From: Natronomonas sp. CBA1123 | GTDB lineage: Archaea > Halobacteriota > Halobacteria > Halobacteriales > Haloarculaceae | NCBI RefSeq assembly: GCF_009741925.1 | Contig: NZ_WPCC01000001.1 | Span: 124,001 to 188,000 of the forward strand | Length of the DNA stretch: 64,000 nt | Direction of reading: 5' to 3' | Shown here: piece by piece, positions 1 through 64,000 of the stretch | Layout of the letters: each line of letters begins with the position of its first letter | Position numbering within the stretch: position 1 is the first letter of the stretch | Translations under genes and position numbers: made by a program | Notes under the pieces: model-generated | What the model saw: only the letters and a program-made list of their open reading frames with translations | What the model was told of the DNA's origin: nothing | Databases searched by the model: none

Positions 1-2
1 AC

Positions 3-227
3 GTCGAAGAATGGGTCCAATTGGACACGTTCAGGTTCGACGACCCCGCGCTCGTCCGAGATATGTTTACATCGCTTATCTTCACTACCCGGTCGAAAGA
101 GGTCGTCGCTGATGGCAGTGAGTCCATCGACCCAACGGTGGCCGACGCAGCGTTAATCGAGACTGTCGTCGACGGACTGTTCAGCTGCGGCGGGAATGGC
201 GACGTGTTGGGCGCTGACCGCGAGTAG
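3..227 (+). CDS. C-terminal end of an unidentified protein (5' cut by window edge)
   Basis: The reading frame is open from the left edge and ends in TAG at 225-227, giving about 74 residues. The tail is helical and acidic (LIETVVDGLFS near the end). This is the sort of C-terminus found in TetR-type regulators, but no DNA-binding part is visible, so that is only a suggestion. A TTG at 21 could act as an internal start, but an upstream continuation is more likely. Confidence 0.4.
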   Translation, partial: VEEWVQLDTFRFDDPALVRDMFTSLIFTTRSKEVVADGSESIDPTVADAALIETVVDGLFSCGGNGDVLGADRE

Positions 228-356
228 CTGGCATTTCGATTTCCGGTCGATTATCGGGCAGGCGAGAATCAACCCCCATTTATTGTGGAAGTGTCTGCCT
301 TGGTGGTGTTCAAAATTGTGAGCTAATTCGGCGTCACTGGCCAGTTACGGCCAACC

Positions 357-956
357 TCACTTGTTCTCCAGTGCGTCCAGAATACACGCCGCGGTGATGA
401 CCGCCTCTTTCGGAATGTCGCTTGCGTCATCGATTGTGACCGTGTAGGCGTCCCGCATCGAGAACTTGCCCTCGATATCACCGACGTGGCCGCCGTCGGC
501 GTCGAAGATTTCGTATTTGTTCGGGACGAGGTTCGCGGCCGAAAAGAGGTGCCGAAGCGCCGACAGCAGTTTGTTCTTCGATTTGATGGTCGCCAGCGTC
601 TCGCCCGTATCGGGGTCGCGGATGGTCCAGTTCTCGACGAACAGCGAGTAGTCTTCATCGAGGACGACGACATCCTCGCCAGTGCCGGAGTCCGTGATGG
701 TGTAGTTGCCCGCGATGTCCATGATGCTGCCAGCCTTCACGCTGAAGGCATCCTCGTCGTCACCGGTGACGAACGGGAACTCCTCTTTCAGTTTGAACAT
801 CTTCTGTTTCCCGCGCAGGACGACGTCGCCGTCGCTGTCGCGGACGACGTACTTGTTCCGAATCATCGACTGTTTGACTTCGTACCGGTCATCGTCGAGG
901 TCGACTGTGGAGATATCGTAACGGGAGGACGAGTCAGACGGGGAGGACTTACTCAT
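357..956 (-). CDS. LURP-one-related (tubby-like C-terminal fold) protein
   Basis: A 199-residue acidic protein. After about 20 polar residues it has alternating beta-strand segments with the LURP1/DUF567 pattern: a first half ending in lines such as KYVVRDSDGDVVLRGKQKMF, and a repeat-like second half with NKYEIFDADGGHVGDIEGKF. This family forms a 12-strand barrel with a central helix, and its biochemical role in archaea is not established. It stands alone on the minus strand with about 160 bp of free sequence upstream. The ATG at 956 matches the expected N-terminus. The other frames in this interval are shadows. Confidence 0.75.
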   Translation of the reverse strand: MSKSSPSDSSSRYDISTVDLDDDRYEVKQSMIRNKYVVRDSDGDVVLRGKQKMFKLKEEFPFVTGDDEDAFSVKAGSIMDIAGNYTITDSGTGEDVVVLDEDYSLFVENWTIRDPDTGETLATIKSKNKLLSALRHLFSAANLVPNKYEIFDADGGHVGDIEGKFSMRDAYTVTIDDASDIPKEAVITAACILDALENK

Positions 957-1121
957 ACCTGATTGGTGCGTAAGGGGCTGGAAAAAGCCTTCTGGTCAGA
1001 CGACAATCAAGCTGAACTGCTGCCGTCTTGGACAGGAGACGGTCCCGATTGTTTATCAAGGAACGCGTCTTTGAGTACGGTCTAATTAGTGTGGCATTCG
1101 TTACAGTCGTCATTCGGATGC

Positions 1122-2225
1122 TCATTCCGAAGAGACATCAACGACTGTCGGTCGAATCATAATATGACCGAGATCAAGCATGATTTGCTCACCGATACGG
1201 AGTGACTGTCCTTTGAATTGAGTTCCGAGTGCCGTTTCTCGAACGGCCAATTCGGTCGTCACCCGCACATCAACCTCAGTTGGATGTTCACGCAACAGGA
1301 CCTCCCCATCATCACTTGTCACGACGACTGTCGAAGGAGTTTGGTCAACAGCAATGACATCGGCAATCGTCTCACCTCGAACGGTTTCGGACTGCCCCAC
1401 CTGAATGGCAGCGGCCGTTTGCTGCTCAACGTGTTCGAGTTCGACAGTCACCTCCCGGGTCCGCCGTTGACCACGCGGTTCGACAGTACCGAGCCGAACC
1501 ACCGTACCGTCGAACCGATAGCTGCTGTGTCGGAACGGAAGTGTTGCACCGGCTTCGACCGGTGTCTGTCCGAAGCGCGGGGTGCCACTTGGCTCGTACG
1601 TTCGATACGTCAGGCCGATATATGCGAGTCGACGATCCGGGTTCTGGGTACCGTATACCTCAATCGTGCGCACGGTCGCAAGCGTTGACTCACCTAGGCG
1701 ATACTGATCCCCAAACGAGAGCTGTTCGGCATCGCTTGTATCCAGGGTTGTCCGGACGACGACATCAGTCTTGGTGACGGCAAGCGTCGAATCTACTTTG
1801 TCGACAGCCGTGATTTGTCCCTGTGTCTCGTAGGACTCTGTTTGCAGTGTGAGTTCACGGCCGAGTCGTAGCGGTTCTCCCGCGTGCCTGAAACGGTCCT
1901 CGGTGACTGTCCCGTTGACCGCGATCCGGGCAAAAACATGAGGATTCCCATCCAATCGGGTCCGATACACATCCGTGATACTTCGGTTCCCTCTGCCATC
2001 TGCAGTCAATATTTCACCTTCGGAAATACGGTCGGCGATATAGGTGGGTTGTTCACCCAAATCAAGCGTCACATATCGCGTTTCCGAGGATTTTTCCGGT
2101 TCCGGTCCAACACCGTAGACGAGCGAGACCCCGGCAATCAGGAAAGCGAGCGCAAACACGACGACCACTGCATCTACGGCGTTGATAACACCGAATAGTC
2201 GACCTTCTTCATCGATTATCGACAC
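1122..2225 (-). CDS. DUF4330 membrane-anchored protein
   Basis: Begins VSIIDEEGRLFGVINAVD and runs into one membrane segment (VVVVFALAFLIAGVSLVYG), the hallmark of haloarchaeal DUF4330 proteins. The rest (about 330 residues) is a beta-rich, threonine-rich, probably extracytoplasmic region with internally similar blocks. I chose the GTG at 2225, which follows a G-rich Shine-Dalgarno-like stretch. An ATG at 2288 would add 21 residues that are unlike the family. The function is unknown. The gene is divergent from the sugar-transferase gene at 2414, which suggests a role in surface glycan assembly. Confidence 0.7.
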   Translation of the reverse strand: MSIIDEEGRLFGVINAVDAVVVVFALAFLIAGVSLVYGVGPEPEKSSETRYVTLDLGEQPTYIADRISEGEILTADGRGNRSITDVYRTRLDGNPHVFARIAVNGTVTEDRFRHAGEPLRLGRELTLQTESYETQGQITAVDKVDSTLAVTKTDVVVRTTLDTSDAEQLSFGDQYRLGESTLATVRTIEVYGTQNPDRRLAYIGLTYRTYEPSGTPRFGQTPVEAGATLPFRHSSYRFDGTVVRLGTVEPRGQRRTREVTVELEHVEQQTAAAIQVGQSETVRGETIADVIAVDQTPSTVVVTSDDGEVLLREHPTEVDVRVTTELAVRETALGTQFKGQSLRIGEQIMLDLGHIMIRPTVVDVSSE

Positions 2226-2413
2226 GTCATCCCCCACGGAGCAACCATACCGAGGGTGGGTCTCACTGATGGAAAAACATTGTGTCATGGACGAGAATCT
2301 CGGTTTAAAATAAGAAATCTAAACACTGCCTCGTAGGAGCCACCTCAGTAACGTATGGCAGTTGACAGCCACAGTCGGAGCGTTTATTCCCGTGCCAACC
2401 AGACGACGGGATA

Positions 2414-3815
2414 ATGGCGAGTGGGTGGCGCTACCGGAGTGGGAGTTTTTTCGGAGCCATCAGTTTGGCTGTCTTCGCAGTCTGGGTTGCCAATATTGAG
2501 GCCATCCAAGCCGGCTTTCGGTTGCTGCCGGTGATTGGTCACTTGCCCTTCGATCCCGCTCGGGGATCGGAGTTCGCTTTCGAGGCAGGAACGACGGCCG
2601 TTGTCCTTGTCGCCGCCCTTATTCCGTTGTATAAGCCGCGTCCCAGACGGATTTTTGGATACCGCCGAGTTGGCCTCTCGTCGTGTACTGCTTGCGTGTA
2701 TCGCGCTGGCTGGCATCGGCTATTTCGATTACACGTATCGCCTGCCGCGGGCGACATTGCTCGTCGTCTCGGCGCTATTGTTCCTCACCGTGCCCGCGTG
2801 GTTCGTCGCAATTCGACGCCGGCCACGCGGTGCCGACGGCCGGACCGTCATCGTCGGTGACAACCCCGAGACGATGGCCGACATCCTCGAGGCGGTCGAC
2901 AGCGACGTGATTGGCTACGTCTCACCGCCATCGGCGTACTTCGGGTCGGGCGAGCCACGGCGTGAAATCCCCGCGAGTGCCGACGGTGGGACCCACGAGC
3001 GGTTGGACGAGTTGGCCTGCCTCGGCGGGCTCTCTCGACTGGATGAAGTGCTCGTCGAGTACGACATTGACACCGTCGCGTTGGCCTTTACCCACACCGA
3101 CCGCGCGGAGTTCTTCGGCGCGCTCGATACCTGTTTCGAACATGGTGTCGCCGCGAAAGCCCACCGCGACCACGCCGACGTGGTGCTCTTAGATGGGACC
3201 GCATCGGGTGAGTTGGTCGACGTTGATCTGGAACCCTGGGACCCACTGGATCACGTGACGAAGCGGCTCTTCGACGTGGCGTTTTCGGGCGTTGGGTTAG
3301 TTGCGTTGTCGCCCGTGATGTTGGCGATCACGGTGGCGATCAAGGTGGATGACGGTGGGTCGATACTGTACAAACAGGAGCGGACGGCCGCGTTTGGGGA
3401 TACGTTCCGGGTGTGTAAATTCCGGAGTATGGCGGAGGACGTTGAGGACGCCGAGCCCGTCGACGACGAGGAGAACCCATACATCACGCGTGTCGGTGCG
3501 GTGATTCGGCGGACGCATCTCGACGAAATCCCACAGCTGTGGTCCATTTTCAAAGGCGACATGAGCGTTGTCGGGCCACGGGCCGCGTGGGTCGAAGAGG
3601 AACCGGAATTGGAATCGGTTACTGATGACTGGCGTAAACGCTGGTTCGTCAAGCCCGGATTGACCGGGTTAGCGCAGATTAACGGTGTGACGAGTACCGA
3701 CCCTGAAGAGAAGTTGCGGTACGATATCGAGTACATTCGTCGGCGGTCATTCTGGTTCGATCTGAAAATCGTTGTTCGGCAGGTGTGGTCGGTGCTTGTG
3801 GACTTGGTAGAATAG
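2414..3815 (+). pseudogene. Polyprenyl-phosphate sugar transferase, frameshifted
   Basis: Bacterial-sugar-transferase family (PF02397) membrane enzyme that loads the first sugar phosphate onto a lipid carrier. The N-terminus (MASGWRYRSGSFFG, ending LIPLYKPRPRRIF) lies in frame 2. The rest, from LDTAELASRRVLLACIALAG, lies in frame 3. The break is at the T5 run 2652-2656, and removing one T restores a continuous protein of about 466 residues. The C-terminal catalytic part is intact, with KRLFDVAFSGVGLV, the KFRSM motif, RRTHLDEIPQLW and GDMSVVGPR. Membrane helices precede it. The fault is either a sequencing indel or a recent mutation. It is the likely priming enzyme for this glycan cluster. 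Confidence 0.8.
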
Positions 3816-3854
3816 AAGGGGTTTTCTGGTTTGGTAGATACGATTCAACAACCG

Positions 3855-4940
3855 ATGCGGATTCTTCGAATTGCTCAGAAAGTGTATCCGGACGTGACGG
3901 GCGGTGGCCCCTATCACGTCCACGCCATGAGTCGCGATCAAGCTGCGATGGGCCACGACGTAACCGTCCTCACCGTCGGGGAGGGCGCACGTCAGGAAGA
4001 GCGAGACGGCTACACCATCGTCCGGCGACCAGCAATCGCGAAGCCGCTCGGAAACGCCATCGCGCCGGGAATTGCGCGATTCCTCCGGACAGCCGATGGC
4101 TATGATGTTATTCATGCCCACTCACATCTGTACGCCTCGACGAATCTCGCCGCAGTCGCCCGGCGGTTCGGGGAGACTCCGCTGGCCGTCACGAATCACG
4201 GCCTCTATTCCCAGACAGCACCGGAGTGGGTCTTCGATATTTACCTGAAGACACTCGGCCGCTGGACGTTCAATCGCGCCGATGTGGTGTTTTGTTACAC
4301 CGACGCCGACCGACAGCGCCTCCGAAACCGTAGTGTAACGGCCCCCATTGAAGTAGTCTCAAATGGTATCGATACCGGTCGATTCAGTTCTGATGGGCCG
4401 GAAAGCGAACTCATTGAATCGACGGGGCCAGTCGTGCTGTTTGTCGGCCGTCTAGTTGATGGAAAGCGGCCGGAGGTCGCCGTCGAAGCCTTCGCGAAAG
4501 TACGGGACGTATATCCCGATGCCCAACTCTACCTTTGCGGAGACGGTCCTCTCAGAGACGATCTCGAAAAGCAGACCAAGCAGAGTGGTATCGAGTCTGC
4601 CGTGACATTTCTGGGGCACCTCTCCTACGACGAGATGCCTGCGGTGTACCGAAGCGTCGATGTGTTAGTGTTGCCAAGTCGTGCTGAGGGTCTGCCGCGT
4701 ACCGTGCTGGAAGCGATGGCTTCGGGTGTGTCCGTCGTGGTGAGCGATCTCGAACAGATACAAGAAATAGTCGGTGCTGGTTGTCGACCTGTCGATGGTG
4801 ATGCCGATGAGTTTGCAGATGCGATTACGGCGTCAATTCGGACGAACAATGTCAGGGGAAGCGAGCGTGTAGAGGAGTATCAATGGTCCGACACCGTCGC
4901 CCAAACGACCGAGGTGCTGGAATCAATTCGAGGATCGTAG
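3855..4940 (+). CDS. Glycosyltransferase family 4 protein
   Basis: A GT-B fold retaining glycosyltransferase of about 361 residues. The N-terminal acceptor domain begins MRILRIAQKVYPDVTGGGPYH, with the glycine-rich loop typical of GT4. The C-terminal nucleotide-sugar domain has VVLFVGRLVDGKRPE and the family signature RAEGLPRTVLEAMASG with the conserved E-x7-E. I preferred the ATG at 3855 over an upstream TTG at 3831 because family homology starts there. It is 39 bp downstream of the sugar transferase, so the two are probably cotranscribed. Sugar specificity cannot be read from sequence. Confidence 0.85.
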   Translation: MRILRIAQKVYPDVTGGGPYHVHAMSRDQAAMGHDVTVLTVGEGARQEERDGYTIVRRPAIAKPLGNAIAPGIARFLRTADGYDVIHAHSHLYASTNLAAVARRFGETPLAVTNHGLYSQTAPEWVFDIYLKTLGRWTFNRADVVFCYTDADRQRLRNRSVTAPIEVVSNGIDTGRFSSDGPESELIESTGPVVLFVGRLVDGKRPEVAVEAFAKVRDVYPDAQLYLCGDGPLRDDLEKQTKQSGIESAVTFLGHLSYDEMPAVYRSVDVLVLPSRAEGLPRTVLEAMASGVSVVVSDLEQIQEIVGAGCRPVDGDADEFADAITASIRTNNVRGSERVEEYQWSDTVAQTTEVLESIRGS

Positions 4941-5006
4941 CGGAGAGGAGTCGGTGATTCGACCTGTACGATAACGGCTAAGTATGCATATTCGTTAGTG
5001 TAGATT

Positions 5007-5276
5007 ATGGTACAGCCCATTGAGATTCTACGAAATTCACGAACGTATCAGTTCGTGATGCGTCTCCGAGGATGGGCCAGCAACAGCGTCATCGGCCGGC
5101 TTCTGGACGACGAACGGGTTCTGGTTGGGCTACTCGGCTTGATTACCGTTATCAGTCTGATTCGGATTCTGGTCTCGAATATGCATGCCACGGTCAAATT
5201 CCTCAGTTTCGCGCTCCTGTTCGTGGCTCTGACTGTGGTGACCTGGAACTACACCGATCCATTTCCGGACAGTTAG
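5007..5276 (+). CDS. Small two-helix membrane protein, unknown
   Basis: An 89-residue protein with two hydrophobic segments (VLVGLLGLITVISLIRILV and VKFLSFALLFVALTVVTW) after a basic N-terminus, so probably an integral membrane protein. An AT-rich stretch with TATA-like sequence lies just upstream of the ATG. I do not recognise a family. Its last 147 bp overlap the 3' end of the gene on the opposite strand. Its location between glycosyltransferase genes is the only functional hint. Confidence 0.55.
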   Translation: MVQPIEILRNSRTYQFVMRLRGWASNSVIGRLLDDERVLVGLLGLITVISLIRILVSNMHATVKFLSFALLFVALTVVTWNYTDPFPDS

Positions 5277-6401
5277 CTCCCAACGGCGGATTACGGGTGC
5301 GGCCATGATAACGAGTAAGAACTCAAAAGCGATCCGATGGCGGACGTTGGTCCCGAAATTGGAGTTGATCGCTCCATATCCGGCGATACCTGCGAGATAA
5401 ACCACGACGAGTAGCATTGCGACCGTTTCGTCGCATTTTCCTTCGTAGAGGGAACGTGCGGCGCTCACGAAGAGCACGATTACGATGGGGGTCGCGCTGA
5501 AAGCTAGTAGATGAAAAGCGGATTCGACGTGGAGTGGGAACGGTGCAAACTGGAAGTAGATTGCACGGCCCGGTAGTGCAAACAGGAAATCGAACCATGA
5601 AGTGTACTGCATCCCGTCGAGGTAGACGGCACCGCCGCGGGAGCGAGTAACCAGTTCGGTATTGACAGCCGCAAACGGATAGAGAAGCCCGGCAAAGAGA
5701 CCGAACCCGATGGCACCGAGCGGTGATAGAGCGATACCGAGCTTCGAAGCGGAGATATCGCTTTCCATCCCACGGAGTCCTTCTGTGATCGTCGCGGCAA
5801 TACCCCCGAGCAGCGATATCAGCGCGAGTTCCGGACGAAGCAGGAACAACATTCCCCAGAGCGGAACGAGCGGAACCGCGAGAAGTGGCTGTCTACTCAA
5901 CAATGCTCGGAGCGCGATGGCGATCAAGCTGAAGAACAAGAACAGTGTGAAGGTATCACGCATCGGAACGCTGAGCAGAAAAAAGGGCAGTGGGAGAAAA
6001 AGAACCAGCGTCATCACACCGTAATGGTCGTCAGGCATACTGGGATAGAGCTGCTGGCAGAGGTATCGAATCGGGATGAAGAGCAGGATGGCCAAGATTC
6101 CATTTAATGCTCCGAGTGTCGTAGGTTGTGATGAAAAAATCGAATAGAGAATCGACTGAACTCCGCCGAAGGAGGCCACAGTTGAAGATTCAATTGGAAG
6201 GTTTCCTGAGAGTATCGTGAGTGTGGTTTGGTGGAAGGCTCCAATATCCCAAGTGTATGGAACCGCCGGGATCAATGCGAAAGAAACGACGATATGACCG
6301 ACGAAGGCTAATATTGCAGCAGCGCGATAGAAGGCATCACCATAGAATTTCAAGACTGTAATCAATAGGAAAAGCGAGACAACTACAGCGAGAACTCCCA
6401 T
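5130..6401 (-). CDS. Polytopic membrane protein, candidate oligosaccharide polymerase or membrane glycosyltransferase
   Basis: A 423-residue protein with about ten to eleven hydrophobic segments from residue 1 to about 375, then a hydrophilic tail. Short conserved-looking loops include WDIGAFH near residue 50 and NSNFGTNVRHR near residue 350. The latter resembles the N-x-G-T-x2-R-x-R loop seen in Wzy/EpsG-like polymerases and C-type glycosyltransferases. The last 49 codons overlap the convergent gene at 5007, and that tail has no membrane character, so the conserved part may end near 5280. The assignment to glycan polymerisation is inferred from topology and neighbours. Confidence 0.6.
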   Translation of the reverse strand: MGVLAVVVSLFLLITVLKFYGDAFYRAAAILAFVGHIVVSFALIPAVPYTWDIGAFHQTTLTILSGNLPIESSTVASFGGVQSILYSIFSSQPTTLGALNGILAILLFIPIRYLCQQLYPSMPDDHYGVMTLVLFLPLPFFLLSVPMRDTFTLFLFFSLIAIALRALLSRQPLLAVPLVPLWGMLFLLRPELALISLLGGIAATITEGLRGMESDISASKLGIALSPLGAIGFGLFAGLLYPFAAVNTELVTRSRGGAVYLDGMQYTSWFDFLFALPGRAIYFQFAPFPLHVESAFHLLAFSATPIVIVLFVSAARSLYEGKCDETVAMLLVVVYLAGIAGYGAINSNFGTNVRHRIAFEFLLVIMAAPVIRRWELTVRKWIGVVPGHHSQSHEQERETEEFDRGMHIRDQNPNQTDNGNQAE

Positions 6402-6438
6402 TAGTCGTGGCTAACTCCGGATGGGTAAAATAGCCTCG

Positions 6439-8328
6439 CTATTCTTCGAGATACCCTTGACGCTGCATCCGTGTGTGCCACCGAGCGAACACAAAGACGT
6501 TCCAGAGAAACCACTCGTAGTCCCGTCTTCCGGACGTGTGTCTGTCGTGCATCTCCAGTATCGTCTCGCTATCGAGAAGCGCTGTATCTGATTCACGTAC
6601 AGTGCGTCTGAACTGGTCCGATAGGTCATCTTTGAGCCACTCACCGATGGGCATCTCGAAGCCCTGTTTCGAACGGTTCTGAATCTCTTTCGGGAGTAGG
6701 TCATCGAACGCCTCTTTCAGGACGCGCTTTCGGTCCCGCGCGGTAATCTTGTAGTCAGTCGGCAGTCCGAGGGCGAACTCGACAACACCAGTGTCGAGGA
6801 ACGGAACCCGGACTTCGAGGGAGTTGTACATGCTTGCTCGGTCGACCTTCCGAAGCAGCTGATCAGGAAGCCCGAAGAACGTATCCACACCCAGCATTCG
6901 TGCCATGTCATCCGAGCGCTCCTGGGGCAGCAGGGACTCAATCGTATCGTGCTCTCGTTGAAGAACCTCGGCACCCGCTTCGAACGGCTTACAATCTCGA
7001 TAGGCGGCATCTGATTCCTTTGGTGCCTTCTGAATCCATTCGAAATGTCGAGCCGGCAGATCGCCATCATCAACACGCGTGAAATCCTGGGCCTTCCTGA
7101 AGGCTTCGCCGAGCGCCGACCCCCGCGTCGCAGGGAGCCGGTTCATTGCGGGTTCTATGAGCATCGAGCGGGCCGTCCTCGGAAGCGACCGATAGAACCG
7201 CGAATAGTACTCGCCACGGTATCGGTTGTATCCGGCAAAGAGTTCGTCGGCCCCATCACCTGATAGAGCGACTTTCACGTCATTGCTCGTCTCGCGGGAG
7301 ACGATATAGGTCGGGATGACAGATGGGTCCGCGAACGGTTCGCCTAGGCGGTCCAAGACGGACGGGATAACCTCCCTTACGTCGTCGATCGAAACGGTGT
7401 ACTCCGCGTGGTCGGTGTCGTGGAACTCCGCGACCGCTCGTGCCGCGTCGGACTCGTCGAATCGCTCGCTCTCGAAGCCGACAGTGAATGTCCGGACGGG
7501 TGTTTCGGATTGCTGGGCCATTACGCCGGCGATGATACTTGAGTCGATACCGCCGCTCAGAAACGCGCCAAGGGGCACGTCACTCATCAGGCGTTTATCG
7601 ACAGCTTCGACGACCCGTTGCCGGACGCTCTCCACAGCGTCTTCAAATGATTCGTCGATTGTGTCGATCGACGGTTGGTAGTACTGCCAGCGCTCTATGC
7701 TTCCGTCCGATACGGTCACCATCTCGCCCGGGGATACCTTATTGATGTTCTGAAACGCGGTCCGGGGCGCGGGAACGTAACCGAGGGTGAAATACTCAGA
7801 CATCGCTCGGTTATCGAGGCCTCCTTGCTTGACGGGCGATTCCAAAAGCGCGGGCAATTCCGAGGCGAAGCCGATTCGGTCTCCGTCCTCGGCGAGAAAC
7901 AGCGGCTTGATGCCCATCCGATCGCGGGCCAAGAGGAGGCGTTCGGCATCCCGGTCCCAAAGGGCGAAGGCGAACATTCCTTCGAGGCGTTGTACGAACG
8001 AGGAGCCGTGTTCCTCGTAGAGGTGGATCAGAACTTCTGTATCGGTGTCGGTTTCGAAGTCGTGCCCTGAAAGTGATCGACGTAACTGCTGATGGTTGTA
8101 AATTTCACCGTTGAAGACGATGGCGACTGTTCCGTCTTCGTTTGATAGAGGTTGGGGCGGTGCGTCGGGGTCGATGATAGAAAGACGGCGATGGACGAGA
8201 CCAACGGACCCATCAACTTGGATTCCGGAATCGTCCGGCCCCCGATGGACGAGAGATTCACTCATCGCCGATAGTTCGTCGTTGGAGGGGGATGTCGTCG
8301 TATCGAAGAGGCCGGCGATTCCGCACAC
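6439..8328 (-). CDS. asnB: Asparagine synthase (glutamine-hydrolysing)
   Basis: A 629-residue class II glutamine amidotransferase. The N-terminus MCGIAGLFD provides the catalytic Cys2, followed by RRLSIID and NGEIYNH glutaminase motifs. The C-terminal synthetase domain has the PP-loop LSGGIDSS near residue 260, SGDGADELFAGYNRY and LPDQLLRKVDRASM. Length is normal for AsnB. In surface-polysaccharide loci, AsnB homologues often amidate uronic-acid sugars rather than making free asparagine, and that is a reasonable alternative role here. It is divergent from the GT gene at 8462, with about 130 bp between them. Confidence 0.9.
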   Translation of the reverse strand: MCGIAGLFDTTTSPSNDELSAMSESLVHRGPDDSGIQVDGSVGLVHRRLSIIDPDAPPQPLSNEDGTVAIVFNGEIYNHQQLRRSLSGHDFETDTDTEVLIHLYEEHGSSFVQRLEGMFAFALWDRDAERLLLARDRMGIKPLFLAEDGDRIGFASELPALLESPVKQGGLDNRAMSEYFTLGYVPAPRTAFQNINKVSPGEMVTVSDGSIERWQYYQPSIDTIDESFEDAVESVRQRVVEAVDKRLMSDVPLGAFLSGGIDSSIIAGVMAQQSETPVRTFTVGFESERFDESDAARAVAEFHDTDHAEYTVSIDDVREVIPSVLDRLGEPFADPSVIPTYIVSRETSNDVKVALSGDGADELFAGYNRYRGEYYSRFYRSLPRTARSMLIEPAMNRLPATRGSALGEAFRKAQDFTRVDDGDLPARHFEWIQKAPKESDAAYRDCKPFEAGAEVLQREHDTIESLLPQERSDDMARMLGVDTFFGLPDQLLRKVDRASMYNSLEVRVPFLDTGVVEFALGLPTDYKITARDRKRVLKEAFDDLLPKEIQNRSKQGFEMPIGEWLKDDLSDQFRRTVRESDTALLDSETILEMHDRHTSGRRDYEWFLWNVFVFARWHTRMQRQGYLEE

Positions 8329-8461
8329 AGTAGTCAGGGATTGTGTTATCTTCCGAATATCAGTTCCGATTGACGCACCATCAACCAGACATCTTGCTGT
8401 GCTCCCTGTCTGATGTCGAATATGAGAAGGTGTATTATCATTCGGATAGTACCCGATTTCG

Positions 8462-9535
8462 ATGAAGGAGCCTGTAAGACTCGTCTATCTAATCAACTCT
8501 CTCAATGTCGGTGGGGCAGAAACCGGTATGTGTCGGCTTCTCAATGGGTTAGATGAGGAACGGTATGAAGTTACTGTGGTCGCATTAAATGAAATATCAA
8601 ACGAGCTTGATGACCAGATTCCCACCTGGGTACGGATTCTTCGTCTCTACTCCGATTCTCCGGACCTCCGTGAAACCATAGATTTCATACAGGCCGCACG
8701 GAAAGCCGACGTAATCGTGGGTTCTCTGTTTCACGCTGCGATGGTGGCGAAGCTTGTGGGAGTTCTAAACCGCGATGCGACTGTAGCTACGTGGCGACAT
8801 GCCTGTCCGTTTAAAACACGCTTCCGAAAGACGGTATTCAAACTGACCACAGGATTAACTGACGTGATACTCGCTGACTCAACAGCAGTTGCCGATACGC
8901 TCACCGATGAAGTTGGACTTGACATATCCAAGGTACATACTGTCCCCATTGCCGGTCTTGATTTAAGCGAGTACACGATGGTTGATCACCAACAGTCATC
9001 GGACATAACTGTTGGTTCTGTTGGGCGTCTAACCGAACCGAAGAATTTTGAAACGGTTCTGTTAGTTGCGGAGCGGTTACAGGAGACAGGAATCACATTC
9101 GAAATCGCTGGAGATGGAAAGCAGTACGAAGAGCTGGAGCAAATTATCGATGAAAGGTCCATCTCAAATGTGACTCTTTGCGGGTTCGTAGATGATGTTC
9201 CACGATTCCTTTCGCAGTTAGATATATATTTTCAGCCGTCCCGCTGGGAGGGACTGTGTATAACAGTACTGGAGGCGATGGCTACCGGGTTACCCGTCGT
9301 GGGCAGTAATGTAGGTGGAATTGAGCAAAACATTGAACATAACTTGACAGGACTTCTCTTTTCCCCAAATGATGTGGGTGGATTTGCCCAAGGTATAAGG
9401 AAACTATCGACTAATCCACAGAAGCGTAATGAATTTGGGAAAAGAGCACGACAGATTGTGACTAATCAATTTACAAGGAAGGTATTAGTATCAGATTTTG
9501 AGAGATCGATTGACACATATAGTAATGAGAGGTGA
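8462..9535 (+). CDS. Glycosyltransferase family 4 protein
   Basis: A GT4 enzyme of 357 residues. The N-terminal glycine loop is SLNVGGAETGM, the usual GGAE motif of the family. The C-terminal domain has GSVGRLTEPKNFETV, then QPSRWEGLCITVLEAMATG with the E-x7-E catalytic signature, and a conserved glycine pair GSNVGGIEQ. It is the first gene of a plus-strand pair: the next gene starts 19 bp after its stop. Base composition becomes more AT-rich towards its 3' end, into the foreign-looking block downstream. Confidence 0.85.
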   Translation: MKEPVRLVYLINSLNVGGAETGMCRLLNGLDEERYEVTVVALNEISNELDDQIPTWVRILRLYSDSPDLRETIDFIQAARKADVIVGSLFHAAMVAKLVGVLNRDATVATWRHACPFKTRFRKTVFKLTTGLTDVILADSTAVADTLTDEVGLDISKVHTVPIAGLDLSEYTMVDHQQSSDITVGSVGRLTEPKNFETVLLVAERLQETGITFEIAGDGKQYEELEQIIDERSISNVTLCGFVDDVPRFLSQLDIYFQPSRWEGLCITVLEAMATGLPVVGSNVGGIEQNIEHNLTGLLFSPNDVGGFAQGIRKLSTNPQKRNEFGKRARQIVTNQFTRKVLVSDFERSIDTYSNER

Positions 9536-9554
9536 CAAACCACAAAAATCGAAT

Positions 9555-10580
9555 ATGAAAAATCTATATTATGCCGCAACACCGTATCATGTTATTCTTT
9601 CCATAGCAATTGCAGAAGAACGTCCGCATCAGAAACATATTCTCTATATCCGATCAGGTAGTGGAGGAATGTCAAAGCTTGTTACGTCTATTAAATCCGA
9701 TATCCCAATTTTCAACAGCGTGATAAAAAAATATGATATCTCTAAAAGAGGCTTAAATCAAAGTCGGCTGCGTAAGGCGCAGGCAGCAGTAGATTTGATA
9801 AAGAGAGTATATAGAGATGATATCGACCGTTTATTCATATTTAATGATATTTCTGGAGACGCACAATCGATTATGTTTTTTTCCCAGATGTCCGCCGAGA
9901 TATGTCATGTTGAGGATGGGTCGGCAGCATATAATAAGTCCTCACGTAACTGGACCATGGATAATATATTGGCTCGAAAACTCCTTTTCGGTCCTTGGTG
10001 GAGGCCGATTAAGGTTCTCGGAACTAGTGGATATGGAGACAAAATCTGGGTTACACATCCAAGCGCGGTTCGGGATGAATTACATCAAATGGAAAAACTC
10101 CAGATCAACCCAGATAATGTACAAAAGCATTCGCAATGGGCGAGACGTTATATAAAAAATACCGGTATTAATACAAAATTGGACACAATATCGACGGTTG
10201 TCTTTCTCCCCCACTCTAGTCTAATTAGTGAAAAAGCACAGTATCTGACAAATATTAAGTCTATTTTAGATAACTATTCGTCAGAAGGAAAAACCGGAAT
10301 AAAGTATCATCCCAGAGAACAGGAAACACCGGGGTTCAATTTCGGTAGCAATACTTTTGAAATCCCAAGAGAAATCCCAGCTGAACTCCTCTACTTGGCT
10401 TCTAATTCTATAGAAACGGTTTTAGGTGATGTATCTACCAGTTTGATATCTGCATTATGGCTACGGAATGACATCAGGGTGATTTCGTATGCTCTTAATC
10501 TAAATGATCACGATGCGAATTTATTCTCAGCATTTGACAAGATTGGGATTACTCTTGTGAGCGGAAGAGATATTGAATAG
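9555..10580 (+). CDS. Sialyltransferase-like (GT52/polysialyltransferase-type) glycosyltransferase, candidate
   Basis: About 341 residues. Starts MKNLYYAATPYHVILSIAIA, a beginning typical of the GT52 and polysialyltransferase clan. Later come CHVEDGSAAY (the D/E-D-G motif of that clan), IKYHPREQ with the conserved HP, and GDVSTSLISALW. I chose the ATG at 9555 because the 9498 start lies inside the previous gene and adds unrelated residues. With a CMP-nonulosonate pathway encoded a few kilobases away, this is the best candidate for the enzyme that places that sugar on the glycan. The DNA is strikingly AT-rich for a haloarchaeon, which suggests horizontal acquisition. Confidence 0.55.
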   Translation: MKNLYYAATPYHVILSIAIAEERPHQKHILYIRSGSGGMSKLVTSIKSDIPIFNSVIKKYDISKRGLNQSRLRKAQAAVDLIKRVYRDDIDRLFIFNDISGDAQSIMFFSQMSAEICHVEDGSAAYNKSSRNWTMDNILARKLLFGPWWRPIKVLGTSGYGDKIWVTHPSAVRDELHQMEKLQINPDNVQKHSQWARRYIKNTGINTKLDTISTVVFLPHSSLISEKAQYLTNIKSILDNYSSEGKTGIKYHPREQETPGFNFGSNTFEIPREIPAELLYLASNSIETVLGDVSTSLISALWLRNDIRVISYALNLNDHDANLFSAFDKIGITLVSGRDIE

Positions 10581-10591
10581 TTCAGCCAAAT

Positions 10592-11893
10592 CTACTCTTG
10601 CGTGAGTAAGAACGTATTCTCCAATTGAAGGAACCTATTAATATTAATTCCGACATTGGGTACAAACTGAGAAAACAGTTCAATTTGAGACTCAATCTCA
10701 TTCGTTGGAGTGTAGGGGAAGGCCTGATTTGAGTAGCTCCAATGTTCCTGCAAGTTCGTCTTCCTTATTCGAGTTATATTTTCATCCCCAAATAGACGAA
10801 TTGAAATTCTCTTCGCACGTGTTCTAAGTTCCGGGATATAATTTTCAGAGTTACTACTGTTATCAATGTTGGATATTTCTCGACATATACGGTCTACAGC
10901 GGGGGGCTTTGTGTTGATATACTTATTTAGGTACTCTTCATCAGCTGCCTCTAATTGGTATGTCTTCCCTGCTTTGTCTTTAACCAATTCAATTAACTTT
11001 TTCTGTGAATCGACAGAAATACTGACCCTATTTGGAAGATCCATGTCGTATTTGGTAGATTTTGGCTTATAAGCAAAGGTCTGAACACCCATAAGTGAGG
11101 ATTCAATACCAGTTGTGCAACTGTTATGTATAACTGCTTCGGATCCTAAAATCCATTTTCTAACATTTCCTACATATTCCACATACACTCCGTCTATGTT
11201 TGAAAAATGGTTTTTATATGTTTTGTAATTCTCTGATGGGTGAGGTCGGATAATCACGTTAAATTTTGTCTCTTTCGATAACTCTTCTGCGAGGTCAGCA
11301 AATCGGGATGCTCGATATATATCCCAATCACCTCTTGAGACTACTTTTTGAGGCACCTTATTGATATCTTTAGGCTCGTCTCCTTCGTAATTACCGATTG
11401 AAAAATTCGTGTTGATTAATATATAATCTCCGAATTTTTCCTTAAGATTTTCTGCATCATCTTTATATATGGTTCTTAATGGCTCGTATAACAAATCGAA
11501 TCGAGGGTTTCCAGTAATTGTTAGTTTCGTATTTTTAGTGGTGTTTTCTTTTAGCATGTGTTTTACTTTCTCCCCCCAACAAAAAACATGATTTACGTTT
11601 TCTACGATGGATGGATACACTCTTTGAACATATTCCTCGTCCTCCTGAAAAACGCCTCCTTCGGTATCTAAATATATTGTATATATCCCGAGGTTTCGGT
11701 ACTGCTCAAGCCTCCGCGGCTTAAACGCACTAGTGAATATCATTACATCTGGCTTAGTAACATCAGGGCTAGGATAGACGGATGTACCCTTCCCTACCAC
11801 GACTTCATGTCCTTTATTCAATAAATTTAGGGCGAGCCATAGTTTTCCGTTGAGCTCTCGTGACTTGATTTCAACCGGTAGACAAACTCTCAT
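10592..11893 (-). CDS. Surface carbohydrate biosynthesis protein (TIGR04396-like)
   Basis: Starts MRVCLPVEIKSRELNGKLWL, the characteristic opening of this GT-B-like family. I therefore chose the ATG at 11893 rather than the frame's earlier ATG at 11965. Other family marks are FTSAFKPRRLEQY, VNHVFCWGE, NPRFDLL, IIRPHPSE and HNSCTTGIESSLMG, the last resembling nucleotide-sugar or glycerophosphate transferase pockets. Length is about 433 residues. It is convergent with the sialyltransferase-like gene, only 11 bp apart, and shares its AT-rich composition. The reaction catalysed is unknown. Confidence 0.7.
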   Translation of the reverse strand: MRVCLPVEIKSRELNGKLWLALNLLNKGHEVVVGKGTSVYPSPDVTKPDVMIFTSAFKPRRLEQYRNLGIYTIYLDTEGGVFQEDEEYVQRVYPSIVENVNHVFCWGEKVKHMLKENTTKNTKLTITGNPRFDLLYEPLRTIYKDDAENLKEKFGDYILINTNFSIGNYEGDEPKDINKVPQKVVSRGDWDIYRASRFADLAEELSKETKFNVIIRPHPSENYKTYKNHFSNIDGVYVEYVGNVRKWILGSEAVIHNSCTTGIESSLMGVQTFAYKPKSTKYDMDLPNRVSISVDSQKKLIELVKDKAGKTYQLEAADEEYLNKYINTKPPAVDRICREISNIDNSSNSENYIPELRTRAKRISIRLFGDENITRIRKTNLQEHWSYSNQAFPYTPTNEIESQIELFSQFVPNVGININRFLQLENTFLLTQE

Positions 11894-11997
11894 GGCTTCG
11901 TTTATTGACTCAAAAGAGATTACACTTTTGTTATGCGAATCTCGTATCAGTAATGAAAGTCCCAAATACTTGTGAAATGAAGTGATAGCATCACACT

Positions 11998-12744
11998 ATG
12001 AAAACCATTGTAGCAAACATTCAGGCTCGAATGGGCTCAACCCGCCTTCCGGGAAAGATTATGCTCCCGCTCGGAAAGGAACATATTCTAACCCACGATA
12101 TACAACGAGTGAATAGGTCTGAATTAGTTGACCACACGATAGTAGCAACCTCAGACAAGACCCCCGATGATATCGTAGATCGATATAGCCGTCGCGGTGG
12201 AGCAGACGTTTTCCGTGGCAGCGAGTCGGACGTGCTCGACAGGATGTTCAAGGCTGCAAAGCAGGCTAATGCAGACGTAGTTGTCAGAATCACCAGTGAT
12301 TGTCCGCTCATCTCTCCAGAAACCATTGACGCCGTTATCGAACAACTCCTCGAAACGGATGCCGATTACAGCGCGAATATCCTTGATCGGACGTTTCCAC
12401 GCGGTCTCGACGTGGAGGCGTTCACGTTCGAGAGTTTCGAACAGGTACACCGGGACGCAACTGATCTATCACATCGAGAACACGTGACACCCTATTACCG
12501 AGAGAACCCGGAGAAGTTTGAGTTGGTCAATGTCACGTCCAACCAGGTATTCGACGAACCATGGATGCAGGACCGTACCGACCTCCGGCTGACACTAGAT
12601 GAGGCCGACGATTATGAAGTGCTCCGTGAGATATACGAAAACGTCTCGTATGAGGGCATACTCGATATCCGAGATGCCGTTCGATATGTCGATAAACACG
12701 ATTTAATGGCCCTCAACACGGACGTTTCACAGAAATCCACCTGA
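11998..12744 (+). CDS. SpsF-type cytidylyltransferase (CMP-nonulosonate activation, candidate)
   Basis: A 248-residue nucleotidyltransferase. The N-terminal nucleotide loop is IQARMGSTRLPGKIMLPLG (family pattern xRxxSxRLPGK). It is followed by RITSDCPLISPETIDAVI with the metal-binding aspartate, FPRGLDVEAF and RLTLDEADDYE. This matches the SpsF/CMP-NeuA-like group. In this context it probably activates the nonulosonic acid made by the neighbouring genes to its CMP form. Its stop overlaps the ATG of the PseG-like gene by one base, so the genes are translationally coupled. Confidence 0.75.
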   Translation: MKTIVANIQARMGSTRLPGKIMLPLGKEHILTHDIQRVNRSELVDHTIVATSDKTPDDIVDRYSRRGGADVFRGSESDVLDRMFKAAKQANADVVVRITSDCPLISPETIDAVIEQLLETDADYSANILDRTFPRGLDVEAFTFESFEQVHRDATDLSHREHVTPYYRENPEKFELVNVTSNQVFDEPWMQDRTDLRLTLDEADDYEVLREIYENVSYEGILDIRDAVRYVDKHDLMALNTDVSQKST

Positions 12745-13763
12745 TGCACGTAACGATTCGAGCAGACGGTGGCCCAGAGATTGGCTACGGCCATCTCATA
12801 CGCTCTAGTGCGCTCGCTGAGGAACTTCTCACTAGAGGTCATACCGTCAGCTACGTTACGACGACGCCGGAGCATGCTGCTGAGGTCTGCCCGGATGCTG
12901 CTGAGATTACGCAGTTACCCTCACGAACCGACGTCGAACCCTTCGTTGAGTGGCTTGATAGTACCGATGTCGATTTTGTATTCACCGATGCGTACCCTGT
13001 AGATACCGAGTATCAGCGAACTGTTCGAGATCATACTCCTCTCGCTGTTCTCCAAGACGATGCTCGACATACTGTCTGCGCTGATGTCTTCGTCAATGGA
13101 AACCTCTATGCTGAAAAACTCGATTACCACTGCATCGACTCTGCTCTCCGCAAGTGTCTCGGTCCCTCGTATCTACTGTTGCGCCGTGAAGTGAGTGAGC
13201 TAGCCGAACAAAACCCTCCGTGGCATGAAGAGCCCGAACGGGCGATTGTGACGATGGGCGGTAGTGATACAGCCAATCTAACTCCCAAGATACTACGGGC
13301 GTTCGACGGACGAGATTTCCGAGTCGATGCAATCGTTGGGCCAGGATTCTCAGAACGGCAGGAACAAGAAATCCGACAGACTGCGAATGAGGTTTCCACC
13401 GAAGTGGCCATTGTTAGGAACCCTGAAGACCTCTACAAACGCATGTTTGCGGCCGACTTCGCAGTTAGCACGTCCAGTAGTACGACGTACGAATTACTCG
13501 CACTCGGTACGCCGATTATCAGCTGTCCTGTCGCTTCAAATCAGGAACTGATTGCATCGGTGCTGCAAGAGAGAAACCTCGCGACAGTCCTTGAGGCCGA
13601 CTGTCCAGCCGCCTCGTTTAGAGATGCTATCGAACTTTATCTCAATCAGTCAGTACTCCGGAAAGAACGCCGTCGAACTGGTCGGGATCTCGTCGACGGA
13701 AAAGGAGCGACGCGCGTCTGCGAGGAACTACTATCATACTCGAACCAGAACATTGAGCCATGA
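12744..13763 (+). CDS. PseG-like UDP-sugar hydrolase
   Basis: A 339-residue GT-B-like hydrolase. IRADGGPEIGYGHLIRSSAL is the PseG signature (G-x-GH-x2-R), and VTMGGSDTANLTPKILRA and STSSSTTYELLALGTPIIS mark the second domain. PseG removes UDP from UDP-2,4-diacylamido-trideoxy sugars in pseudaminic acid synthesis. It overlaps the cytidylyltransferase by 1 bp and the formyltransferase by 4 bp, forming a tight three-gene operon. Its presence, instead of a NeuC-like hydrolysing epimerase, points to a pseudaminic-type route. Confidence 0.8.
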   Translation: MHVTIRADGGPEIGYGHLIRSSALAEELLTRGHTVSYVTTTPEHAAEVCPDAAEITQLPSRTDVEPFVEWLDSTDVDFVFTDAYPVDTEYQRTVRDHTPLAVLQDDARHTVCADVFVNGNLYAEKLDYHCIDSALRKCLGPSYLLLRREVSELAEQNPPWHEEPERAIVTMGGSDTANLTPKILRAFDGRDFRVDAIVGPGFSERQEQEIRQTANEVSTEVAIVRNPEDLYKRMFAADFAVSTSSSTTYELLALGTPIISCPVASNQELIASVLQERNLATVLEADCPAASFRDAIELYLNQSVLRKERRRTGRDLVDGKGATRVCEELLSYSNQNIEP

Positions 13764-14437
13764 CCCACGACTGCGACGTAATCTTCCTCGGCATAAACGA
13801 CGCTGGAATGCGCGTCTACGAGTGGCTCTGTGAGCAGGACGACATTTTTGTCCACTCACTTTTGACGACCAGAGAGCAACTGTCTGTCGTTGAATCCGTC
13901 AAGCCGGATTACCTCGTTTCGTGTGGCTACCGCCATATAGTTCCCGAGGAGGTTCTCAGCATCCCTTCGGAGGGTTGTCTTAATCTCCATCCCGCATATC
14001 TCCCGTATAATCGGGGCGCGAATCCGAACGTCTGGAGTATCGTTGATGGAACCCCGGCCGGTGTCACCCTTCACTATATGGACCCTGGAATCGATACCGG
14101 CAATATCATCGCTCGGCGGACAGTCGAGACTGATTTTTCGGACACGGGAAAGGACCTCTACGAACGACTTGGAGACGCTCAGGTAGAGTTGTTTCAGGAC
14201 GTGTGGCCAGACATTGTTGAAAAGAACGTCGACGTAATTGAGCAGGATGCAGACGCGGGTACGTATCACGAGACGAGCGATTTCAAAGACCTCTGTCACC
14301 TTGACCCACATGAGGAGGTCAAGGTAAAGGAGTTGCTGAATCGACTTCGAGCCTTGACTTTTCCACCGTATGATAACGCCGAGATCGAAATCGATGGCGA
14401 TACCTACTACATCGAAATCGACATCGAGAGGGCGTAA
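13760..14437 (+). CDS. Sugar N-formyltransferase family protein
   Basis: 225 residues with the formyltransferase core: VSCGYRHIVPEEVL, then NLHPAYLPYNRGANPNVWSI, in which N, H and the later D of YMDPGIDTGNI are the catalytic triad of 10-formyl-THF-dependent formyltransferases. It lacks the C-terminal domain of methionyl-tRNA formyltransferase, so a sugar amine is the likelier acceptor. It occupies the place where an acetyltransferase (PseH/LegH) would be expected in a nonulosonic acid operon. The inferred product is an N-formylated sialic-acid-like sugar. It overlaps pseG by ATGA. Confidence 0.75.
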   Translation: MTHDCDVIFLGINDAGMRVYEWLCEQDDIFVHSLLTTREQLSVVESVKPDYLVSCGYRHIVPEEVLSIPSEGCLNLHPAYLPYNRGANPNVWSIVDGTPAGVTLHYMDPGIDTGNIIARRTVETDFSDTGKDLYERLGDAQVELFQDVWPDIVEKNVDVIEQDADAGTYHETSDFKDLCHLDPHEEVKVKELLNRLRALTFPPYDNAEIEIDGDTYYIEIDIERA

Positions 14438-15487
14438 TCAGTCTTCGACATCGGACCACTGAATCCCCTTTCCTTTCGTTATTTTGCGCACCGTTGTCGC
14501 GCCGAGTAACTCTTCGTAGAACTTGGGGGGGAGTCCGGTTTCACGTTCGCCGGGACGAAGTATCTTGAGATGGTCTTCGGTTAACGTCTCTCCTTTCTCA
14601 ATATCAGTCGCTGCGTGAATCGCCCGACGGGCCTTTTCGTAGAGTTCTTCCTCCACATCGAGGACTCGCTTTTCGCCCGTTCCAAGTGCCGTCACCGTCT
14701 TTCGAATTGCTGTCACCATCCGGTCAAGCTGGTCGGGCTCCAGCGCGAATTCGTGGTCCGGCCCCTCCATCGACTTATCGAGTGTGAAGTGCTTCTCGAC
14801 GATGCTCGCCCCGAGTGCGACGGCTGTACTTGGAGCTGTTACGGGGTCGAGTGTGTGGTCCGAAAGGCCCGACGGATAGCCGAATTCTTCCTGTAGCGTT
14901 CGGACCACCTGAACGTTAATTTCCGACAAGGGTGTCGGATATGCGGCAACACACTGAAGCAAAGCGAGGTCATCAGCTCCGGCTTCCTCCAGAACGTCCA
15001 CGGATTCTCGCACCTCCCCAAATTCGTGAGCGCCTGTGGACATGATAATCGGCTTGTCGGTTCCAGCCAAGTGCTGCAGGAACGGGTGGTGGCTGCTCGT
15101 GTAGCTCGCCACCTTCCAAGCAGGCACATACTCATCCAACTCCTCGGCAGAGCGCTCGTCGAACGGCGTAGACATAAAGTAGATGTCTCGCTGGCGGCAG
15201 TAGTCGTGGAGTTCTGGAATCCACTCGTAGGGCATCTCCATAGACTCAATAATCTCGTAGATTGTACGGTCGTCATTGAGGTATTCAACCTCTCCGCTAT
15301 CTTCTACGTACAAGTCCTCGGCACGAAACGTCTGGAATTTCACCGCATCCCCTCCGGCATCGGCGGCGACATCAATCAGTTCCTTGGCAATTTCCAAGTC
15401 ACCGTTGTGATTCGACCCCGCCTCAGCGATGACGAACGTCGACTCGTCGGGACCTACTGGCCGGTCGCCAATATAGAATTCAGCCAT
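14438..15487 (-). CDS. Nonulosonic acid synthase (NeuB/PseI/LegI family)
   Basis: 349 residues in two domains. The TIM barrel starts at FVIAEAGSNHNGDLEIAKEL and has GGDAVKFQTF, STPFDERSAEEL, IIMSTGAHEFGEV, GLSDHTLD and VEKHFTLDKSMEGPDHEFAL. The C-terminal antifreeze-like (SAF) domain has RRAIHAATDIEKGETLTED. The enzyme condenses PEP with a 2,4-diacylamino hexose or N-acyl mannosamine. It is convergent with the formyltransferase: the two stop codons abut. Sequence alone does not separate pseudaminate from legionaminate synthase. Confidence 0.85.
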   Translation of the reverse strand: MAEFYIGDRPVGPDESTFVIAEAGSNHNGDLEIAKELIDVAADAGGDAVKFQTFRAEDLYVEDSGEVEYLNDDRTIYEIIESMEMPYEWIPELHDYCRQRDIYFMSTPFDERSAEELDEYVPAWKVASYTSSHHPFLQHLAGTDKPIIMSTGAHEFGEVRESVDVLEEAGADDLALLQCVAAYPTPLSEINVQVVRTLQEEFGYPSGLSDHTLDPVTAPSTAVALGASIVEKHFTLDKSMEGPDHEFALEPDQLDRMVTAIRKTVTALGTGEKRVLDVEEELYEKARRAIHAATDIEKGETLTEDHLKILRPGERETGLPPKFYEELLGATTVRKITKGKGIQWSDVED

Positions 15488-15531
15488 ACCAACACTCGGG
15501 ATGTGCCGAGAGATAAATCCTCTTTCTGCTG

Positions 15532-16718
15532 TCAGGCGTGATGCGCCCGCAGGCGCTCGATTGCTTGAATCACGTCTGTCACGTCATCACCGTCCATCTC
15601 AGGATGCAGTGGCAAACTAACTAGACCGTCGTACACTCGCTCGGCTTTGGGGAACATGCCTTGTTCATAGCCGAACTCCTTTTGCAAAAGCGGGTGGTAA
15701 TGTAATGGCACGTAGTGGACCTGCACACCGATATTCTCCGCGTGCAACGCGTTTACGAACTCCTCTCGGTCGCAGCCGAATTCATCTCGAATCTCGACCG
15801 CATAGAGATGGTACATCGGGTCGGAATTGACCGGTTTCGGTGGGGTCCGAATACCAGCTACGTCTTCGAAGGCCTCGTTATATCGAGCGATAATCTCGTC
15901 ACGGCGTTCTTTGAATTCGTCCAACCGATCGAGTTGCGCGAGTCCGAGCGCGGCTTGCAGATCGGTCACATTGTAGTTGTAGCCGACGCCCTCGGCTACC
16001 TGATACCACGGCTCCGATTCGTGCCCCTCTGGCTCGTAGTTCATGTCGAACGACCGGAGTCGCCGAACCCGCTTTGCCAGTTCATCGTCGTCGGTGACGA
16101 CCATCCCGCCCTCGCCGGTCGTGATGTTCTTGACGGGATGGAAACTGAACACAGCCATATCTCGCTGGGCGCCGATTGGCTCGCCTTGCCAATGCCCGCC
16201 AAAGGCGTGGCAGGCGTCCCAAATAATCGTCAGATCGTGCTCGTCGGCGATTACCAGTAGTTCCTCGATATCAGCCGGATGGCCTCCATAATGCATCGGA
16301 ATCAACCCGGTGGTATCGTCGGTTATCTGCTGTAGGACCGCATCCGGGTCGAGCGTTCGGCGATGTGGGTCAATTTCGGCTAGGACCGGTGTCGCTCCAC
16401 AATAAGTCGCGGCGTGGGCCGTCGAGACGAACGTCAGCGGTGTGGTAACGACCTCATCGCCCGATTCGAATCCCGCCGCTCGCCCGGCAAGATGGAGTGC
16501 CGTCGTACCCGATGTAGTCGCGATGGCATGGTCGACGCCGACGAACTCGGCCACCCGCTCCTCGAACTCGTCGACCGTCGGACCACGGGTGATGTAGTCG
16601 CCTTCGAGGGACTCCAGCACGGCCTGCTTTTCTGTTTTAGAGATGCTCTGCCCCCGTATCCCAACACGTCCTCACGGATTGGTTCACCCCCGTATTTTGC
16701 AGGCGTCTCGTCGGTCAT
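15532..16718 (-). pseudogene. DegT/PseC-type PLP aminotransferase, frameshifted near the N-terminus
   Basis: The main frame runs from VLESLEGDYITRGPTVDEF to the end, with the fold-I aminotransferase motifs SGTTALHLAG, WDACHAFGG and FHPVKNITTGEGGM carrying the PLP lysine. The true N-terminus (MTDETPAKYGGEPIREDVLG, ATG at 16718) is in another frame. They join if the G5 run on the coding strand (C5 at 16651-16655) is read as G6, giving GYGGQSISKTEKQAVLESL. The ATG overlaps the stop of the SDR gene by 4 bp. The enzyme would aminate the 4-keto sugar made by the dehydratase. The fault is a sequencing indel or a recent mutation. Confidence 0.8.
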
Positions 16719-17668
16719 GCTGTCTCCTGTTGTTCCTTGAGCCACTCGCGGAGCCGTCCAACGCCTTCCTCAAGGGAAACTTCCGGTTCCCAGCCCAACA
16801 GCTCGTTTGCCTTCTCGGGATTACAGAGAAGCTTCTGGACCTCGCTTTGAGGGTGATGGTGTTCGACGTGGTTGATTTCGGTTCCCTCTGTGGCAATCAA
16901 CTTGGCCAACTCGTTGATCGAAATATCCGAACCGGTACCGGCGTTGATGACTTCACCGATGGCCGCGTTGGAGAACGTCCCATCCACGATGAACCGCGCA
17001 CAGTCGGTCACGTACATGAGATCCCGCGTCTGGGTGCCGTCGCCGAATATCTTCAGTGGCTCACCCTGAATGTCCCGATTTGTAAAGATGGAAACCACAC
17101 CACCGGCCATCCCGGTCTTCTGGAATGGGCCGTAGGTGTTGAACGGACGAAGTATCTTCACCGGCAGGTCGTAGCCGTGGTAGTAGCTTTCCGCGAGATT
17201 CTCCGCTGCGAGCTTCGTTCCGGCATATGGAGACGCCGGTTTTACTGGGTGATCTTCGTCGATGCCCTCCTCGGAATCGACCATGTCGTACACCATGCAG
17301 GTGCCGACGAGGCCAAGCCGTGTCTCAGTCGCTCGACACGCCTCAAGGACCCGCTCGGTCCCGACGATGTTCGATTCGAAATGGGTACGCGGTTCATCCA
17401 GACTCTCCTGGACGTCTATTTCGGCCGCCAGATGGATGCAGGCATCAGTGTCATCGTCTATGAGTTCCTCGACGGTTTCTCGACCGGCGACGTCACCAAC
17501 GGTCAGTTCAAATTCCTCTGCGGACTCGAATTCGGCGACGTTCCGCCGTGATCCATTCGAGAGGTCGTCGAGGCCGCGAACCGTATACCCGCGGTCCAAG
17601 AGTTCGCTGACGACCCATCGGCCGATGAACCCCGCTGCGCCAGTTACCGCAACTGTTCCTCGTGTCAT
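16715..17668 (-). CDS. Extended SDR sugar-nucleotide epimerase/dehydratase
   Basis: 317 residues. NAD-binding GAAGFIGRW at the N-terminus, DDLSNGSRRN after beta-2, HLAAEIDVQES, and the catalytic SPYAGTKLAAEN with Tyr-x3-Lys. RPFNTYGPFQ and GDGTQTRDLMYV are typical of UDP-glucose epimerase/4,6-dehydratase relatives. It overlaps its neighbours by 4 bp on each side, so it belongs to the nonulosonate operon. It could be the LegB-like dehydratase or an epimerase that sets stereochemistry. Substrate unknown. Confidence 0.8.
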   Translation of the reverse strand: MTRGTVAVTGAAGFIGRWVVSELLDRGYTVRGLDDLSNGSRRNVAEFESAEEFELTVGDVAGRETVEELIDDDTDACIHLAAEIDVQESLDEPRTHFESNIVGTERVLEACRATETRLGLVGTCMVYDMVDSEEGIDEDHPVKPASPYAGTKLAAENLAESYYHGYDLPVKILRPFNTYGPFQKTGMAGGVVSIFTNRDIQGEPLKIFGDGTQTRDLMYVTDCARFIVDGTFSNAAIGEVINAGTGSDISINELAKLIATEGTEINHVEHHHPQSEVQKLLCNPEKANELLGWEPEVSLEEGVGRLREWLKEQQETA

Positions 17669-18693
17669 CGTGCAATTCCCTCCTCAAACTCCGTCCGAAG
17701 AAGGTTAATTATTTCTTCACGAGACAACTTCTCGGCGGTTCCAGATGACCGAACGACGTCATTGACTGGTTCGAAGCCTTCGATCCCGTCGTGAGTCAAA
17801 TAGCCGTTCTCTCCCGACTGTTCAGGGTGAATCGCGTACAGAGACTCGTTTTCGACGGTCCGAGGAACCTCTCGTTCAGTCATGATCTCCTCATCGAACG
17901 TTTCCCCAACACGGCGACCGGTAAGCGTAATCTCGATTTCCTCTGAGTCGTAGCCGTTCACGGGGGCAAAGACGTCTATCATCGCCTCGGCCAAGTCTTC
18001 GATTCGCACGGCATCCATCTTGTGAACGAACACCTCCCCGCCCTGCGTGTGCTCCATTGCGTCGATGACCAACTCGGCCACGTCATCGTACGTGAGGAAA
18101 AAGCGGGTCATCTTCGGGTCCGTTAATGTAATCGGTCCTCCCTTCTCGATTTGCTCTTGGAACAGTGGGATTACGGATTGAGAGGAATTCACAACGTTTC
18201 CGAACCGAACTGAGGCGAGTCGGATGTCGTGGCCACCGCTGTACTTGTTGGCCGCTGTTACCAACTTCTCGCCCAGTAGTTTCGTCGTTCCCATCGTGTT
18301 CGCCGGATGGACTGCCTTGTCGCTACTCGTGAACACGAGTTGGTCAACATCGGCATCGATTGAAACATCGATGAGGTTCTGCAAACCCATCACGTTGGTT
18401 TTGACCGCCTCGAATGGGTTGTACTCACAGACATCGACGTGCTTCATCGCGGCAGTATGGATGACGAGGTCGATACCGTCGACGGCGCGCTTCAATCGGT
18501 CCTTGTCACGGACGTCCCCCGCGAGGAACCGACATCGGTCGTCCTGTAGTTCGGTTTTGAGGGCGGCGAGGCCGGGTTCGCTCTGGTCGAAAATTCGAAT
18601 GACGTTCGGATCTCGTTTGAGAAGTCGTCGAACGAGAATCCGGCCGACGGAACCGGCGCCGCCAGTTATGAGGATATTCTTATCTGAAATCAT
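17665..18693 (-). CDS. CapD/PseB-like UDP-HexNAc 4,6-dehydratase
   Basis: 342 residues, short (soluble) form of the CapD/FlaA1 family. NAD-binding GGAGSVGRILVRRLL, KHVDVCEYNPFEAVKTNV, SSDKAVHPANTMGTTK and RFGNVVNSSQSVIPLF are all family landmarks. The position usually held by the catalytic Tyr in SDRs is Met (TMGTTK), as in the CapD/WbpM group. It probably makes the 4-keto-6-deoxy intermediate that the aminotransferase uses. It is the first gene of the operon CapD-like, SDR, aminotransferase on the minus strand. Confidence 0.8.
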   Translation of the reverse strand: MISDKNILITGGAGSVGRILVRRLLKRDPNVIRIFDQSEPGLAALKTELQDDRCRFLAGDVRDKDRLKRAVDGIDLVIHTAAMKHVDVCEYNPFEAVKTNVMGLQNLIDVSIDADVDQLVFTSSDKAVHPANTMGTTKLLGEKLVTAANKYSGGHDIRLASVRFGNVVNSSQSVIPLFQEQIEKGGPITLTDPKMTRFFLTYDDVAELVIDAMEHTQGGEVFVHKMDAVRIEDLAEAMIDVFAPVNGYDSEEIEITLTGRRVGETFDEEIMTEREVPRTVENESLYAIHPEQSGENGYLTHDGIEGFEPVNDVVRSSGTAEKLSREEIINLLRTEFEEGIAR

Positions 18694-18736
18694 TTATTCT
18701 GGGTCTGAAGCTATTGGTAAATAGGTCCGTAATCCG

Positions 18737-20545
18737 TTATCCGCTTTGTGATTGAATCGCGTAAAGGTCGGCGTACTGCCCCTCCTCATTGATCAATTCT
18801 TCGTGAGACCCAGTCTCGATAATCTCGCCCGCTTCAACAGTATAAATCCGGTCGGCGTTCTTGACCGTCGATAGCCGGTGTGCAATCCCGACAATTGCGT
18901 AATCGCGCTCCATACTTTCGATGGACGACTGAACCTGTTTCTCCAGATTCGAGTCGAGGTCGCTCGTAGCCTCGTCCAGTACCAACACCTCGGCGTCCTT
19001 CAACAACGCCCGAGCCAGCGCAACACGCTGTCGTTGCCCACCAGATAATCGGACTCCCTCGTCACCGAGTTGAGTATCGTAGCCCTCTGGTAGTTCGTCG
19101 AGGAACTCGTCGACCTTCGCAACACGAGTGACCCGGTCCAGCTCCTCGTCGGAAACCTCCCGATTCCCGATTGTGAGGTTGTATCGGAGCGTGTCGTTGA
19201 AGATGAATGGATCTTGCCGAACGACCGCGACCTTCGAGCGCCATTCGTCGATTTCCATCTCGTGGATCGACCGATCGTTCGCCCGAATCTCCCCGGAATC
19301 GGGTTCGTACATCCGAGCGAGTAGCGACACAATCGTCGATTTCCCGGCTCCAGACTGGCCAACGAAGCCGATGAACTCACCCTTCTCGAACTCGAACGAT
19401 ACCTCCGAAAGTGCCTCTTCATCCTGTCCTTGGTAAGAGAAGCGCACATCATCAAATTCGATGGTTTCCACAGTTTCTGGAATGTCTTCGGTTACAGTAT
19501 CGGGCTCTCGGCTTTGCTTGAGCTCGTCGACGAAGTTCTGAGTTCGAACGAGATGTGGAAGGTTATTTTCGACCTTGTAGAGAAGTCGATTCAGGTTACT
19601 CGCCTTTGGCCCGAGTCGGAACATGGCGAAGAGGAAGACACCGAGTGCACCCAGAGACATATTGGCGAAGACGATTGCGAGGTAAATAAGCACGAACACC
19701 GAGACAGCAGTCAAGAGGTTATAGAAATTGTTTATCGCCTGTTCGTTCCGTCTAAGCCTGATACTTGACGCCGCGAACTGGTTTACAGCATTTAGAAAGT
19801 CCTCGTACAGCTCGCTCTTTAGACCGAAGAGCTTCGTGTCCCTGATGCCTTGCGTTCCGGCTTGCGCCGCCTGCTGGACGCGTTCGTTAGCGTCAGCGAC
19901 CTTGTCGCCGAGTTCGTAGCCTGGTTCTACGACGTAGCGGAACAGCACTGCGAAGCCGCCGAGAAACACGAGCACGAATAGCGTAAGATACGGTGCGATA
20001 ATGAGCGCTACCAAAAAATACAGCGCCGCCAGAAAGCCCTGCTCAAGGAAATCAATAACGTACCGTATCGTCCGTCCAGCGTACTCCGCCTGTGTCACAA
20101 TCGCGTTTAGAATATCGTCCGATCCTTCCTGGTCGAAGTACTCGATTTTCGCGCCCAGTGCGTTATCGAAGGATTTCTTCTGCAGTTCTCGCGTGTAATC
20201 AACGACCAGCGCGTCCCGGAGATAGCGTACAAAGAACGTTGCTGTCCACCGCACCGTCAAAATCGCACTCACACCGACGATAACGAACCCGAGGGTGAAT
20301 GGGATTCCCAGGAACTGATAGGCGGCGACAAAAAGTGACATCACGCCTTCGGCTTCCTGTGCGGGGTTGCCGGGCGATTGGACGGTTTCTACGATCGGCA
20401 GGATAAAGCTCAGTCCGATGCCTTCCAGTAGCGCAGCGAAAACACCACCCGCGACGATGCCAATAGTGAGGAGCCGCCGGTATCTAGCCACCTCTACCAG
20501 CGCGTGGAGTTGCACACGTCTGCTGGTCGGTTCGTCCTCACTCAT
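18737..20545 (-). CDS. ABC exporter (permease-ATPase half-transporter), candidate lipid-linked glycan flippase
   Basis: 602 residues. The N-terminal type-1 exporter domain has six predicted helices (for example LLTIGIVAGGVFAALLEGIG and FLAALYFLVALIIAPYLTLF). The C-terminal ATPase has Walker A FVGQSGAGKSTIV, Q-loop VRQDPFIF, signature VRLSGGQRQR, Walker B EVLVLDEATSD and H-loop GIAHRLST. It is homologous to MsbA/PglK-type exporters. Lying inside the glycan island, it may flip lipid-linked oligosaccharide as PglK does. It is one minus-strand block with the nonulosonate genes, 43 bp upstream of the CapD-like gene. Confidence 0.85.
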   Translation of the reverse strand: MSEDEPTSRRVQLHALVEVARYRRLLTIGIVAGGVFAALLEGIGLSFILPIVETVQSPGNPAQEAEGVMSLFVAAYQFLGIPFTLGFVIVGVSAILTVRWTATFFVRYLRDALVVDYTRELQKKSFDNALGAKIEYFDQEGSDDILNAIVTQAEYAGRTIRYVIDFLEQGFLAALYFLVALIIAPYLTLFVLVFLGGFAVLFRYVVEPGYELGDKVADANERVQQAAQAGTQGIRDTKLFGLKSELYEDFLNAVNQFAASSIRLRRNEQAINNFYNLLTAVSVFVLIYLAIVFANMSLGALGVFLFAMFRLGPKASNLNRLLYKVENNLPHLVRTQNFVDELKQSREPDTVTEDIPETVETIEFDDVRFSYQGQDEEALSEVSFEFEKGEFIGFVGQSGAGKSTIVSLLARMYEPDSGEIRANDRSIHEMEIDEWRSKVAVVRQDPFIFNDTLRYNLTIGNREVSDEELDRVTRVAKVDEFLDELPEGYDTQLGDEGVRLSGGQRQRVALARALLKDAEVLVLDEATSDLDSNLEKQVQSSIESMERDYAIVGIAHRLSTVKNADRIYTVEAGEIIETGSHEELINEEGQYADLYAIQSQSG

Positions 20546-20587
20546 TATTGCAACACTTTCTACCGTGCTGATTTATGAGCGTCGGTC

Positions 20588-20788
20588 TTGCCTCGTTCAG
20601 ATATTACCTCAAAATCACCTTTTATATATGGTGATGGCTCGAACGTTCGAGAATGGATTAATGTCGAAGACAACTGCCGTGCCACCGATACGGTTCGGAG
20701 GAACGAAATATCGGCGACGTGTACTGCGTCGGGGGGTGGTAAGGAACGAGCGAATCTAGAGGTCGCTCACGCAGTGCTTGATGCGGTC
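20588..20788 (+). pseudogene. rmlB (dTDP-glucose 4,6-dehydratase) remnant, upstream piece
   Basis: The frame contains SPFIYGDGSNVREWINVEDN and CRATDTVRRN, a clear match to the RmlB region before its C-terminal lobe. A shifted frame then gives NIGDVYCVGG, and the original frame resumes with GGGKERANLEVAHAVLDAV. Two frameshifts and no N-terminus show this is decayed. The continuation of the same gene is found after the pyruvyltransferase, at 22038-22169. Confidence 0.75.
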
Positions 20789-20830
20789 AATGCTAATAGC
20801 AATAGGGTTCTGTCGCGGGAAGAAACGCGG

Positions 20831-20840
20831 TTTTTATTAG
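20831..20840 (+). promoter_or_regulatory. TATA-like element upstream of the pyruvyltransferase
   Basis: TTTTTATTAG ends 23 bp before the ATG at 20864. This spacing fits an archaeal TATA box driving a leaderless transcript. Inferred from position and composition only. Confidence 0.4.
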
Positions 20841-20863
20841 TAGAGTACCTCCACCTTTCTCTT

Positions 20864-22018
20864 ATGTATACAATCTTGTCAACGTTTCCACCACATTCCT
20901 CCGGAAATGTTGGAGACAAACTCCTTGAGGAGCAAGTCCAGCACCTCATCCAGAAAGAACGTGGTGTTGGTGACTTCAACGTAGTATTCCGTGAACACGA
21001 TTTTTCCGCAACGCTTGATCAACTCAATGCATCGGATGCAATCATACTACCTGCGTTTGCCATCCGAGAGCCGCTCTACCCTCAAGTATACCGACTCGCC
21101 GAGAACATTGACGAAATTCAACCTCCGATTATCCCGTTGGCGTCGAATTGGTCGCACTATCCCGGAGACCAACTTGGCAACGAAACCCACGAGTATCAGA
21201 CTGAAACTCTCCAGTTCCTTCAGCGACTAGCTAATCAGCCCGAACTTGACGGCTTTACTACTCGCGACATATACACGAAACGGATTCTTGAACGCCATGG
21301 GTTTGAGGCCCGGCTCGTTGGTGACCTTGGCTGGTACCACGACGACTACCTCGGTCATGAGATGCGCGTACCGGACAGCATTGATCACATCGTCATGACC
21401 ACCCCGCACAACGCCCACTATGTGGACCAGGCTGAGGGCGTGATGGACATGCTCATTGAACGGTATCCGGACGCGACACTTACCTGTTCGTTCCATAGCC
21501 GCCTCACAGATTCCGACCGCCAACTCCGAGAGCTTGCTAAAGATCGCGGCTTCAAGGTCGTGTTGGCGAGCCACGATACCAAAAATATCGAGTTCTATAA
21601 CGACTGTGATCTCCATGTCGGCTATCGCCTCCACGGCCACATCAGCTTCCTCCGCCGGCGATTGCCGTCGGTGCTCATCGGCGAGGATGGCCGTGGAAAC
21701 GGCTTCAACGCTACTCTCGGTACTGCGGGATTCCCGGCGACTCAGAGGCGGCTTGGCCCGCGGACGGCCAAGCTGGTGCAGTCATTCGCTGGGGCGTTGC
21801 CCGGGAAAGGACTTCGTAAGTTCATCCAGCACAGGGGTCTGTCGGAACGGCCATTCCATACTCTGATTGCACCACCAGATCCAAAAGTACCCGAAAAAAT
21901 CAACGCGTTCCTTCAGGAAGAACAGACAAACGGCTTCAAGAGCTACAAGGCGGTCCCTGAGTTGTTTGATGAGACATATGAAAATTCAATGAAGCCATTT
22001 CTCAAGAAGCTACCATAA
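20864..22018 (+). CDS. Polysaccharide pyruvyl transferase family protein
   Basis: About 384 residues. SSGNVGDKLLEEQ at the N-terminus and YRLHGHISFLRRRLPSVLIG near residue 260 are the two family landmarks, and VMTTPHNAHYV and FYNDCDLHVGYR support the GT-B-like fold. The family adds pyruvate ketals to surface sugars using PEP. I chose the ATG at 20864. The upstream extension of this frame is rmlB debris, not part of the protein. The gene therefore sits inside a broken rmlB, which suggests it replaced or invaded it. Confidence 0.75.
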   Translation: MYTILSTFPPHSSGNVGDKLLEEQVQHLIQKERGVGDFNVVFREHDFSATLDQLNASDAIILPAFAIREPLYPQVYRLAENIDEIQPPIIPLASNWSHYPGDQLGNETHEYQTETLQFLQRLANQPELDGFTTRDIYTKRILERHGFEARLVGDLGWYHDDYLGHEMRVPDSIDHIVMTTPHNAHYVDQAEGVMDMLIERYPDATLTCSFHSRLTDSDRQLRELAKDRGFKVVLASHDTKNIEFYNDCDLHVGYRLHGHISFLRRRLPSVLIGEDGRGNGFNATLGTAGFPATQRRLGPRTAKLVQSFAGALPGKGLRKFIQHRGLSERPFHTLIAPPDPKVPEKINAFLQEEQTNGFKSYKAVPELFDETYENSMKPFLKKLP

Positions 22019-22037
22019 CAGTCTTGAAGCAGGTCTC

Positions 22038-22169
22038 ATCGAATTCGTCGAAAATCGACCAGGACGCGACCAACGATACGCGCTTGACAACACCAAACTC
22101 GAGGCACTCGGGTGGGAGCCTTTCTAGACTTTCGAAGAAGGATTCTAGCAGGCTGTTGAGTACTATCTA
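22038..22169 (+). pseudogene. rmlB remnant, C-terminal piece
   Basis: One frame reads IEFVENRPGRDQRYALDNTK, then LEALGWEPF, stop, TFEEGF, stop, QAVEYYL. This is the C-terminus of RmlB with two in-frame stops. It continues the debris at 20588-20788 with about 1.25 kb of foreign sequence in between. Confidence 0.8.
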
Positions 22170-22301
22170 GGGTCGGAAACCAGCTCATAATAGAGGACTA
22201 TATATTGTCGACCGACGCTGACGCTCTAGAGACACCACACTGCTTCAAGTGAAGCCGTCGGCGAGTCTGAATGGGATTATTGGGAAATAACCAACAGAGA
22301 G

Positions 22302-22437
22302 ACACCCCACCATGTCGAGTGTTCTACACTCCAAAGACACCCCCGAACTGCCTACTTAGAGAGATATCTCGAACCACCCCACTTTGTCGAATGCTATCTA
22401 CCAAACCACCACCCACACCCCACCATGTCGAGTGTTC
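22302..22437. repeat. ORB-like origin repeats, orc1-distal side
   Basis: Two good copies of CACCCCACCATGTCGAGTG lie at 22302-22324 and 22415-22437, with a degenerate copy (CCCCACTTTGTCGAATG) at about 22376-22393. They are inverted relative to the copies beyond the orc1 start. Repeats flanking an orc1/cdc6 gene in opposite orientation are the usual layout of haloarchaeal origins. Confidence 0.7.
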
Positions 22438-22451
22438 CGCTAGGTTCCAAG

Positions 22452-23660
22452 TCAGGTGTGCCGAGCAACAGTATCAGGTACGGAAATCCCCTCGAGATCG
22501 CCAACAACCTCACACACCGTCGTCAAATCGACCTTGAATTCGTACTCGTAGTACTGCCCACCAGCACGGCCCTCGTTACGAGCCCACCGATCGAGAATGC
22601 CGAGCATGGCGAGATCGGCGAGGTGGTCGTGCATCCGACGGCGAACGAGGGGGTCAGCACCAGAGCGTTCGGCAATCGTTCGATACCGTGGAAAGATGTC
22701 CCGCACACGCGCCGGCGTTTCGTCCTGCAATGCCAAATCCAACGTCGCGACTAATGCGAGATGGCCATGCCGTGTGAGTTCGCGCATCCCGTGTTCAATT
22801 TGACTCTGTTCGAGGGCATCTCGGGCCTCATGCACGTGACACTCAGTAATCGTCGACTCGCCAGCGGCGCGGGCTAACTCACCAGCCTTGTACAGGAGAT
22901 TGAGTGCCTGCCGTGCACTCCCAGTGTCCTGTGCTGATAACGCCGCACACAAGGAAATCACACCGGACGCAGTCGCACCGTCGTACAAGGCGCCCTCAAC
23001 GCGTCGTTGCAGAATCGCTTCCAGTTCCGGTGCCTGATACGGCGGAAAGTGAATCTCTTCCTCGCAGAGTGTGTCTTTGACCTTTGGCGAAAGCTCATCT
23101 CGGAACCCGAAATCGTTGCTAATCCCGATTACACCCGGTTTGACCGACTCAAGATTCCCATTCGACCGAGCGCGGGGCAACTCATACAGAATCTCGTCAT
23201 CACTCCCGATGTGGTCGATTTCGTCGAACACGAGGAGAATCGTCCCACCAATCGATTCGAGTTCCTCGTACAGAAGATCGAACACACGCTGCTGTGGATA
23301 CCCGGTCGTACTAATCTGCTTTCCAGCTGGTCGAAGCTCGTTGACGAGATTCACCGCCACCTGGTACGATGATGAAAGATTTGTGCAGTTCAGCCAGACC
23401 ACAGAAAGATCGACATCGTCGTACTCAGCGGTATCTTCTTGGAGCCGATTCAGCAAGTACCGAGAGACTGCTGTTTTCCCGACACCGGTCTTGCCATACA
23501 GGAATATGTTCCGAGGCTGAGCACCGTTGACGATGGGCTGGAGCGCGGTTTTGTACGCCTCTAGCTCCTCTTCTCGTGCGGTAATCGACTCCGGTTGGTA
23601 ATCTTCCCGGAGCATATCCTCGTCACGGAAGATTTCGGTATCCCGACTGAATGTCGACAT
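22452..23660 (-). CDS. orc1/cdc6 family: Orc1/Cdc6 replication initiator
   Basis: 402 residues. AAA+ domain with Walker [18 protein letters not shown], Walker [19 protein letters not shown] and sensor [12 protein letters not shown]. The C-terminal winged helix begins about residue 300 ([20 protein letters not shown]). I chose the ATG at 23660 ([17 protein letters not shown]), the family's usual start, over an upstream frame start at 23699. It is flanked by ORB-like repeats on both sides, so it probably initiates replication at this site. Its lack of core-gene neighbours downstream suggests a plasmid-type or secondary origin. Confidence 0.9.
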
Positions 23661-23708
23661 TCGATACCGGATTGTGAATCCGATAATACATAAAACCATC
23701 GCGTTAAG

Positions 23709-24130
23709 TGCGTCGAGTGCGTCGAGTGTTATTCAACAAGACCCCTCGAACATAACACTCGACACAGTGGGGTGTGGTAGGGGACCTCCGCTACACGATA
23801 ACCCAAACAGCCGAATTACTCCATTAGGAGGACATTTTCCGCCAATACTCCTATTCTCAGTTAATAAGAAGGTTCGAGGGGGCCCGCTTTCGTGATACAA
23901 TACTTCTCGCAGAACACTCGACACAGTGGGGTGTGGGAATGGCGGATTCAGTTCCGATTCGATGGACATGCTCGATTGGTGTTCACTTCACAGGAGAGAA
24001 TCGACCACCATCGCGAGATACACCACGATGTCGAGTGTTCTTTTAATTGGGTGCACCAATTCATAAACCCCATTATTAGACGCTTAGAGAACGATTTATT
24101 GACGAGAATCACTTGAAACAGTGGGGTGTC
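23709..24130. repeat. ORB-like origin repeats, orc1 upstream side, with AT-rich spacer
   Basis: Two copies identical over 21 bp (core CTCGACACAGTGGGGTGT) are at 23755-23775 and 23914-23934. A partial copy (GAAACAGTGGGGTGTC) is at 24115-24130 and an inverted partial copy (CACGATGTCGAGTGTTC) at 24024-24040. Repeated GTGCGTCGAGTG units lie at 23708-23730. The spacer contains A/T-rich stretches suited to unwinding. This is the probable replication origin. Confidence 0.75.
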
Positions 24131-24225
24131 CCTCCACTGTCCGGACGAGCGTCACACCACCAGAAATTCTAGCTCGATTCGGCGTGTGGGACCGGCTGAA
24201 TAGACACGAATATCTTCGATCGTCC

Positions 24226-24462
24226 CTATCTTTCTGAGGCCTCCTGTTCGACGAGAGTCTGCAGCATCGATACGAGAGACCGAAGCACCACTGTTTGGTC
24301 GACACTCGCCGCCGACTCATCACCTCCGAAACCCCGCTCGTAGGCGCGAACGCTGTGGGTCAGTGCGCGTCGGTCGCGAGATATCGCTCGTCGCGAACCC
24401 CACGCATCCTCGACCTCTAGGGCATCTAAATGGTTCGAACAGAAGTCAACGCCTCTAACCAT
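24226..24462 (-). CDS. Small hypothetical protein next to the origin
   Basis: About 78 residues from the ATG at 24462 (MVRGVDFCSNHLDALEVEDA). The frame extends to a GTG at 24495. Helical and mixed in charge, with no recognisable domain. It lies between the origin repeats and the next gene, which is divergent from it. It could be a chance frame. Confidence 0.3.
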   Translation of the reverse strand: MVRGVDFCSNHLDALEVEDAWGSRRAISRDRRALTHSVRAYERGFGGDESAASVDQTVVLRSLVSMLQTLVEQEASER

Positions 24463-24524
24463 CTCAAATAAACGATTTCGGAGATACTGTCTCACTCGGG
24501 TGCAGCATGCAATTCGTACAAAAA

Positions 24525-24552
24525 AATATATTCTGGGTTAGAAGAATATATT
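24525..24552. promoter_or_regulatory. Inverted repeat, candidate operator/promoter of the HTH-TumE pair
   Basis: AATATATTCT and AGAATATATT form a perfect 10-bp inverted repeat with an 8-bp spacer, 53 bp upstream of the ATG at 24606. It overlaps TATA-like sequence, as expected for an autoregulated antitoxin operator. Confidence 0.45.
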
Positions 24553-24605
24553 ACACAAGGGCAACCACCGAGGAACCCGACCCGCAAACCCAACGGAGAG
24601 AATAC

Positions 24606-25127
24606 ATGACCGTCGAGGCCCCACCACCATACGAGGATGTAAACGAGGCAGCAATCGAGGAGTGGAAACAGGACACGACGACGAGAGAGCGTATTCGGGC
24701 TGTTATCCAACGGATTCAGGAGCCGACAGCAGCGTCTACCATCGCCGAGCAAGCGCGAGCAAGCCAGCCAGTGGTTCGCGATACGCTCGCGGACTTGGCG
24801 AATCTTGGCGTCGTTGAAACCCTCGAAACGCCGCAGGGGACGCTCTACAAGCGTGATGACCGGATGGCTATCTACAACCAAATCATTCAGCTCCAAGAAG
24901 CGTATGATAAAGACGAGCTCGTGGCTGAACTCCAGAACCTCAAAGGGATGGTCAATGGGTTTAGAGACCAGTACGGAGTCGAGTCGCCAACAGAACTCGC
25001 CCAAGAGTTGGAACCGGATGATACAGCCGGTTGGGAGGACCACACAGTGTGGCAAACCGCACAAAAGAACCTCTATCTTGCCAAGGCAGCGATCAGTTTC
25101 TCCGACGCCCGAAAGGCCCTCGCGTAG
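24606..25127 (+). CDS. DUF7342-like winged-helix regulator, candidate antitoxin of a TumE pair
   Basis: 173 residues. The winged helix spans about 35-90 (RIRAVIQRIQEPTAASTIAE, VRDTLADLANLGVVETLETP, TLYKRDD), followed by a helical dimerisation segment. A paralogue with the same plan is at 32410. I chose the ATG at 24606 (MTVEAPPPYEDVNEAAIEEW). The following gene starts 2 bp after its stop, so they form one operon. DNA binding and autoregulation are inferred from the HTH and the inverted repeat upstream. Confidence 0.65.
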   Translation: MTVEAPPPYEDVNEAAIEEWKQDTTTRERIRAVIQRIQEPTAASTIAEQARASQPVVRDTLADLANLGVVETLETPQGTLYKRDDRMAIYNQIIQLQEAYDKDELVAELQNLKGMVNGFRDQYGVESPTELAQELEPDDTAGWEDHTVWQTAQKNLYLAKAAISFSDARKALA

Positions 25128-25129
25128 CA

Positions 25130-25573
25130 ATGACTGGCTTGCTGGGCGATACGGGCCCCATCGAATACAGTGCGCTTGGGAAAATCCGAGACGTCTTCCG
25201 TACCGCTGAACCGTTAGTGATCCATCACAGTCTTGCAGGTCGTCTTGACCCAAACCCGGAACTGAATGTCACGGTCGATGCTGGCTTTGGCTCCAGTGCG
25301 TGTGGACGGTTCGATGTCAGGTGGACCGAGAACAATTGCTATAGCTTTCATTACACCGAGGAAGACGGAATCGAGTTTCGGTTCGACCGGCACCCTGAGC
25401 CGAATGCACCGCCCAAGCATTTCCACGAACCGCCGAATGCAACGGCACGAGTTCCCTCGTGTATCGAGGTCGAAACGCCGGAGTTGGTCACCCGGGCAGT
25501 GTTGAAGTGCTGGCGGACAGCCTTGAGCAAGGATGACCCTTCCAAACTCAACGCTCGATCGAATCCACCCTGA
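25130..25573 (+). CDS. TumE/DUF6516-like protein, candidate toxin
   Basis: 147 residues from the ATG at 25130. It shows the family pattern GRFDVRWTENNCYSFHYTEE, then FRFDRHP followed by HFHEPP (His-rich core) and ELVTRAVLKCWR. The paralogue at 33004 aligns along its length. I take this as the TumE family, described as the toxin half of HTH-TumE modules, but the match is from memory of the motif. It is coupled to the HTH gene upstream. Confidence 0.5.
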   Translation: MTGLLGDTGPIEYSALGKIRDVFRTAEPLVIHHSLAGRLDPNPELNVTVDAGFGSSACGRFDVRWTENNCYSFHYTEEDGIEFRFDRHPEPNAPPKHFHEPPNATARVPSCIEVETPELVTRAVLKCWRTALSKDDPSKLNARSNPP

Positions 25574-25574
25574 C

Positions 25575-25667
25575 GCCCCGACATGCGCGTGATATCGAGG
25601 CAGCCAAAGACAACTCATCGCATTCGCCGCCAAAGTGAAATGTCCTATCGATATTTCTTGATAAAAT
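25575..25667 (+). pseudogene. Relic of a DUF433-DUF5615 junction
   Basis: About 90 bp closely matches 26138-26230, the end of the DUF433 gene and the start of the DUF5615 gene. This includes the shared AGCCAAAGAC, TTCGCCGCCA and ATGTCCTATCGA stretches. Nothing else of the module remains. It is an eroded second copy a few hundred bases upstream of the intact one. The rest of 25668-25912 shows only AT-rich promoter-like sequence. Confidence 0.65.
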
Positions 25668-25912
25668 GAGTGTACACTACGGTTTTGACCGTTATACGGG
25701 ACTCTACCTGCTAATCTCTGTCACCAGCTTGTGTATCATGTGCCATCTCACAGACCAAGATTCGTCACTTGGCTCGTTGCCGTATGAAGCAGTGCTCCTA
25801 CGAACGCTATTGTCCGTCTGATTCCACTGGTTGTTCACTTGAAGAGGTAGGTATCTCTGTGTCTTGCCCAATACTTTAAATCGGATAGGGGGCCTATTTC
25901 AGGTGAGACACG

Positions 25913-26200
25913 ATGGCAACCCAACAATACGGAATCGTTCCGGCGTCGGACTCCGATATCCACGACGAGCCACATCTTCCGGGGAGCCGCATCACGGTCC
26001 GTGACATCCAACGCCGCGTCGAAGAGCGCGGTGATGCCCCGATTCGTGTCGCCGAACGGTTCGATATCGATATCGCGGCCGTCTACGAGGCGCTGGCATA
26101 CTACCACGCCAATCCGGAAGCGATGCGAGCGGCTGAGGCCCGACATGCACGTGCTGTCGAAGCAGCCAAAGACGACTCATCGCTTTCGCCGCCAGAGTGA
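25913..26200 (+). CDS. DUF433 antitoxin-like protein
   Basis: 95 residues. HDEPHLPGSRITVRDIQRRV and APIRVAERFDIDIAAVYEAL match DUF433, a short helix-turn-helix protein that partners DUF5615 PIN-like proteins. The C-terminus is acidic and charged. The next gene starts 2 bp downstream of its stop. A homologous pair on the minus strand is at 51485-52137. The antitoxin role is inferred from family context. Confidence 0.75.
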   Translation: MATQQYGIVPASDSDIHDEPHLPGSRITVRDIQRRVEERGDAPIRVAERFDIDIAAVYEALAYYHANPEAMRAAEARHARAVEAAKDDSSLSPPE

Positions 26201-26201
26201 G

Positions 26202-26546
26202 ATGTCCTATCGACTACTTCTTGACGAAAACATTGAACACGAGGTCGGACACCGACTCGAACACTATGGTCACGATGTCGTCCATGTCGACTTTGAACCG
26301 GAACTCGGGAAGGGATCGACGGACCAATCGCTTGCTGCCTACACTCGTTCGAAAGACAGGATTCTCGTCACTTACGATGACGATTTCGTCCTCTCGTTGG
26401 ATAGCTCCGAGTTCAGAGCGGCTTTCTACCTCGCTGATGCATCGCTCCCAGCCGAAACTGTCGCCGATATTATCCACGAGGTTTCGAAGCACTACCCCCA
26501 AACCGAGGTAGACGGCCTCGAGCACCTGGGAATCGAATGGCTCTGA
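26202..26546 (+). CDS. DUF5615 PIN-like protein, candidate toxin
   Basis: 114 residues. MSYRLLLDENIEHEVGHRLE holds the first acidic cluster (LLDENI) of the DUF5615 PIN-like fold. RILVTYDDDFV holds the second. I chose the ATG at 26202 because the longer frame upstream is antiparallel to DUF433 coding. Such proteins are predicted Mg-dependent RNases paired with DUF433. Operon partner immediately upstream. Confidence 0.75.
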   Translation: MSYRLLLDENIEHEVGHRLEHYGHDVVHVDFEPELGKGSTDQSLAAYTRSKDRILVTYDDDFVLSLDSSEFRAAFYLADASLPAETVADIIHEVSKHYPQTEVDGLEHLGIEWL

Positions 26547-26612
26547 GGAACGTCTGACTCATGTAGTATCGCTTCTCAATGCACAAGACGGGAGTGCAAG
26601 TAGGGCTCATTA

Positions 26613-26728
26613 ACATCCTCCCAACCCTACTCGCCCACTGCTGATGCGGTTCGCTCCTTGAGGGTGGGGCTTCCTGCTTCCATGGCACGGACCTCGTCCG
26701 CCGCTTCGATGATGTCGTAGAAGGTCAT
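26613..26728 (-). mobile_element. Possible IS200/IS605-type scar with a TnpB C-terminal tail
   Basis: On the minus strand a short frame (ATG 26728, TAG 26627-26629) ends EAGSPTLKERTASAVGE and is followed by GGGAGGATG. This resembles the end of haloarchaeal TnpB proteins plus the element end. The first 15 residues (MTFYDIIEAADEV) look unrelated, so this may be a fusion at the scar. No transposase body is present. Confidence 0.4.
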
Positions 26729-26826
26729 ACTCTGTGTAATCATTATCTGGATAATGACCGTCGAATTCTGGCGGGATTGTAGCTCATCAAACGCTTCACC
26801 TCACTTGCTGGTGAGACATCCCGGTA

Positions 26827-26985
26827 TCGAGGTTGTGGCTGCGCGCACAGCGACCGCGAGACGCGACCGCAGGGAGCGTCTCGGGCAGTGCGAACGGTGA
26901 GCGAAGCGAGCCGTGAGTACAAGCGAGCACGGAGCGGAGGGTGGGGCGGCGGGCGTGGCGTGGAGGGCGCAAAAACCGAGGGAGA
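26827..26985. repeat. Cassette repeat, 3' flank (copy A)
   Basis: Non-coding GC-rich block following the TFB gene on the minus strand. It shares GGCTGCGCGC, GAGACGCGAC, GGGCAGTGCGA, GGTGAGCGAAGCGAGCCG and GCGAGCACGGAGCGG with 40118-40260, which follows the RPA-like gene. A shorter relative is at 42415-42540. It may include a terminator. Confidence 0.7.
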
Positions 26986-26993
26986 GGTCTCCC

Positions 26994-28058
26994 TCAGTCG
27001 GCCTGCACCAGCCCCGGTAGCGCGTCGTTCGACAGCGACTGGAATCGTGCCTGCCCAATGTCGTGGACTTCTCGCGAGTAGCTCCGAATCTGGCTCTTCG
27101 ACGTTGGCACGACCGCCGACGCCGCCTCGACCACCTCGGCTTGCGTCAGATGTTTCTCGCTTGTCAGCCGATCGGCCGCGTACACCGCCGCGCCGGCCAT
27201 CGCCGTTCGATGCGTGCCTGGCCCGATGCCCTCGCTATCGGCCACGGCCAACAACCGCTCGCCGACACGCACCAACTCGATCGCCGCCTCGACATCGAGG
27301 ACGTCGTCCAGCGCTGCGACGACTTGATCGACCGCCCGGTCACGCACCGGTGGGGCATCCACATCCGTCTCGATGCGAATCTTCCGCGCGCCGGCACACA
27401 CTCGATCCAGCGACGCTTTCGCGTACTGGGCAACATCCGAAGGGTCGCGCTCGATGCCGGCCTTGCGGGCTGCTAACTGCACGGCCCCCGCCGCCAGCGC
27501 CTCCCAGGGCATCCGGCCAGCGGGCAATCGCTCGCGTTTGGCCGCCTTCAGATACCAGCCGGCTTCGGTCTGGACGTGTTCGGGAATCCCGAGATTCGCC
27601 CCGAGCATCCCGATATCGCGCATCCCCTCATTCAACCGCTGGTTCCGCCGGTCGTGCATCGTGAAGCGCTTGTGTCGCCGCCGCAGTCGCTCCATCTTGT
27701 CCTTCCGCTCCGACGACAACGTGTTGCCCTTTCCGTCCGTCGAGAGGAAGAACGTCGTCACGAGGCCCTTGTCGACCCGGAGTTGATTCGTTGGCTCACA
27801 CGCCCACTCACCGCTTCGATCGTCCGTCGTCGGTGCATGGTCCTTCAGCGTCGGCGTCCGATCCAGCGTCTCGACGCGCACGACCAATCCACAGTCCGCA
27901 CACACCGACTCGTGACCCCGCTTACGCACCCGGCCGTCACACTCTGGACACGTCGCCTGCCACTCGGCGCCACGCACGTCGACGACGCGCTCCGCGTCCG
28001 TCTCGTTTGTTTCCGATTCGACCGAATCTTCAAGTTCGATAATTGCCTTAGAACTCAT
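26994..28058 (-). CDS. tfb: Transcription initiation factor IIB (TFB)
   Basis: 354 residues from the ATG at 28058 (MSSKAIIELEDSVE). Zinc ribbon CPECDGRVRKRGHESVCADC at about 37-57, then a B-reader/linker region and two cyclin folds (about 150-230 and 245-340) with TEKH-like TQAEVVEAASAVVP in the second. TFB recruits RNA polymerase to TATA/BRE promoters. This copy is more divergent than the second one at 34948. The frame extends upstream to 28232, but that part is the GC-rich cassette. It is flanked on both sides by the repeated non-coding cassette. Confidence 0.85.
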   Translation of the reverse strand: MSSKAIIELEDSVESETNETDAERVVDVRGAEWQATCPECDGRVRKRGHESVCADCGLVVRVETLDRTPTLKDHAPTTDDRSGEWACEPTNQLRVDKGLVTTFFLSTDGKGNTLSSERKDKMERLRRRHKRFTMHDRRNQRLNEGMRDIGMLGANLGIPEHVQTEAGWYLKAAKRERLPAGRMPWEALAAGAVQLAARKAGIERDPSDVAQYAKASLDRVCAGARKIRIETDVDAPPVRDRAVDQVVAALDDVLDVEAAIELVRVGERLLAVADSEGIGPGTHRTAMAGAAVYAADRLTSEKHLTQAEVVEAASAVVPTSKSQIRSYSREVHDIGQARFQSLSNDALPGLVQAD

Positions 28059-28071
28059 TGGGACATCGCTC

Positions 28072-28520
28072 CCGAAGGCGCTCACTGAGCGCCCGACGCC
28101 CCGTGTCCTCGCACGGGGATTTTCCTCACAACCGACCCGACCAGTCACGACTGGACTGCGCGCTCTCGCTCGCGCCTTCGCGAGCGCCCCCTGGGCGCGA
28201 GCGAGAGCGCGCCACAGACGGGGAAGAAACAAGCCGCGCGCGGGCGTCCTGCCGAGCGAAGCGAGGCAGGGCTCGGAAGACGAACGAAGTGAGTCTTCCG
28301 GCGACCTGAGCGGTGCGCTCGTCCAGCGGAGTAAGCGTCGGGGGTGAGCATTTGCGCAACCCCCGGCGCTTACCCGCTGGCGTCGAGACCATATTCATTT
28401 CAGCCCGGAACGGGCGCGAGCGGTGCGGAGAGCGCCCGCATGCCCGGAATGGTCGGTCGCGAGAGCGCACCGCCAGCAGCGCCGAGCGCGGCGAACCGAG
28501 AGCTACTCACCGAGCGAACC
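28072..28520. repeat. GC-rich cassette repeat, 5' flank (copy A)
   Basis: Upstream of the TFB gene. It shares long blocks with 41118-41505 upstream of the RPA-like gene: GACCAGTCACGACTG, CCAGCGGAGTAAGCG, GCTTACCCGCTGGCGTCGAG, CAGCCCGGAACGGGCGCG, ATGCCCGGAATGGTCGGTCG and CAGCGCCGAGCGCGGCGA. Several blocks are self-complementary. Copy A holds an extra segment at about 28230-28310 absent from copy B. No credible protein is encoded. Confidence 0.8.
28158..28212. repeat. Long hairpin inside cassette copy A
   Basis: Perfect 19-bp inverted repeat GCGCGCTCTCGCTCGCGCC (28158-28176) and its complement (28194-28212) with a 17-nt loop. The same structure is present in copy B. Confidence 0.85.
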
Positions 28521-28577
28521 AATGCTTGTGCCCGACTGGCTGACGAACAGGAGCTCTCCTATGAACCGCTTGGCGAA

Positions 28578-28608
28578 TTAACCAACGTTCGGGAATACTG
28601 TTGGTTAA
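28578..28608. promoter_or_regulatory. TTAACCAAC inverted repeat (copy 1)
   Basis: TTAACCAAC, 13-bp spacer, GTTGGTTAA. It sits just beyond the outer end of cassette copy A. It is identical in arms and spacing to the copy at 41554. Confidence 0.8.
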
Positions 28609-28744
28609 CACGAGGGATAACACCCAATAGAGTCGGAGTTTCACGGGATGAACGGACTCCCGTTCGTTACATATCAAATTTAGCAACAGAGTAGAATATC
28701 AAGCCCTTTCGGAACGTGTGTAATTAGCGGCCAAATCGGCCAAA

Positions 28745-28776
28745 TAAGTAAACAGTCTGCGGAGACTGTTTACTTA
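28745..28776. promoter_or_regulatory. Perfect 14-bp hairpin
   Basis: TAAGTAAACAGTCT, GCGG loop, AGACTGTTTACTTA. It is 110 bp beyond the stop of the DUF3368 gene. It could be a terminator or a protein-binding site. A lone GTTGGTTAA half site follows at 28845-28853. The rest of 28609-28887 shows no gene. Confidence 0.5.
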
Positions 28777-28887
28777 GTTTCGTAGGAAACCCCCATAGCG
28801 AGTTTCAAGAATTTTTCTCTTGGATTTTAATGTAAATCACCACAGTTGGTTAATTGAGCTGCCATCGAACGAGGTCTAACGAGTTGA

Positions 28888-29379
28888 TTACTTTTCAGCG
28901 TTCTTTAGGACCTGCGAATATAGCGCATCAGAAATCCAGAAACCTGCTTCACGGAGGGCGGCAAGCTCTCGCTCTAAGTCCACGTTGCCGGCGTTAGCTC
29001 CCTTGAGCAATACACCGATTACTCCCGTGACAGTCAAGCCATGATCGCGAGCGACGCGTCGGCCTTCTTTCTCATCCAAGAGGATGAGCTCGGCATCCTG
29101 CCCTATCGCGTAACAAATCGCGGCTGTTTCACCACGATCCAATTGCCGAAGTATTTCGATGAACAGGTCCGAGCGCTCCACCTCAACCACGTTTAGGAAT
29201 CCTTCGTCTCGCAGCTCACGGAGAGCGTTCAACCCGGCATCTCCTTCAGTGAGTTCACCCCAAACCTGATCCGGAATCGAAATACCGCTAAATTGGGCTC
29301 TGAGAAGGTCGAGTTGATCGATGAGTGCGAGATTCAAGAGTGGTGATGTATCCGAGACCACAAGATCACTACTGGGCAT
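28888..29379 (-). CDS. DUF3368 PIN-like toxin
   Basis: 163 residues from the ATG at 29379 (MPSSDLVVSDTSPLLNLALI). PIN-like acidic residues are seen in VVSDTSPLLNLA, in RGETAAICYAI, and in AELILLDEKEGRRVA, the last being the DUF3368 signature. The ATG overlaps the end of the UPF0175 gene by 11 bp, so the two are translationally coupled. Predicted RNase toxin of a type II module. Confidence 0.8.
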   Translation of the reverse strand: MPSSDLVVSDTSPLLNLALIDQLDLLRAQFSGISIPDQVWGELTEGDAGLNALRELRDEGFLNVVEVERSDLFIEILRQLDRGETAAICYAIGQDAELILLDEKEGRRVARDHGLTVTGVIGVLLKGANAGNVDLERELAALREAGFWISDALYSQVLKNAEK

Positions 29380-29614
29380 ATTCGAAGTCTTCAGCAAGTT
29401 CAGCTTCGGTGTAGTGTCGAGGGATTTCTCGTTCGCCGAGGAGAGAATGGAACTCGCGTTTAGACATCTCGGCTAACGCACGGGCTTTGCCAAACGAGAG
29501 AATATCGCGTGCGTAGAGTGACACTGCTAACTCCTGCTTCATTGCCTTCGATCGCTCTCCTTCAGGAATTCGCAACGCGTCATACACCTCATCGTCAATT
29601 TCGATGGTGGCCAT
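29369..29614 (-). CDS. UPF0175 antitoxin
   Basis: 81 residues from the ATG at 29614 (MATIEIDDEVYDALRIPEGE). KQELAVSLYARDILSFGKAR and AEMSKREFHSLLGEREIPRHY are the UPF0175 HTH motif that partners DUF3368 toxins. I rejected the longer frame from 29731 because its first 39 residues are unlike the family. AT-rich sequence lies immediately upstream. Confidence 0.8.
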   Translation of the reverse strand: MATIEIDDEVYDALRIPEGERSKAMKQELAVSLYARDILSFGKARALAEMSKREFHSLLGEREIPRHYTEAELAEDFEYAQ

Positions 29615-29827
29615 AGATAAATATGGGATTACATGATTCTTGAGTGTTTGGCCCTCAGTGCTGGCGCGACCGCGCACTTGAGATCGAGAGAGTGGGATCG
29701 CAAACAGTACCCACTCCGACGACTCAGTCATATCTGACTGCTGCCCACCAGGCCGACGGGCTGAAGCCCGAGAACGTTCCTGCGTAGAGAACGCCCATAT
29801 CGATCAGCAGACGCACCTATACAGGAC

Positions 29828-29926
29828 CTAGTCGATATCGTCTTCATCCGTTTCAGTGCCGGAACTGACTCGGCCTTCTTGCATGCGTCGTTTGTCCTCA
29901 TCAGAAAGCGGGACCGTCGACTCGCG
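29828..29926 (-). pseudogene. Relic of a VapB-type antitoxin C-terminus
   Basis: The minus strand reads LRESTVPLSDEDKRRMQEGR, then VSSGTETDEDDID and a stop. This matches the C-terminus of the intact antitoxin at 41681 (FRESTVPLSEAEKEAMQAGR, ISSGVETDEDDID). The N-terminus is missing: a different frame (29901-30089) runs into it. A truncated copy without a toxin. Confidence 0.7.
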
Positions 29927-30089
29927 TAATGATCTCTTGCGGCTGACCAACGATACAGACGTTCTTTGGTTGCACGACAATTATGGCGATTCGGGGCTCA
30001 TCGTATACGACGAATAAATCTTTCGCGTCCTTCCGCCGCAATATCAACACATCACCGGTGGCACCCACAACCTGAGGGGCGAGACGCAA
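29901..30089 (-). CDS. Small hypothetical protein or fragment
   Basis: A 62-residue frame (MRLAPQVVGATGDVLILRRK and so on) with a beta-rich, plausible protein-like core (DLFVVYDEPRIAIIVVQP). Its last codons run out of frame into the VapB relic, so it may be the 3'-shortened end of another gene. No family recognised. The remainder of 29615-30165 holds a GGGCTGAAGCCCG hairpin at about 29758-29772, possibly an IS end. Confidence 0.3.
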   Translation of the reverse strand: MRLAPQVVGATGDVLILRRKDAKDLFVVYDEPRIAIIVVQPKNVCIVGQPQEIITRVDGPAF

Positions 30090-30165
30090 AGCACGAGCGA
30101 TGTGGGGGCACCATTTCTTTCAACGATAAACAATTAGTATAATCGCCTGAAGGTTTCGCCCAACG

Positions 30166-31584
30166 ATGTCGTCCACTGACAGCGGTGACACAGCGCCGGA
30201 ACTCACACTCGGTCGGGATCCCGATGCTCTCGGTAAAACGGTGGCGCTGCCGCCTGGCGCGCTCGATGGCGGCTGTTACGTCGCCGGCAACCGCGACCAG
30301 AGGACTGCCATCGTTCAGCGATGGTGTGTCGAATTGGCAGCAGCGGGACGCGGATTTTGTTATATCCACCCGTCTGACCCATCGCCACGCGACCTTCTGG
30401 CTCGACTTCCCCAGGAACGCCTCGAAGACGTCGTCTGGATCGACGTGGGTCGATGGCAAGTGGCCTCGCAGTTAGATGTGCCAGCGGTAGCGCGCGTGGC
30501 GATCAACCCATTCGAGGCACCGCCAGATCAGGACGCGTTCACGACCGATCCGGTCGCCATCAGAGTGAATGCGTACATGGATGCGGCAACAGTGTGGGAC
30601 CGGTTCGACACCGCTGTCGCTCCCATCCTCTCGGCGATCCTGCCCGCGTTGTTCGAGGGTAAGGAGCCGCATTACGAGTATACGAAGGCGCTCAGGGAGC
30701 CCGATCTCAAGGATTCCTTCGAAGCCCTCGAGGAACTCGAAGCCCTGGATTCGTTGACACCGTTCGAGCTGGCCCAAACACGCGAAGGCCAACCTTTACG
30801 GCTTGCAGCATCACTCATCAGCGGGCCGCTCGACCCCGCCCCAAGCAATCCACTGCTCGGTGACTCGACCTACGATCCGGCTCGGGCCCTCACGGAGAAC
30901 GAGATCATCTTGATTACAGGTGACATCGACCCGTTCAAAGAGACGAATCCAACGATTGATGGCACTCTCAGCACCCACCTCTTGGTGGCGGCTGTGTGCT
31001 GTCGGCTCTGTGAGGGCGCCCAAACGACAGCGACCGACAGCACCTTTCCGGTCGTCGTCGATGGTGTCGATACACTGGTTCCCGGGGACGGTGATCTGTT
31101 CCGGAAGCTCCTCGCCGACCCCATGTCGCTAGCTCCTGTCTACGCCGGCCCCCCGGCGAGGACGCTTGCAGAGCCGGTCCACATCAGTGTCGAGGAACAC
31201 GCCGAGACCCGCGTCGTCGTCACGGGCGGCGCCGGAAGTGAGCCTGAATCACGGGACCGAAATCAGGAAATCAAAGCCGCCCTCTCGAACGGGTCGCTGG
31301 ACGCCGTCGAACACTACTTCGAACAGGAGGAGACCGGAACGGTTGGGGACGGCCCGCTCTGTTGGCTCCGGACGAACGCCGCCGGGCGATTGGTTGGACC
31401 CGAGGGGGCACAGCAGTCGATGCGGCCGGCGCTGGCTCCCGACCCGCCAGACACCCGGCGCGGCCAGGAGGCTGTCGCCGCGGCGATCACACGAAGCATC
31501 GATCGCTACGGCGGAGAGTTACAAACGGTGCCCGAGGAATCAAAATCACGGGCTCGCGAGCGATACAACGATTCCAGTCGCTAG
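30166..31584 (+). CDS. TraD/VirD4-like coupling ATPase homologue with lost P-loop
   Basis: 472 residues. The opening LDGGCYVAGNRDQRTAIVQR aligns with the position of the Walker A loop in TraD/VirD4-like ATPases, but the G-x4-GK-S/T residues are gone. The next segment, FCYIHPSDPSPRDLLARLP, ERLEDVVWIDVG, follows that family's DPHGDL...IPxER..DVV pattern. VVVDGVDTLVPGDGDLF sits at the Walker B position without an acidic pair. It is probably a non-hydrolysing partner of the active ATPase at 44959. Start ATG at 30166. The C-terminus is charged. Confidence 0.55.
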   Translation: MSSTDSGDTAPELTLGRDPDALGKTVALPPGALDGGCYVAGNRDQRTAIVQRWCVELAAAGRGFCYIHPSDPSPRDLLARLPQERLEDVVWIDVGRWQVASQLDVPAVARVAINPFEAPPDQDAFTTDPVAIRVNAYMDAATVWDRFDTAVAPILSAILPALFEGKEPHYEYTKALREPDLKDSFEALEELEALDSLTPFELAQTREGQPLRLAASLISGPLDPAPSNPLLGDSTYDPARALTENEIILITGDIDPFKETNPTIDGTLSTHLLVAAVCCRLCEGAQTTATDSTFPVVVDGVDTLVPGDGDLFRKLLADPMSLAPVYAGPPARTLAEPVHISVEEHAETRVVVTGGAGSEPESRDRNQEIKAALSNGSLDAVEHYFEQEETGTVGDGPLCWLRTNAAGRLVGPEGAQQSMRPALAPDPPDTRRGQEAVAAAITRSIDRYGGELQTVPEESKSRARERYNDSSR

Positions 31585-31656
31585 CCACGCGCCGACACCA
31601 CTATTCGTTTTGCTGTCCTGTTCTCTCTGAAAGCGGCTGGAATCAATCTCTCCGTG

Positions 31657-31689
31657 TTAACCAACAAAAACAGTTACTATGTTGGTTAA
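31657..31689. promoter_or_regulatory. TTAACCAAC inverted repeat (copy 2)
   Basis: TTAACCAAC, 15-bp spacer, GTTGGTTAA. Arms are identical to copies 1 and 3, but the spacer is 2 bp longer. It lies between the TraD-like gene and the convergent SWIM gene. Confidence 0.75.
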
Positions 31690-31719
31690 TTTGCTAGCCA
31701 CAGATTCCTGCTGCGGCTG

Positions 31720-32223
31720 TTACTGGTTTCTCGACGTGTTTTCGCCGGTCTGAGAGGATCCCCGACAACAGTCTTCGAGATCCTTCTCGCGCATCGCCTC
31801 TCGTCCACAGGCCCGACACCGAACGTACGACTCCCCGGTGGGATTCCCATGCTTGTCGAGTTCCTGCAGCGGGCCTTCGATCCGGCCACGGGTGGGTACT
31901 TGGGAAGGATCTCTCACAGATTCCTTCACGCCACCATCCGCACGTGGGCGTTCTGGAAGCCGACCGTCCGGCGTTGGAACGGTTCGGTTCTGAATCTCCA
32001 TGTCGACTCGTCGGAGATGTTTACACCGTTCGACAGCTGTTTTCTGTTGATCCGGGCAGGTGCACCCCTTACGGAGTACATCGACGCGATACACGTTTCC
32101 GGATTCCGACTGCACCGTGTATATGCCGCCCGTTCGACGGAGGGTGACCGTCATATCCTCCGTTCGTGCTCGTTTCGTCCGCTTCTTGATGTCGTCTTGG
32201 CTGTCTAGTTCGTCTCCTTGCAT
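31720..32223 (-). CDS. SWIM zinc-finger protein
   Basis: 167 residues from the ATG at 32223 (MQGDELDSQDDIKKRTKRAR). The SWIM motif C-x-C-x(n)-C-x-H is GCTCPDQQKTAVERCKHLRR at about 53-72. A second Cys pair (VRCRACGREA, EDCC) is near the C-terminus. SWIM proteins bind DNA or protein partners. The exact role is unknown. A truncated paralogue lies at 34331-34449. A GC hairpin lies 30 bp upstream of the start. Confidence 0.75.
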   Translation of the reverse strand: MQGDELDSQDDIKKRTKRARTEDMTVTLRRTGGIYTVQSESGNVYRVDVLRKGCTCPDQQKTAVERCKHLRRVDMEIQNRTVPTPDGRLPERPRADGGVKESVRDPSQVPTRGRIEGPLQELDKHGNPTGESYVRCRACGREAMREKDLEDCCRGSSQTGENTSRNQ

Positions 32224-32252
32224 GGAATCACGGGTGCAGGGCTGGACTCGCC

Positions 32253-32280
32253 TGCGCCCGCCCGTCGGGCGCACGACAAA
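32253..32280 (-). promoter_or_regulatory. GC hairpin start-proximal element (copy 1)
   Basis: TGCGCCCG and CGGGCGCA arms (32253-32260, 32266-32273) around CCCGT, then ACGACAAA. It lies 30 bp upstream of the SWIM gene start. It shares the design and the central CCGTC with four other copies in the island. Confidence 0.6.
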
Positions 32281-32383
32281 ATGGAGCCAGTACGTCACGC
32301 GCCGAATATTTATCAGCGCCAGGTGGATGGCAACTCAGCCGACCACACCTTATTTAGGAAAATAATGCTTCACCAAAATACTA

Positions 32384-32391
32384 TATTACTC
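32384..32391 (+). promoter_or_regulatory. TATA-like element of the HTH gene
   Basis: CTATATTA centred about 23 bp upstream of the ATG at 32410, the expected distance for a leaderless transcript. Confidence 0.4.
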
Positions 32392-32409
32392 TACCTCTTG
32401 TGTAACTGC

Positions 32410-33000
32410 ATGAACGACCGAACGCCACCAGACGAGTTCACAGACATCAATGAGGCGGTCGGTGAGGAGTGGGCATCGGAGACGACACCGTACGAGCGTA
32501 TTCGTCACGTCATCGCCCACACCTACAGCCCGACGTCGGCCGATACAGTTGCTGAAGCCGCACGAACGGCTCCAAAAACGGCCCGTAAGCATCTGAATAC
32601 ACTGGCGGATGAGGGCTTCGTGAAGACGACGACCGGCGAGAACGGGGGGATGCTGTATCGCCGGTCTCCCGAATCGTTGGTCGTCGAACAGGCTGCGGAT
32701 ATCCTTGAGCATCTCTCGACTGACGAACTCGCAACGCGGATTCGAGAGATGCGAGCCCAGCTCACCGAGTATCAGTCCGAATTCGGTGTCGACTCCCCCG
32801 AAGCGCTTGCCGTCGACCAGACGAACCAAACACTCTCTGACTCCGACTCCCCAGACAGTGAAATCGATTCGGAGACGATTCGGGAGTGGAAAACCCTTCG
32901 TCGCAATCTCGCATTCGCGAACGCTGCCCTTTCGATCGGGAATGCAGAGCGATTCATCGACGGCGACCGCCGCTCAAGCGATGATAGCGTCCCGGTGTGA
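32410..33000 (+). CDS. DUF7342-like winged-helix regulator, candidate antitoxin of a TumE pair
   Basis: 196 residues. The winged helix is at about 25-85 (TPYERIRHVIAHTYSPTSAD, TARKHLNTLADEGFVKTTTG, MLYRRSPESLVVEQAADIL), followed by helices. Same architecture as the protein at 24606, with better-conserved residues. I chose the ATG at 32410 (MNDRTPPDEFTDINEAVGEE), which follows a TATA-like box. The next gene starts 4 bp after its stop. Confidence 0.7.
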   Translation: MNDRTPPDEFTDINEAVGEEWASETTPYERIRHVIAHTYSPTSADTVAEAARTAPKTARKHLNTLADEGFVKTTTGENGGMLYRRSPESLVVEQAADILEHLSTDELATRIREMRAQLTEYQSEFGVDSPEALAVDQTNQTLSDSDSPDSEIDSETIREWKTLRRNLAFANAALSIGNAERFIDGDRRSSDDSVPV

Positions 33001-33003
33001 GCG

Positions 33004-33486
33004 ATGCGGGGCTCTCCGAACGAATCCGAAGCACATACACTCCGCGGAGCGACGGATCGTCCGGCGCTGCTCACGATTCGTGATACCATCCAAGAGATGG
33101 AGCCGCTTGCGACAGCCGAACTTGACGAGTATCTCAATCCATCGGTCCTGACGGTTGCCTTCGACGACGGCCTGTGTGAGGCCGGTGAGGCTCGATTCGA
33201 CATCCAGTGGACGACACAGGACGACTACGAATACCACTATACGGACGCAGAGGGAGTGAATCTTCGCTGGGGAGCTCATCCACATGGAGGCGACTATATT
33301 CACGTTCCCGGACTCGAACACTACCACCCGCCACCCACTGCGATCTCAACGCCTGACGAGGTCGAAAAGTCGTGTATCACACAGACACCCGAAGTGTTAG
33401 TCACTCGCGCCGTACTCAAACTCTGGCGGGTTGCCTATCATACTGAGTCATATCTACCGTTGAACTCCGGAAGTAACCCACCGTGA
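33004..33486 (+). CDS. TumE/DUF6516-like protein, candidate toxin
   Basis: 160 residues. IQEMEPLATAELDEYLNPSV begins the conserved part, and EARFDIQWTTQDDYEYHYTD, RWGAHPHGG, HYHPPP and LVTRAVLKLWRVAY match the paralogue at 25130 and the His-rich TumE-type core. It is coupled to the upstream HTH gene. The last 110 bp and the following spacer are repeated at 34156-34297. Toxin activity is inferred. Confidence 0.5.
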   Translation: MRGSPNESEAHTLRGATDRPALLTIRDTIQEMEPLATAELDEYLNPSVLTVAFDDGLCEAGEARFDIQWTTQDDYEYHYTDAEGVNLRWGAHPHGGDYIHVPGLEHYHPPPTAISTPDEVEKSCITQTPEVLVTRAVLKLWRVAYHTESYLPLNSGSNPP

Positions 33487-33533
33487 GAGTTGTTCGGCCA
33501 GAGTGAGAGTCCACGCCATGAGACACGTCCCTG

Positions 33534-33785
33534 TCAGGCGTGCCGGTCGATCCACTCACAGAATGCGGCGAAGTCGTGTGCCCCCGCACTCTCGGCGATG
33601 TCGCGAAGTGTCCCGGTACGGAGTTCGTCGTGCAGAGGGACTGTCACTTGCCGGCGGTCTTCCTTGTTTGACGGGTGTTCGTAGTACAGTTGCGCGTGGT
33701 CACCGGTCGTCCGTCGCCACTCGAAGCCTCCTGTATTCACGAGTACTTTCACGACCTCCATGCCGGAGAATGTCCGCCGCCCCAT
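33534..33785 (-). CDS. hicA: HicA toxin
   Basis: 83 residues. MGRRTFSGMEVVKVLVNTGG, then FEWRRTTGDHAQLYYEHP, is the double-stranded-RNA-binding-like HicA/YcfA fold, with the catalytic His in GDHAQL. TVPLHDELRTGTLRDIAESA is the second half-motif. It follows the HicB gene by 3 bp on the minus strand. HicA proteins are mRNA interferases neutralised by HicB. Confidence 0.85.
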   Translation of the reverse strand: MGRRTFSGMEVVKVLVNTGGFEWRRTTGDHAQLYYEHPSNKEDRRQVTVPLHDELRTGTLRDIAESAGAHDFAAFCEWIDRHA

Positions 33786-33788
33786 CAG

Positions 33789-34058
33789 TTAGTCGAGCAC
33801 GTCCGGAGGGTCTTGGTCGCCTGTGACGTTGTCTGCAGGATCGATGCCCGCTGCCCGAAGCTCATCGTCGCTCGGGGCCCGACCACGCTCGCCGTTGTAC
33901 AACCCCACAGCGTCGTCGAGGTTCTCTAAGGCTGTCTCCCGGGACTCACCCTGCGTGGTGACGCCCGTGTCAACGTCTTTGGCGATCCACCAGTCGTCCT
34001 CCTGCCAGAGTCGGATCTCTCCGTCGTGGAACTCCCCGTCCTGGGTCGAACTGGCCAT
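33789..34058 (-). CDS. hicB: HicB antitoxin
   Basis: 89 residues from the ATG at 34058 (MASSTQDGEFHDGEIRLWQE). The pattern DDWWIAKDVDTGVTTQGESR, ETALENLDDAVGLYN is the partly degraded RNase H-like HicB fold. Acidic C-terminus. Upstream partner of hicA in the same operon. The earlier ATG at 34127 would add residues with no family match. Confidence 0.8.
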   Translation of the reverse strand: MASSTQDGEFHDGEIRLWQEDDWWIAKDVDTGVTTQGESRETALENLDDAVGLYNGERGRAPSDDELRAAGIDPADNVTGDQDPPDVLD

Positions 34059-34155
34059 CTCGCGTGATATTGGGCGACGGGCCGTATAAGCGTTCGGCGA
34101 ACGCTCCTCGCGATGAATCATGAGCACCGATGGATGAACGGCAACGTGACCGATT

Positions 34156-34297
34156 TACACAGATACTCGAAGTGTAAGTCACTCGCGCCGTACTCAAACT
34201 ATGGCGGGTTGCATATCATATGGACTCGTATCTGCCGTTGAACTCCGGAAGTAACCCACCGTGAAAGTTGTTCGGCCAGAGTGAGAGTCCACGCTCT
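34156..34297 (+). pseudogene. Duplicate tail of the TumE-like gene
   Basis: About 140 bp nearly repeat 33378-33517, including the end of the TumE-like coding region (GTAACCCACCGTGA) and the spacer TTGTTCGGCCAGAGTGAGAG. Only the 3' end of the gene is present. It abuts an IS-like hairpin at 34299. Confidence 0.8.
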
Positions 34298-34298
34298 G

Positions 34299-34330
34299 AC
34301 ATCCTCCCACGGCTATATCCGTGGGATTTC
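34299..34330. mobile_element. IS200/IS605-like end hairpin
   Basis: GACATCCTCCCACGG, six-base loop, CCGTGGG (arms 34306-34312 and 34319-34325). This is the style of hairpin at IS200/IS605 ends in haloarchaea. It sits exactly at the joint between the duplicated TumE tail and the truncated SWIM gene. Confidence 0.5.
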
Positions 34331-34449
34331 GCCTCGCTAGCTCTGTGAATGCCGCCCGTTCGACGGATGGTGACCGTCATCTGCTTCGCTCGTGCTCGTT
34401 TCGTCCGCTGGTCAATGTCGTTGTGACTGTCTGGTTCGTCTCCTTGCAT
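34331..34449 (-). pseudogene. Truncated SWIM-protein paralogue
   Basis: From the ATG at 34449 it reads MQGDEPDSHNDIDQRTKRAR, then AKQMTVTIRRTGGIH. This is nearly the same as the start of the protein at 31720-32223. It is cut before the zinc-binding residues by the IS-like hairpin. The upstream GC hairpin (34479-34499) is preserved. Confidence 0.8.
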
Positions 34450-34478
34450 GGATTCAAGGGAGCAGGGCTGGATTCCCC

Positions 34479-34506
34479 TGCGCCCGCCCGTCGGGCGCAC
34501 GACAAA
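34479..34506 (-). promoter_or_regulatory. GC hairpin start-proximal element (copy 2)
   Basis: TGCGCCCG and CGGGCGCA arms with the same five-base loop as copy 1, in front of the truncated SWIM gene. Confidence 0.6.
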
Positions 34507-34539
34507 ACGGAACCGGTACATCGGGCGCTAAATAATGAT

Positions 34540-34590
34540 ACTATAGAGTATCATACTTCGGAGTATCATACTTCGGAGTACGATTTCCAA
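34540..34590. repeat. GAGTATCATACTTC tandem repeats
   Basis: ATAGAGTATCATACTTCG is followed at once by GAGTATCATACTTCG and GAGTACGATTTCC. The related words GAGTATGATTTC and GAGTACCATTTTCC occur at 49741-49870, upstream of the intact ATPase. Probably a shared regulatory region. Confidence 0.6.
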
Positions 34591-34923
34591 AAGTACTATT
34601 CCGAGTACACGATCACGAACACGGGACAATGGTGGTATGGCGAACACGAGATCGACGCCGTCGGCCTGACCACCGGCGAGACACTGATCGTCGGTGAATG
34701 CAAATTCCAACAGTCACCCCTCGGATACGATGCGTTATCGAATCTAGAGGATCACACCGACGAACTTCAATGGTCTCCACAAAGCGGGAGTGACCGGGTC
34801 GTCGAGTACGCCCTCTTCTCCCGAAGGGGGTTCAAACAATCGGTCACGGAAGCAGCCAGTCAACGAGACGACCTACGTTTGTTCAGCCTCACAGATGTCG
34901 TGACTGCACTCACAGAAACTTAG
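34591..34923 (+). pseudogene. C-terminal remnant of a DUF234 archaeal ATPase
   Basis: About 105 codons in frame: NTGQWWYGEHEIDAVGLTTG, TLIVGECKFQQSPLGYDAL, YALFSRRGFKQSV and DDLRLFSLTDVV. They align with the last 110 residues of the intact ATPase at 50043 (GQWWFKEHELDVLGLTTEGL and so on). The AAA domain is missing, and the DUF234 nuclease-like part alone remains. The frame extends upstream through unrelated sequence, so no start is assigned. Confidence 0.75.
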
Positions 34924-34947
34924 GCCTAGGCCAGGCTTTGAGCCGAC

Positions 34948-35880
34948 TCAATTCGCCGTACGTTCGATTTCTCGATACCGTTCCCGAACCGTCACTTTAG
35001 ACACGTCCGCCGCATCCGCGATTTCGGCTTGCGTCAGGTTCTCTCCGGTGTCCTGACCAGCGACGTACAAGGCGCCTGCTGCAGCGCCCGCGGGATTACA
35101 GCCGTTCCTCAGGACTTCGCCCAATGCATCTTCGAGAAGCCTCCGCGCTTGACACTCCGTCTCATTGCTCACATCGGTTTCCGATGCAATCTGTGGGAGA
35201 TACTGCTTCGGGCCAGCCGGTGGCACGGGTAACTCGAGCTCCCGATTCAACACGGTGTACCCCAACCGGACCTTCCCGTCATCGAGTTTCGACACTCGAG
35301 CGATCTCCTCGAACGTCCGCGGATACTCGTTGAGTCGGCAGACCGCATACACGCTCCCGGAGGCAATCGTTTCGATCGACCGACCTCGAAGCACATCTTC
35401 GTTCTGTGCCGTTCGGAACAGCTGACACGCCTGGTTTCGAAGACTCTCCGAGAAACCGAGGGCAGACGTCATCCGCCGAATCTCGACCAGCCCCGACAGG
35501 AGATTCCGATTCGCTTTCGAGCCGATTTTCGCTCGTGTATGCTCGCGACGCAACCGACCGAGTTGCCGCCGTTTCTTCCCGCCGATCGTTCGCCCCTCGG
35601 AATCTTTCTTCCACCCGATTTCACTCCCGATACCGTGGTCGTGCCGGGCGACCGTGTTCGGCGCCCCTGTCCGTCGTCGTTCCGAGGCGTTTTCGTCGGC
35701 CTTGCAGTACTGCGGGCCGTGGTCCAGTGCTTCGTCGTTGAGAATGAGTCCACAGTCGTCACAAACCGTCTCGTGAGCGTTCGTCGTGACACGCCCATCA
35801 CATTCCGGGCAACTGTTCTGTTCGTCTTCCTGTACGTCCTCATCGAACGTCTGCTCGTAGATGTTTCTCGAAGCCATCAC
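34948..35880 (-). CDS. tfb: Transcription initiation factor IIB (TFB), second copy
   Basis: 310 residues. Zinc ribbon CPECDGRVTTNAHETVCDDC at about 23-42. The linker with GIGSEIGWKKDSEGRTIGGK matches the B-reader region of TFBs (D-x-GLGTEIG in canonical ones). Two cyclin folds follow, ending in TQAEIADAADVSKVTVRERY, the canonical HTH of the second repeat. This copy is closer to standard haloarchaeal TFB than the one at 26994. The start could be 35880 or the next codon, also ATG. Confidence 0.9.
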   Translation of the reverse strand: MMASRNIYEQTFDEDVQEDEQNSCPECDGRVTTNAHETVCDDCGLILNDEALDHGPQYCKADENASERRRTGAPNTVARHDHGIGSEIGWKKDSEGRTIGGKKRRQLGRLRREHTRAKIGSKANRNLLSGLVEIRRMTSALGFSESLRNQACQLFRTAQNEDVLRGRSIETIASGSVYAVCRLNEYPRTFEEIARVSKLDDGKVRLGYTVLNRELELPVPPAGPKQYLPQIASETDVSNETECQARRLLEDALGEVLRNGCNPAGAAAGALYVAGQDTGENLTQAEIADAADVSKVTVRERYREIERTAN

Positions 35881-35901
35881 AGATCACGAGGCACGCGTTC
35901 C

Positions 35902-35934
35902 TGCGCCCCTCGCCCGTCAGGGGCCAATAAAACA
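35902..35934 (-). promoter_or_regulatory. Start-proximal element with TATA box (copy 3)
   Basis: On the minus strand TTTATTGGCCCCTGACGGGC is followed by GAGGGGCGC. A TATA-like TTTATT precedes an inverted repeat AGGGGC/GCCCCT, about 22 bp before the TFB start. Identical over 27 bp to the element at 37994. Confidence 0.7.
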
Positions 35935-36052
35935 CAACGGCGGTGCTGCTACGGACGTCTCGGTGCGGAGAACTGTCGCTTGCCTCGCTCTATTCGAGAC
36001 TCTGTGGAGAGACTGAACACAGAGGTTCCAGTCTCAGTTTCGCTGCCACTGA

Positions 36053-36487
36053 TCAACTCGGGTCGTAGGGATTCGTCGCTGTATCGAGTCGATAGATATC
36101 ATCGACGGCATCGAAGTCGTCGTCAAACGCATACAGATACCCGAGTCCCTCGGTTTGCATATACGCAATAATACAGGCGTCAACGAACGAGAGGGGTTCG
36201 TGCTGCCTGAACAGGGATTTCCCTGTCGCGAAGGCAGCAGTACTGAGTGACTCGATATGGAACCGTGCGTTTTCCTCGATTCGATCAAGGAGATCGACAG
36301 CAGCCTCGTGACCGGCATGGGTTGTGAGGCCATTCAGCGTTTCCGCGAGGACGTACTCAAGAACGACTGCCTCTGGAAGCGATCCAGTGTCGACACCACG
36401 AATGACCGGCAGTGCGGTATCATGGGAACTATCGCGTCGATACGCTGCCGCAAAGAGGACTGTCGTATCGATGAGTGCGCGCGGCAT
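36053..36487 (-). CDS. vapC: VapC-type PIN domain toxin
   Basis: 144 residues. MPRALIDTTVLFAAAYRRDS has the first Asp, VVLEYVLAETLNGL the conserved Glu, EPLSFVDACIIAYMQ the third acidic residue, and LYAFDDDFDAV the fourth. Complete PIN active site, so a probable RNase. The AbrB-type antitoxin gene ends directly before its ATG on the same strand. Confidence 0.85.
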   Translation of the reverse strand: MPRALIDTTVLFAAAYRRDSSHDTALPVIRGVDTGSLPEAVVLEYVLAETLNGLTTHAGHEAAVDLLDRIEENARFHIESLSTAAFATGKSLFRQHEPLSFVDACIIAYMQTEGLGYLYAFDDDFDAVDDIYRLDTATNPYDPS

Positions 36488-36739
36488 CTATTCGGTTTCG
36501 ACGCCCCAAGCGTCATGCTCGTCCACTACATCGGTTGTCGCTTCGCCATCGTAGCCATCGAACTCGGCGAACGTTCCCGCCCGTTGTTGGACGACTTCGA
36601 CACGGACACTACCATCGGCCTCGAGATGCCAACGAAGTTGGTCACCATCATCAATATCGAGTTCACGTCGAATCCGTGCAGGGATGTTCGCCTGATTCCC
36701 TGATACCTTACTTTCGGCGTCGATTCGGTCGCTGCTCAT
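36488..36739 (-). CDS. AbrB/SpoVT-type antitoxin
   Basis: 83 residues from the ATG at 36739 (MSSDRIDAESKVSGNQANIP). SKVSGNQANIPARIRRELDI, GDQLRWHLEADGSVRVEVV is the swapped-hairpin AbrB DNA-binding fold. Acidic tail to bind the toxin. The neighbour downstream is the PIN toxin with no gap. A perfect palindrome lies 33 bp upstream, a probable autoregulatory operator. Confidence 0.8.
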   Translation of the reverse strand: MSSDRIDAESKVSGNQANIPARIRRELDIDDGDQLRWHLEADGSVRVEVVQQRAGTFAEFDGYDGEATTDVVDEHDAWGVETE

Positions 36740-36771
36740 ATCCACCAGTACGTCCTCGGCCGTCAAAAATC

Positions 36772-36789
36772 TAGTGTGACATCACACTA
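36772..36789. promoter_or_regulatory. Palindromic operator of the AbrB-VapC module
   Basis: TAGTGTGA, CA, TCACACTA is a perfect 8-bp inverted repeat with a 2-bp centre, followed by TATATGG. Its place between TATA-like sequence and the antitoxin start suits repression by the AbrB protein. Confidence 0.55.
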
Positions 36790-36807
36790 TATGGAAATTT
36801 AACCGGC

Positions 36808-37968
36808 TCAGTCAGCTGCCTCAGCGAAGCGCTCTCGGAGTTCAGCTTCCCGCTCTTCGAACGTTTCGGCTTTCTCACGGACGCCCTCACTCAACTGCTC
36901 GATTTGGGCGAGTGCAACTTGGCTCTCCAAGCCGGTCTGTCCGTCGCCATCTGTTTCCGCTTGGGACTGCTGTTCGTACTCGCGTTCGACGCGTTCAAGG
37001 GTCCCATCGGGGTTGAACAGGATGTCGTTGGCTGTCCGGACGTAGCTGTCGAGTGAATTACCCTCTTTGCCGCGGAAGAAGTGCGTCAGCGCGTACGTTG
37101 CACCCGAATGCAGTGTCCACATGTCGATTTCGAACGGATCAGCGGCGTTCGCTCGGGCATCACTCGCCGCCTGTTGGGCGAGATACTCCGGAAAGCCAAG
37201 CAGTTCGTAGAAGCCCTCGAGGTCGAACGGTACATCGGGGAATGAGACGGTGAGGTCCTGAGCGTCAGTGATGAATCCCAACAGGTCGTCTGCGACGAGT
37301 TCGAGTTGTTCGAGGACGGATTCCCACCACGGGCCGAAGCCATCCACATTGCCCACGTGCTTGACGACTTCTCTGTCGGTTAGTGAACGAATCGAGTTCG
37401 CACAGTAGCTATCTCGGGCAAATCCTTCGACGTAGACCGCGTTGTTTCCGAAGAAATCGTAGCCGGAAGTGACGCCCATTGTAATCGGCTCGTTTCGCCC
37501 AGGAAGCGTCACTGAGAGGCCATCGAACATGATGTCCATGTGGACCTCACCGCCGCCGCGGTACTGTCTGATCTCGCCGAAAACGAGTTCCGAGAGTGGA
37601 GTATCCTCGTAGGTTTCTGCACGCAGGACGTCTTCGAGTGCACCGTACACGTCAGTGGGATTGATGATGGCGTAACTATCCGTCGGAATATTGAACAACG
37701 GCGTTTCGGCATCAGCGTCTTCGTTCGCTTGGTCGATGAGTCGATTCGGTTCGACGACCGCGTTGAAGCGGTCCGTCTCAACCCATTCGCCCGTGTAGGG
37801 GTTTTCGTAGCCGACCTTGGTCTCGGTCGCCCGTGGAAGCTCTCGGATCGCTTCGGCAAAGGTCATCACGTCGTCGGTGTCTTGTCGTGCCTCGTACCAC
37901 TCCGGAAGGTCGGTATCTGTTCTCGGGTCGACGCCAGCGAACACGGTGGATGTCTCTGGAGATTTCAT
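36808..37968 (-). CDS. Plasmid-type hypothetical protein (DUF932-like)
   Basis: 386 residues, acidic. AVVEPNRLIDQANEDADAET, YAIINPTDVYGALEDVLRAE, GVTSGYDFFGNNAVYVEGFA and YCANSIRSLTDREVVKHVGN are reminiscent of DUF932 proteins carried by plasmids and phages. C-terminal coiled-coil-like segment (EKAETFEEREAELRERFAEA). The function is not known. It carries the same start-proximal element as the TFB gene at 34948, which suggests common control. Confidence 0.6.
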   Translation of the reverse strand: MKSPETSTVFAGVDPRTDTDLPEWYEARQDTDDVMTFAEAIRELPRATETKVGYENPYTGEWVETDRFNAVVEPNRLIDQANEDADAETPLFNIPTDSYAIINPTDVYGALEDVLRAETYEDTPLSELVFGEIRQYRGGGEVHMDIMFDGLSVTLPGRNEPITMGVTSGYDFFGNNAVYVEGFARDSYCANSIRSLTDREVVKHVGNVDGFGPWWESVLEQLELVADDLLGFITDAQDLTVSFPDVPFDLEGFYELLGFPEYLAQQAASDARANAADPFEIDMWTLHSGATYALTHFFRGKEGNSLDSYVRTANDILFNPDGTLERVEREYEQQSQAETDGDGQTGLESQVALAQIEQLSEGVREKAETFEEREAELRERFAEAAD

Positions 37969-37992
37969 TCGATCTCACGAGGGACTGCTTCG

Positions 37993-38022
37993 AGCGCCCC
38001 TCGCCCGTCAGGGGCCAATAAA
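37993..38022 (-). promoter_or_regulatory. Start-proximal element with TATA box (copy 4)
   Basis: Minus strand TTTATTGGCCCCTGACGGGC then GAGGGGCGC, the same 27 bp as copy 3, about 26 bp before the ATG at 37968. Confidence 0.7.
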
Positions 38023-38199
38023 CCTCAACAGTCCCGTGGAAGTGCTCACTTAGTGAGCGGCTTCACCAGTGTGCTGAATTGAGGGTGCGTCTCTCACACG
38101 GAGATTGGTTTGGGTTTGCTAGAAGGAATCGGTCGATACAGGTATTACAGACAACGGTCAGTACAGTCTCTGTCTTCAGCATGCCACTCGACGAGTGCG

Positions 38200-38625
38200 T
38201 CAGTCGTAGTAACTCAGGCGCTCAACAACGTCCGAGAAGGCAACGTTCTCACGTACATCAGTAATCTCGATGGCGACACGTTCGCCCTGTTCAGTATCGG
38301 GAACGATGACGACGAACCCACGCTCGACACGGGTGATACCGTCGCCTTGATCGCCAATACCATCAATCTCCACGCGTCGGGTTTCGCCTTCCTCCACGGG
38401 TGGTTTCTCGGGATCGGTCTGACTGCCTTGTCGAATCTCTGTATCTGCGATCTCGCTCTCGTCCGCTTCGTTCGATGGTGACGGAAAAACCGCCACGCGG
38501 TACGTCTCACCCTGCTGAAGGTTGTCAAGTCGAATCTCTTGTTCTGGTACTTCAATCAAATATGAGTCAGCTCGCTTTTCGACAGTGGCAGAGAACAGAC
38601 AGCGAAGGTGATCGGAAATTTCCAT
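38200..38625 (-). CDS. TRAM domain protein
   Basis: 141 residues from the ATG at 38625 (MEISDHLRCLFSATVEKRAD). The C-terminal TRAM barrel is EGETRRVEIDGIGDQGDGIT, RVERGFVVIVPDTEQGERVA, IEITDVRENVAFSDVV. The N-terminal half is a second short beta segment found in haloarchaeal TRAM proteins. TRAM proteins bind RNA and can act as RNA chaperones. The gene sits alone on the minus strand. Confidence 0.85.
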   Translation of the reverse strand: MEISDHLRCLFSATVEKRADSYLIEVPEQEIRLDNLQQGETYRVAVFPSPSNEADESEIADTEIRQGSQTDPEKPPVEEGETRRVEIDGIGDQGDGITRVERGFVVIVPDTEQGERVAIEITDVRENVAFSDVVERLSYYD

Positions 38626-39288
38626 CAGTGGTCTCTTCAACGAGATACCGAGACAGAACACTTCATTCTACTGTCTGACGTATTACAGCGCTAAACCAGC
38701 CTCACTAGCCGGACAGTCGATCCAGGCTTCACCTGGTTCCACGTTCAATTCAGGAAACTCACGAATCGATCGATCCGTTGAACTACCTGGTCGTTGTCAC
38801 GAACGGCGTGCGAGATACAGCGGGTACACTGATTGAGTTTCGCTGGTCCACCCACTCGACGAACAGTGGATCGAACGTCAGCAGCACGCCAATCCGAACG
38901 ACTCGGCGTTCATCGTCCCCGTTGCCCTCGAGGACGAACCCCTTCCAGCTTCGGCGGCGACGGCGCTCGCGACGCGGCCGATCTCGTTGACGAGTGGCAC
39001 GGGAGCGACGAATCGGTCAGGCTCGTCGATGCTCCGTGCAGTCAGCAGGACACAGATAGCTGACCCAGTTGACACACCAACCGGGACGGTCGCAGCCGAG
39101 TATTTCCGCCCTGCCCCTCGGGCCATTTTTGTTCGCCATTATCGGCGAACACGAAGCTTGTTCGCCCCAATAGCCGAACACATCTCCGATCACAACAATC
39201 ATCGGTATCCAGAGTATGATATTCTACGATTCACCAAACGCTTTTGAATATGTACATACAACGTACTTACAATAAGGGACGTTGTGCT
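38626..39288. other. Gap without a supported gene
   Basis: Several frames are open here, but none shows a family motif. The plus frame around 38845-39060 (VHPLDEQWIERQQHANPNDS) looks like protein debris. An inverted repeat, ACAACGT (39258-39264) and ACGTTGT (39279-39285), lies just before the CopG gene and may be its operator. Confidence 0.4.
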
Positions 39289-39591
39289 ATGGGCAATACG
39301 AGAGTAAACTTCCGGCTTCCGGACGATCTGGTGGAGAAAGCGGATGTCGCAGCGGCGGTCAACAGGAAAAATCGGACTGAGATCGTCAAGGAGGCGCTTC
39401 GAGACTACCTTGAAGAAATCGAGGACGACGAGACATTCAAGGAAGCAGTCGTTGAGCTCTACCTTGACGGCCAAATCGGATTCGACGTTCTAGCGGAATT
39501 TATCGGGCGTCAAGACGCTGAATCCGTTCGAGCATCGAAGGCCCTGCTTGACCAAGGCGAGGACGTGGCCGAGGATATGGCCAATCTCTAG
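39289..39591 (+). CDS. CopG/ribbon-helix-helix antitoxin
   Basis: 100 residues from the ATG at 39289 (MGNTRVNFRLPDDLVEKADV). The ribbon-helix-helix VNFRLPDDLVEKADVAAAVN, RKNRTEIVKEALRDYL is clear. The C-terminal half is helical, with FDVLAEFIGRQDAESVRASK as in antitoxins of PIN-like partners. The toxin-like gene follows after 17 bp. An inverted repeat overlaps the promoter region. Confidence 0.8.
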   Translation: MGNTRVNFRLPDDLVEKADVAAAVNRKNRTEIVKEALRDYLEEIEDDETFKEAVVELYLDGQIGFDVLAEFIGRQDAESVRASKALLDQGEDVAEDMANL

Positions 39592-39608
39592 AGGGACCTC
39601 GATATCGA

Positions 39609-40094
39609 ATGATTGTCGCTGACACAAGCGCTCTCATCTCTCTCGCTTCGATCGGTATTCTCGACATCTGTCTCACCGAATTCGAGACGCACACTACGGA
39701 CACAGTGCGACAGGAGCTCGAGGAAACAAGTGAATACGAAGATAGCCACGCCAACGCCGCTGACACCGTACTCGAGAGCATCGATCGGAAAGCGATTCAC
39801 CAAGTCAACAGTGAATTCACATCATCCCGCGTGGACAAGGGTGAAGGGAGTTGTGCAGTACTCACGAACGAACTGAAGGCGGAATTCCTGATTACCGATG
39901 ACCTTCGGGCACTCCCAGAGCTCCAGACGCTTACCGACGCTCAAGTCGCGATTTCACCGATCGTGTTGAAAGCTCTCGTCAAGAGAGGCGAACTAGAACA
40001 TGACGGGGCGGTGTCAAAACTGGAACAACTTGCCGATGCGCGTGACTGGCTCGGTGCACCCATCTATCGGCGCGCGAAGAATCTCTTCGAGTAG
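39609..40094 (+). CDS. PIN-like toxin
   Basis: 161 residues. MIVADTSALISLASIGILDI has the first Asp. DKGEGSCAVLTNEL has the central acidic residue. AEFLITDDLRALPEL carries the C-terminal acidic pair. Related to the DUF3368-type PIN branch. Preceded by the RHH antitoxin gene. It ends 24 bp before cassette repeat copy B. Confidence 0.8.
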   Translation: MIVADTSALISLASIGILDICLTEFETHTTDTVRQELEETSEYEDSHANAADTVLESIDRKAIHQVNSEFTSSRVDKGEGSCAVLTNELKAEFLITDDLRALPELQTLTDAQVAISPIVLKALVKRGELEHDGAVSKLEQLADARDWLGAPIYRRAKNLFE

Positions 40095-40117
40095 CGCATA
40101 CCGGAGCTCTATCGCAA

Positions 40118-40260
40118 CTGGTCGTGGCTGCGCGCGCAGCGAGACGCGACTACAGGGAGAGTCTCGGGCAGTGCGATCGGTGAGCGAAGCGAGCCGTGAG
40201 CACGAGCGAGCACGGAGCGGTGGGTGGGGAGGCGGTTGGCGGGTGGAGGCCACAATAAAA
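40118..40260. repeat. Cassette repeat, 3' flank (copy B)
   Basis: Shares GGCTGCGCGC, GAGACGCGAC, CTCGGGCAGTGCGA, GGTGAGCGAAGCGAGCCG and GCGAGCACGGAGCGG with 26827-26985. It follows the RPA-like gene on the minus strand just as copy A follows the TFB gene. Confidence 0.75.
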
Positions 40261-40282
40261 AAGAAAAGAGCTGCCTACGCGC

Positions 40283-41098
40283 TCACCACCAAGCCGCTCG
40301 TTCGGGGAAGTGAACCATCGACCGTCCGGTGAGCGCGAGTGACGCCCGGCCTTGGTACCAGCTTACCGCCGCATCCCGGATACGCACCGTCTGACCTTCC
40401 GCGATGAGAGGTTGCTTCGATCGCTTCCACACCGTCAACTTGGTTTTCCCTGTCTCGTCTTCGAGCAAGCCGACTTGTTGCATCGAGGGACTGCTGGGTT
40501 CCCACAGCGTCTCGACTGTCGCTTCGACATCCACCCACTTGCGACCCACCTGCACCAACTCACCGAGCGCCACGATCGCCCCCGGCGCCGCCTGTACGTC
40601 CTCGACCATGTCCAACACAGCGTCCTGCATCGATCGCCCGCTCTGGACCCGGGCGGCCAACTCTCGTTCGATGGCTTCGACACCGAGACCACCGCAACAC
40701 TTTCCGTCCAACCGGATGGCCTGTTTCTCGACCTCCCGCCGCGTCTCGACGTCCAACTGCTCACGTGGATCTGCTTCACTGGACAGCCCACAGTGTTTCG
40801 CCTGCGTCATCTCCCGGCACAGCTCCTCCCGCCGACTCGTCTGCGCGCAATCTTCACGTTCACGAGTCCGCCGTTTCTCAGCTTCTCGCGCTTCCCACTT
40901 CTCCTGAGCTTCCAGCGTCATTCCGTGTGGGTGGTCCTGTTCGTCAGCCGCCGCGATTGCATCACGAACGTCCGAGTCAATTTTCGCTTGGGTCTGCAAC
41001 TCCACCGTTGGTCGCAGCTCCGGGGTGTCCTCGACTACGTCTTGTTCTGATTCCTGTTCGACCGAGACCTTTTCACGAATTGGGTTGTTACGTTGCAT
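40283..41098 (-). CDS. RPA-like OB-fold single-stranded DNA-binding protein
   Basis: 271 residues. The first 170 are charged and helical, with Cys/His residues (EELCREMTQAKHCGLSSEA). The C-terminal 100 form an OB fold: VQVGRKWVDVEATVETLWEP, MQQVGLLEDETGKTKLTVWK, RSKQPLIAEGQTVRIRDAAV, SWYQGRASLALTGRS. This is the archaeal RPA-type pattern. A plasmid-borne ssDNA-binding protein could help replication or transfer. Both flanks carry the same non-coding cassette as the TFB gene at 26994. Confidence 0.7.
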   Translation of the reverse strand: MQRNNPIREKVSVEQESEQDVVEDTPELRPTVELQTQAKIDSDVRDAIAAADEQDHPHGMTLEAQEKWEAREAEKRRTREREDCAQTSRREELCREMTQAKHCGLSSEADPREQLDVETRREVEKQAIRLDGKCCGGLGVEAIERELAARVQSGRSMQDAVLDMVEDVQAAPGAIVALGELVQVGRKWVDVEATVETLWEPSSPSMQQVGLLEDETGKTKLTVWKRSKQPLIAEGQTVRIRDAAVSWYQGRASLALTGRSMVHFPERAAWW

Positions 41099-41117
41099 TG
41101 GATCTCTCCGATCCGAA

Positions 41118-41505
41118 GGCGCTCACAGAGCGTCCGACGCCCGCGACCTCACTCGCGGGTTTTCCACACAATCGAACCGACCAGTCACGACTGCGCGCTC
41201 TCGCTCGCGCCTTCGCGAGCGCCCCTTGGGCGCGAGCGAGAGCGCGCCACAGACGGTGCACACAACCAGCCGCGCGCGCCGACCCGCCCGGAACGCGCGT
41301 CCAGCGGAGTAAGCGTGGGGGGGGGGGTGAGCAGCCACGCCGCGCAACCCCTCGCGCTTACCCGCTGGCGTCGAGACCATATGCACTTCAGCCCGGAACG
41401 GGCGCGGGCGGGGCGGAGAGCGCCCGCATGCCCGGAATGGTCGGTCGCGAGCGCGTGGAGGGCGGCAGCGCCGAGCGCGGCGAGCCGGCTACCACTCACG
41501 GGGTA
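41118..41505. repeat. GC-rich cassette repeat, 5' flank (copy B)
   Basis: Matches 28072-28520 in order, with a shorter middle. Contains a G10-like run near 41320 and the 19-bp-stem hairpin at 41193-41247. No protein is encoded. A weaker third relative (GGAATGGTGTG, GGCGGCAGCGCTGA, GCTACTCACCG) lies at about 44555-44615. Confidence 0.8.
41193..41247. repeat. Long hairpin inside cassette copy B
   Basis: GCGCGCTCTCGCTCGCGCC (41193-41211) and its exact complement (41229-41247), 17-nt loop. Same arms as in copy A. Confidence 0.85.
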
Positions 41506-41553
41506 ACCGTCGATTCCAGCCGGCCAGCTAACGAATGAAAACACGTCTGCTAA

Positions 41554-41584
41554 TTAACCAACATACTCGGGAGTCGTTGGTTAA
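41554..41584. promoter_or_regulatory. TTAACCAAC inverted repeat (copy 3)
   Basis: TTAACCAAC, 13-bp spacer, GTTGGTTAA, at the outer end of cassette copy B, about 100 bp upstream of the VapB-type gene. Confidence 0.8.
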
Positions 41585-41680
41585 GACGAAGGGTACCGAT
41601 TCCGTGCTTCTGCGGTCGAGCTTCGATGCCACCGTAGTGGTCGTGGAAACGTTTACACAGTTTCAGACGAAACTTTCAGT

Positions 41681-41956
41681 ATGGCAACGGCGGTCAAAGT
41701 TGACGAGGAGGCGAAATCCCGTCTCGAGGAGCTACAGGCAGAAATCAAGCTCCGGACTGGCGAGAAGGTCACGCAACAGGAGCTTCTGACCCGCCTGATT
41801 GACGATGCCTACGAGTCCCGAGAGGCGGTTATCGATTCGTTTCGTGAGTCGACGGTCCCGCTATCGGAGGCCGAAAAAGAGGCGATGCAAGCAGGTCGGA
41901 TCAGCTCCGGCGTCGAGACGGACGAAGACGACATCGACGACATCCTCTACGGATGA
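41681..41956 (+). CDS. vapB: VapB-type antitoxin
   Basis: 91 residues. MATAVKVDEEAKSRLEELQA, EIKLRTGEKVTQQELLTRLI is a short ribbon-helix-helix. The tail FRESTVPLSEAEKEAMQAGR, ISSGVETDEDDID is the toxin-binding region and is also found as a relic at 29828-29926. Stop and start overlap by ATGA with the toxin gene. Confidence 0.8.
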   Translation: MATAVKVDEEAKSRLEELQAEIKLRTGEKVTQQELLTRLIDDAYESREAVIDSFRESTVPLSEAEKEAMQAGRISSGVETDEDDIDDILYG

Positions 41957-42384
41957 CGGTGCTGATCGATACAGGCGTGGTATACGCCGACCACGACACG
42001 GACGCGACAAGGCACGAGGCTGCCAGCCGTGCACTCGACGCCGTATATGACGGGGAGTTCGGCCATCCCTACCTGACCGACTATATCTTCGACGAAGCCA
42101 TCACGCTCACCCGAAAACGAACAGGGTCGTACTGTGCAGCGAAGCAATTGAGCGACCGGCTTCTGGGAGAGGGGCAGTATCCGTCAGTTTACGAGATACT
42201 ACACGTCTCGAAGGCGGGGTTCGGTGACGCCGTCGACATTTTCGAGCGATACGACGACCAAGCGTTGAGCTTCACGGATGCGACGATCGTCGCCGTCGCC
42301 GAGCGGTTCGACATCGATCAGGTGTTGAGTTTCGATGCCCACTTCGATGGGGTCGTTCCGCGAGTCGACCCCGGAGATATATGA
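41953..42384 (+). CDS. vapC: VapC-type PIN toxin
   Basis: 143 residues. MTVLIDTGVVYADHDTDATR has the first Asp, YLTDYIFDEAITLTRKR the conserved Glu, LSFTDATIVAVAERFDI the third acidic residue, and VLSFDAHFDG the last. Complete PIN active site. Coupled 4-bp overlap with vapB. Confidence 0.85.
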   Translation: MTVLIDTGVVYADHDTDATRHEAASRALDAVYDGEFGHPYLTDYIFDEAITLTRKRTGSYCAAKQLSDRLLGEGQYPSVYEILHVSKAGFGDAVDIFERYDDQALSFTDATIVAVAERFDIDQVLSFDAHFDGVVPRVDPGDI

Positions 42385-42414
42385 CTACCATCCTCCTGTT
42401 CTCTCCGTAGCTCG

Positions 42415-42540
42415 ACCGTGGCTGTGCGGGCAACGACAGTGAGACGCGACCGAAGGGAGCGTCTCGAAAGCGAACGGCGAGCGGTTCGTGGTCGACCGAC
42501 GGGAGACCACGACAGCGAGCGGGGAACGCAGTGACCCGCG
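42415..42540. repeat. Cassette-type 3' flank, diverged copy
   Basis: GTGGCTGTGCGGGCAACGAC, GAGACGCGACCGAAGGGAGC and GTCTCGAAAGCGAACGGCGAG resemble the start of copies A and B, then diverge into an unrelated repeat-rich stretch. No gene with a matching 5' flank is adjacent. Confidence 0.5.
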
Positions 42541-42545
42541 AGCGC

Positions 42546-42716
42546 TCACTCGTTTTCGAGTGCAGCGTAAATCTCCGCATGACGGCGTCCATCAAGCTCG
42601 CCCATCTCAAGGGCGATTTCGCGGCGTTCGGCGTCGCTTTCGGCTGCCTGATACCGCTCATACAACTGGCGGACCTCATCATCGACAGCCGTTGAGGAAT
42701 CAGTACTGGACGCCAT
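42546..42716 (-). CDS. Small acidic protein paired with a Doc-type toxin, candidate antitoxin
   Basis: 56 residues (MASSTDSSTAVDDEVRQLYE, RYQAAESDAERREIALEMGE, LDGRRHAEIYAALENE). Acidic, helical, likely dimerising. It starts 33 bp after the stop of the Doc-type gene on the same strand. Codon choice and composition match its neighbours. No DNA-binding motif is visible. The antitoxin role is inferred from location. Confidence 0.55.
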   Translation of the reverse strand: MASSTDSSTAVDDEVRQLYERYQAAESDAERREIALEMGELDGRRHAEIYAALENE

Positions 42717-42749
42717 TGCTTTACTGAATATTCTCGGTGGGCCCGTTTA

Positions 42750-43148
42750 TCAGTTGCGGCGAGCGCACGAGCGAAAGTAGATGACTGCAGTGTCTGTATC
42801 GACCGCTGCTTCGTCGGTTGCGAAGCGGTGCAAGAGGGTCCGAACTTCGTCACCGTAGTCGAATGTGTAGCCGTTCAATATGTAGAAAACGACCACAGTT
42901 CGGAGCGCTGTTCGTTTGTTTCCGTCGACGAATGGATGCTCCGCAACGAGCAGTCGCATCAGATGGACCGCTTTGTGGTGAATCGTCTCAGGCACCTCCC
43001 CGAAGAACCCCTCCGAAATGTACTGAAGTACGGATGCAATCGCGTCCTCTGACCGGACTCCTGGCTCTGTGTCGTCGCCTTCTGTCACGATTTGCTCGTG
43101 AAGGTCGAGGATGAGTCCGACAGAGGGGTACGCGATATCGTCAGGCAC
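42750..43148 (-). CDS. doc: Death-on-curing (Doc/Fic) family toxin
   Basis: 132 residues. The Fic motif is HPFVDGNKRTAL at about 71-82, close to the Doc consensus HxFxxANKRTA. SVGLILDLHEQIV and EPGVRSEDAIASVLQ are usual N-terminal parts, and FYILNGYTFDYGDEV follows the motif. Doc proteins phosphorylate EF-Tu in bacteria. The archaeal target is not known. The small acidic gene follows it, so antitoxin order would be reversed from Phd-Doc. Confidence 0.8.
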   Translation of the reverse strand: MPDDIAYPSVGLILDLHEQIVTEGDDTEPGVRSEDAIASVLQYISEGFFGEVPETIHHKAVHLMRLLVAEHPFVDGNKRTALRTVVVFYILNGYTFDYGDEVRTLLHRFATDEAAVDTDTAVIYFRSCARRN

Positions 43149-43194
43149 GCGCTTGGTCTTTTCAAGCCCTACTTAATTATTGGTTTCGTCCCGT

Positions 43195-43464
43195 TCAGTC
43201 CCGCCGCCACTGGTACCCACAGTCGGTACAGATGTACAGCTCCGTCGGTGCTTCGTCACTCGACCGGAGTTGCTTGATATCCCAGTACGCCTCATCGTGG
43301 TTACAGTCGGGACACGGTACATCGGTCGTCGGCAAGCCGCGTTCGGTGTCGTCACCACGGATGGTGAGTGTCCGTTCCTGCTGCGTGTTGGTCGTCACGA
43401 AGGCACTTGTCTCCGATTTCGAAAAGGAATTCCCACAGTTTCGACAGTGCCAGGTCATGTCCAT
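43195..43464 (-). CDS. TFS/TFIIS-like zinc-ribbon protein
   Basis: 89 residues. N-terminal zinc knuckle HCRNCGNSFSKSET. The C-terminal ribbon CPDCNHDEAYWDIKQLRSSD, EAPTELYICTDCGYQWR closely matches TFS/TFIIS, including the acidic DE pair at the tip (SSDEAP) that activates RNA polymerase cleavage. It is probably an accessory transcript cleavage factor or a regulator that mimics one. GC hairpin copy 5 lies about 120 bp upstream. Confidence 0.75.
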   Translation of the reverse strand: MDMTWHCRNCGNSFSKSETSAFVTTNTQQERTLTIRGDDTERGLPTTDVPCPDCNHDEAYWDIKQLRSSDEAPTELYICTDCGYQWRRD

Positions 43465-43584
43465 CGGCTACCGGAGTGACCCACAGAAGTCACACAGCGG
43501 GCCACTAAGACAACTAGTTGACGCCGATTCGACTGCTCTGGAATGTTCGACTCAGGACATCGGTTGCAACCGCGGGCATGACGA

Positions 43585-43612
43585 TGCGCCCGCGGCCGTC
43601 AGGGCGCATAAG
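43585..43612 (-). promoter_or_regulatory. GC hairpin start-proximal element (copy 5)
   Basis: TGCGCCC (43585-43591) and GGGCGCA (43602-43608) around CGGCCGTCA, then TAAGAA. Same design as copies 1-4. It lies between two minus-strand genes, about 120 bp before the TFS-like start. Confidence 0.5.
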
Positions 43613-43656
43613 AAGCTAAGACGAAGGTAATGGCTGTTCTCGACTGGAGTCCGTTC

Positions 43657-43998
43657 TCAGGGCGACACGTAGTCTATCACCTGGTTCGTCACGTCCTCGA
43701 TACGTTCGTCGACGAGAGCGGTCAGACGGTGCTCGACGTCTGCCGCATTGTTGAGAGTTATAAGCGACCAGGGGAGGACGTGACTTCGTTCCCCGAGTGG
43801 TTGGCCTTCGTAGTCGTCGTCTCTGAGTCTGAATGACTCCTCGTGATAGGTCTTCGTAGAAATGAGGGCCGTGATGATCTGGGTTCCGTGATTCGGGAGT
43901 TGCGGGGCCCCGAGCACGAGCATCGGGCGACCTTTCTCCGAGAGAGGATCACTCGCCCACACGATGTCACCGCGTGCTAAATCTTTGAACGCAGTCAC
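43657..43998 (-). CDS. PemK/MazF-like toxin
   Basis: 113 residues. DLARGDIVWASDPLSEKGRP, MLVLGAPQLPNHGTQIITAL and ISTKTY match the PemK/MazF SH3-like barrel, with the usual R-P of KGRP and the T/S of ALISTK. SHVLPWSLITLNNAADVEHR closes the fold. mRNA interferase activity is likely. Its start overlaps the HTH gene by 4 bp. Confidence 0.75.
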   Translation of the reverse strand: MTAFKDLARGDIVWASDPLSEKGRPMLVLGAPQLPNHGTQIITALISTKTYHEESFRLRDDDYEGQPLGERSHVLPWSLITLNNAADVEHRLTALVDERIEDVTNQVIDYVSP

Positions 43999-44348
43999 TG
44001 AACGTCCTCCATCTCGTCGGTCTGGAGGTCCTCAAGCCGCTCCTCGCCGTACTCCTCGTCCGCCGTCTCGTGGTGTCGGTGGAGCTGGTAGGCAGCTTGG
44101 AGTCGCTCCTCGTCGTCCGTGATCGCCCAGTATGGGCGCTTGTGCCGGACGAGCCCTCGTTCTTTCAGCCGCGACAGGATCGCGCTGACAGCGTCGGTCT
44201 CCAGTTCAAGTCGCTCCGCGATGGTTGCCGCCTTCCACGCCCGGTCGTCGTGCTCGTCGAGGAACAGCACGATTCGCTCGGTGTCGTTCCGCACTTCAAA
44301 CTCGTCAGCGTCCTCGAACTCCTCGATATCGATGGTGTCACTGGACAT
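43995..44348 (-). CDS. MarR-like winged-helix protein, candidate antitoxin of PemK
   Basis: 117 residues. ERIVLFLDEHDDRAWKAATI, AERLELETDAVSAILSRLKE, RGLVRHKRPYWAITDD is a clear winged helix. The acidic tail (EEYGEERLEDLQTDEMEDVQ) could bind the toxin. It is upstream of and overlapping pemK in one operon. Probably autoregulatory. Confidence 0.75.
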   Translation of the reverse strand: MSSDTIDIEEFEDADEFEVRNDTERIVLFLDEHDDRAWKAATIAERLELETDAVSAILSRLKERGLVRHKRPYWAITDDEERLQAAYQLHRHHETADEEYGEERLEDLQTDEMEDVQ

Positions 44349-44958
44349 ACGTTACTGTTGGGGCTGTGGGAACATAGCCATTTGGTTCGTTTGCTGTTTG
44401 GTTAGAGTGGTTCTGTGCCCAACGATGCGGGATAGAGTTACTCCGCCGACGTTGTGACGAGATGTAACTCGAGGTCCCCTGTCCAGTACGTCGTGAGCCC
44501 ACCCGGGCTACAGCGGGCGCACAGCTGTAGTGGGCTTCCAGGTGGCCGAGTTCGACACGGAATGGTGTGAGGCGGCAGCGCTGATCGCGGTGAACCGAAT
44601 GCTACTCACCGCGCAACAGTTTCCCCGCCCCATGGGCTGAACAAACGAAAAGACTTGACGAACCTCGGGATTGATTAACCAACATCAGGGAGCGTTTTTA
44701 GTTAAGAAAGAAGGGATCGGCTCCGGCGTATCATGCGGGAGATCACAGACGACCTCAACGCTGCCCCGATTGAGCACGACACCGTGAATCGCCTGTGCTA
44801 GCTCCCTCTCGACCGACATATCAGTTCATCACGCCGCCATATTTATAATCTATTTGAAATAGACAAATTTAATCGCAATTCGTAGTGCACTATATGGCGA
44901 AGGGATACAGAACGCGGCCAGTTACGAAACCCCGAGCCACTCCACCATAGCGATCATC
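44349..44958. other. Regulatory gap before the large ATPase
   Basis: No gene supported. Holds the weak third cassette relative (about 44555-44615), a TTAACCAAC repeat, and a TAGTGCACTA palindrome at 44883-44892 followed by TATATGG, about 70 bp before the ATPase start. Confidence 0.5.
44675..44705. promoter_or_regulatory. TTAACCAAC inverted repeat (copy 4, right arm degenerate)
   Basis: TTAACCAAC, 13-bp spacer, TTTAGTTAA. Same spacing as copies 1 and 3 with a decayed right arm, directly after the weak cassette relative. Confidence 0.6.
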
Positions 44959-47900
44959 ATGTTAGGAACGCCTCCGCTGACTCAGTCTCGAACCTATCTG
45001 GAGATTCGACCCGCAGACGAACCGCTCAAAGCAGACACCGTCACCCGCTCGATCACCGACCTCCATCGGTCGGTCGGCGACAGCGGGTTGCTCGGCGGCA
45101 CCGAGTACCCGACCTACGAGATGCTGATCGCCGCCACCGGCACCACCGGCGACACCGGCCAGCGCTCGCTGGCGTGGTACGTTGGCGTCGACACGCCCGA
45201 ACACCTCGATGCGACGCGTCGGGCGCTCACCGCCTGCCTTCCACACTCCTACGACATCGTCAAAACCGACTGTACCTACGCCGACCTGCTCAACCTCCCT
45301 GAGGTCGGAGACGATACAAGCACCGACGCCGACACACTGGCCACAGACGGCACGCTGACCGCAGAAGGTTCGATAGCCGACTCCAACCATAGAACAACCG
45401 ACGACCCAGCTGAAACGGCACCACTCGCGGACTGGGACGTCGCGGCCGTCGACTACCACGGTGTGGGTGACCGGCCGCGAGACTGGCAGTGTCCCATGAA
45501 ACCGATCGAGGAGTTCGTCGGCGCCGACGAGAGCACCGCCGACTGGCCGCTGTCGAGGGTTTTCAACGCGCTCGCCACCGGCGACGCGCCGGCGCTCGTT
45601 CAGTTCATCATCCAGCCGAAACCCGACTGGACGGCCGACCGCGACGACCGCATCTTCGAGCTCGAGAACGGCACTGATCTGTATCGCTACCTGATCGGTA
45701 AGTGGATCGCCGACTTCTTCACTGGCACCCATGACCGCGAGCGATCCAGCCACAACGAGACGACACCCCGCCGTGACCGGTACGACACGCATGCCTCCGG
45801 CACCCGCCATGACAGCGGCTACGGCTCCAGCCCAACCCAGTCGTCGCCGGATCTCCAGCCATCGGAGACTCGACGCATCGAGGCGCTCAACGCCGTGGAC
45901 ACCCGGCAGTCGTTCACGGTCAACGCTCGGGCCGTCGCGCTCGACACCGACCCTGATCCAGCGGATGCGACCTGCCGCCCGCTCGTCGATGCGTTCCAGC
46001 CGCTGACCGGCGCTCACTACTGCATCGAAGGCCGCCGCTACAGCTACGGCTCGAAAGCCGCCAACGACGTCTTCGAGGCACTACTGGACCGAACACTGCA
46101 GACGAATCCGGAGCGTCGCCGCCACATCGTCCCCGGCATACCGAATCGCAGCCCCGCGATCGTCGTCGGACCGGCCGCTCTCGGTGGCCTCTGTCTCACG
46201 GGCGGCCCTGCACTCGAGAGCGACGCCCGCCGCGCCCTCGAAACGACCCCTCGGGAACGAACCGGCTTAGAGCTGCCGCCACGAGCCGTCCTCAACCGCT
46301 ATCTCGAAGCCGAGGGCATGCACATCGGTCATCCCTGTACGGCCGACCGCGAGCCGCTGAATGCCACTGTGTCGTTGCCGCCCACCGTCCAACAGCTCCA
46401 CACCGCGATTACCGGGCAATCGGGGACCGGCAAATCCGCACTCGGCCACGGGATGCTCGCGGGGAACTTCGAGGCCACCGACGGCGCCAACATCTACATC
46501 GATTCCAAAGGTGACGGCGGCCCTGATGCCTATCTCCGAGCGCATTACGCCCGCCATGGGGACCTCGATGACGTGTACTACTTCGACTGCGCAGAACTCC
46601 TGCCCGGTCTCCCACTACTGTCCATCAAGCCCCAGCTCGACGCCGACATCGACCGCGTCCAGGCCGTCGAGAACGTCGCTGACCGCCACCTCGAAATCCT
46701 CGCCGGCTACATGGGCCAAGAGACGTTCCACAGTGCGCCGATGGCCGTCGACGTCGTCGAGGCGCTCATCAAGGCGCTGTTCGACCCGGTGCACGGCTCC
46801 GACACCATCTCCCAGACCGCGCTCTTGCAGGCGGCCGCCCGCATGCACCGCAGCGGGGAGGCGCCACCCGTCTCCGACCCGCATCTCCGGGAAACGCTCG
46901 ACGACGTCACCGCCAACAGCGACCGTGTCTTCGACAACATCATGGGGGCTGCCGGCCGCCGCATCCGGCAGGCCTCCAAGGACGCCCGCCTCGCACCACT
47001 GTTCACCCATACCGATGGCACTGACGCCGCGTTCGATCTCCGTGATCACCTGGACGAACAGTGTGTCATCATCTTCGACACCAGCGGCTATCGCGACGAC
47101 CCACGAAGCCTCCTGACACTCGCCATCATCTCGGAGCTGTGGACGGCACTCACACGCCGCGCCGAGGACGCCGATCCCCACGACGACCTCCCGCAAGTGA
47201 ACCTCTTCCTCGAGGAGGCGGCCGACATCGCGGCCTCCGAACTCCTCACCGACCTGCTCTCACAGGGGCGGGCGTTCGGCGTCGGTGTCACCGTCATGCT
47301 CCAGTTCCCGGAACAACTCCGCGACGATTACCCCCGCGTGTATCGCGAACTCATCAACGACATCGGTACCCACATCACCGGGCCCGTCAACGACGCCACC
47401 GGCCTCGCTCGGGCCTTCGCCACCGACGCCCACCCGGTCGACGACATCGCCACCCGAATCAGCAACCTCGAACGCGGCGACTGGCTCGTCAACCCCGCCG
47501 CGCCCTTCGCTGACACGCCACCCACGCCGTTCTACTGTCAGTCCCGCTCGCTCCCACCCGGCCATCCCGATGGTGAGGACCCACTCGACGAAACCACCAA
47601 TACATCGTACGACGCCCAACGCACACTGCTTGAGACCCGTATGTACCGTAAGTACGGCCTCGCGATCGCCGAACACACCATCACTACCAGTGAAAGCGAG
47701 GCAATCGAATCGACTCCCACTGACGGCGAATCCACACCCGACACCACGCCGCTCCACACCACTATTCCACACACCAACCGCCTTCCCGACTGTCTCACAT
47801 ACGTCGACGACCCACCCTATCCACTCGTTTGCACGGCCTGTGAACGGCGGTACGCGCCCTCGACAGAGGGCCTCCGCAACGCCATCCAGTGCTGTCACGA

Positions 47901-48714
47901 ACTCGCGGCTATCGACCGCGCCGACATCCCGATTACGACCCTCGACGTTCCGCTGACGGCCAGTGACCGGCGCCGAAGCCCCCTAAGCGACGCCCAACTC
48001 CGCTTTCTCGCCGCCATCTACATGGCCCACCAGCAGCGCTTCGACCCCGACATCGAATTCGACATCGTCCGTGACAGCATGGTTCGCCTCCAAGAGTACG
48101 TCGGCATCGATTCCGACGCCGTCCGCGACCTCATCGATGACGGCCTCCTCAAACGCGACTGTACCCATCCCCACTACCTCTACACCGTCACGCCCGACGG
48201 CCGCGACGCACTCGAAATCGAACACCGCGAAGGCATCGCCCACGGCGACGGCAAAGGCGACCTCAGCGAATCCAGCCTCCACGTCGCCCTCGTCGAAGCC
48301 GGCTACCGCTTCCTCACACAGGCGTACGTCGACACCCCCGACTCACCCGCCGTCGAGGCCACCCGCTATCTCGACGTCGAGGGCGGCCGCCTCGACGCCG
48401 CCGCACTCGACGCCGACGACAACGTCGTCGTCACCCTCGAAGCCGAACTCTCCAACAACGACACCCGCCGCGCCGTCCCCAGCGACTTCGATACGATGGC
48501 CGCTTGTGACCCGAACGCCAGTATCTGGGTCGTCAAGAACCGCGACGGCGCCCACGAAGTGCTGCAGGCACTCAACGACCCCGCCGAGGGCGACCCACGC
48601 GTCCAGAAAACCTACAGCGAAAACATGCGCCCACAGGACTTCACCATCGACACCGCCGGCCTCACCGACGTCTACACCTTCCAGACCATCCGGAACCAAC
48701 TCACGACCGAGTAG
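44959..48714 (+). CDS. Large HerA/VirB4-like ATPase with C-terminal wHTH and nuclease-like domain
   Basis: 1251 residues. The N-terminal 450 contain VirB4/TraC-like strands. The ATPase core has Walker A GQSGTGKS (486-493), NIYIDSKGDGGPDAYLRAHY, and Walker B VNLFLEEAADI (about 747-757), then GVGVTVMLQFPEQLRDD. A Cys cluster (CTACERRYAPS and QCCHE, about 958-981) may bind zinc. Residues 1014-1090 form a winged helix (LSDAQLRFLAAIYM). The end, EGGRLDAAALDADDNVVVTL followed by EAEL (D1146, E1161, E1163), fits a PD-(D/E)XK-type core. Probably the motor for DNA transfer or packaging of the island. Confidence 0.75.
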   Translation: MLGTPPLTQSRTYLEIRPADEPLKADTVTRSITDLHRSVGDSGLLGGTEYPTYEMLIAATGTTGDTGQRSLAWYVGVDTPEHLDATRRALTACLPHSYDIVKTDCTYADLLNLPEVGDDTSTDADTLATDGTLTAEGSIADSNHRTTDDPAETAPLADWDVAAVDYHGVGDRPRDWQCPMKPIEEFVGADESTADWPLSRVFNALATGDAPALVQFIIQPKPDWTADRDDRIFELENGTDLYRYLIGKWIADFFTGTHDRERSSHNETTPRRDRYDTHASGTRHDSGYGSSPTQSSPDLQPSETRRIEALNAVDTRQSFTVNARAVALDTDPDPADATCRPLVDAFQPLTGAHYCIEGRRYSYGSKAANDVFEALLDRTLQTNPERRRHIVPGIPNRSPAIVVGPAALGGLCLTGGPALESDARRALETTPRERTGLELPPRAVLNRYLEAEGMHIGHPCTADREPLNATVSLPPTVQQLHTAITGQSGTGKSALGHGMLAGNFEATDGANIYIDSKGDGGPDAYLRAHYARHGDLDDVYYFDCAELLPGLPLLSIKPQLDADIDRVQAVENVADRHLEILAGYMGQETFHSAPMAVDVVEALIKALFDPVHGSDTISQTALLQAAARMHRSGEAPPVSDPHLRETLDDVTANSDRVFDNIMGAAGRRIRQASKDARLAPLFTHTDGTDAAFDLRDHLDEQCVIIFDTSGYRDDPRSLLTLAIISELWTALTRRAEDADPHDDLPQVNLFLEEAADIAASELLTDLLSQGRAFGVGVTVMLQFPEQLRDDYPRVYRELINDIGTHITGPVNDATGLARAFATDAHPVDDIATRISNLERGDWLVNPAAPFADTPPTPFYCQSRSLPPGHPDGEDPLDETTNTSYDAQRTLLETRMYRKYGLAIAEHTITTSESEAIESTPTDGESTPDTTPLHTTIPHTNRLPDCLTYVDDPPYPLVCTACERRYAPSTEGLRNAIQCCHELAAIDRADIPITTLDVPLTASDRRRSPLSDAQLRFLAAIYMAHQQRFDPDIEFDIVRDSMVRLQEYVGIDSDAVRDLIDDGLLKRDCTHPHYLYTVTPDGRDALEIEHREGIAHGDGKGDLSESSLHVALVEAGYRFLTQAYVDTPDSPAVEATRYLDVEGGRLDAAALDADDNVVVTLEAELSNNDTRRAVPSDFDTMAACDPNASIWVVKNRDGAHEVLQALNDPAEGDPRVQKTYSENMRPQDFTIDTAGLTDVYTFQTIRNQLTTE

Positions 48715-48717
48715 CTA

Positions 48718-50042
48718 CCGCCGACGACTCCTGTCAACGCCGAGGGCAACTCTAGACGCGTACCCTGTCAGTCTCTCACGCCAGCCCGACCGATGGCCAG
48801 CTATGACGCTCGCCGGCGTCCCCAGACAGCGACCTTCCCAGCCCACATCAGTACGGTCGATGACCCGCTCTGGCAAACCGCGTATGCCCAGGTCAACAGC
48901 TACCCGATAGGGTTGTTAGCGCGCCACCTGCGCTCACCAAAATACTACAGTGCCGAATCTCCCGGAAGAATACGTGAACCGGGGATTCTGTACACCAACC
49001 AAGCGGGACCCACGAGTGGACGAATAGCGGACAGCAGATGGGATTCTAAATCAATCGATAGAGCGCGTCTCAACACAGGTTTGCAGGACGGTTGAAGAAA
49101 CCATCATTAGAACTATAACAAGAACGATATCCATAAAACCCACAGCAAGCGATACGGTGTAGCTAGCTATATGGCGGTATAGATTCCAGAATTATCAAAA
49201 TAAAGTTGTATCCTCCATCACACCGAACGTAGCTCAGACGCCCGATATCGAGCGTATGAGTTCGGTTCCGCCTCGATTCGAGTACACAAGCCTGCTCGCA
49301 CCAACACCGCGTCGATACCCAGCAAACCACCAGCAAGCGGCCGCCTGTACCGTTCCAGGACACCTCGAATCAGAGCAACCCAACCCCCGGGACCTCACTC
49401 CCGAACCCCCGAACGTCACAGCACAGTCCGACATACCCACGTTCACCACCATGCGACACATTCCATCTCCATACGCACCTTCACCATCCATAATGCTAAT
49501 TTTGGCCCCGAACTACAGCCTGTAACCACCTGTATTATTGCGGTTAAGCGACTCTCTGTAGAGACAACCAGCTGAAATTGTCCGAAATATCGTCGATATC
49601 GGGCTTTGTCATGGGGGAGTGGAGAATAGGTTAAGTCTCAACCGGTAGAATCAGCATCAGAAGGCTGCTAACCGCTGGTTTGTTCGCTGTAGTAGCGATT
49701 CGTGTGATGGAATTTCCGATTTCGCACACCTGGATTTCTACGAGTATGATTTCTACACAGGGCGAATCAGCCACTGACCGGAATGTATCGAGTGGAGCAT
49801 CCAGATTGTGGAAGATTATACCCTAGATAATCATACTTTTGAGTATGCAATTTCAGAGTACCATTTTCCTAGCGGGACGACACCCAATTTGCCAACTACT
49901 CGAAGCGTCCACTGGACTCTGAGACCGTTTCCGACGGGAATGCGCTTGGCCGCAAACGGAAGCCTAGTAAAGAAATCGCAAATTCGGAAATCTAGATTTC
50001 CGAAATCAAAAGTTCTACACTGATGGACGTGGTACGGTAGCC
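48718..50042. other. Long gap, debris and regulatory sequence
   Basis: No confident gene. A plus frame from 48793 reads DPLWQTAYAQVNSYPIGLLA, protein-like debris that soon loses character. 49256-49525 is open but has no motif. AT-rich sequence occurs around 49100-49210 and 49540-49560. GAGTATGATTTC (49740) and TTTTGAGTATGCAATTTCAG (49837-49856) resemble the repeats at 34540. A long palindrome lies at the end. Confidence 0.5.
49983..50004. promoter_or_regulatory. 22-bp perfect palindrome before the DUF234 ATPase
   Basis: TTCGGAAATCT followed by its exact complement AGATTTCCGAA, centred about 49 bp upstream of the ATG at 50043. Half-site-like ATTTCCGAT occurs at about 49711. Candidate operator. 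Confidence 0.6.
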
Positions 50043-51407
50043 ATGGATCGATTCGTCGATCGGGAAACCGAACTCGAGCAACTCACCGGCTGCTATGAGT
50101 CCGAGACGGCAGACTTCGTCGTGCTGTACGGCCGGCGGCGTCTCGGGAAGAGCGAACTCGTCCGCCAGTCGATTACCGACCGGGACGACGCGATCTACTA
50201 CCAAGCCGTCGAATCGACCGCCGAGAACCAGCTCGAACAGTTCGTCGACGCCGCCACCTCACAGTTCCCCGCATTGGAAACCGTCCGCCGCGACTGGGAG
50301 ACACTGCTCGAAGCCCTCGGTGGACAAGACGCGATTGTGATTATCGACGAGTTCCCCTTTCTCATCGAGGAGGATGAGTCACTGCCCTCGCGAATCCAGC
50401 GCGTCTGGGACACGGCGTTACAGGAGACCGGGATGACACTGGTCCTCGTTGGCTCTTCGATTAGCGTCATGGAAGACAAGGTCCTCTCCGGGAGCGCACC
50501 GCTGTATGGCCGCCGAACAGCAACGATTGACCTCAAACCGCTCTCCGTTGCTAATGCACGTCAGTTCTTCCCGGCGTACGACTCCGAGACCGCAATCACC
50601 GCATGGTCGATCTACGGTGGGACGCCGTATTATCTCCAAACGATCGATCCCGACGAGCCATTGGAATCGAACGTCCAAGAGACGATTCTCTCAGAACAGG
50701 GGCTGTTGTACTCCGAACCGGAGTTCCTTCTCCGCATCGAACTCCGACAACCGAATACGTACTTCAGTATTCTCCGCGCACTCGCCCACGGACGTCGGAC
50801 ACCCAACGAAATCGCGGGCATGGCTGGCGTCGAATCCAGTTCGCTCAGTACGTACCTCCAGACGCTTCGTCGGCTGCGTCTCGTCGAACGTCACATCCCC
50901 GTGACTGCATCGCCAACGGCCTCAAAACGCGGTCGGTATCGAATCGTGGCACCGCTGTTCCGATTCTGGTTTCGGTTCGTCTACGGGAGGCAAGACCAAC
51001 TCGGGCTGCTCGGGGGCGACGCCTACGAGGAACTCGTTGCGCCCGATCTTCCGGATTACGTCAGTCCGCTGTTCGAGCGCCTCTGCCAAGAGGCGCTCCC
51101 AGGGCTCATCGACCGGCGATTTCGGAACGTCGGCCAATGGTGGTTCAAAGAACACGAACTCGACGTTCTCGGTCTCACTACCGAGGGACTCGTCGCCGGC
51201 GAGTGTAAGTTCACCAGCCAGCCGGTGAGTGAAGGCGTCCTCGCCGATCTTGAACGAACAGCATCGGAAGTGCGGTGGTCGGAGGCCCCAGCAGATGGGA
51301 AACCACTCTTCGTTCTGTTCAGCCGCTCGGGATTTACCGACGACCTCCAACAGGTCGCTGACACGCGCCGGGATGTGCGGCTCTTCGGGCTCTCAGATCT
51401 CCTTTAA
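50043..51407 (+). CDS. Archaeal ATPase with DUF234 domain
   Basis: 454 residues. STAND-like P-loop VVLYGRRRLGKSELVRQSIT, Walker B AIVIIDEFPFLIEED, sensor VLVGSSISVMEDK, then a winged helix (SILRALAHGRRTPNEIAGMA, LSTYLQTLRRLRLVERHIPV) and C-terminal DUF234 (RNVGQWWFKEHELDVLGLTT, LVAGECKFTS) with the E-x-K nuclease-like pattern. This family is common in mobile archaeal DNA. The role is unknown, perhaps DNA sensing or defence. A truncated paralogue is at 34591. Confidence 0.85.
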   Translation: MDRFVDRETELEQLTGCYESETADFVVLYGRRRLGKSELVRQSITDRDDAIYYQAVESTAENQLEQFVDAATSQFPALETVRRDWETLLEALGGQDAIVIIDEFPFLIEEDESLPSRIQRVWDTALQETGMTLVLVGSSISVMEDKVLSGSAPLYGRRTATIDLKPLSVANARQFFPAYDSETAITAWSIYGGTPYYLQTIDPDEPLESNVQETILSEQGLLYSEPEFLLRIELRQPNTYFSILRALAHGRRTPNEIAGMAGVESSSLSTYLQTLRRLRLVERHIPVTASPTASKRGRYRIVAPLFRFWFRFVYGRQDQLGLLGGDAYEELVAPDLPDYVSPLFERLCQEALPGLIDRRFRNVGQWWFKEHELDVLGLTTEGLVAGECKFTSQPVSEGVLADLERTASEVRWSEAPADGKPLFVLFSRSGFTDDLQQVADTRRDVRLFGLSDLL

Positions 51408-51484
51408 TGTTTCAGATGGGTGGTCATGCTGGGGTATCCCCACACCCCTCGCGGTGAGTGAACCACCAGTGCCGAGGCGGCCAA

Positions 51485-51829
51485 TCACAGCCAATCAGGA
51501 GTAATGTACGTCACTGTTTCCATCGCCTCTCGGTCGTGGAACGCTTCGATAACGCGCTGGATGATGCGGTAGAGTTCATCTGGGGGAAGCGATTGGTCAG
51601 GGACGTAGAACACGCCACGATGTGAGTCTACAGGGATTTGGACGAAGTCGTCGTCGCTGGTGACGATTAGACGGTCCTCTTGGACGGCGTACTGGCAGAT
51701 CGTGGTGTCGTCGACTCCTTCGCCCAACTCACTCACGTCGACAACACGCTCGACGTCGTGGCCTGCTTTCTCGAGTTTGTCAGACAGTGGCGCTGCGATG
51801 TTCTCGTCAAGCAGAAACGACACCTCCAT
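51485..51829 (-). CDS. DUF5615 PIN-like protein, candidate toxin
   Basis: 114 residues. MEVSFLLDENIAAPLSDKLE has the LLDENI cluster, and RLIVTSDDDFVQ has the second acidic set. Same fold as 26202, and the sequences are clearly distinct, so this is not a recent duplicate. Partner DUF433 gene is immediately upstream on the minus strand, 2 bp away. Confidence 0.75.
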   Translation of the reverse strand: MEVSFLLDENIAAPLSDKLEKAGHDVERVVDVSELGEGVDDTTICQYAVQEDRLIVTSDDDFVQIPVDSHRGVFYVPDQSLPPDELYRIIQRVIEAFHDREAMETVTYITPDWL

Positions 51830-51831
51830 GA

Positions 51832-52137
51832 CTACGAGTCCGGCAGGTCCTCGGGGCCGGTGATGATTTTCGGGTCGTCTGCTGCGGCTTCCTGAAGCTC
51901 TCGACGGCGTTCTTCGACCGCCCGCATCTCTTCGGGGTGGTCGTGATAGTACGCCAGTGCGTGGTAGACATCCGAGGCCGTGAGGTCAAAGCGGTCCGCT
52001 ACCGTCCGCGCGTCGAGGCCGCGCTCTTCCACCAGCGTGTGAATGTGGCTCACCGTGATTCGGCGGTCCCGAATATGGGGCTCGTCGTGAATCTCCGACT
52101 CGTCACCGGAGACGACGGTGTTCATCTGCCTCGACAT
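51832..52137 (-). CDS. DUF433 antitoxin-like protein
   Basis: 101 residues from the ATG at 52137 (MSRQMNTVVSGDESEIHDEP). HDEPHIRDRRITVSHIHTLV, EERGLDARTVADRFDLTASD, VYHALAYYHDHPEEM is the DUF433 HTH. The frame continues upstream to 52293, but those residues lack family similarity. Confidence 0.75.
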   Translation of the reverse strand: MSRQMNTVVSGDESEIHDEPHIRDRRITVSHIHTLVEERGLDARTVADRFDLTASDVYHALAYYHDHPEEMRAVEERRRELQEAAADDPKIITGPEDLPDS

Positions 52138-52747
52138 AGTGTCTACTACCATTGCAGTGGCCTTCAGTCTTTGCCGCCCGCCATCAGCCGGCGGCACTGT
52201 GACTATCTGGCCGACGAGGCACGAGCGACGGTCGACGACAACGAGATGTTTGCTCCCGAGCCCTTGAGAGAACTGTTTGCACGAATCGAGCACAGCGACC
52301 GGTTTTGCGAACTCGCCGGGCAGCCACGGCCGTCAGTAGACGCAAAAACCACCTCACGACCAGACTAATTACTCAGGGAGACGCTGTCAAGTTGTTCGCG
52401 GTGGTGGTTCAGAGGAAGGACAGCAATCTCGATTCGTATAGATCGGATTTGGATAGGGGGAGCCCCTCAGCCGCCGAACGGCGATCGTTTCTCCCCATGT
52501 CGGCTTCCACGGCTAATGCCGTGTATTTCCGCCTCGGAATTTCTATAGCGGATGAAGGCCCTCGATCGCTCGGCATCCCGCGATCACCACCGTAGTCATC
52601 GTACCTGTGGTCCCTTCGTCGCCGGGGGTCGTCGAGCCCGCCTCGCACTTTCAGTCCACCAGGGAGACCACGTGGTTCGAGTCCCGTAGACGTCCAGAAC
52701 GGATCAGCGGAGAAAGAATTGTAACCCTCTTTCGAGTATAGCCGCCA
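52138..52747. other. Gap with protein debris
   Basis: A plus frame at about 52193-52368 reads HCDYLADEARATVDDNEMFA, PEPLRELFARIEHSDRFCEL before a stop. It looks like the C-terminus of a lost gene I cannot name. GTGGTTCGAGTCCCGTAGAC at 52671-52690 resembles a tRNA T-arm but does not fold. This marks the probable right edge of the island. Confidence 0.4.
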
Positions 52748-54622
52748 GTGAGTGACGTATCAACCGACCGTTGTGGCTACACGTGGCCCTGTGACCACGA
52801 AATCGATGATGACCCGAACAAGCAGAATTGCTGTTGGCGGGAGGCACTCCCAGAGACAGACCGTTGTGCCTGGCATGCTGACCCGCACGAAACCGAGGCT
52901 GTCACTACTGCTTCACTCCAATCAGGCCGCATCCCTCCAGAAGACACGGAAAATCCACCATCGTACGAACTGTTGGATGGAATAACCGTATCTGCGAACG
53001 TAATAGACGATACGATCTCCTTTGAGCGTGTGATTATCCGTGACGGTGATCTCTCCGGAGTTGATCTTCAAGCTGCGAACTTTTCGGATTCAGTCATCAT
53101 AAACACCGATTTTCGTGGCTCAGATCTCACTGATTCTGTTCTCGATGACGCGCTATTTCAGGACTGTAACCTTTCAGAAACGAACCTTACTGGGGCATCA
53201 CTCTGGGACACCCGGTTCAGTAATACGGACCTTTCAAACTCCGATCTAACTACTGCTCGCCTCGGAAACACGAGATTTCAGGAAACAACTCTCACAGGTT
53301 CCAACCTATCACATCTGGATCTGGCCAATTCATACTTCGAAGAAGTAGATCTTACAGCGGCAACTCTCCATAATTGTGACCTCTCGAAGCTCAATTCGAT
53401 ACATGCTACCCTGGCAGATGCAGACCTCACAGATGCGAATCTCTCCTCGGTACGTCTCCCAAACGCCGATCTCTCCGGCGCAAATCTCGCCGGGGCAGAC
53501 CTCACAAACATATGGCTTCCCGATGGGAATCTCTCTGACGTTTCTCTCAGAGGCGCTATCCTCTCAGATAGCACGCTTGATCGTGCCACCTTCAGTAACG
53601 CCGATGTAGCCGGCGCTGATTTTACTGATGCGAGTCTTGATGATGCTGATTTCACCGACGCGGATCTCTCCGACGCCACTCTTCGCCGTTGCAGTCTTAC
53701 AGCAGCGAATTTGACATCAGCAAGTCTACTTCATACTGATTTGAAAAACGCGAATCTCCATGATGGTACCCTTGCTGAGGCCACTCTCAGTACCGCAGAC
53801 CTTACCAACACTGATCTTTCGGCCGCTGATCTCACCGGTGCGGATTTATCAGACGCCACGATATGTGAGGCGAACCTGGAAAATGCGTTCTTGAGTCGGG
53901 CGATGCTGTTTGATGCTGATCTGCGTGGAGCAAAACTCCACGGGAGCGTTATCGGTGACGCACAAATTAATGAAGACACAGCGATTATCGGGGCACCAAA
54001 CACCGAGGGGATGCAGTCTCCACACACGGTGACTGCGATCCACTCGAAGCGAGGCTGCGTGTATGATCCCGCGTATCCGAACGGAGAAGCTGAAACGGAT
54101 ACTGACAAAGCCAAAAGCGTGTATCGAGCACTGGAGGAACTCGGGCGGCGACGGGCTCGGCCCCGGTTACAGGCACGATGCTTCGTCCGACGGCAAGATC
54201 TACAAAAACGAGATTATTGGGAAGACGCAACAGCGAACGCCACTTCAGTTGAAGAACGGATCATAGCAGGCTCCCGGTGGAGTCGAGCGAAAGTCGCACG
54301 AGCGACACTCCTCTACGGGGAAAGTCCATGGCGAGTGATTGCATGGAGCCTCAGCATAATCCTCTCGTTTGCACTCCTGTATCCGCTCGGTGGATGGATA
54401 AAGCCGACAGGCGGTGATCCGCTGACCTATGCAACTATTTCGTCTAACCCTGTCGAGATCCTCAATTCGGTGTACTACTCTACCTTGACGTACACGGCGC
54501 TCGGCTTCGGTGACTTTCAGCCAGTTGGGTTCGGACGACTATTGACCACTCTCGAGACAGGGTTTGGAGCAGTGATGCTCGCGCTGCTCGTATTCATCCT
54601 CGGTCGCAGAGCGGCAAGGTGA
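52748..54622 (+). CDS. Pentapeptide-repeat protein fused to a potassium-channel pore
   Basis: 624 residues, GTG start. The N-terminal 46 residues carry a Cys/His cluster (CGYTWPCDHE, NCCWREAL, DRCAWHAD), probably metal-binding. Residues about 85-410 are A(D/N)LXX pentapeptide repeats forming a quadrilateral helix. After a helical linker come two membrane segments (about 525-550 and 600-622) around the pore TALGFGDFQPVG, a K+-channel-like selectivity filter (GFGD). No known function for the fusion. A gated channel with a rod-shaped sensor is a reasonable guess. Confidence 0.8.
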   Translation: MSDVSTDRCGYTWPCDHEIDDDPNKQNCCWREALPETDRCAWHADPHETEAVTTASLQSGRIPPEDTENPPSYELLDGITVSANVIDDTISFERVIIRDGDLSGVDLQAANFSDSVIINTDFRGSDLTDSVLDDALFQDCNLSETNLTGASLWDTRFSNTDLSNSDLTTARLGNTRFQETTLTGSNLSHLDLANSYFEEVDLTAATLHNCDLSKLNSIHATLADADLTDANLSSVRLPNADLSGANLAGADLTNIWLPDGNLSDVSLRGAILSDSTLDRATFSNADVAGADFTDASLDDADFTDADLSDATLRRCSLTAANLTSASLLHTDLKNANLHDGTLAEATLSTADLTNTDLSAADLTGADLSDATICEANLENAFLSRAMLFDADLRGAKLHGSVIGDAQINEDTAIIGAPNTEGMQSPHTVTAIHSKRGCVYDPAYPNGEAETDTDKAKSVYRALEELGRRRARPRLQARCFVRRQDLQKRDYWEDATANATSVEERIIAGSRWSRAKVARATLLYGESPWRVIAWSLSIILSFALLYPLGGWIKPTGGDPLTYATISSNPVEILNSVYYSTLTYTALGFGDFQPVGFGRLLTTLETGFGAVMLALLVFILGRRAAR

Positions 54623-54745
54623 CCTCCTCCAACGGCTGAATCCGTGGGCTTCCGCTCGCACCGTGTCAGATACGACGACCGGCTGATCTGCGTCGATGAG
54701 GAATCGTAGCTCAAACTTTTTATTCGCCACACCCCCGGGAGTCTC

Positions 54746-55504
54746 ATGACGGACGTGATTATCGACTACGAGGTAGAAGACCGAATCGGAACGCTCACGC
54801 TCTCGCGACCGCCCGTGAACGCGATGCGCTATGAGGATCTCGGCGCGCTTGCGGACTTCCTCTCTGAACTCCCACGTGGTGAGGAACTTTCGGTCGTCTT
54901 TGAGACGGCCGGCGAAAAGACGTTCATGGCCGGCCACGACGTCAACGAGTTCTTAGACTACGACCTTGAAGAGGAACCCGCACACACCGAGACGTACCTC
55001 TCGTTGCTCGATACAGTGTATGAATTCCCCCTGCCAATCATCGCCGCCGTCGACGGTCCTGCTGTGGGCGCGGGGTGCATCCTACCCTCGCTTTGTGACA
55101 TTCGCGTCGCGAGTCCGGACGCCCATTTCGCCGTCACGGAAATAAACGTCGGCGTCATCGGCGGTCTCGGCCCCATGAAGCGTGTCTTCCCCGACGGCAT
55201 CGCCCGGCGGATGGCCTACACCGGCGATTCAGTCTCGGCCGAACGAGCCTACGAGGTAGGGATGGTCGAAGAACTGGCCGACGACCCGACTGCTGCGGCC
55301 CAGGCTATCGCCGCCGACATCGCCGCGAAGAGCCCCGACGCCGTCCGCGCGGCCAAAGAGTCGGCCATCGAGGGACAACCCGAATGGCCAGTCGAGGAGT
55401 ACGCCCAAGAACGCGAGTACAACGCCAAACTCCGGGCCGGCGAGAACGCAGAAGAGGCCGCAGCGGCTTTTCTAGAGAATCGCGACCCCGAGTTTGAGTA
55501 CTAG
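54746..55504 (+). CDS. Enoyl-CoA hydratase/isomerase (crotonase) family protein
   Basis: 252 residues. Crotonase landmarks are TLTLSRPPVNAM, the oxyanion-hole strand AGEKTFMAGHDVNEF, and AAVDGPAVGAGCILPSLCDI, RVASPDAHFAVTEINVGVIG. Ala replaces the first catalytic Glu position (G-A-G-C instead of GGG-x-E), and the second Glu region reads VIGGLGPMKRV. A CoA-ester isomerase or lyase function is likely, the substrate is open. A TTTTTATT TATA-like box is about 30 bp upstream. Confidence 0.8.
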   Translation: MTDVIIDYEVEDRIGTLTLSRPPVNAMRYEDLGALADFLSELPRGEELSVVFETAGEKTFMAGHDVNEFLDYDLEEEPAHTETYLSLLDTVYEFPLPIIAAVDGPAVGAGCILPSLCDIRVASPDAHFAVTEINVGVIGGLGPMKRVFPDGIARRMAYTGDSVSAERAYEVGMVEELADDPTAAAQAIAADIAAKSPDAVRAAKESAIEGQPEWPVEEYAQEREYNAKLRAGENAEEAAAAFLENRDPEFEY

Positions 55505-55510
55505 AGCGAT

Positions 55511-56368
55511 TTAGGTTGCCCACACTGGCCGTAAGTCACCGTCCCGGACATCCTCACGGACGGTGAGCCGAATCTGGATTCGGTCCCCACTATCAGCGAA
55601 CCACTTGCCTGCACGAATCGCAGTGCGTTTCGACGTCAGCGACACGTTCACGTGAACGATATGCCCGGTGGCCTTGTTCACGTACAGTTCGCCACTCGTA
55701 TTCGAGATGTACCAGTCGGGGTCGTCATCGACAGTTCCCGGTGTCTGAACCCAACCGGAGGTGGGTACGTATCTCTCGACACGATTACCTCTGAACGTTG
55801 TCGACCCATCGTGCTCGAACGGCACTCGGTCGATGAATCCAAGCGGAGGCATCAACTCAGGGACGACCTCAAAGGCGCTTTGTGGTCGCTTTCGGTAGTG
55901 GACGTACGTTTGCGACGTGTCGTTGACGGAGAGCGACTCCGTCTCCGGGTCCAAGTCGTCACGAATGGAATCGACTCTGGAGTCGAAGGCGTCCGATTCG
56001 GGATGGTGATACCGATTGTACTCTTGAGTTGCGTTTTGAGAGTACCGCTGATACTGCCCCATAGATACCTCGCCGTCCTCGATCGTGGAGTTGAGCCACC
56101 CGAGACGCTCCTCCGCGTCGGAATCGTACATAACTCTGGCCGACCAGTTCGTCGTATCGGACGGCTCCTCGATAGCTTGGGTCGTTACCGCCGCAGTCAT
56201 CGTGAATTCTGGTGGCGCTGTCGAGAGGTTTGGATCCGGCGTGGTTGCATTCAGGTCGCTTTCAGTCGGTGACGGCGTAGCAACGAACAGAAACCACAGG
56301 CCCGCAACCACCACAACCGTCACCACGAGAACGGCGAGGCCGGCTTTCAGGAGCCGATTCCGCTTCAT
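55511..56368 (-). CDS. Membrane-anchored haloarchaeal hypothetical protein
   Basis: 285 residues from the ATG at 56368 (MKRNRLLKAGLAVLVVTVVV). One N-terminal membrane segment, then a Thr/Ser/Asp-rich exported domain with NSTIEDGEVSMGQYQRYSQN and several Asn-x-Ser/Thr sites. In such surface proteins the fold is often like the outer-membrane lipoprotein carrier family (sequence VYVNKATGHIVHVNVSL-like near the end). Convergent with the crotonase gene, 6 bp apart. Function unknown. Confidence 0.65.
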   Translation of the reverse strand: MKRNRLLKAGLAVLVVTVVVVAGLWFLFVATPSPTESDLNATTPDPNLSTAPPEFTMTAAVTTQAIEEPSDTTNWSARVMYDSDAEERLGWLNSTIEDGEVSMGQYQRYSQNATQEYNRYHHPESDAFDSRVDSIRDDLDPETESLSVNDTSQTYVHYRKRPQSAFEVVPELMPPLGFIDRVPFEHDGSTTFRGNRVERYVPTSGWVQTPGTVDDDPDWYISNTSGELYVNKATGHIVHVNVSLTSKRTAIRAGKWFADSGDRIQIRLTVREDVRDGDLRPVWAT

Positions 56369-56449
56369 CGTGGCGTGGGTGTATTCCCTCACTATTCATT
56401 TTTTGCCGATTTTCAGGCACTAGCTCCGCAATGGATTACCTCCAAGCAC

Positions 56450-56746
56450 TCAGCCTCCAGCCGAAGCCGTCGATTGGCCACCGAATGTCGTCGCTAGCCA
56501 ACTCCCGACGAACCCGCCAAGTCGCCCGGACAGTCCACACAGCGCGAGCAGGAACGAACAGACCATGATTGCGATAACAATCGCTGGCGTGGCTGCCCAC
56601 GAGGCAGCTACGTCGCGAAGGTAAATGACAGTCTTCCCCAACAGTAATAGCCCTGTATGAGAGATCCTACCTTGGGTGCAACACCGTTGCTGAACACGCA
56701 GATATCCCGGAGTCGTTGCACCCTTCGTAGGCATCGTTCGCGCCAT
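56450..56746 (-). CDS. Possible small membrane protein
   Basis: 98-residue frame with a hydrophobic segment (TPAIVIAIMVCSFLLALCGL) and Gly/Ser-rich tail. The first 30 residues (MARTMPTKGATTPGYLRVQQ) look untypical for haloarchaea. May be real with a later start, or a chance frame. No family recognised. Confidence 0.3.
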   Translation of the reverse strand: MARTMPTKGATTPGYLRVQQRCCTQGRISHTGLLLLGKTVIYLRDVAASWAATPAIVIAIMVCSFLLALCGLSGRLGGFVGSWLATTFGGQSTASAGG

Positions 56747-56919
56747 CGAACTGCTAACGAATCAGTGGGTTTTCACACTCCCGCTTTCGGCCGCCGCATC
56801 TCTCATGCGGACTCCGGGATTTCGACGCAGGTCGGCATACTTGTGTCTGAATAATTACTTATTGTCACCTATTCCACTGAAATCACCACCTCCAACTTAT
56901 TGGAGCCGAATCGGCCGAC

Positions 56920-57858
56920 ATGGTCCCCACACGACGACGCCTCCTCCAAGTCGGCGGGGCAGCGATGCTGCCCGCGCTGGCCGGCTGTACGGCCGGCGAT
57001 CTGTTCGGGTCGAACGAACCGACGACTGAATACACCCTCAGTATCGATTCAATCGAGGTTGACCCAATCGAACACGCTCTCTACGAGCCCGACGATGGAG
57101 CAGTGTTCGGAGCGCCAGCCCGGACTGCACTTGCCGCGATTCTTCCGGACGGGCGCCATACGACGTACGGCTATCGACCGCTCCCGGAGGATGCCTACGT
57201 CGAGCACGACGATGCGTACTACCAGACGAAATACATCGTCACCGGGCGGTCGAAACAATCCCGCCAAATCGTTCGCGTGGACTCGGTCCCCAAAGAAGAC
57301 GTTCCCGAGGACGCCGTTTTAACCGACACGCTTGCACAGCCGAGTGCCCGCGTGCTCAAAATCCTCCACACCCACACCCAGAGTGATGGCGAGGCGAGTA
57401 CCGCCGAAGTACTCCGTGGGGACGGCTACGTATTGCGGCGGCCAGCAGAACGCGAGAGTCGACTTGCAACCGGCGATCTCGACGGACGAGTCGTCACGAT
57501 GACCGACAGCGGAAATTGGGCGTATCGCGTCGATGTCACCGAAGAAGAACTCCGCGAACCAGCACACACGGCACTCGCCATCAAGGTCGCTGCCTCCCGC
57601 TCGCAGTTTCGGTCGGTCGTGTTCGGTTCCCGAGTCGATGCCGAACTCACGCCAGCAGCGCTTTCGAGCGACGCCCAAGAGCTGCTTGCACAGGCGATTG
57701 CACGTGGTACGTATACGGAATCGGCGCCGATTTCGGAGTCATTGGACGCCCTCCTTGGCGCTCTCGGGCTCAAAGCAGTCGACAGCGCAGCGACCGGGAA
57801 ACAACTCTGGTACGACGAGCAGTTCTATCGATACGGGCTCTACATCGACGACGATTAG
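56920..57858 (+). CDS. Tat-exported lipoprotein, unknown function
   Basis: 312 residues. MVPTRRRLLQVGGAAMLPAL, AGC: twin arginines (TRRRLL), hydrophobic core and lipobox LAGC with the lipid-attached Cys at about 23. The mature part starts with an acidic linker, then a mixed alpha/beta domain with no motif that I know (YGYRPLPEDAYVEHDDAYYQ). Anchored at the outside of the membrane. Confidence 0.75.
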   Translation: MVPTRRRLLQVGGAAMLPALAGCTAGDLFGSNEPTTEYTLSIDSIEVDPIEHALYEPDDGAVFGAPARTALAAILPDGRHTTYGYRPLPEDAYVEHDDAYYQTKYIVTGRSKQSRQIVRVDSVPKEDVPEDAVLTDTLAQPSARVLKILHTHTQSDGEASTAEVLRGDGYVLRRPAERESRLATGDLDGRVVTMTDSGNWAYRVDVTEEELREPAHTALAIKVAASRSQFRSVVFGSRVDAELTPAALSSDAQELLAQAIARGTYTESAPISESLDALLGALGLKAVDSAATGKQLWYDEQFYRYGLYIDDD

Positions 57859-58128
57859 TGAGTCGATTTTCGCTGAGACGTAGCGTCGTTTGATTACGGC
57901 AGCGTCGGAGCATGTTCTACCCCTTGGACAAGCCGTCCCGTGGCCAAATCCCGAAGTTTCTGGGCCGCCCGTAGGAATACGTCTCGAGAGGCTCTATTGG
58001 AATCCCATTCTTCAGATAAATTCCCGCCTGAAACAGTCGGTCGATGAGGGTGCGAACTGGCCGGCTATTTCACCCATGAATTTGGATAGAGAAATCGTAT
58101 CGGCAACTGCGACTACCGATGTGCTCGG

Positions 58129-58608
58129 CTATGCGGCTTCGTCTTCCTCAGCACTATAGATTTTCCAAGTACCGTCATCTGTTTGGAGGTAGTAGATTTG
58201 AGATCTCGTTGATTCCTCATCGGCTTCTGGATTTTCAAGAGTGACCACCGTGTCAACCGTGGCGGTGTTCTCACTTTCTTCGGTAATCTCAAGCGATTGG
58301 ATTGTCAGATTGAGAGCCTCATTTCGTTCGGCCGCGTCCTCGGTGTACTCACTAACCTCCCCATCAGGGTGGATGAGGGCATTCGCCTCCTTCACTTGAC
58401 CCGCGAATATCGCGGTCAAGTATGACCGAACAGCTTCTTTGGGAGTTTCTGCGGCAGTCTGGGACGTGGTTGTTTCTGGTTGTGCTGTAGGAGATGGTGT
58501 AGGGGTCTCTGTGGAGCCTTGTCTATCGTTACCATCGGATGCCTGAGAGCAGCCTGCGACACTAGGTACCGCCGCAGCCACCCCGAGAAGGTATCGTCTC
58601 CGATTCAC
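58129..58608 (-). CDS. Lipoprotein with a small NTF2-like domain
   Basis: 159 residues. MNRRRYLLGVAAAVPSVAGC is a Tat/lipobox signal with Cys20. A Ser/Thr/Pro-rich linker (about 21-55) leads to TPKEAVRSYLTAIFAGQVKE, a helix typical of NTF2-like/DUF4878 lipoproteins, then strands ending YLQTDDGTWKIYSAEED. Function unknown. No operon partner. Confidence 0.75.
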   Translation of the reverse strand: MNRRRYLLGVAAAVPSVAGCSQASDGNDRQGSTETPTPSPTAQPETTTSQTAAETPKEAVRSYLTAIFAGQVKEANALIHPDGEVSEYTEDAAERNEALNLTIQSLEITEESENTATVDTVVTLENPEADEESTRSQIYYLQTDDGTWKIYSAEEDEAA

Positions 58609-58844
58609 AATCTGGCATTTCCGTGATAAATATTAATAGTACCGATAGGCTGAATTTTTTCGAGGCTACCCCACGGTTTGTGCGTCTTTTTGAGGAGTTG
58701 CCAGCGCAGTTTCTTCACTCAGCCCCACATTTATAACCAGAATTACATTTAAGAATTTAAATCGATAAGTAAAGCGACTGTATTGACCGGACCGAGTTAG
58801 AACCTGTCTCTTTCTGATGATTTCAAAAGAGCTTCTCTAGAACG

Positions 58845-59111
58845 CTACGGCAACGTATAGCGCTGGTAGCATCGGACGGCATACCGATACGATCCGTACG
58901 ATACGCCGAACGTCACGGTGAGATACACGCCGAGGCCGACAAGTACCAAGGGTGTGGCGGCGAGGTGACCGGAGAGTCCGTACCAGGTCGTCAGCAACCC
59001 GATTACGATACCGCCGGCAACCACGAAGAGATACACGAGCATCACAATCGTCGAGGGCACGACAGTCACCGTCCCCCAGAACTCTCGCTCGTCTGCGTTA
59101 TGGGAGGGCAT
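58845..59111 (-). CDS. Small membrane protein
   Basis: 88 residues, two hydrophobic segments (TIVMLVYLFVVAGGIVIGLL and PLVLVGLGVYLTVTFGVSYG) after a charged N-terminus (MPSHNADEREFWGTVTVVPS). No recognised family. Divergent from the membrane protein gene at 59271. Confidence 0.6.
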   Translation of the reverse strand: MPSHNADEREFWGTVTVVPSTIVMLVYLFVVAGGIVIGLLTTWYGLSGHLAATPLVLVGLGVYLTVTFGVSYGSYRYAVRCYQRYTLP

Positions 59112-59270
59112 CGGACGCGTCCGTGTTGTTGATGTTGTCGCCTAATCGTTACGAAATGGAGTGGGTCGCTCGTTCAGAATCGAAGGAATCAACGGCCGAA
59201 TGACCACCAATGCTACCGAGACAAGGCGAACCACACAGTTTTATGCTGCCAAACTGAGTAGTTCTGTGCG

Positions 59271-59660
59271 ATGCCCTCCACAAGCACCACTGGAAAGGTT
59301 ACCGACTGGATGACGGCCCAGCAGAACGTCACCGTCTTCACGGCAATCCTCGTCGCGCTCCCGTTGTTGTACGCGTTCAATACGGCCGTGTCCGATTCCT
59401 CCGGAAGTTTCCTCTTCTTGATTACGCTCGCCGTCGTGGTACCCACGGCATACAACGAACTGTGGCCGCAGTACGAACAGACGTGGAAAGCCATCGGCTG
59501 GGTGGTTGTCGGCTGTACGGTGGCGGCCATCGAATTCACTGGCATCTATCTGGTCAGTGTTGAAATCGGAGCTCCCTCCTCGCTCATTGCCAGTACCGCC
59601 GCCTTCCTCGTTACGACACTCGGCAACATCGCGTGGCTCACCATCCGAAAACGCCGATGA
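59271..59660 (+). CDS. Membrane protein with four hydrophobic segments, unknown
   Basis: 129 residues: VFTAILVALPLLYAF, FLFLITLAVVVPTAYNEL, IGWVVVGCTVAAIEFTGIYL and IASTAAFLVTTLGNIAW. Ends with the basic tail IRKRR. No family recognised. Start ATG at 59271 (MPSTSTTGKVTDWMTAQQNV). Confidence 0.6.
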   Translation: MPSTSTTGKVTDWMTAQQNVTVFTAILVALPLLYAFNTAVSDSSGSFLFLITLAVVVPTAYNELWPQYEQTWKAIGWVVVGCTVAAIEFTGIYLVSVEIGAPSSLIASTAAFLVTTLGNIAWLTIRKRR

Positions 59661-59738
59661 TTACCCACGGCTAGAGACGGAGGATTTGTCCCGTTCTTGC
59701 TCCCACCCAAAATTGAAGGCCGTGCGAAAGAGCCCGAA

Positions 59739-60005
59739 CTACGCTGCCGTGACGTCTTCGAGGTCGCCGAGGTAGGTCTTCCGCTGGACGGTTCGGTCGC
59801 CGTCGTCCGTCCCCACCGAGAGGCTGTACACGCGTCCACCCATCACACCGGTCAACTGGTCCTCGTCGGTTTGGACGAAGAAGCCACGCTTGCCCTCCGA
59901 CTCGGGCACCTGGAGGACGGTGCCCGTCCGTGAGACCTCACCGCCGGAGCGGTCAGACAGATACGAGATTTCGACACGGTCGCCGCGTTCAAATGCTTCA
60001 AACAT
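59739..60005 (-). CDS. Small beta-rich haloarchaeal hypothetical protein
   Basis: 88 residues, acidic: MFEAFERGDRVEISYLSDRS, GTVLQVPESEGKRGFFVQTD, GGRVYSLSVGTDDGDRTVQR. The strands look like an SH3-like or KOW-like barrel, without a family name. Divergent from the methyltransferase gene. Confidence 0.6.
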   Translation of the reverse strand: MFEAFERGDRVEISYLSDRSGGEVSRTGTVLQVPESEGKRGFFVQTDEDQLTGVMGGRVYSLSVGTDDGDRTVQRKTYLGDLEDVTAA

Positions 60006-60116
60006 ACGTCCACAATTCAGTTCCCCCGAAATAAAACTGTAGTAGTATTACGGCGGGGGCGAAACCAGATGCCACCGAGAGCGAGACATTAACTGGCGCA
60101 AACACTTACTAGAGAC

Positions 60117-60743
60117 ATGAATCGCAGGGAGGTCAGGGACGCTTGGGAGGCCATCGCAGCGACGTACGCCGACCGCCGGGATGCCGACGGCTCCGATGCG
60201 GCGCTGGTCGGTGAGTTGGCAGCATCGCTCCCGCCGGAAGCGACGGTCCTCGATGTCGGTTGCGGTGACGGCGCGCGGACGCTTTCGAACCTGCCGCCGG
60301 GCAGCGTTGGACTTGACCTCTCTCGCGAGGGCTTGAGGCTGGCTCGCCAGAACGTCCCGGAGGCGCGACTGCTCCAGGGCGATATGACCGCGCTGCCAGT
60401 TGCCGACGCCTCTGTCGACGCCATCACCGCCTACCACGCCGTGTTTCACGTCCACCGCGAGGACCACCCGACGGTGTACCGCGAGTTCGCCAGAGTGTTG
60501 CGCCCCGGCGGGACGCTGTTGATGACGCTACCGAGCGGACGGTTCCACACCGTCCGGGAAGGGTGGATGGGCGGACGGATGCTGTTTTCGGCGCCCGGCC
60601 CCGAGCGAACCCGCTCGCACCTGGCCGACGCTGGCTTCGAGAACCTGCGAACAGAGGAGGTATCCGACCCGCTGGGCAGCACCGCCACGTTCGTCTTCGC
60701 CGACCGTACAGCCGACGCTGGCGGTGACGACGACGAGCAGTAG
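60117..60743 (+). CDS. Class I SAM-dependent methyltransferase
   Basis: 208 residues. Motif I is TVLDVGCGDGARTLSNL with the SAM-binding GxGxG-like loop, VGLDLSREGLRLARQNVP carries the acidic residue for ribose, LLQGDMTALPVADASVDAIT is motif II/III, and VLRPGGTLLMTLPSG is the late strand. Methyltransf_11 group; the start MNRREVRDAWEAIAATYADR fits. Substrate unknown. Confidence 0.85.
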   Translation: MNRREVRDAWEAIAATYADRRDADGSDAALVGELAASLPPEATVLDVGCGDGARTLSNLPPGSVGLDLSREGLRLARQNVPEARLLQGDMTALPVADASVDAITAYHAVFHVHREDHPTVYREFARVLRPGGTLLMTLPSGRFHTVREGWMGGRMLFSAPGPERTRSHLADAGFENLRTEEVSDPLGSTATFVFADRTADAGGDDDEQ

Positions 60744-60791
60744 ACCCCGTCACCGACCGGCATTCGAACAACGGCCGAGGAACGTCGCCAG

Positions 60792-61091
60792 TCAGGGCCT
60801 CGATTCCGCGCCAGCGTCCTCTTCAACGAGTTCCGCGAAGTTCCGAAGAAACGTCTTCTCGTCGGTTTTACCCGCCTCAGCTTCGACGAGCAACGACTCT
60901 AAGCCGTCTCGTGAGTGATTGCATCGCTCTTTGTCGCAAGGCTTACAGAGGTACTCGAATCGCTTGCCGTCGCGATTCCAGCGGTCGCCGTACTTGTCGT
61001 ACTCCCGCGCTGCCGATCGCGAGACGGTGTCGCCACAGGCGATACAAACGACCGAATCGTCGTCGGCGTCAGTGGTGTTCCAGCGTCCCAT
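60792..61091 (-). CDS. DUF7562-like zinc-binding small protein
   Basis: 99 residues from the ATG at 61091 (MGRWNTTDADDDSVVCIACG). Two Cys pairs, VCIACGDTVSRSAAREYDKY and LCKPCDKERCNH, make a probable zinc ribbon, followed by a charged helical tail. Such proteins are widespread in haloarchaea without known function. The longer frame from 61235 is not supported. The gap 61092-61415 shows nothing further. Confidence 0.7.
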   Translation of the reverse strand: MGRWNTTDADDDSVVCIACGDTVSRSAAREYDKYGDRWNRDGKRFEYLCKPCDKERCNHSRDGLESLLVEAEAGKTDEKTFLRNFAELVEEDAGAESRP

Positions 61092-61415
61092 CTCTATCAC
61101 CGTCCCTCGTCGAACGTCTCGGTCGACACACAAGCTGTCGAAGGTGACCACATCGAACCGCCACGCTCGGGGAAAGCGTTCGCCCGCTCGGCGCGACTCC
61201 CACCGGCTTCCATCGGGTCGTTTTCGTCGAACCACATATCTAGATGGAGACCCGCTACCGCGGACTGAATTGCGCCGTACGCACTAGCTTGTTTAAGTCG
61301 CGACGAATACAGCTACCGCGGCTACAGCGGCGAATGTTATAACGCGACCGTAATCTCGAACGGCGACGAGGAATCACCCCTCGATGCGATGCGGATGCTC
61401 GTCGACGCGTCCCGA

Positions 61416-63589
61416 CTACCGATACCCAAGCAACCGAAGCCCGTTCAGCGAGACGAGTACTGTCGAGCCCTCGTGACCGATTACTGCAAGTGGCAGCGGG
61501 ATGCCCCAGAGCAGAATCGTGCCGACCATGAGCGCGATCGCGCCGAACGCGATGGCGAGATTGACGGTGAGCGTCCGGCGGGTCTTGCGTCCGAGCCCGA
61601 GGACGTAGGGAATCTTGCTGAGGTCGTCGCCCATCAGTACCACGTCGGCAGTGTCGAGGGCAACGTCGGTTCCGGCACCGCCCATCGCGATGCCGAGCGT
61701 CGCCGTCGCCAGCGCCGGCGCGTCGTTGACGCCGTCGCCAACCATCGCCACGTTCTCGTGGCGGTCGACGAGAGCTTCGATAGTCGTCACTTTCTCCTCG
61801 GGCAGCAGTTCCGCCTGCACTTCGTCGATACCGACCTCGTCGGCGATCCGCTGTGCGACGCGCTCGTTGTCGCCCGTCAGCATCACGATGTGCTCCACGC
61901 CGAGCGACCGCAGTTCGGCGATCATCTCGGCAGCTCCGGGCCGAACCGTGTCGGTGAACGCGAGCCACCCCAGAACGGTAACGGTGTCGCCGTCCTCTCG
62001 GGCGACGATGACGCTCGTTTTCCCCTCTTCCTCCAGCGTTTGGAGGCGGTCGAGGCCGGGGTCGAGCCCCTCGATTGCTGCGTCATCGAGGACGGTCCCG
62101 AAGTAACTCCGATTCCCGATGTGGACGGTGCTGGCTTCGACGTCGGCACGAACGCCTTTCCCCGCAGCGGACTGAAACCGCCGTGCGTCGGGGACGTCGA
62201 GTGACCGCTCGTCTGCTGCTGCCACCGTCGCACGAGCAAGGTGGTGTTCCGAGCGGGACTGTACTGCGGCCGCAAGCGAGAGCAGCCCGTCGTCGGTTAG
62301 CGCCTCCGCGGCCGTCTCGCGAACGAAGACGTCCGTCAACTGTGTATCGCCTCGCGTGAGCGTCCCCGTCTTGTCGAAGGCGACCGCGTCGATGTTCGCT
62401 GCCGCCTCCACGTGTTCGCCGCCCTTGAACAGGACGCCCTGTCGGCCGCCGGAGGCGATTGCCGAGAGGACCGCCGCGGGCGCGAGATGATGACTGCACA
62501 CGGCGACGCGGCGACCATGAGCGTCATCGCACGGTAGAACGTGCTGGTGAACTCGCTTCCGAGCGCGAGCGGAAGACCGATCGCCGCGATCGTGAGTGCG
62601 AACACGCCGAGGACGTACGGTTGTTCGAGGCGGTCGATGAGTCGCTGGGTCGGCGCCTTCTCGCTTTGTGCGTTTTCGACCATATCGATGAGGCGGCTGA
62701 TCGCCGACTCGTGGGCCTGCCGCGTGACTTCGATTTCGAGACTCCCGCTCTCGTTTATCGTCCCGCCGAACACCTCGTCGCCGGACTCCTTCGGCACGGG
62801 CACGGACTCGCCGGTGAGGGAGGCCTGGTCGACCGTTCCTTCGCCGGACGTGACGACGCCGTCGAGCGGGATGCGGTCGCCGGGGCGGACGACGAACACG
62901 TCGCCAACGACGACATCATCGATAGGGACGGTAACTTCCTCCCCGTCGCGGAGTACCTGGGCTTCGTCCGGCCGCATCTCGATGAGGGACTTGATCGCCC
63001 GCCGCGAGCGCCCGATCGCGTAATGCTGGAGTGTATTCGACAGCGAGAACAGAAAGAGGAGCATCGCGCCCTCGAACGGAGCTCCAATCGAGAGGGCGCC
63101 GACTGCGGCGACGATCATCAAGAGGTCGATGTCGACGGCGCGGTGGCGAAGTGTCTCGATTGCGCCTTTGAGTCCGTACCAGCCGCCGAAGACGTAGGCG
63201 ACGCCGTAGCCGGCCCACATGAGCAGTGGCGGGCCACTGAGCCACCCCGTCAGGAGACCGGTCACCATCCCGAACAGCGTCAGCCCGACGAACACCGCCT
63301 CGCGTCGGAGTTCCGACCGCGTACTCACCTCGTCCGTTGTCGTGTCGGGGTCGTCCTGAATCGAGACGTTCCGGTCGCGGACCGCGTCGCGAATCGTCTC
63401 CTCGGAGATGACTTTCTCGTCGTAGGTGATCCGAGCGCTCCCCGTTCGGAAGGAGACATCAACGTCGTGGACGCCGGACATACCCTTGAGGTGGCCTTCG
63501 AGTGCCCGCGCGCCCGCTTCGCCACGACCTCCCCGTCGTTCAATCTGAACCGTACACGTAGAGAGCGGGGGAGATTCAGTAACGGCCAC
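61416..63589 (-). pseudogene. Heavy-metal translocating P-type ATPase, frameshifted
   Basis: N-terminal part (from 63589) has a metal-binding-like domain (SGVHDVDVSFRTGSARITYD), membrane helices, the TGES loop (SLTGESVPVPKESGDEVFGG) and the transmembrane CPx-type motif ASPCAVIIS. The frame then breaks near 62481-62486. The second part resumes APAAVLSAIASGGRQGVLFK and has the phosphorylation motif AFDKTGTLTRGD, the HP-like loop SEHHLARATV, and MVGDGVNDAPALA. One added base joins them into about 723 residues. SPC motif suggests Zn/Cd/Co/Pb or Cu transport. Confidence 0.8.
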
Positions 63590-63594
63590 GTTCT

Positions 63595-63699
63595 CTATAC
63601 CATTGGCGTGTCAGGATTTGACGTTTTAGATTCGCTAACGAGTTTCTCGAGTCCTTCGAGACTCTTGAACGCGTGTTCGTTCTGTTCTGCTTGAATCAT
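63595..63699 (-). CDS. Possible 34-residue coupled ORF
   Basis: ATG at 63699 overlaps the UspA stop (ATGA) and reads MIQAEQNEHAFKSLEGLEKL to a stop at 63595. Placed between uspA and the P-type ATPase gene. Could be a small coupled peptide or a chance frame. Confidence 0.25.
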   Translation of the reverse strand: MIQAEQNEHAFKSLEGLEKLVSESKTSNPDTPMV

Positions 63700-64000
63700 G
63701 CGATGATCGTAACTGGAATTCGCGCTCGTCGGGTGACGGTCTCGGCAACGCTGCCGAGAAATGTCCGGTCGATTCCCGAGCGGCCGTGACTGCCCATGAC
63801 AATCTGATCGATGTCTTCTTCGTCAGCATATTTCAGGATCGCTCGTGCGGGCCTGCCCACTTCGGTTACCGTCTTGAGGTCGATGTCGTGTTCTACCGCG
63901 ATGTCCGTGGCCGTCCCGTGGATGCTGGTTGCGCGCGATTTGGCATTGTCGTACCAGTCCTCAGCCGCTGATAAACCGCCGGCCTCTACGTCCATCACCG
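63696..64000 (-). CDS. Universal stress protein (UspA family), 5' cut by window edge
   Basis: At least 101 residues, N-terminus beyond the window. The C-terminal UspA motif GSHGRSGIDRTFLGSVAETV, TRRARIPVTII has the G-x2-G-x9-GS ATP-binding pattern. DIDLKTVTEVGRPARAILKY and EDIDQIVMGSHG match the family core. An apparent internal start near 63998 (MMDVEAGGLSAAEDWYDNAK) is not the real one, since the first half of the domain is missing. It precedes the metal ATPase on the same strand. Confidence 0.85.
   Translation of the reverse strand, partial: VMDVEAGGLSAAEDWYDNAKSRATSIHGTATDIAVEHDIDLKTVTEVGRPARAILKYADEEDIDQIVMGSHGRSGIDRTFLGSVAETVTRRARIPVTIIA

Follow-up and report, generated by a model that had tools for sequence, protein, structure and literature searches.

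A coupling-protein homologue without a P-loop in haloarchaea, candidate partner of a type-2 coupling ATPase

How might a coupling-protein homologue act once its P-loop is gone, and would it act on a working relative encoded in the same genome? This question is raised by the ORF at 30166-31584 (+ strand) of the window, by which we mean the whole 64-kb stretch of DNA that was analysed, originating from contig C9 of a 3.45-Mb draft assembly in 89 contigs (G000). A preliminary description, in which the coordinates of this ORF were correct, raised the possibility that its product is a non-hydrolysing partner of the active ATPase encoded at 44959. The protein has 472 aa, with a predicted RecA-like core and helical insert and no evident membrane helix; an N-terminal transmembrane domain was absent in a crude hydropathy scan, the highest 19-residue mean being 1.34, at residue 264. 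It stops shortly after the core, and the long C-terminal region of many relatives is missing. The ATG is preceded, at a distance of 23-32 nt, by a TATA-like element, TTAGTATAAT (30134-30143, + strand), which the two closest copies share unchanged; the spacing of this element would presumably fit a leaderless haloarchaeal promoter. On the other side, a small gene (31720-32298, - strand) with a weak, sub-threshold match to the SWIM zinc finger is part of a collinear block common to the window and genome G391, and a homologue of it lies downstream of the P-loop-less copy in locus L031. No family of Pfam or NCBIfam matched the window protein at E-values up to 1, including the curated T4CP models (TrwB_AAD_bind and TraG-D_C in Pfam, and those of NCBIfam), and PADLOC and PHROGs gave no match for it.

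Motif loss and conservation of the P-loop-less group

Alignment with relatives confirmed that GNRDQRTA (codons 41-48, at 30286-30309 on the + strand, as computed from the ORF start) occupies the site of the Walker A loop GxxGxGK[ST]; the window protein and its two closest copies have one residue fewer there. The preliminary description was also right in stating that the surrounding pattern is kept, since the block AGxGFCYIxP...LLxRLPxxRLxDVVWI around the lost P-loop is retained. The alignment comprised 32 rows, with seven P-loop-less members and 25 Walker-A-bearing relatives, the latter corresponding to 26 non-redundant relatives minus one ORF, L097, dropped as unrelated. Walker A was found in none of the seven and in all 25 relatives. 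In the window protein, HP (codons 68-69, 30367-30372, + strand) replaces the DP of the DPK motif and DG (codons 299-300, 31060-31065, + strand) replaces the DE of Walker B; the latter reads DG, EG or DR in 7/7 P-loop-less members and DE in 25/25 relatives. The DPK lysine, the glutamine on the strand that follows and a conserved asparagine are likewise each missing from every member of the group and present in every relative. What is left over is the first Walker A glycine, usually the last threonine, and the Walker B aspartate (6/7). His68 is invariant in the seven members and missing from the 25 relatives; together with Gly328-Pro329 and Arg349, which are also invariant among the seven, it is located at or near the former motifs. 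Judged by these replacements, the gene product is a pseudo-ATPase of the VirD4/TraD/HerA group, devoid of nucleotide-handling residues.

Among the other profile-matching ORFs read residue by residue, which came from the stretches fetched, GxxxxGK[ST] was kept in 59/60, some genes being counted twice; the single exception, L097, matches over a short C-terminal stretch only and looks unrelated. The loss in the window is more than a chance event, because copies 97% and 90% identical to it and four further members all lack the P-loop. An assembly error was ruled out, as independent assemblies share the same loss.

Profile searches recovered seven intact members in five genomes, namely the window, G391, G392 (two copies), G351 (two copies) and G412, the last belonging to another genus of the same family and the four others to the genus of the window. 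Their identity to the window protein is 97, 90, 43, 41, 37 and 36%, and the lowest pairwise identity among the seven is 31%. Among named genome contigs, the sole relative found was a 90% identical one in Natronomonas gomsonensis. Broken or partial copies were also found: one in G413 (L055), an extra fragment in G351 (L032), a short N-terminal fragment with a weak match (E about 2e-6) in G419 (L056), and a copy split over three frames in G491, which belongs to a different family (L081). Within the genus, 4/20 genomes are carriers, and a search of 146 genomes of the family gave full-length matches in these four and in G412. No further intact member was found in the 28 genomes of the family of G491, nor in samples of the class (391 genomes), order (392) and phylum (392); these three samples overlap and are not exhaustive, mostly the best 4 candidates per genome were scored, and carriers that the family search had detected went unnoticed. 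The P-loop-less group is thus rare and of narrow distribution.

The three closest copies are under purifying selection, with dN/dS values (Nei-Gojobori) of 0.26 between the window and G392 copy a, on 62.5 synonymous versus 52.5 non-synonymous changes, and 0.24 between the window and G391. By region, the former comparison gave 0.12 for residues 1-100, 0.57 for 101-200 and 0.48 for 301-400. The seven P-loop-less members fall on one side of a single branch (support 100/100) with a very long stem; the tree was midpoint-rooted and the composition of the group deviates, so that the group may or may not have arisen inside the type-1 ATPases. A viral origin was not retained: 128 viral stretches matched the search pattern and none encoded a relative, nor did PHROGs give a match. 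Likewise, none of 27 plasmid records covered 80% of the query, which speaks against a plasmid-borne family; the 20 of these 27 that were listed were all partial matches, 16 of them annotated as coupling-type proteins.

Predicted fold

The preliminary description would have been contradicted by a lack of structural similarity to the RecA-like fold; such similarity was found. A model built from the seven P-loop-less sequences alone was of modest confidence (pLDDT 54.7, pTM 0.58) and gave DotL (6sz9; E 1.8e-6, Z 16.1) and TrwB (Z up to 15.7) as its best matches, while HerA (4d2i, Z 13.9) and the C-terminal part of DndH (DndH-C, 7es4, Z 14.9) were also matched, below or tied with T4CPs. When the 25 active relatives were added to the alignment, the 32-row model reached pLDDT 77.2 and pTM 0.83, with TrwB (1.2e-7) and DotL (1.8e-7), as well as HerA and Cag-beta, among the best matches. 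More weight is given to the seven-row model, because the active relatives could not steer it through the alignment. In both predictions a helix (43-59) begins almost immediately after a strand (37-41), which would leave no room for a loop of P-loop length, and helices are predicted for the region matching the helical insert. The window protein is therefore predicted to have a RecA-like fold with a helical insert, as in T4CPs. Sequence searches against solved structures returned nothing with either the window protein or the seven-member profile; the mixed 32-row profile, which includes the active relatives, detected DotL (2.5e-10) and TrwB (5e-5).

Association with the type-2 ATPase and genomic surroundings

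The ATPase of the preliminary description is encoded at 44959-48714 (+ strand) and comprises 1251 aa with intact Walker A and B motifs, its P-loop reading GQSGTGKS, as described. It is a candidate partner of the P-loop-less protein and belongs to what we term type-2 proteins, which form a group separate from the P-loop-less members in the tree (100/100). By eye, its C-terminal 110 residues, with a conserved D...ExE after a winged-helix-like stretch, recall PD-(D/E)XK nucleases.

Linkage of the two genes, which would fit the proposed pairing of their products, was seen at some loci and not at others. The P-loop-less gene ends 111 bp upstream of a type-2 gene on the same strand in L052, and about 1.1 kb upstream of one, again on the same strand, in L032, where a MazE/PIN pair on the opposite strand lies between the two; this arrangement at two loci suggests joint action. 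The broken copy of L081 is 2.75 kb from a type-2 gene, in convergent orientation. In the window itself the two genes are 13.4 kb apart, and distances to the nearest type-2 gene rise to 26 kb for the G419 fragment, 33 kb in G412, 40 kb for G392 copy a and about 132 kb for the second copy of G351 (L034), the copies of G391 and G413 being far from any. Directly adjacent genes are thus seen for 2/7 intact copies, whereas 4/7 lie at 33 kb or more. In G391, the flanks of the window's island and the P-loop-less gene are present and the local type-2 segment is missing, only about 1.9 kb standing in the place of the window's 34165-48860 (approximate ends). Conversely, several type-2 genes (L058-L064) have no P-loop-less neighbour within the surrounding 12-16 kb.

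In a calculation that assumes uniform placement and uses hand-entered distances and gene counts, 3/10 copies within 3 kb of a type-2 gene compare with 0.07 expected (tail probability 4e-5), 7/10 within 40 kb with 0.53 expected, and 2/7 intact copies within 3 kb have a tail probability of 8e-4; these probabilities are too optimistic, as the null ignores island clustering and the common ancestry of the copies. Part of the loose linkage is indeed expected, because P-loop-less and type-2 genes alike are found in islands with many toxin-antitoxin and TFB genes. Co-occurrence of the two genes, named as a check in the preliminary description, was seen in one direction: all eight genomes with a P-loop-less copy or remnant also have a type-2 ATPase, and within the genus a substantial type-2 match was obtained in 4/4 carriers versus 4/16 non-carriers. 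Co-evolution of the two families was not upheld, as their identities do not mirror each other: between P-loop-less proteins, the window is closer to L052 (43%) than to L032 (37%), and between the type-2 neighbours the order is reversed (40% and 60%, respectively).

Several other genes were noted in these regions, neighbour genes being picked by a crude script as acidic, long ORFs. A dense run of toxin-antitoxin-like genes, including UPF0175/DUF3368 and a PIN gene at 36053, flanks and separates both ATPase-type genes of the window (28888-44348), with a small HicA/HicB-like pair, seen by eye, at 33534-34127. Paralogues of TFB-type transcription factors are encoded at 26994-28232 and 34948-35880 (both - strand), and this family occurs in 10/31 stretches around P-loop-less or type-2 genes, several stretches coming from one genome. 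The window also encodes an acidic protein of 386 aa (36808-37968, - strand) with no Pfam match and a close homologue in G392 (L070), and a pentapeptide-repeat protein of 624 aa (52748-54622). A primase-like gene is found near coupling ATPases in 10/31 stretches (L059, L060, L062, L063, L064, L068, L103, L102, L052 and L033), the member of L052 combining an NrS-1-type helix-bundle domain with matches to phage DNA primase families. The 64-kb window holds no tRNA, and hence no tRNA attachment site.

A local T4SS channel was looked for with a VirB4 profile of four rows, which had no match in the window, L032, L034, L051-L055 or L081. Genome-wide, it gave a substantial match in 6/8 genomes with a P-loop-less copy or remnant, no match in G392 and one interrupted 43-residue piece in G000. 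Downstream of the weak P-loop-less fragment of G419, a haloarchaeal T4SS-like cluster (L056:1675-8540, - strand) encodes a VirB4 homologue and membrane proteins. Should G000 and G392 truly have no intact VirB4 match (one of the two assemblies is a draft, and the profile has four rows), the pair cannot serve a complete home-made channel of that type there; it may serve mobilisation via another element, or something else.

Possible functions and comparison with known systems

That related species keep a dead version of the protein, often near the gene of a working motor, suggests a helper or a brake, not a motor. We tentatively favour a role as a non-catalytic subunit of the type-2 ATPase, or as its regulator, a reading that has a real, if not quite even, chance of being correct. 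The P-loop-less protein would act by binding: most likely it would dock on the type-2 ring, enter it, or contact the DNA/relaxosome substrate of that ring, and this binding would set assembly, substrate loading or activity, ATP being burnt by the type-2 protein alone. Since type-2 proteins occur in genomes of the genus that have no P-loop-less gene, it would be a modifier of the machine, not an indispensable component. The bolder proposal that the dead protein forms mixed rings with active type-2 subunits, as an asymmetric DNA pump, or poisons the rings of rival elements, is possible and rather doubtful.

The main rival reading, which we hold to be somewhat unlikely, is a free-standing inhibitor: as a dominant-negative or exclusion factor, the dead coupling protein, an orphan, would join or cap rival or incoming rings, or take their docking site, and thereby block transfer or mobilisation. 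Intact copies with no active partner nearby (L034, and G391 with its dN/dS of 0.24 against the window copy), toxin-antitoxin-like genes beside 5/7 intact copies (window, L053, L051, L052 and L032) and a sequence that matches type-1 coupling proteins and not the type-2 neighbours all point in that direction; the two loci where the gene stands just upstream of a same-strand type-2 ATPase, and the lack of a PADLOC match, do not. A further alternative, which we consider unlikely, is an adaptor, or a DNA-binding or relaxosome-recognition protein, in which the helical domain would have been retained to recognise the substrate and which would not enter a ring. The modelled helices of the insert region are consistent with it, and an excerpt of PMC7434980 assigns relaxosome recognition to the all-alpha domain of T4CPs, but the helical region is among the faster-evolving parts of the window protein (residues 101-200 as against 1-100).

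The type-2 ATPase could also be the centre of a non-conjugative DNA-processing or defence machine, combining a HerA-like pump and a nuclease. That two carrier assemblies (G392 and G000) gave no intact VirB4 match, that type-2 and type-1 proteins match PADLOC mad8 and two of them weakly HerA models, and that the predicted folds resemble HerA and DndH-C would agree with this. However, mad8 is unspecific, as it also matches the VirB4 homologue of L067, and other type-2 proteins are encoded in operons beside VirB4 homologues (L067 and L068), so that we hold this explanation to be improbable. Finally, broken or partial copies (L081, L055 and the fragments in L032 and L056) might suggest a recent pseudogene or meaningless relic. 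Seven intact ORFs diverging down to 31% identity, a dN/dS of about 0.25 in the closest three and invariant residues at former catalytic positions make this scarcely credible, and it was rejected for the window copy in view of its intact 97% and 90% identical counterparts and their dN/dS.

The favoured reading, a non-catalytic partner of the type-2 ATPase, is of interest because a natural group that has lost the whole catalytic set, and is kept as separate genes sometimes adjoining active relatives, offers a testable pseudo-enzyme regulating a DNA-pumping ATPase. Were it a ring member, it would bear on the tolerance of hexamers for inactive subunits; were it an inhibitor, it would be a transfer-exclusion device. 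The conjugation machinery of haloarchaea is, to our knowledge, little studied, and among the titles and abstract openings listed in the literature searched no P-loop-less coupling protein or pseudo-ATPase partner in a T4CP-like machine was described.

The annotated relatives are haloarchaeal type-1 ATPases ('TraM recognition domain-containing protein' or 'type IV secretion system protein VirD4', e.g. on the Haloterrigena sp. KLK7 plasmid NZ_CP149789). They have in common with the P-loop-less protein the RecA-like core, the LLxxLP..RLDDVVWI block and the helical insert, but they keep the Walker A, DPK, DE, Q and N motifs, none of which it has, and their open frames are mostly longer (mostly about 650-1130 aa), whereas it ends soon after the core. 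The type-2 ATPase at 44959 is also coupling-protein-like and linked at some loci; it differs by its intact motifs, by the length of type-2 open frames (mostly 1150-1390 aa) and by its group. TrwB of R388 (1e9r/1e9s/1gki/1gl7) and DotL/IcmO of Legionella (6sz9) appear alike in predicted fold, with 10-13% identity over the structural alignment; in contrast to them, the P-loop-less protein has neither an ATP-binding site nor an evident membrane helix. According to the same excerpt of PMC7434980, some T4CPs lack the N-terminal transmembrane domain, and T4CP Walker A mutants cannot accomplish conjugation. The pumping ATPases of the HerA/DndH type also resemble the modelled fold, but have the intact P-loop which is missing here. 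A similar idea is found in EccC of type VII secretion, in which degenerate ATPase domains place a non-hydrolysing domain of the FtsK/HerA group beside an active one; in EccC the degenerate and active domains are parts of one chain, whereas the P-loop-less protein is encoded by a separate gene.

Follow-up and report, generated by a model that had tools for sequence, protein, structure and literature searches.

The ATPase locus

The window analysed here, a stretch of 64,000 nucleotides from Natronomonas sp. CBA1123 at positions 124,001-188,000 of its contig, contains a gene for a large ATPase of 1251 amino acids (Table 1). Its closest relatives are up to about 61-62% identical, and a Natronomonas aquatica contig has the same gene. 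An earlier note on this DNA listed Walker A and Walker B motifs, a cysteine cluster, a winged helix-turn-helix (wHTH) and a D-x14-E-x-E stretch within this one chain; all are present.

The gene lies in a segment which a sister genome (G002) lacks at its near-identical locus. The flanks of this segment are about 95-98% identical between the two genomes, and its right end is 146 bp beyond the ATPase stop codon. The segment is a candidate mobile island. No direct repeats, att repeats or tRNA genes were found flanking it, and clean ends at the two positions were dropped from consideration for want of flanking direct repeats or tRNA. No integrase was found around the window copy. The sister genome carries an IS200/IS605-type element at the island position, so an insertion in the window and a deletion in the sister genome are indistinguishable. 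The island holds many toxin-antitoxin genes.

Table 1. Features of the ATPase gene and of the surrounding candidate island
Feature	Position in window	Strand	Basis or motif
Segment missing from near-identical locus of sister genome G002; candidate mobile island, ends approximate	34165..48860	.	
ssDNA-binding protein of RPA-like OB fold, with genetic linkage to ATPase family	40283..41098	-	
Whole gene, 1251 aa: coupling-type ATPase carrying a zinc ribbon, a winged helix and a PD-(D/E)XK-like tail	44959..48714	+	
N-terminal region, residues 1-460	44959..46338	+	model, hydropathy, VirB4/TrwK fold match
Motor domain, residues about 461-880	46339..47598	+	PF10412, conserved Walker motifs, fold matches
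Walker A, residues 486-493	46414-46437	+	GQSGTGKS
Walker B, residues about 749-754	47203-47220	+	LFLEEA
Zinc-ribbon-like Cys cluster region, residues 938-997 (C958, C961, C978, C979)	47770..47950	+	conservation; weak TRASH-like Pfam matches
Winged-helix domain, residues about 1001-1084	47959..48210	+	model, MarR-type fold matches, weak HTH Pfam matches
PD-(D/E)XK-like nuclease domain (putative), residues 1095-1251; invariant E1104, H1108, D1146, E1161, E1163	48241..48711	+	conservation, model, Foldseek

A coupling-type motor

The N-terminal region is predicted to form alpha/beta domains, with low-confidence inserts at residues 120-154 and 256-295. An N-terminal transmembrane anchor is typical of type IV coupling proteins, although it is not universal; hydropathy predicts no transmembrane helix in the 1251-residue ATPase (no segment exceeds 1.6 over 19 residues). 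Within the motor domain, G486, G489, G491 and K492 of Walker A are invariant among 47 full-length relatives. So is E753 of Walker B, which is invariant in clade A, the clade which includes the window copy.

Pfam family PF10412 (TrwB_AAD_bind) matches the motor at 35.9 bits, against a cut-off of 20.5. The SXT TraD and CD1115 VirD4 models are also among its closest sequence families, both below cut-off, and TrwB is the top PDB profile match (E = 0.007). No VirB4 model in Pfam or NCBIfam matches the protein. Sequence comparison supports placing the motor closest to the VirD4/TraD/TrwB coupling ATPases. A structural model of residues 1-937 (pLDDT 85) supports a fold shared with VirB4/TrwK, HerA and TrwB, which are matched at E-values of 1e-9 to 1e-13. 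The longest match is to VirB4/TrwK (about 965 columns, E 8e-14); the TM-score against TrwB is about 0.63-0.68, by target length. DUF4297-HerA, SIR2-HerA, DndH and HerA-NurA are also matched by fold. The label of a HerA/VirB4-like ATPase, given in the earlier note, stands at the level of fold and is refined by sequence to the coupling class.

The protein resembles the coupling proteins TrwB, VirD4 and TraD in its motor (PF10412, PDB profile and fold), and its sister clade B is found beside VirB4. It differs from them in having extra N-terminal domains and a C-terminal zinc ribbon, wHTH and putative nuclease, and in having neither a detected N-terminal transmembrane anchor nor a linked relaxase. 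VirB4/TrwK gives the longest fold match of the motor, but relatives of the ATPase adjoin a separate VirB4 gene; the family protein would therefore be a second ATPase.

The C-terminal tail

The cysteines of the zinc-ribbon-like region are spaced C958-x2-C961-x16-C978-C979. C958, C961 and C978 are kept in 44 of the 47 full-length sequences, and weak TRASH-like Pfam matches cover the region in four family members. The winged-helix-like segment which follows corresponds to model helices 64-147 of the tail; it has weak HTH/PadR-type Pfam matches and Foldseek matches to the MarR fold.

The end of the chain is a putative nuclease of the PD-(D/E)XK type, an assignment which is well supported by conservation and predicted fold. 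Conservation of D1146, E1161 and E1163 had been proposed as the check on this domain. All three are invariant in 62 of 62 aligned tails, as are E1104, H1108, D1176, D1178 and W1190. These tails are 24-70% identical to the Natronomonas tail, four of them at only 24-31%. In a 158-position alignment of 32 nuclease sequences there are 14 invariant columns, the three acidic residues all among them; the chance of three arbitrary positions all being invariant is about 6e-4. The AlphaFold model of residues 938-1251 has high confidence (pLDDT 92, pTM 0.90). It ends in a helix-strand-strand-strand-helix-strand-helix series with D1146 on beta2 and E1161 and E1163 on beta3; the PD-(D/E)XK order is alpha-beta-beta-beta-alpha-beta. 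The best nuclease found by Foldseek in the PDB is NucS (2vld; probability 0.96, E 0.023), with weaker matches to the BspD6I small subunit, SfsA, YaeQ and BpuSI. Winged-helix proteins (RIO2, MarR) are mixed into the same list, and nothing in it falls below E 0.001, so the support is at the level of fold rather than family. The suggestion that a motor is fused to a putative nuclease is thus backed by conservation, by a high-confidence model and by fold matches.

In the tail model, the core fold and the placement of the D and E-x-E residues are shared with NucS, BspD6I, SfsA and BpuSI. The tail differs from PD-(D/E)XK nucleases in having no sequence-level family match, in carrying E-x-E rather than E-x-K, and in being fused to a coupling motor. 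Pfam gives no match to the nuclease domain in any of the 62 members, and there is no convincing PDB sequence-profile match. NurA and other nucleases known to Pfam were ruled out as the identity of the tail, since none is matched in the 62 members. A likeness to Replic_Relax was dropped, as the same Pfam scan gave no PF13814 match.

Some defence proteins are known to contain REase-fold domains that are inactive (PMC12839542), and with E-x-E in place of E-x-K the tail might be catalytically silent and serve only to bind or position DNA. This is improbable given that none of 62 sequences departs from the acidic triad and that the D...E-x-E pattern recurs in distant stand-alone proteins (L151-L154). 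E-x-E is also the pattern of BamHI (D94, E111, E113). The tail has the appearance of an active nuclease.

Distribution of the family

Relatives of the ATPase are found in 69 of 116 genomes of its taxonomic family, with up to 12 matches per genome. The nuclease tail occurs in 28 of 295 genomes of a phylum sample, only within the same order. A viral origin was discarded, as there was no match in phages or IMG/VR.

There are two clades. Clade A proteins are about 1120-1340 amino acids long and have the nuclease tail. VirB4 is found within 10 kb at four of 59 clade-A loci; at the other 55 it was not found within the 11-24 kb stretch read. Clade B proteins (1274-1671 amino acids) form one branch at SH-aLRT 100. 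They are linked to VirB4 and the transmembrane protein m371 in 21 of 21 large loci, and to the surface-anchored protein s581 in most. The clade-B VirB4 matches NCBIfam CD1110 (E 1e-40), and one locus (L046) has an ORF resembling TrbC/VirB2 pilin (E 0.018). Most clade-B proteins carry a Pox_D5-like domain at the C-terminus, not the nuclease tail. In members L129-L132, by contrast, this nuclease tail is present (E 1e-22 to 1e-29), and their genes either overlap VirB4 or are separated from it by 7-76 bp. On plasmid pNRC200 of Halobacterium salinarum NRC-1, genes for VirB4, the ATPase and a primase form a series in which each overlaps the next, and the nuclease tail of this ATPase is intact (E 8e-29). 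MOB-suite types pNRC200 as MPF_T, yet 'non-mobilizable'. Matches to P0001 are found on 147 plasmid records, all typed non-mobilizable.

There is no VirB4 at the window locus and no intact VirB4 in the Natronomonas genome, which has only a 46-residue remnant with stops. The window copy would accordingly be an orphan: either the own coupler of a mobilisable element, which needs a helper to supply the pore in trans, or a stranded remnant.

Partner genes and relaxases

Genes for ssDNA-binding, primase and anti-restriction proteins are the usual companions of ssDNA transfer on conjugative plasmids. All three kinds are found near the family. The NCBIfam model for replication factor A is matched at E 2e-15, short of its cut-off, by a homologue of the island's RPA-like protein. 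Among the 40 best-matching copies of this gene in 20 genomes, 34 are found no more than 25 kb from a family ATPase. The count is a minimum, because the list of ATPases is incomplete, and the E-value cut for the best-matching set was chosen post hoc. About 3% would be expected, this being the share of the genomes covered by stretches within 25 kb of family ATPases. Of the 59 clade-A loci, 21 have an NrS-1-type primase gene, in some cases convergent and 14-50 bp downstream, and 10 have an ArdC-like gene.

The RPA-like and primase linkage, together with the HerA-NurA fold matches and the lack of VirB4 at most clade-A loci, would also fit a factor for replication, resection or segregation of an integrated element. 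Such a protein would be a one-chain analogue of HerA-NurA which prepares ends or resolves copies, with no transfer between cells. This is unlikely, however: sister clade B is always found in VirB4 operons, and the nearest profiles are those of conjugative coupling proteins rather than HerA.

Relaxases were searched for with the TrwC and PF03432 profiles in the 116 genomes, and are rare. TrwC is found in none of them. PF03432 is found in 14, at places away from the ATPase-family loci. One PF03432 ORF has an HxDxxxPHxH stretch, and on this sequence evidence relaxases probably exist in some haloarchaea.

Defence or transfer

The earlier note left open whether the protein acts in transfer or in defence. 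HerA-nuclease pairs are known defence complexes, and several of them (DUF4297-HerA, SIR2-HerA, DndH) are among the fold matches of the motor. The ATPase could thus be a machine of defence or of conflict between elements, in which a HerA/FtsK-type translocase and a nuclease effector capture and degrade incoming DNA as in HerA anti-phage systems. The PADLOC mad8 model matches it at 41 bits, but the same model matches true VirB4 at 33 bits, which marks a cross-match within the superfamily. Membership of MADS was rejected for this reason, and no other MADS model matched in the ten neighbours scanned. Toxin-antitoxin genes are abundant in the island, but PADLOC models match nothing there beyond generic PIN and Fic toxins. 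STAND-like ATPase_2 genes lie near nine of 59 loci; the one in the window, at 50043, is also present in the sister genome, which lacks the island. A defensive role is hard to favour when nuclease-tailed relatives lie inside VirB4 operons and the partners (RPA-like, primase, ArdC-like) are of the transfer or replication type; there is perhaps a small chance that it is correct. Genome context favours transfer: the family has VirB4, primase and pilin-like genes as neighbours, together with RPA-like and ArdC-like ones.

The best explanation, which may equally well prove right or wrong, is a coupling motor fused to a nuclease which processes DNA for the transfer of elements without a relaxase. The protein would be an ATPase that forms a (hexameric) ring and pumps DNA, and would belong to the coupling class of type IV secretion (VirD4/TrwB-like, HerA superfamily). 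Across the family, the zinc and wHTH part would most likely recognise element DNA, which the nuclease may then cut or resect, and the motor would pass the DNA into a VirB4-powered pore. The single strand would be handled by the RPA-like and primase partners. The cutting step, which is made by a relaxase in bacteria, would be supplied by the coupling protein itself. The data establish the domain architecture, the invariant triad, the predicted fold and the linkage to VirB4 and RPA-like genes; ring assembly, catalysis, the cutting site, DNA recognition, transfer and the replacement of a relaxase are inferred.

Several observations count against a role in transfer. The genome of the window copy has no intact VirB4, most clade-A loci show none in the stretch read, and neither an integrase nor att repeats were found around the window copy. 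The Pox_D5-like tail of most clade-B coupling proteins means that these machines do not always have the nuclease. PD-(D/E)XK enzymes hydrolyse DNA and, unlike a relaxase, leave no lasting covalent attachment. The Foldseek E-values of the tail are also weak.

A precedent is that of HerA-NurA and its Thermus form TdtA-NurA, where a HerA-class motor also works with a nuclease. In the Thermus element ICEth1, which is small as well, efficient donation of DNA requires the HerA-like TdtA as well as the NurA nuclease (PMC5365140). The Natronomonas protein differs in that motor and putative nuclease share one chain and that the nuclease has a predicted PD-(D/E)XK-like fold, not that of RNase H/NurA. 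Haloarchaeal ATPases of the same superfamily have already been described. Two papers report integrated mobile elements with HerA, VirB4 and VirD4-type genes (PMC9259645) and ORF25, a mobile-element ATPase of plasmid-vesicle plasmids (PMC10818511); the likeness is at superfamily level, and the passages on these proteins do not mention a nuclease domain. No description of a nuclease fused to a coupling motor was found in the open-licence literature.

Significance for haloarchaeal gene transfer

According to published work, no recognisable relaxase is encoded on the conjugative plasmids of archaea, and HerA-NurA has been proposed as their source of ssDNA (PMC9905601). A broader proposal, which is tentative and rather doubtful, is that in haloarchaea the conjugative and mobilisable elements replace the relaxase with a coupling motor that carries its own PD-(D/E)XK nuclease. 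If true, this would explain the general lack of recognisable relaxases in archaeal conjugative elements, as well as the non-mobilizable typing of the plasmids. Relatives are present on 147 catalogued plasmid records, including pNRC200 of the laboratory archaeon H. salinarum NRC-1, so that the question is open to direct test through a single gene and three point mutations. The family is a possible marker for transfer-competent haloarchaeal elements. Motor and putative nuclease are combined in one polypeptide within a large family on haloarchaeal mobile DNA that has no recognisable relaxase close by, so the family may reveal the way in which DNA is cut for transfer in archaea.

Gene families and repeats around the coupling ATPase

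The coupling ATPases of the window's group (clade A) end in a tail made up of a winged helix and a PD-(D/E)XK-like nuclease domain. Distant relatives of this tail are found as separate genes (270-321 aa) at four loci in other genomes; they retain its D...E-x-E pattern. In most ATPases of the VirB4-linked sister group (clade B), L046 among them, the place of the nuclease at the C-terminus is taken by a Pox_D5-like domain of the primase-helicase type.

The 472-aa family lacks a P-loop and has no Pfam matches; in L043 its gene precedes that of the coupling ATPase by 112 bp, and in L036 the two are separated by approximately 1.1 kb. The Ion_trans_2 pore domain and eight pentapeptide-repeat stretches are combined in a single chain in the window, and ORFs with a similar N-terminus adjoin the ATPase in L039 (11001-13241) and L008 (1550-3607).

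Window positions 36053-44348, part of the segment absent from the sister genome, are crowded with genes for toxin-antitoxin systems and toxin-like proteins (PIN, Fic, PemK/MazF-like). Diverged copies of a direct repeat of ~400 bp lie 13 kb apart (28072-28510 and 41113-41499), each containing the perfect 19-nt inverted repeat GCGCGCTCTCGCTCGCGCC.

Coordinates of genes in the window and at loci of other genomes
Feature	Location	Strand	Remark
472-aa family	window 30166-31584	+	
472-aa family	L043:5910-7367		
472-aa family	L036:12964-14364		
Pentapeptide-repeat + Ion_trans_2	window 52748-54622	+	
Stand-alone winged helix + nuclease	L151:10016-10828		
Stand-alone winged helix + nuclease	L152:9436-10311		
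Stand-alone winged helix + nuclease	L153:9580-10533		
Stand-alone winged helix + nuclease	L154:9383-10348		
Clade-B ATPase, Pox_D5-like C-terminus	L046:6397-10749		also at other clade-B loci
MOB relaxase-like ORF	L134:1090-1845	-	PF03432 above cut-off

Relaxase-like genes

MOB relaxase-like ORFs (PF03432 matches above cut-off) are present in 14 of the 116 genomes of the family. In some haloarchaea such ORFs contain an HxDxxxPHxH stretch and are preceded by ribbon-helix-helix-like ORFs. Judged by sequence, these haloarchaeal ORFs appear to be at odds with the claim that archaea are without relaxase homologues.
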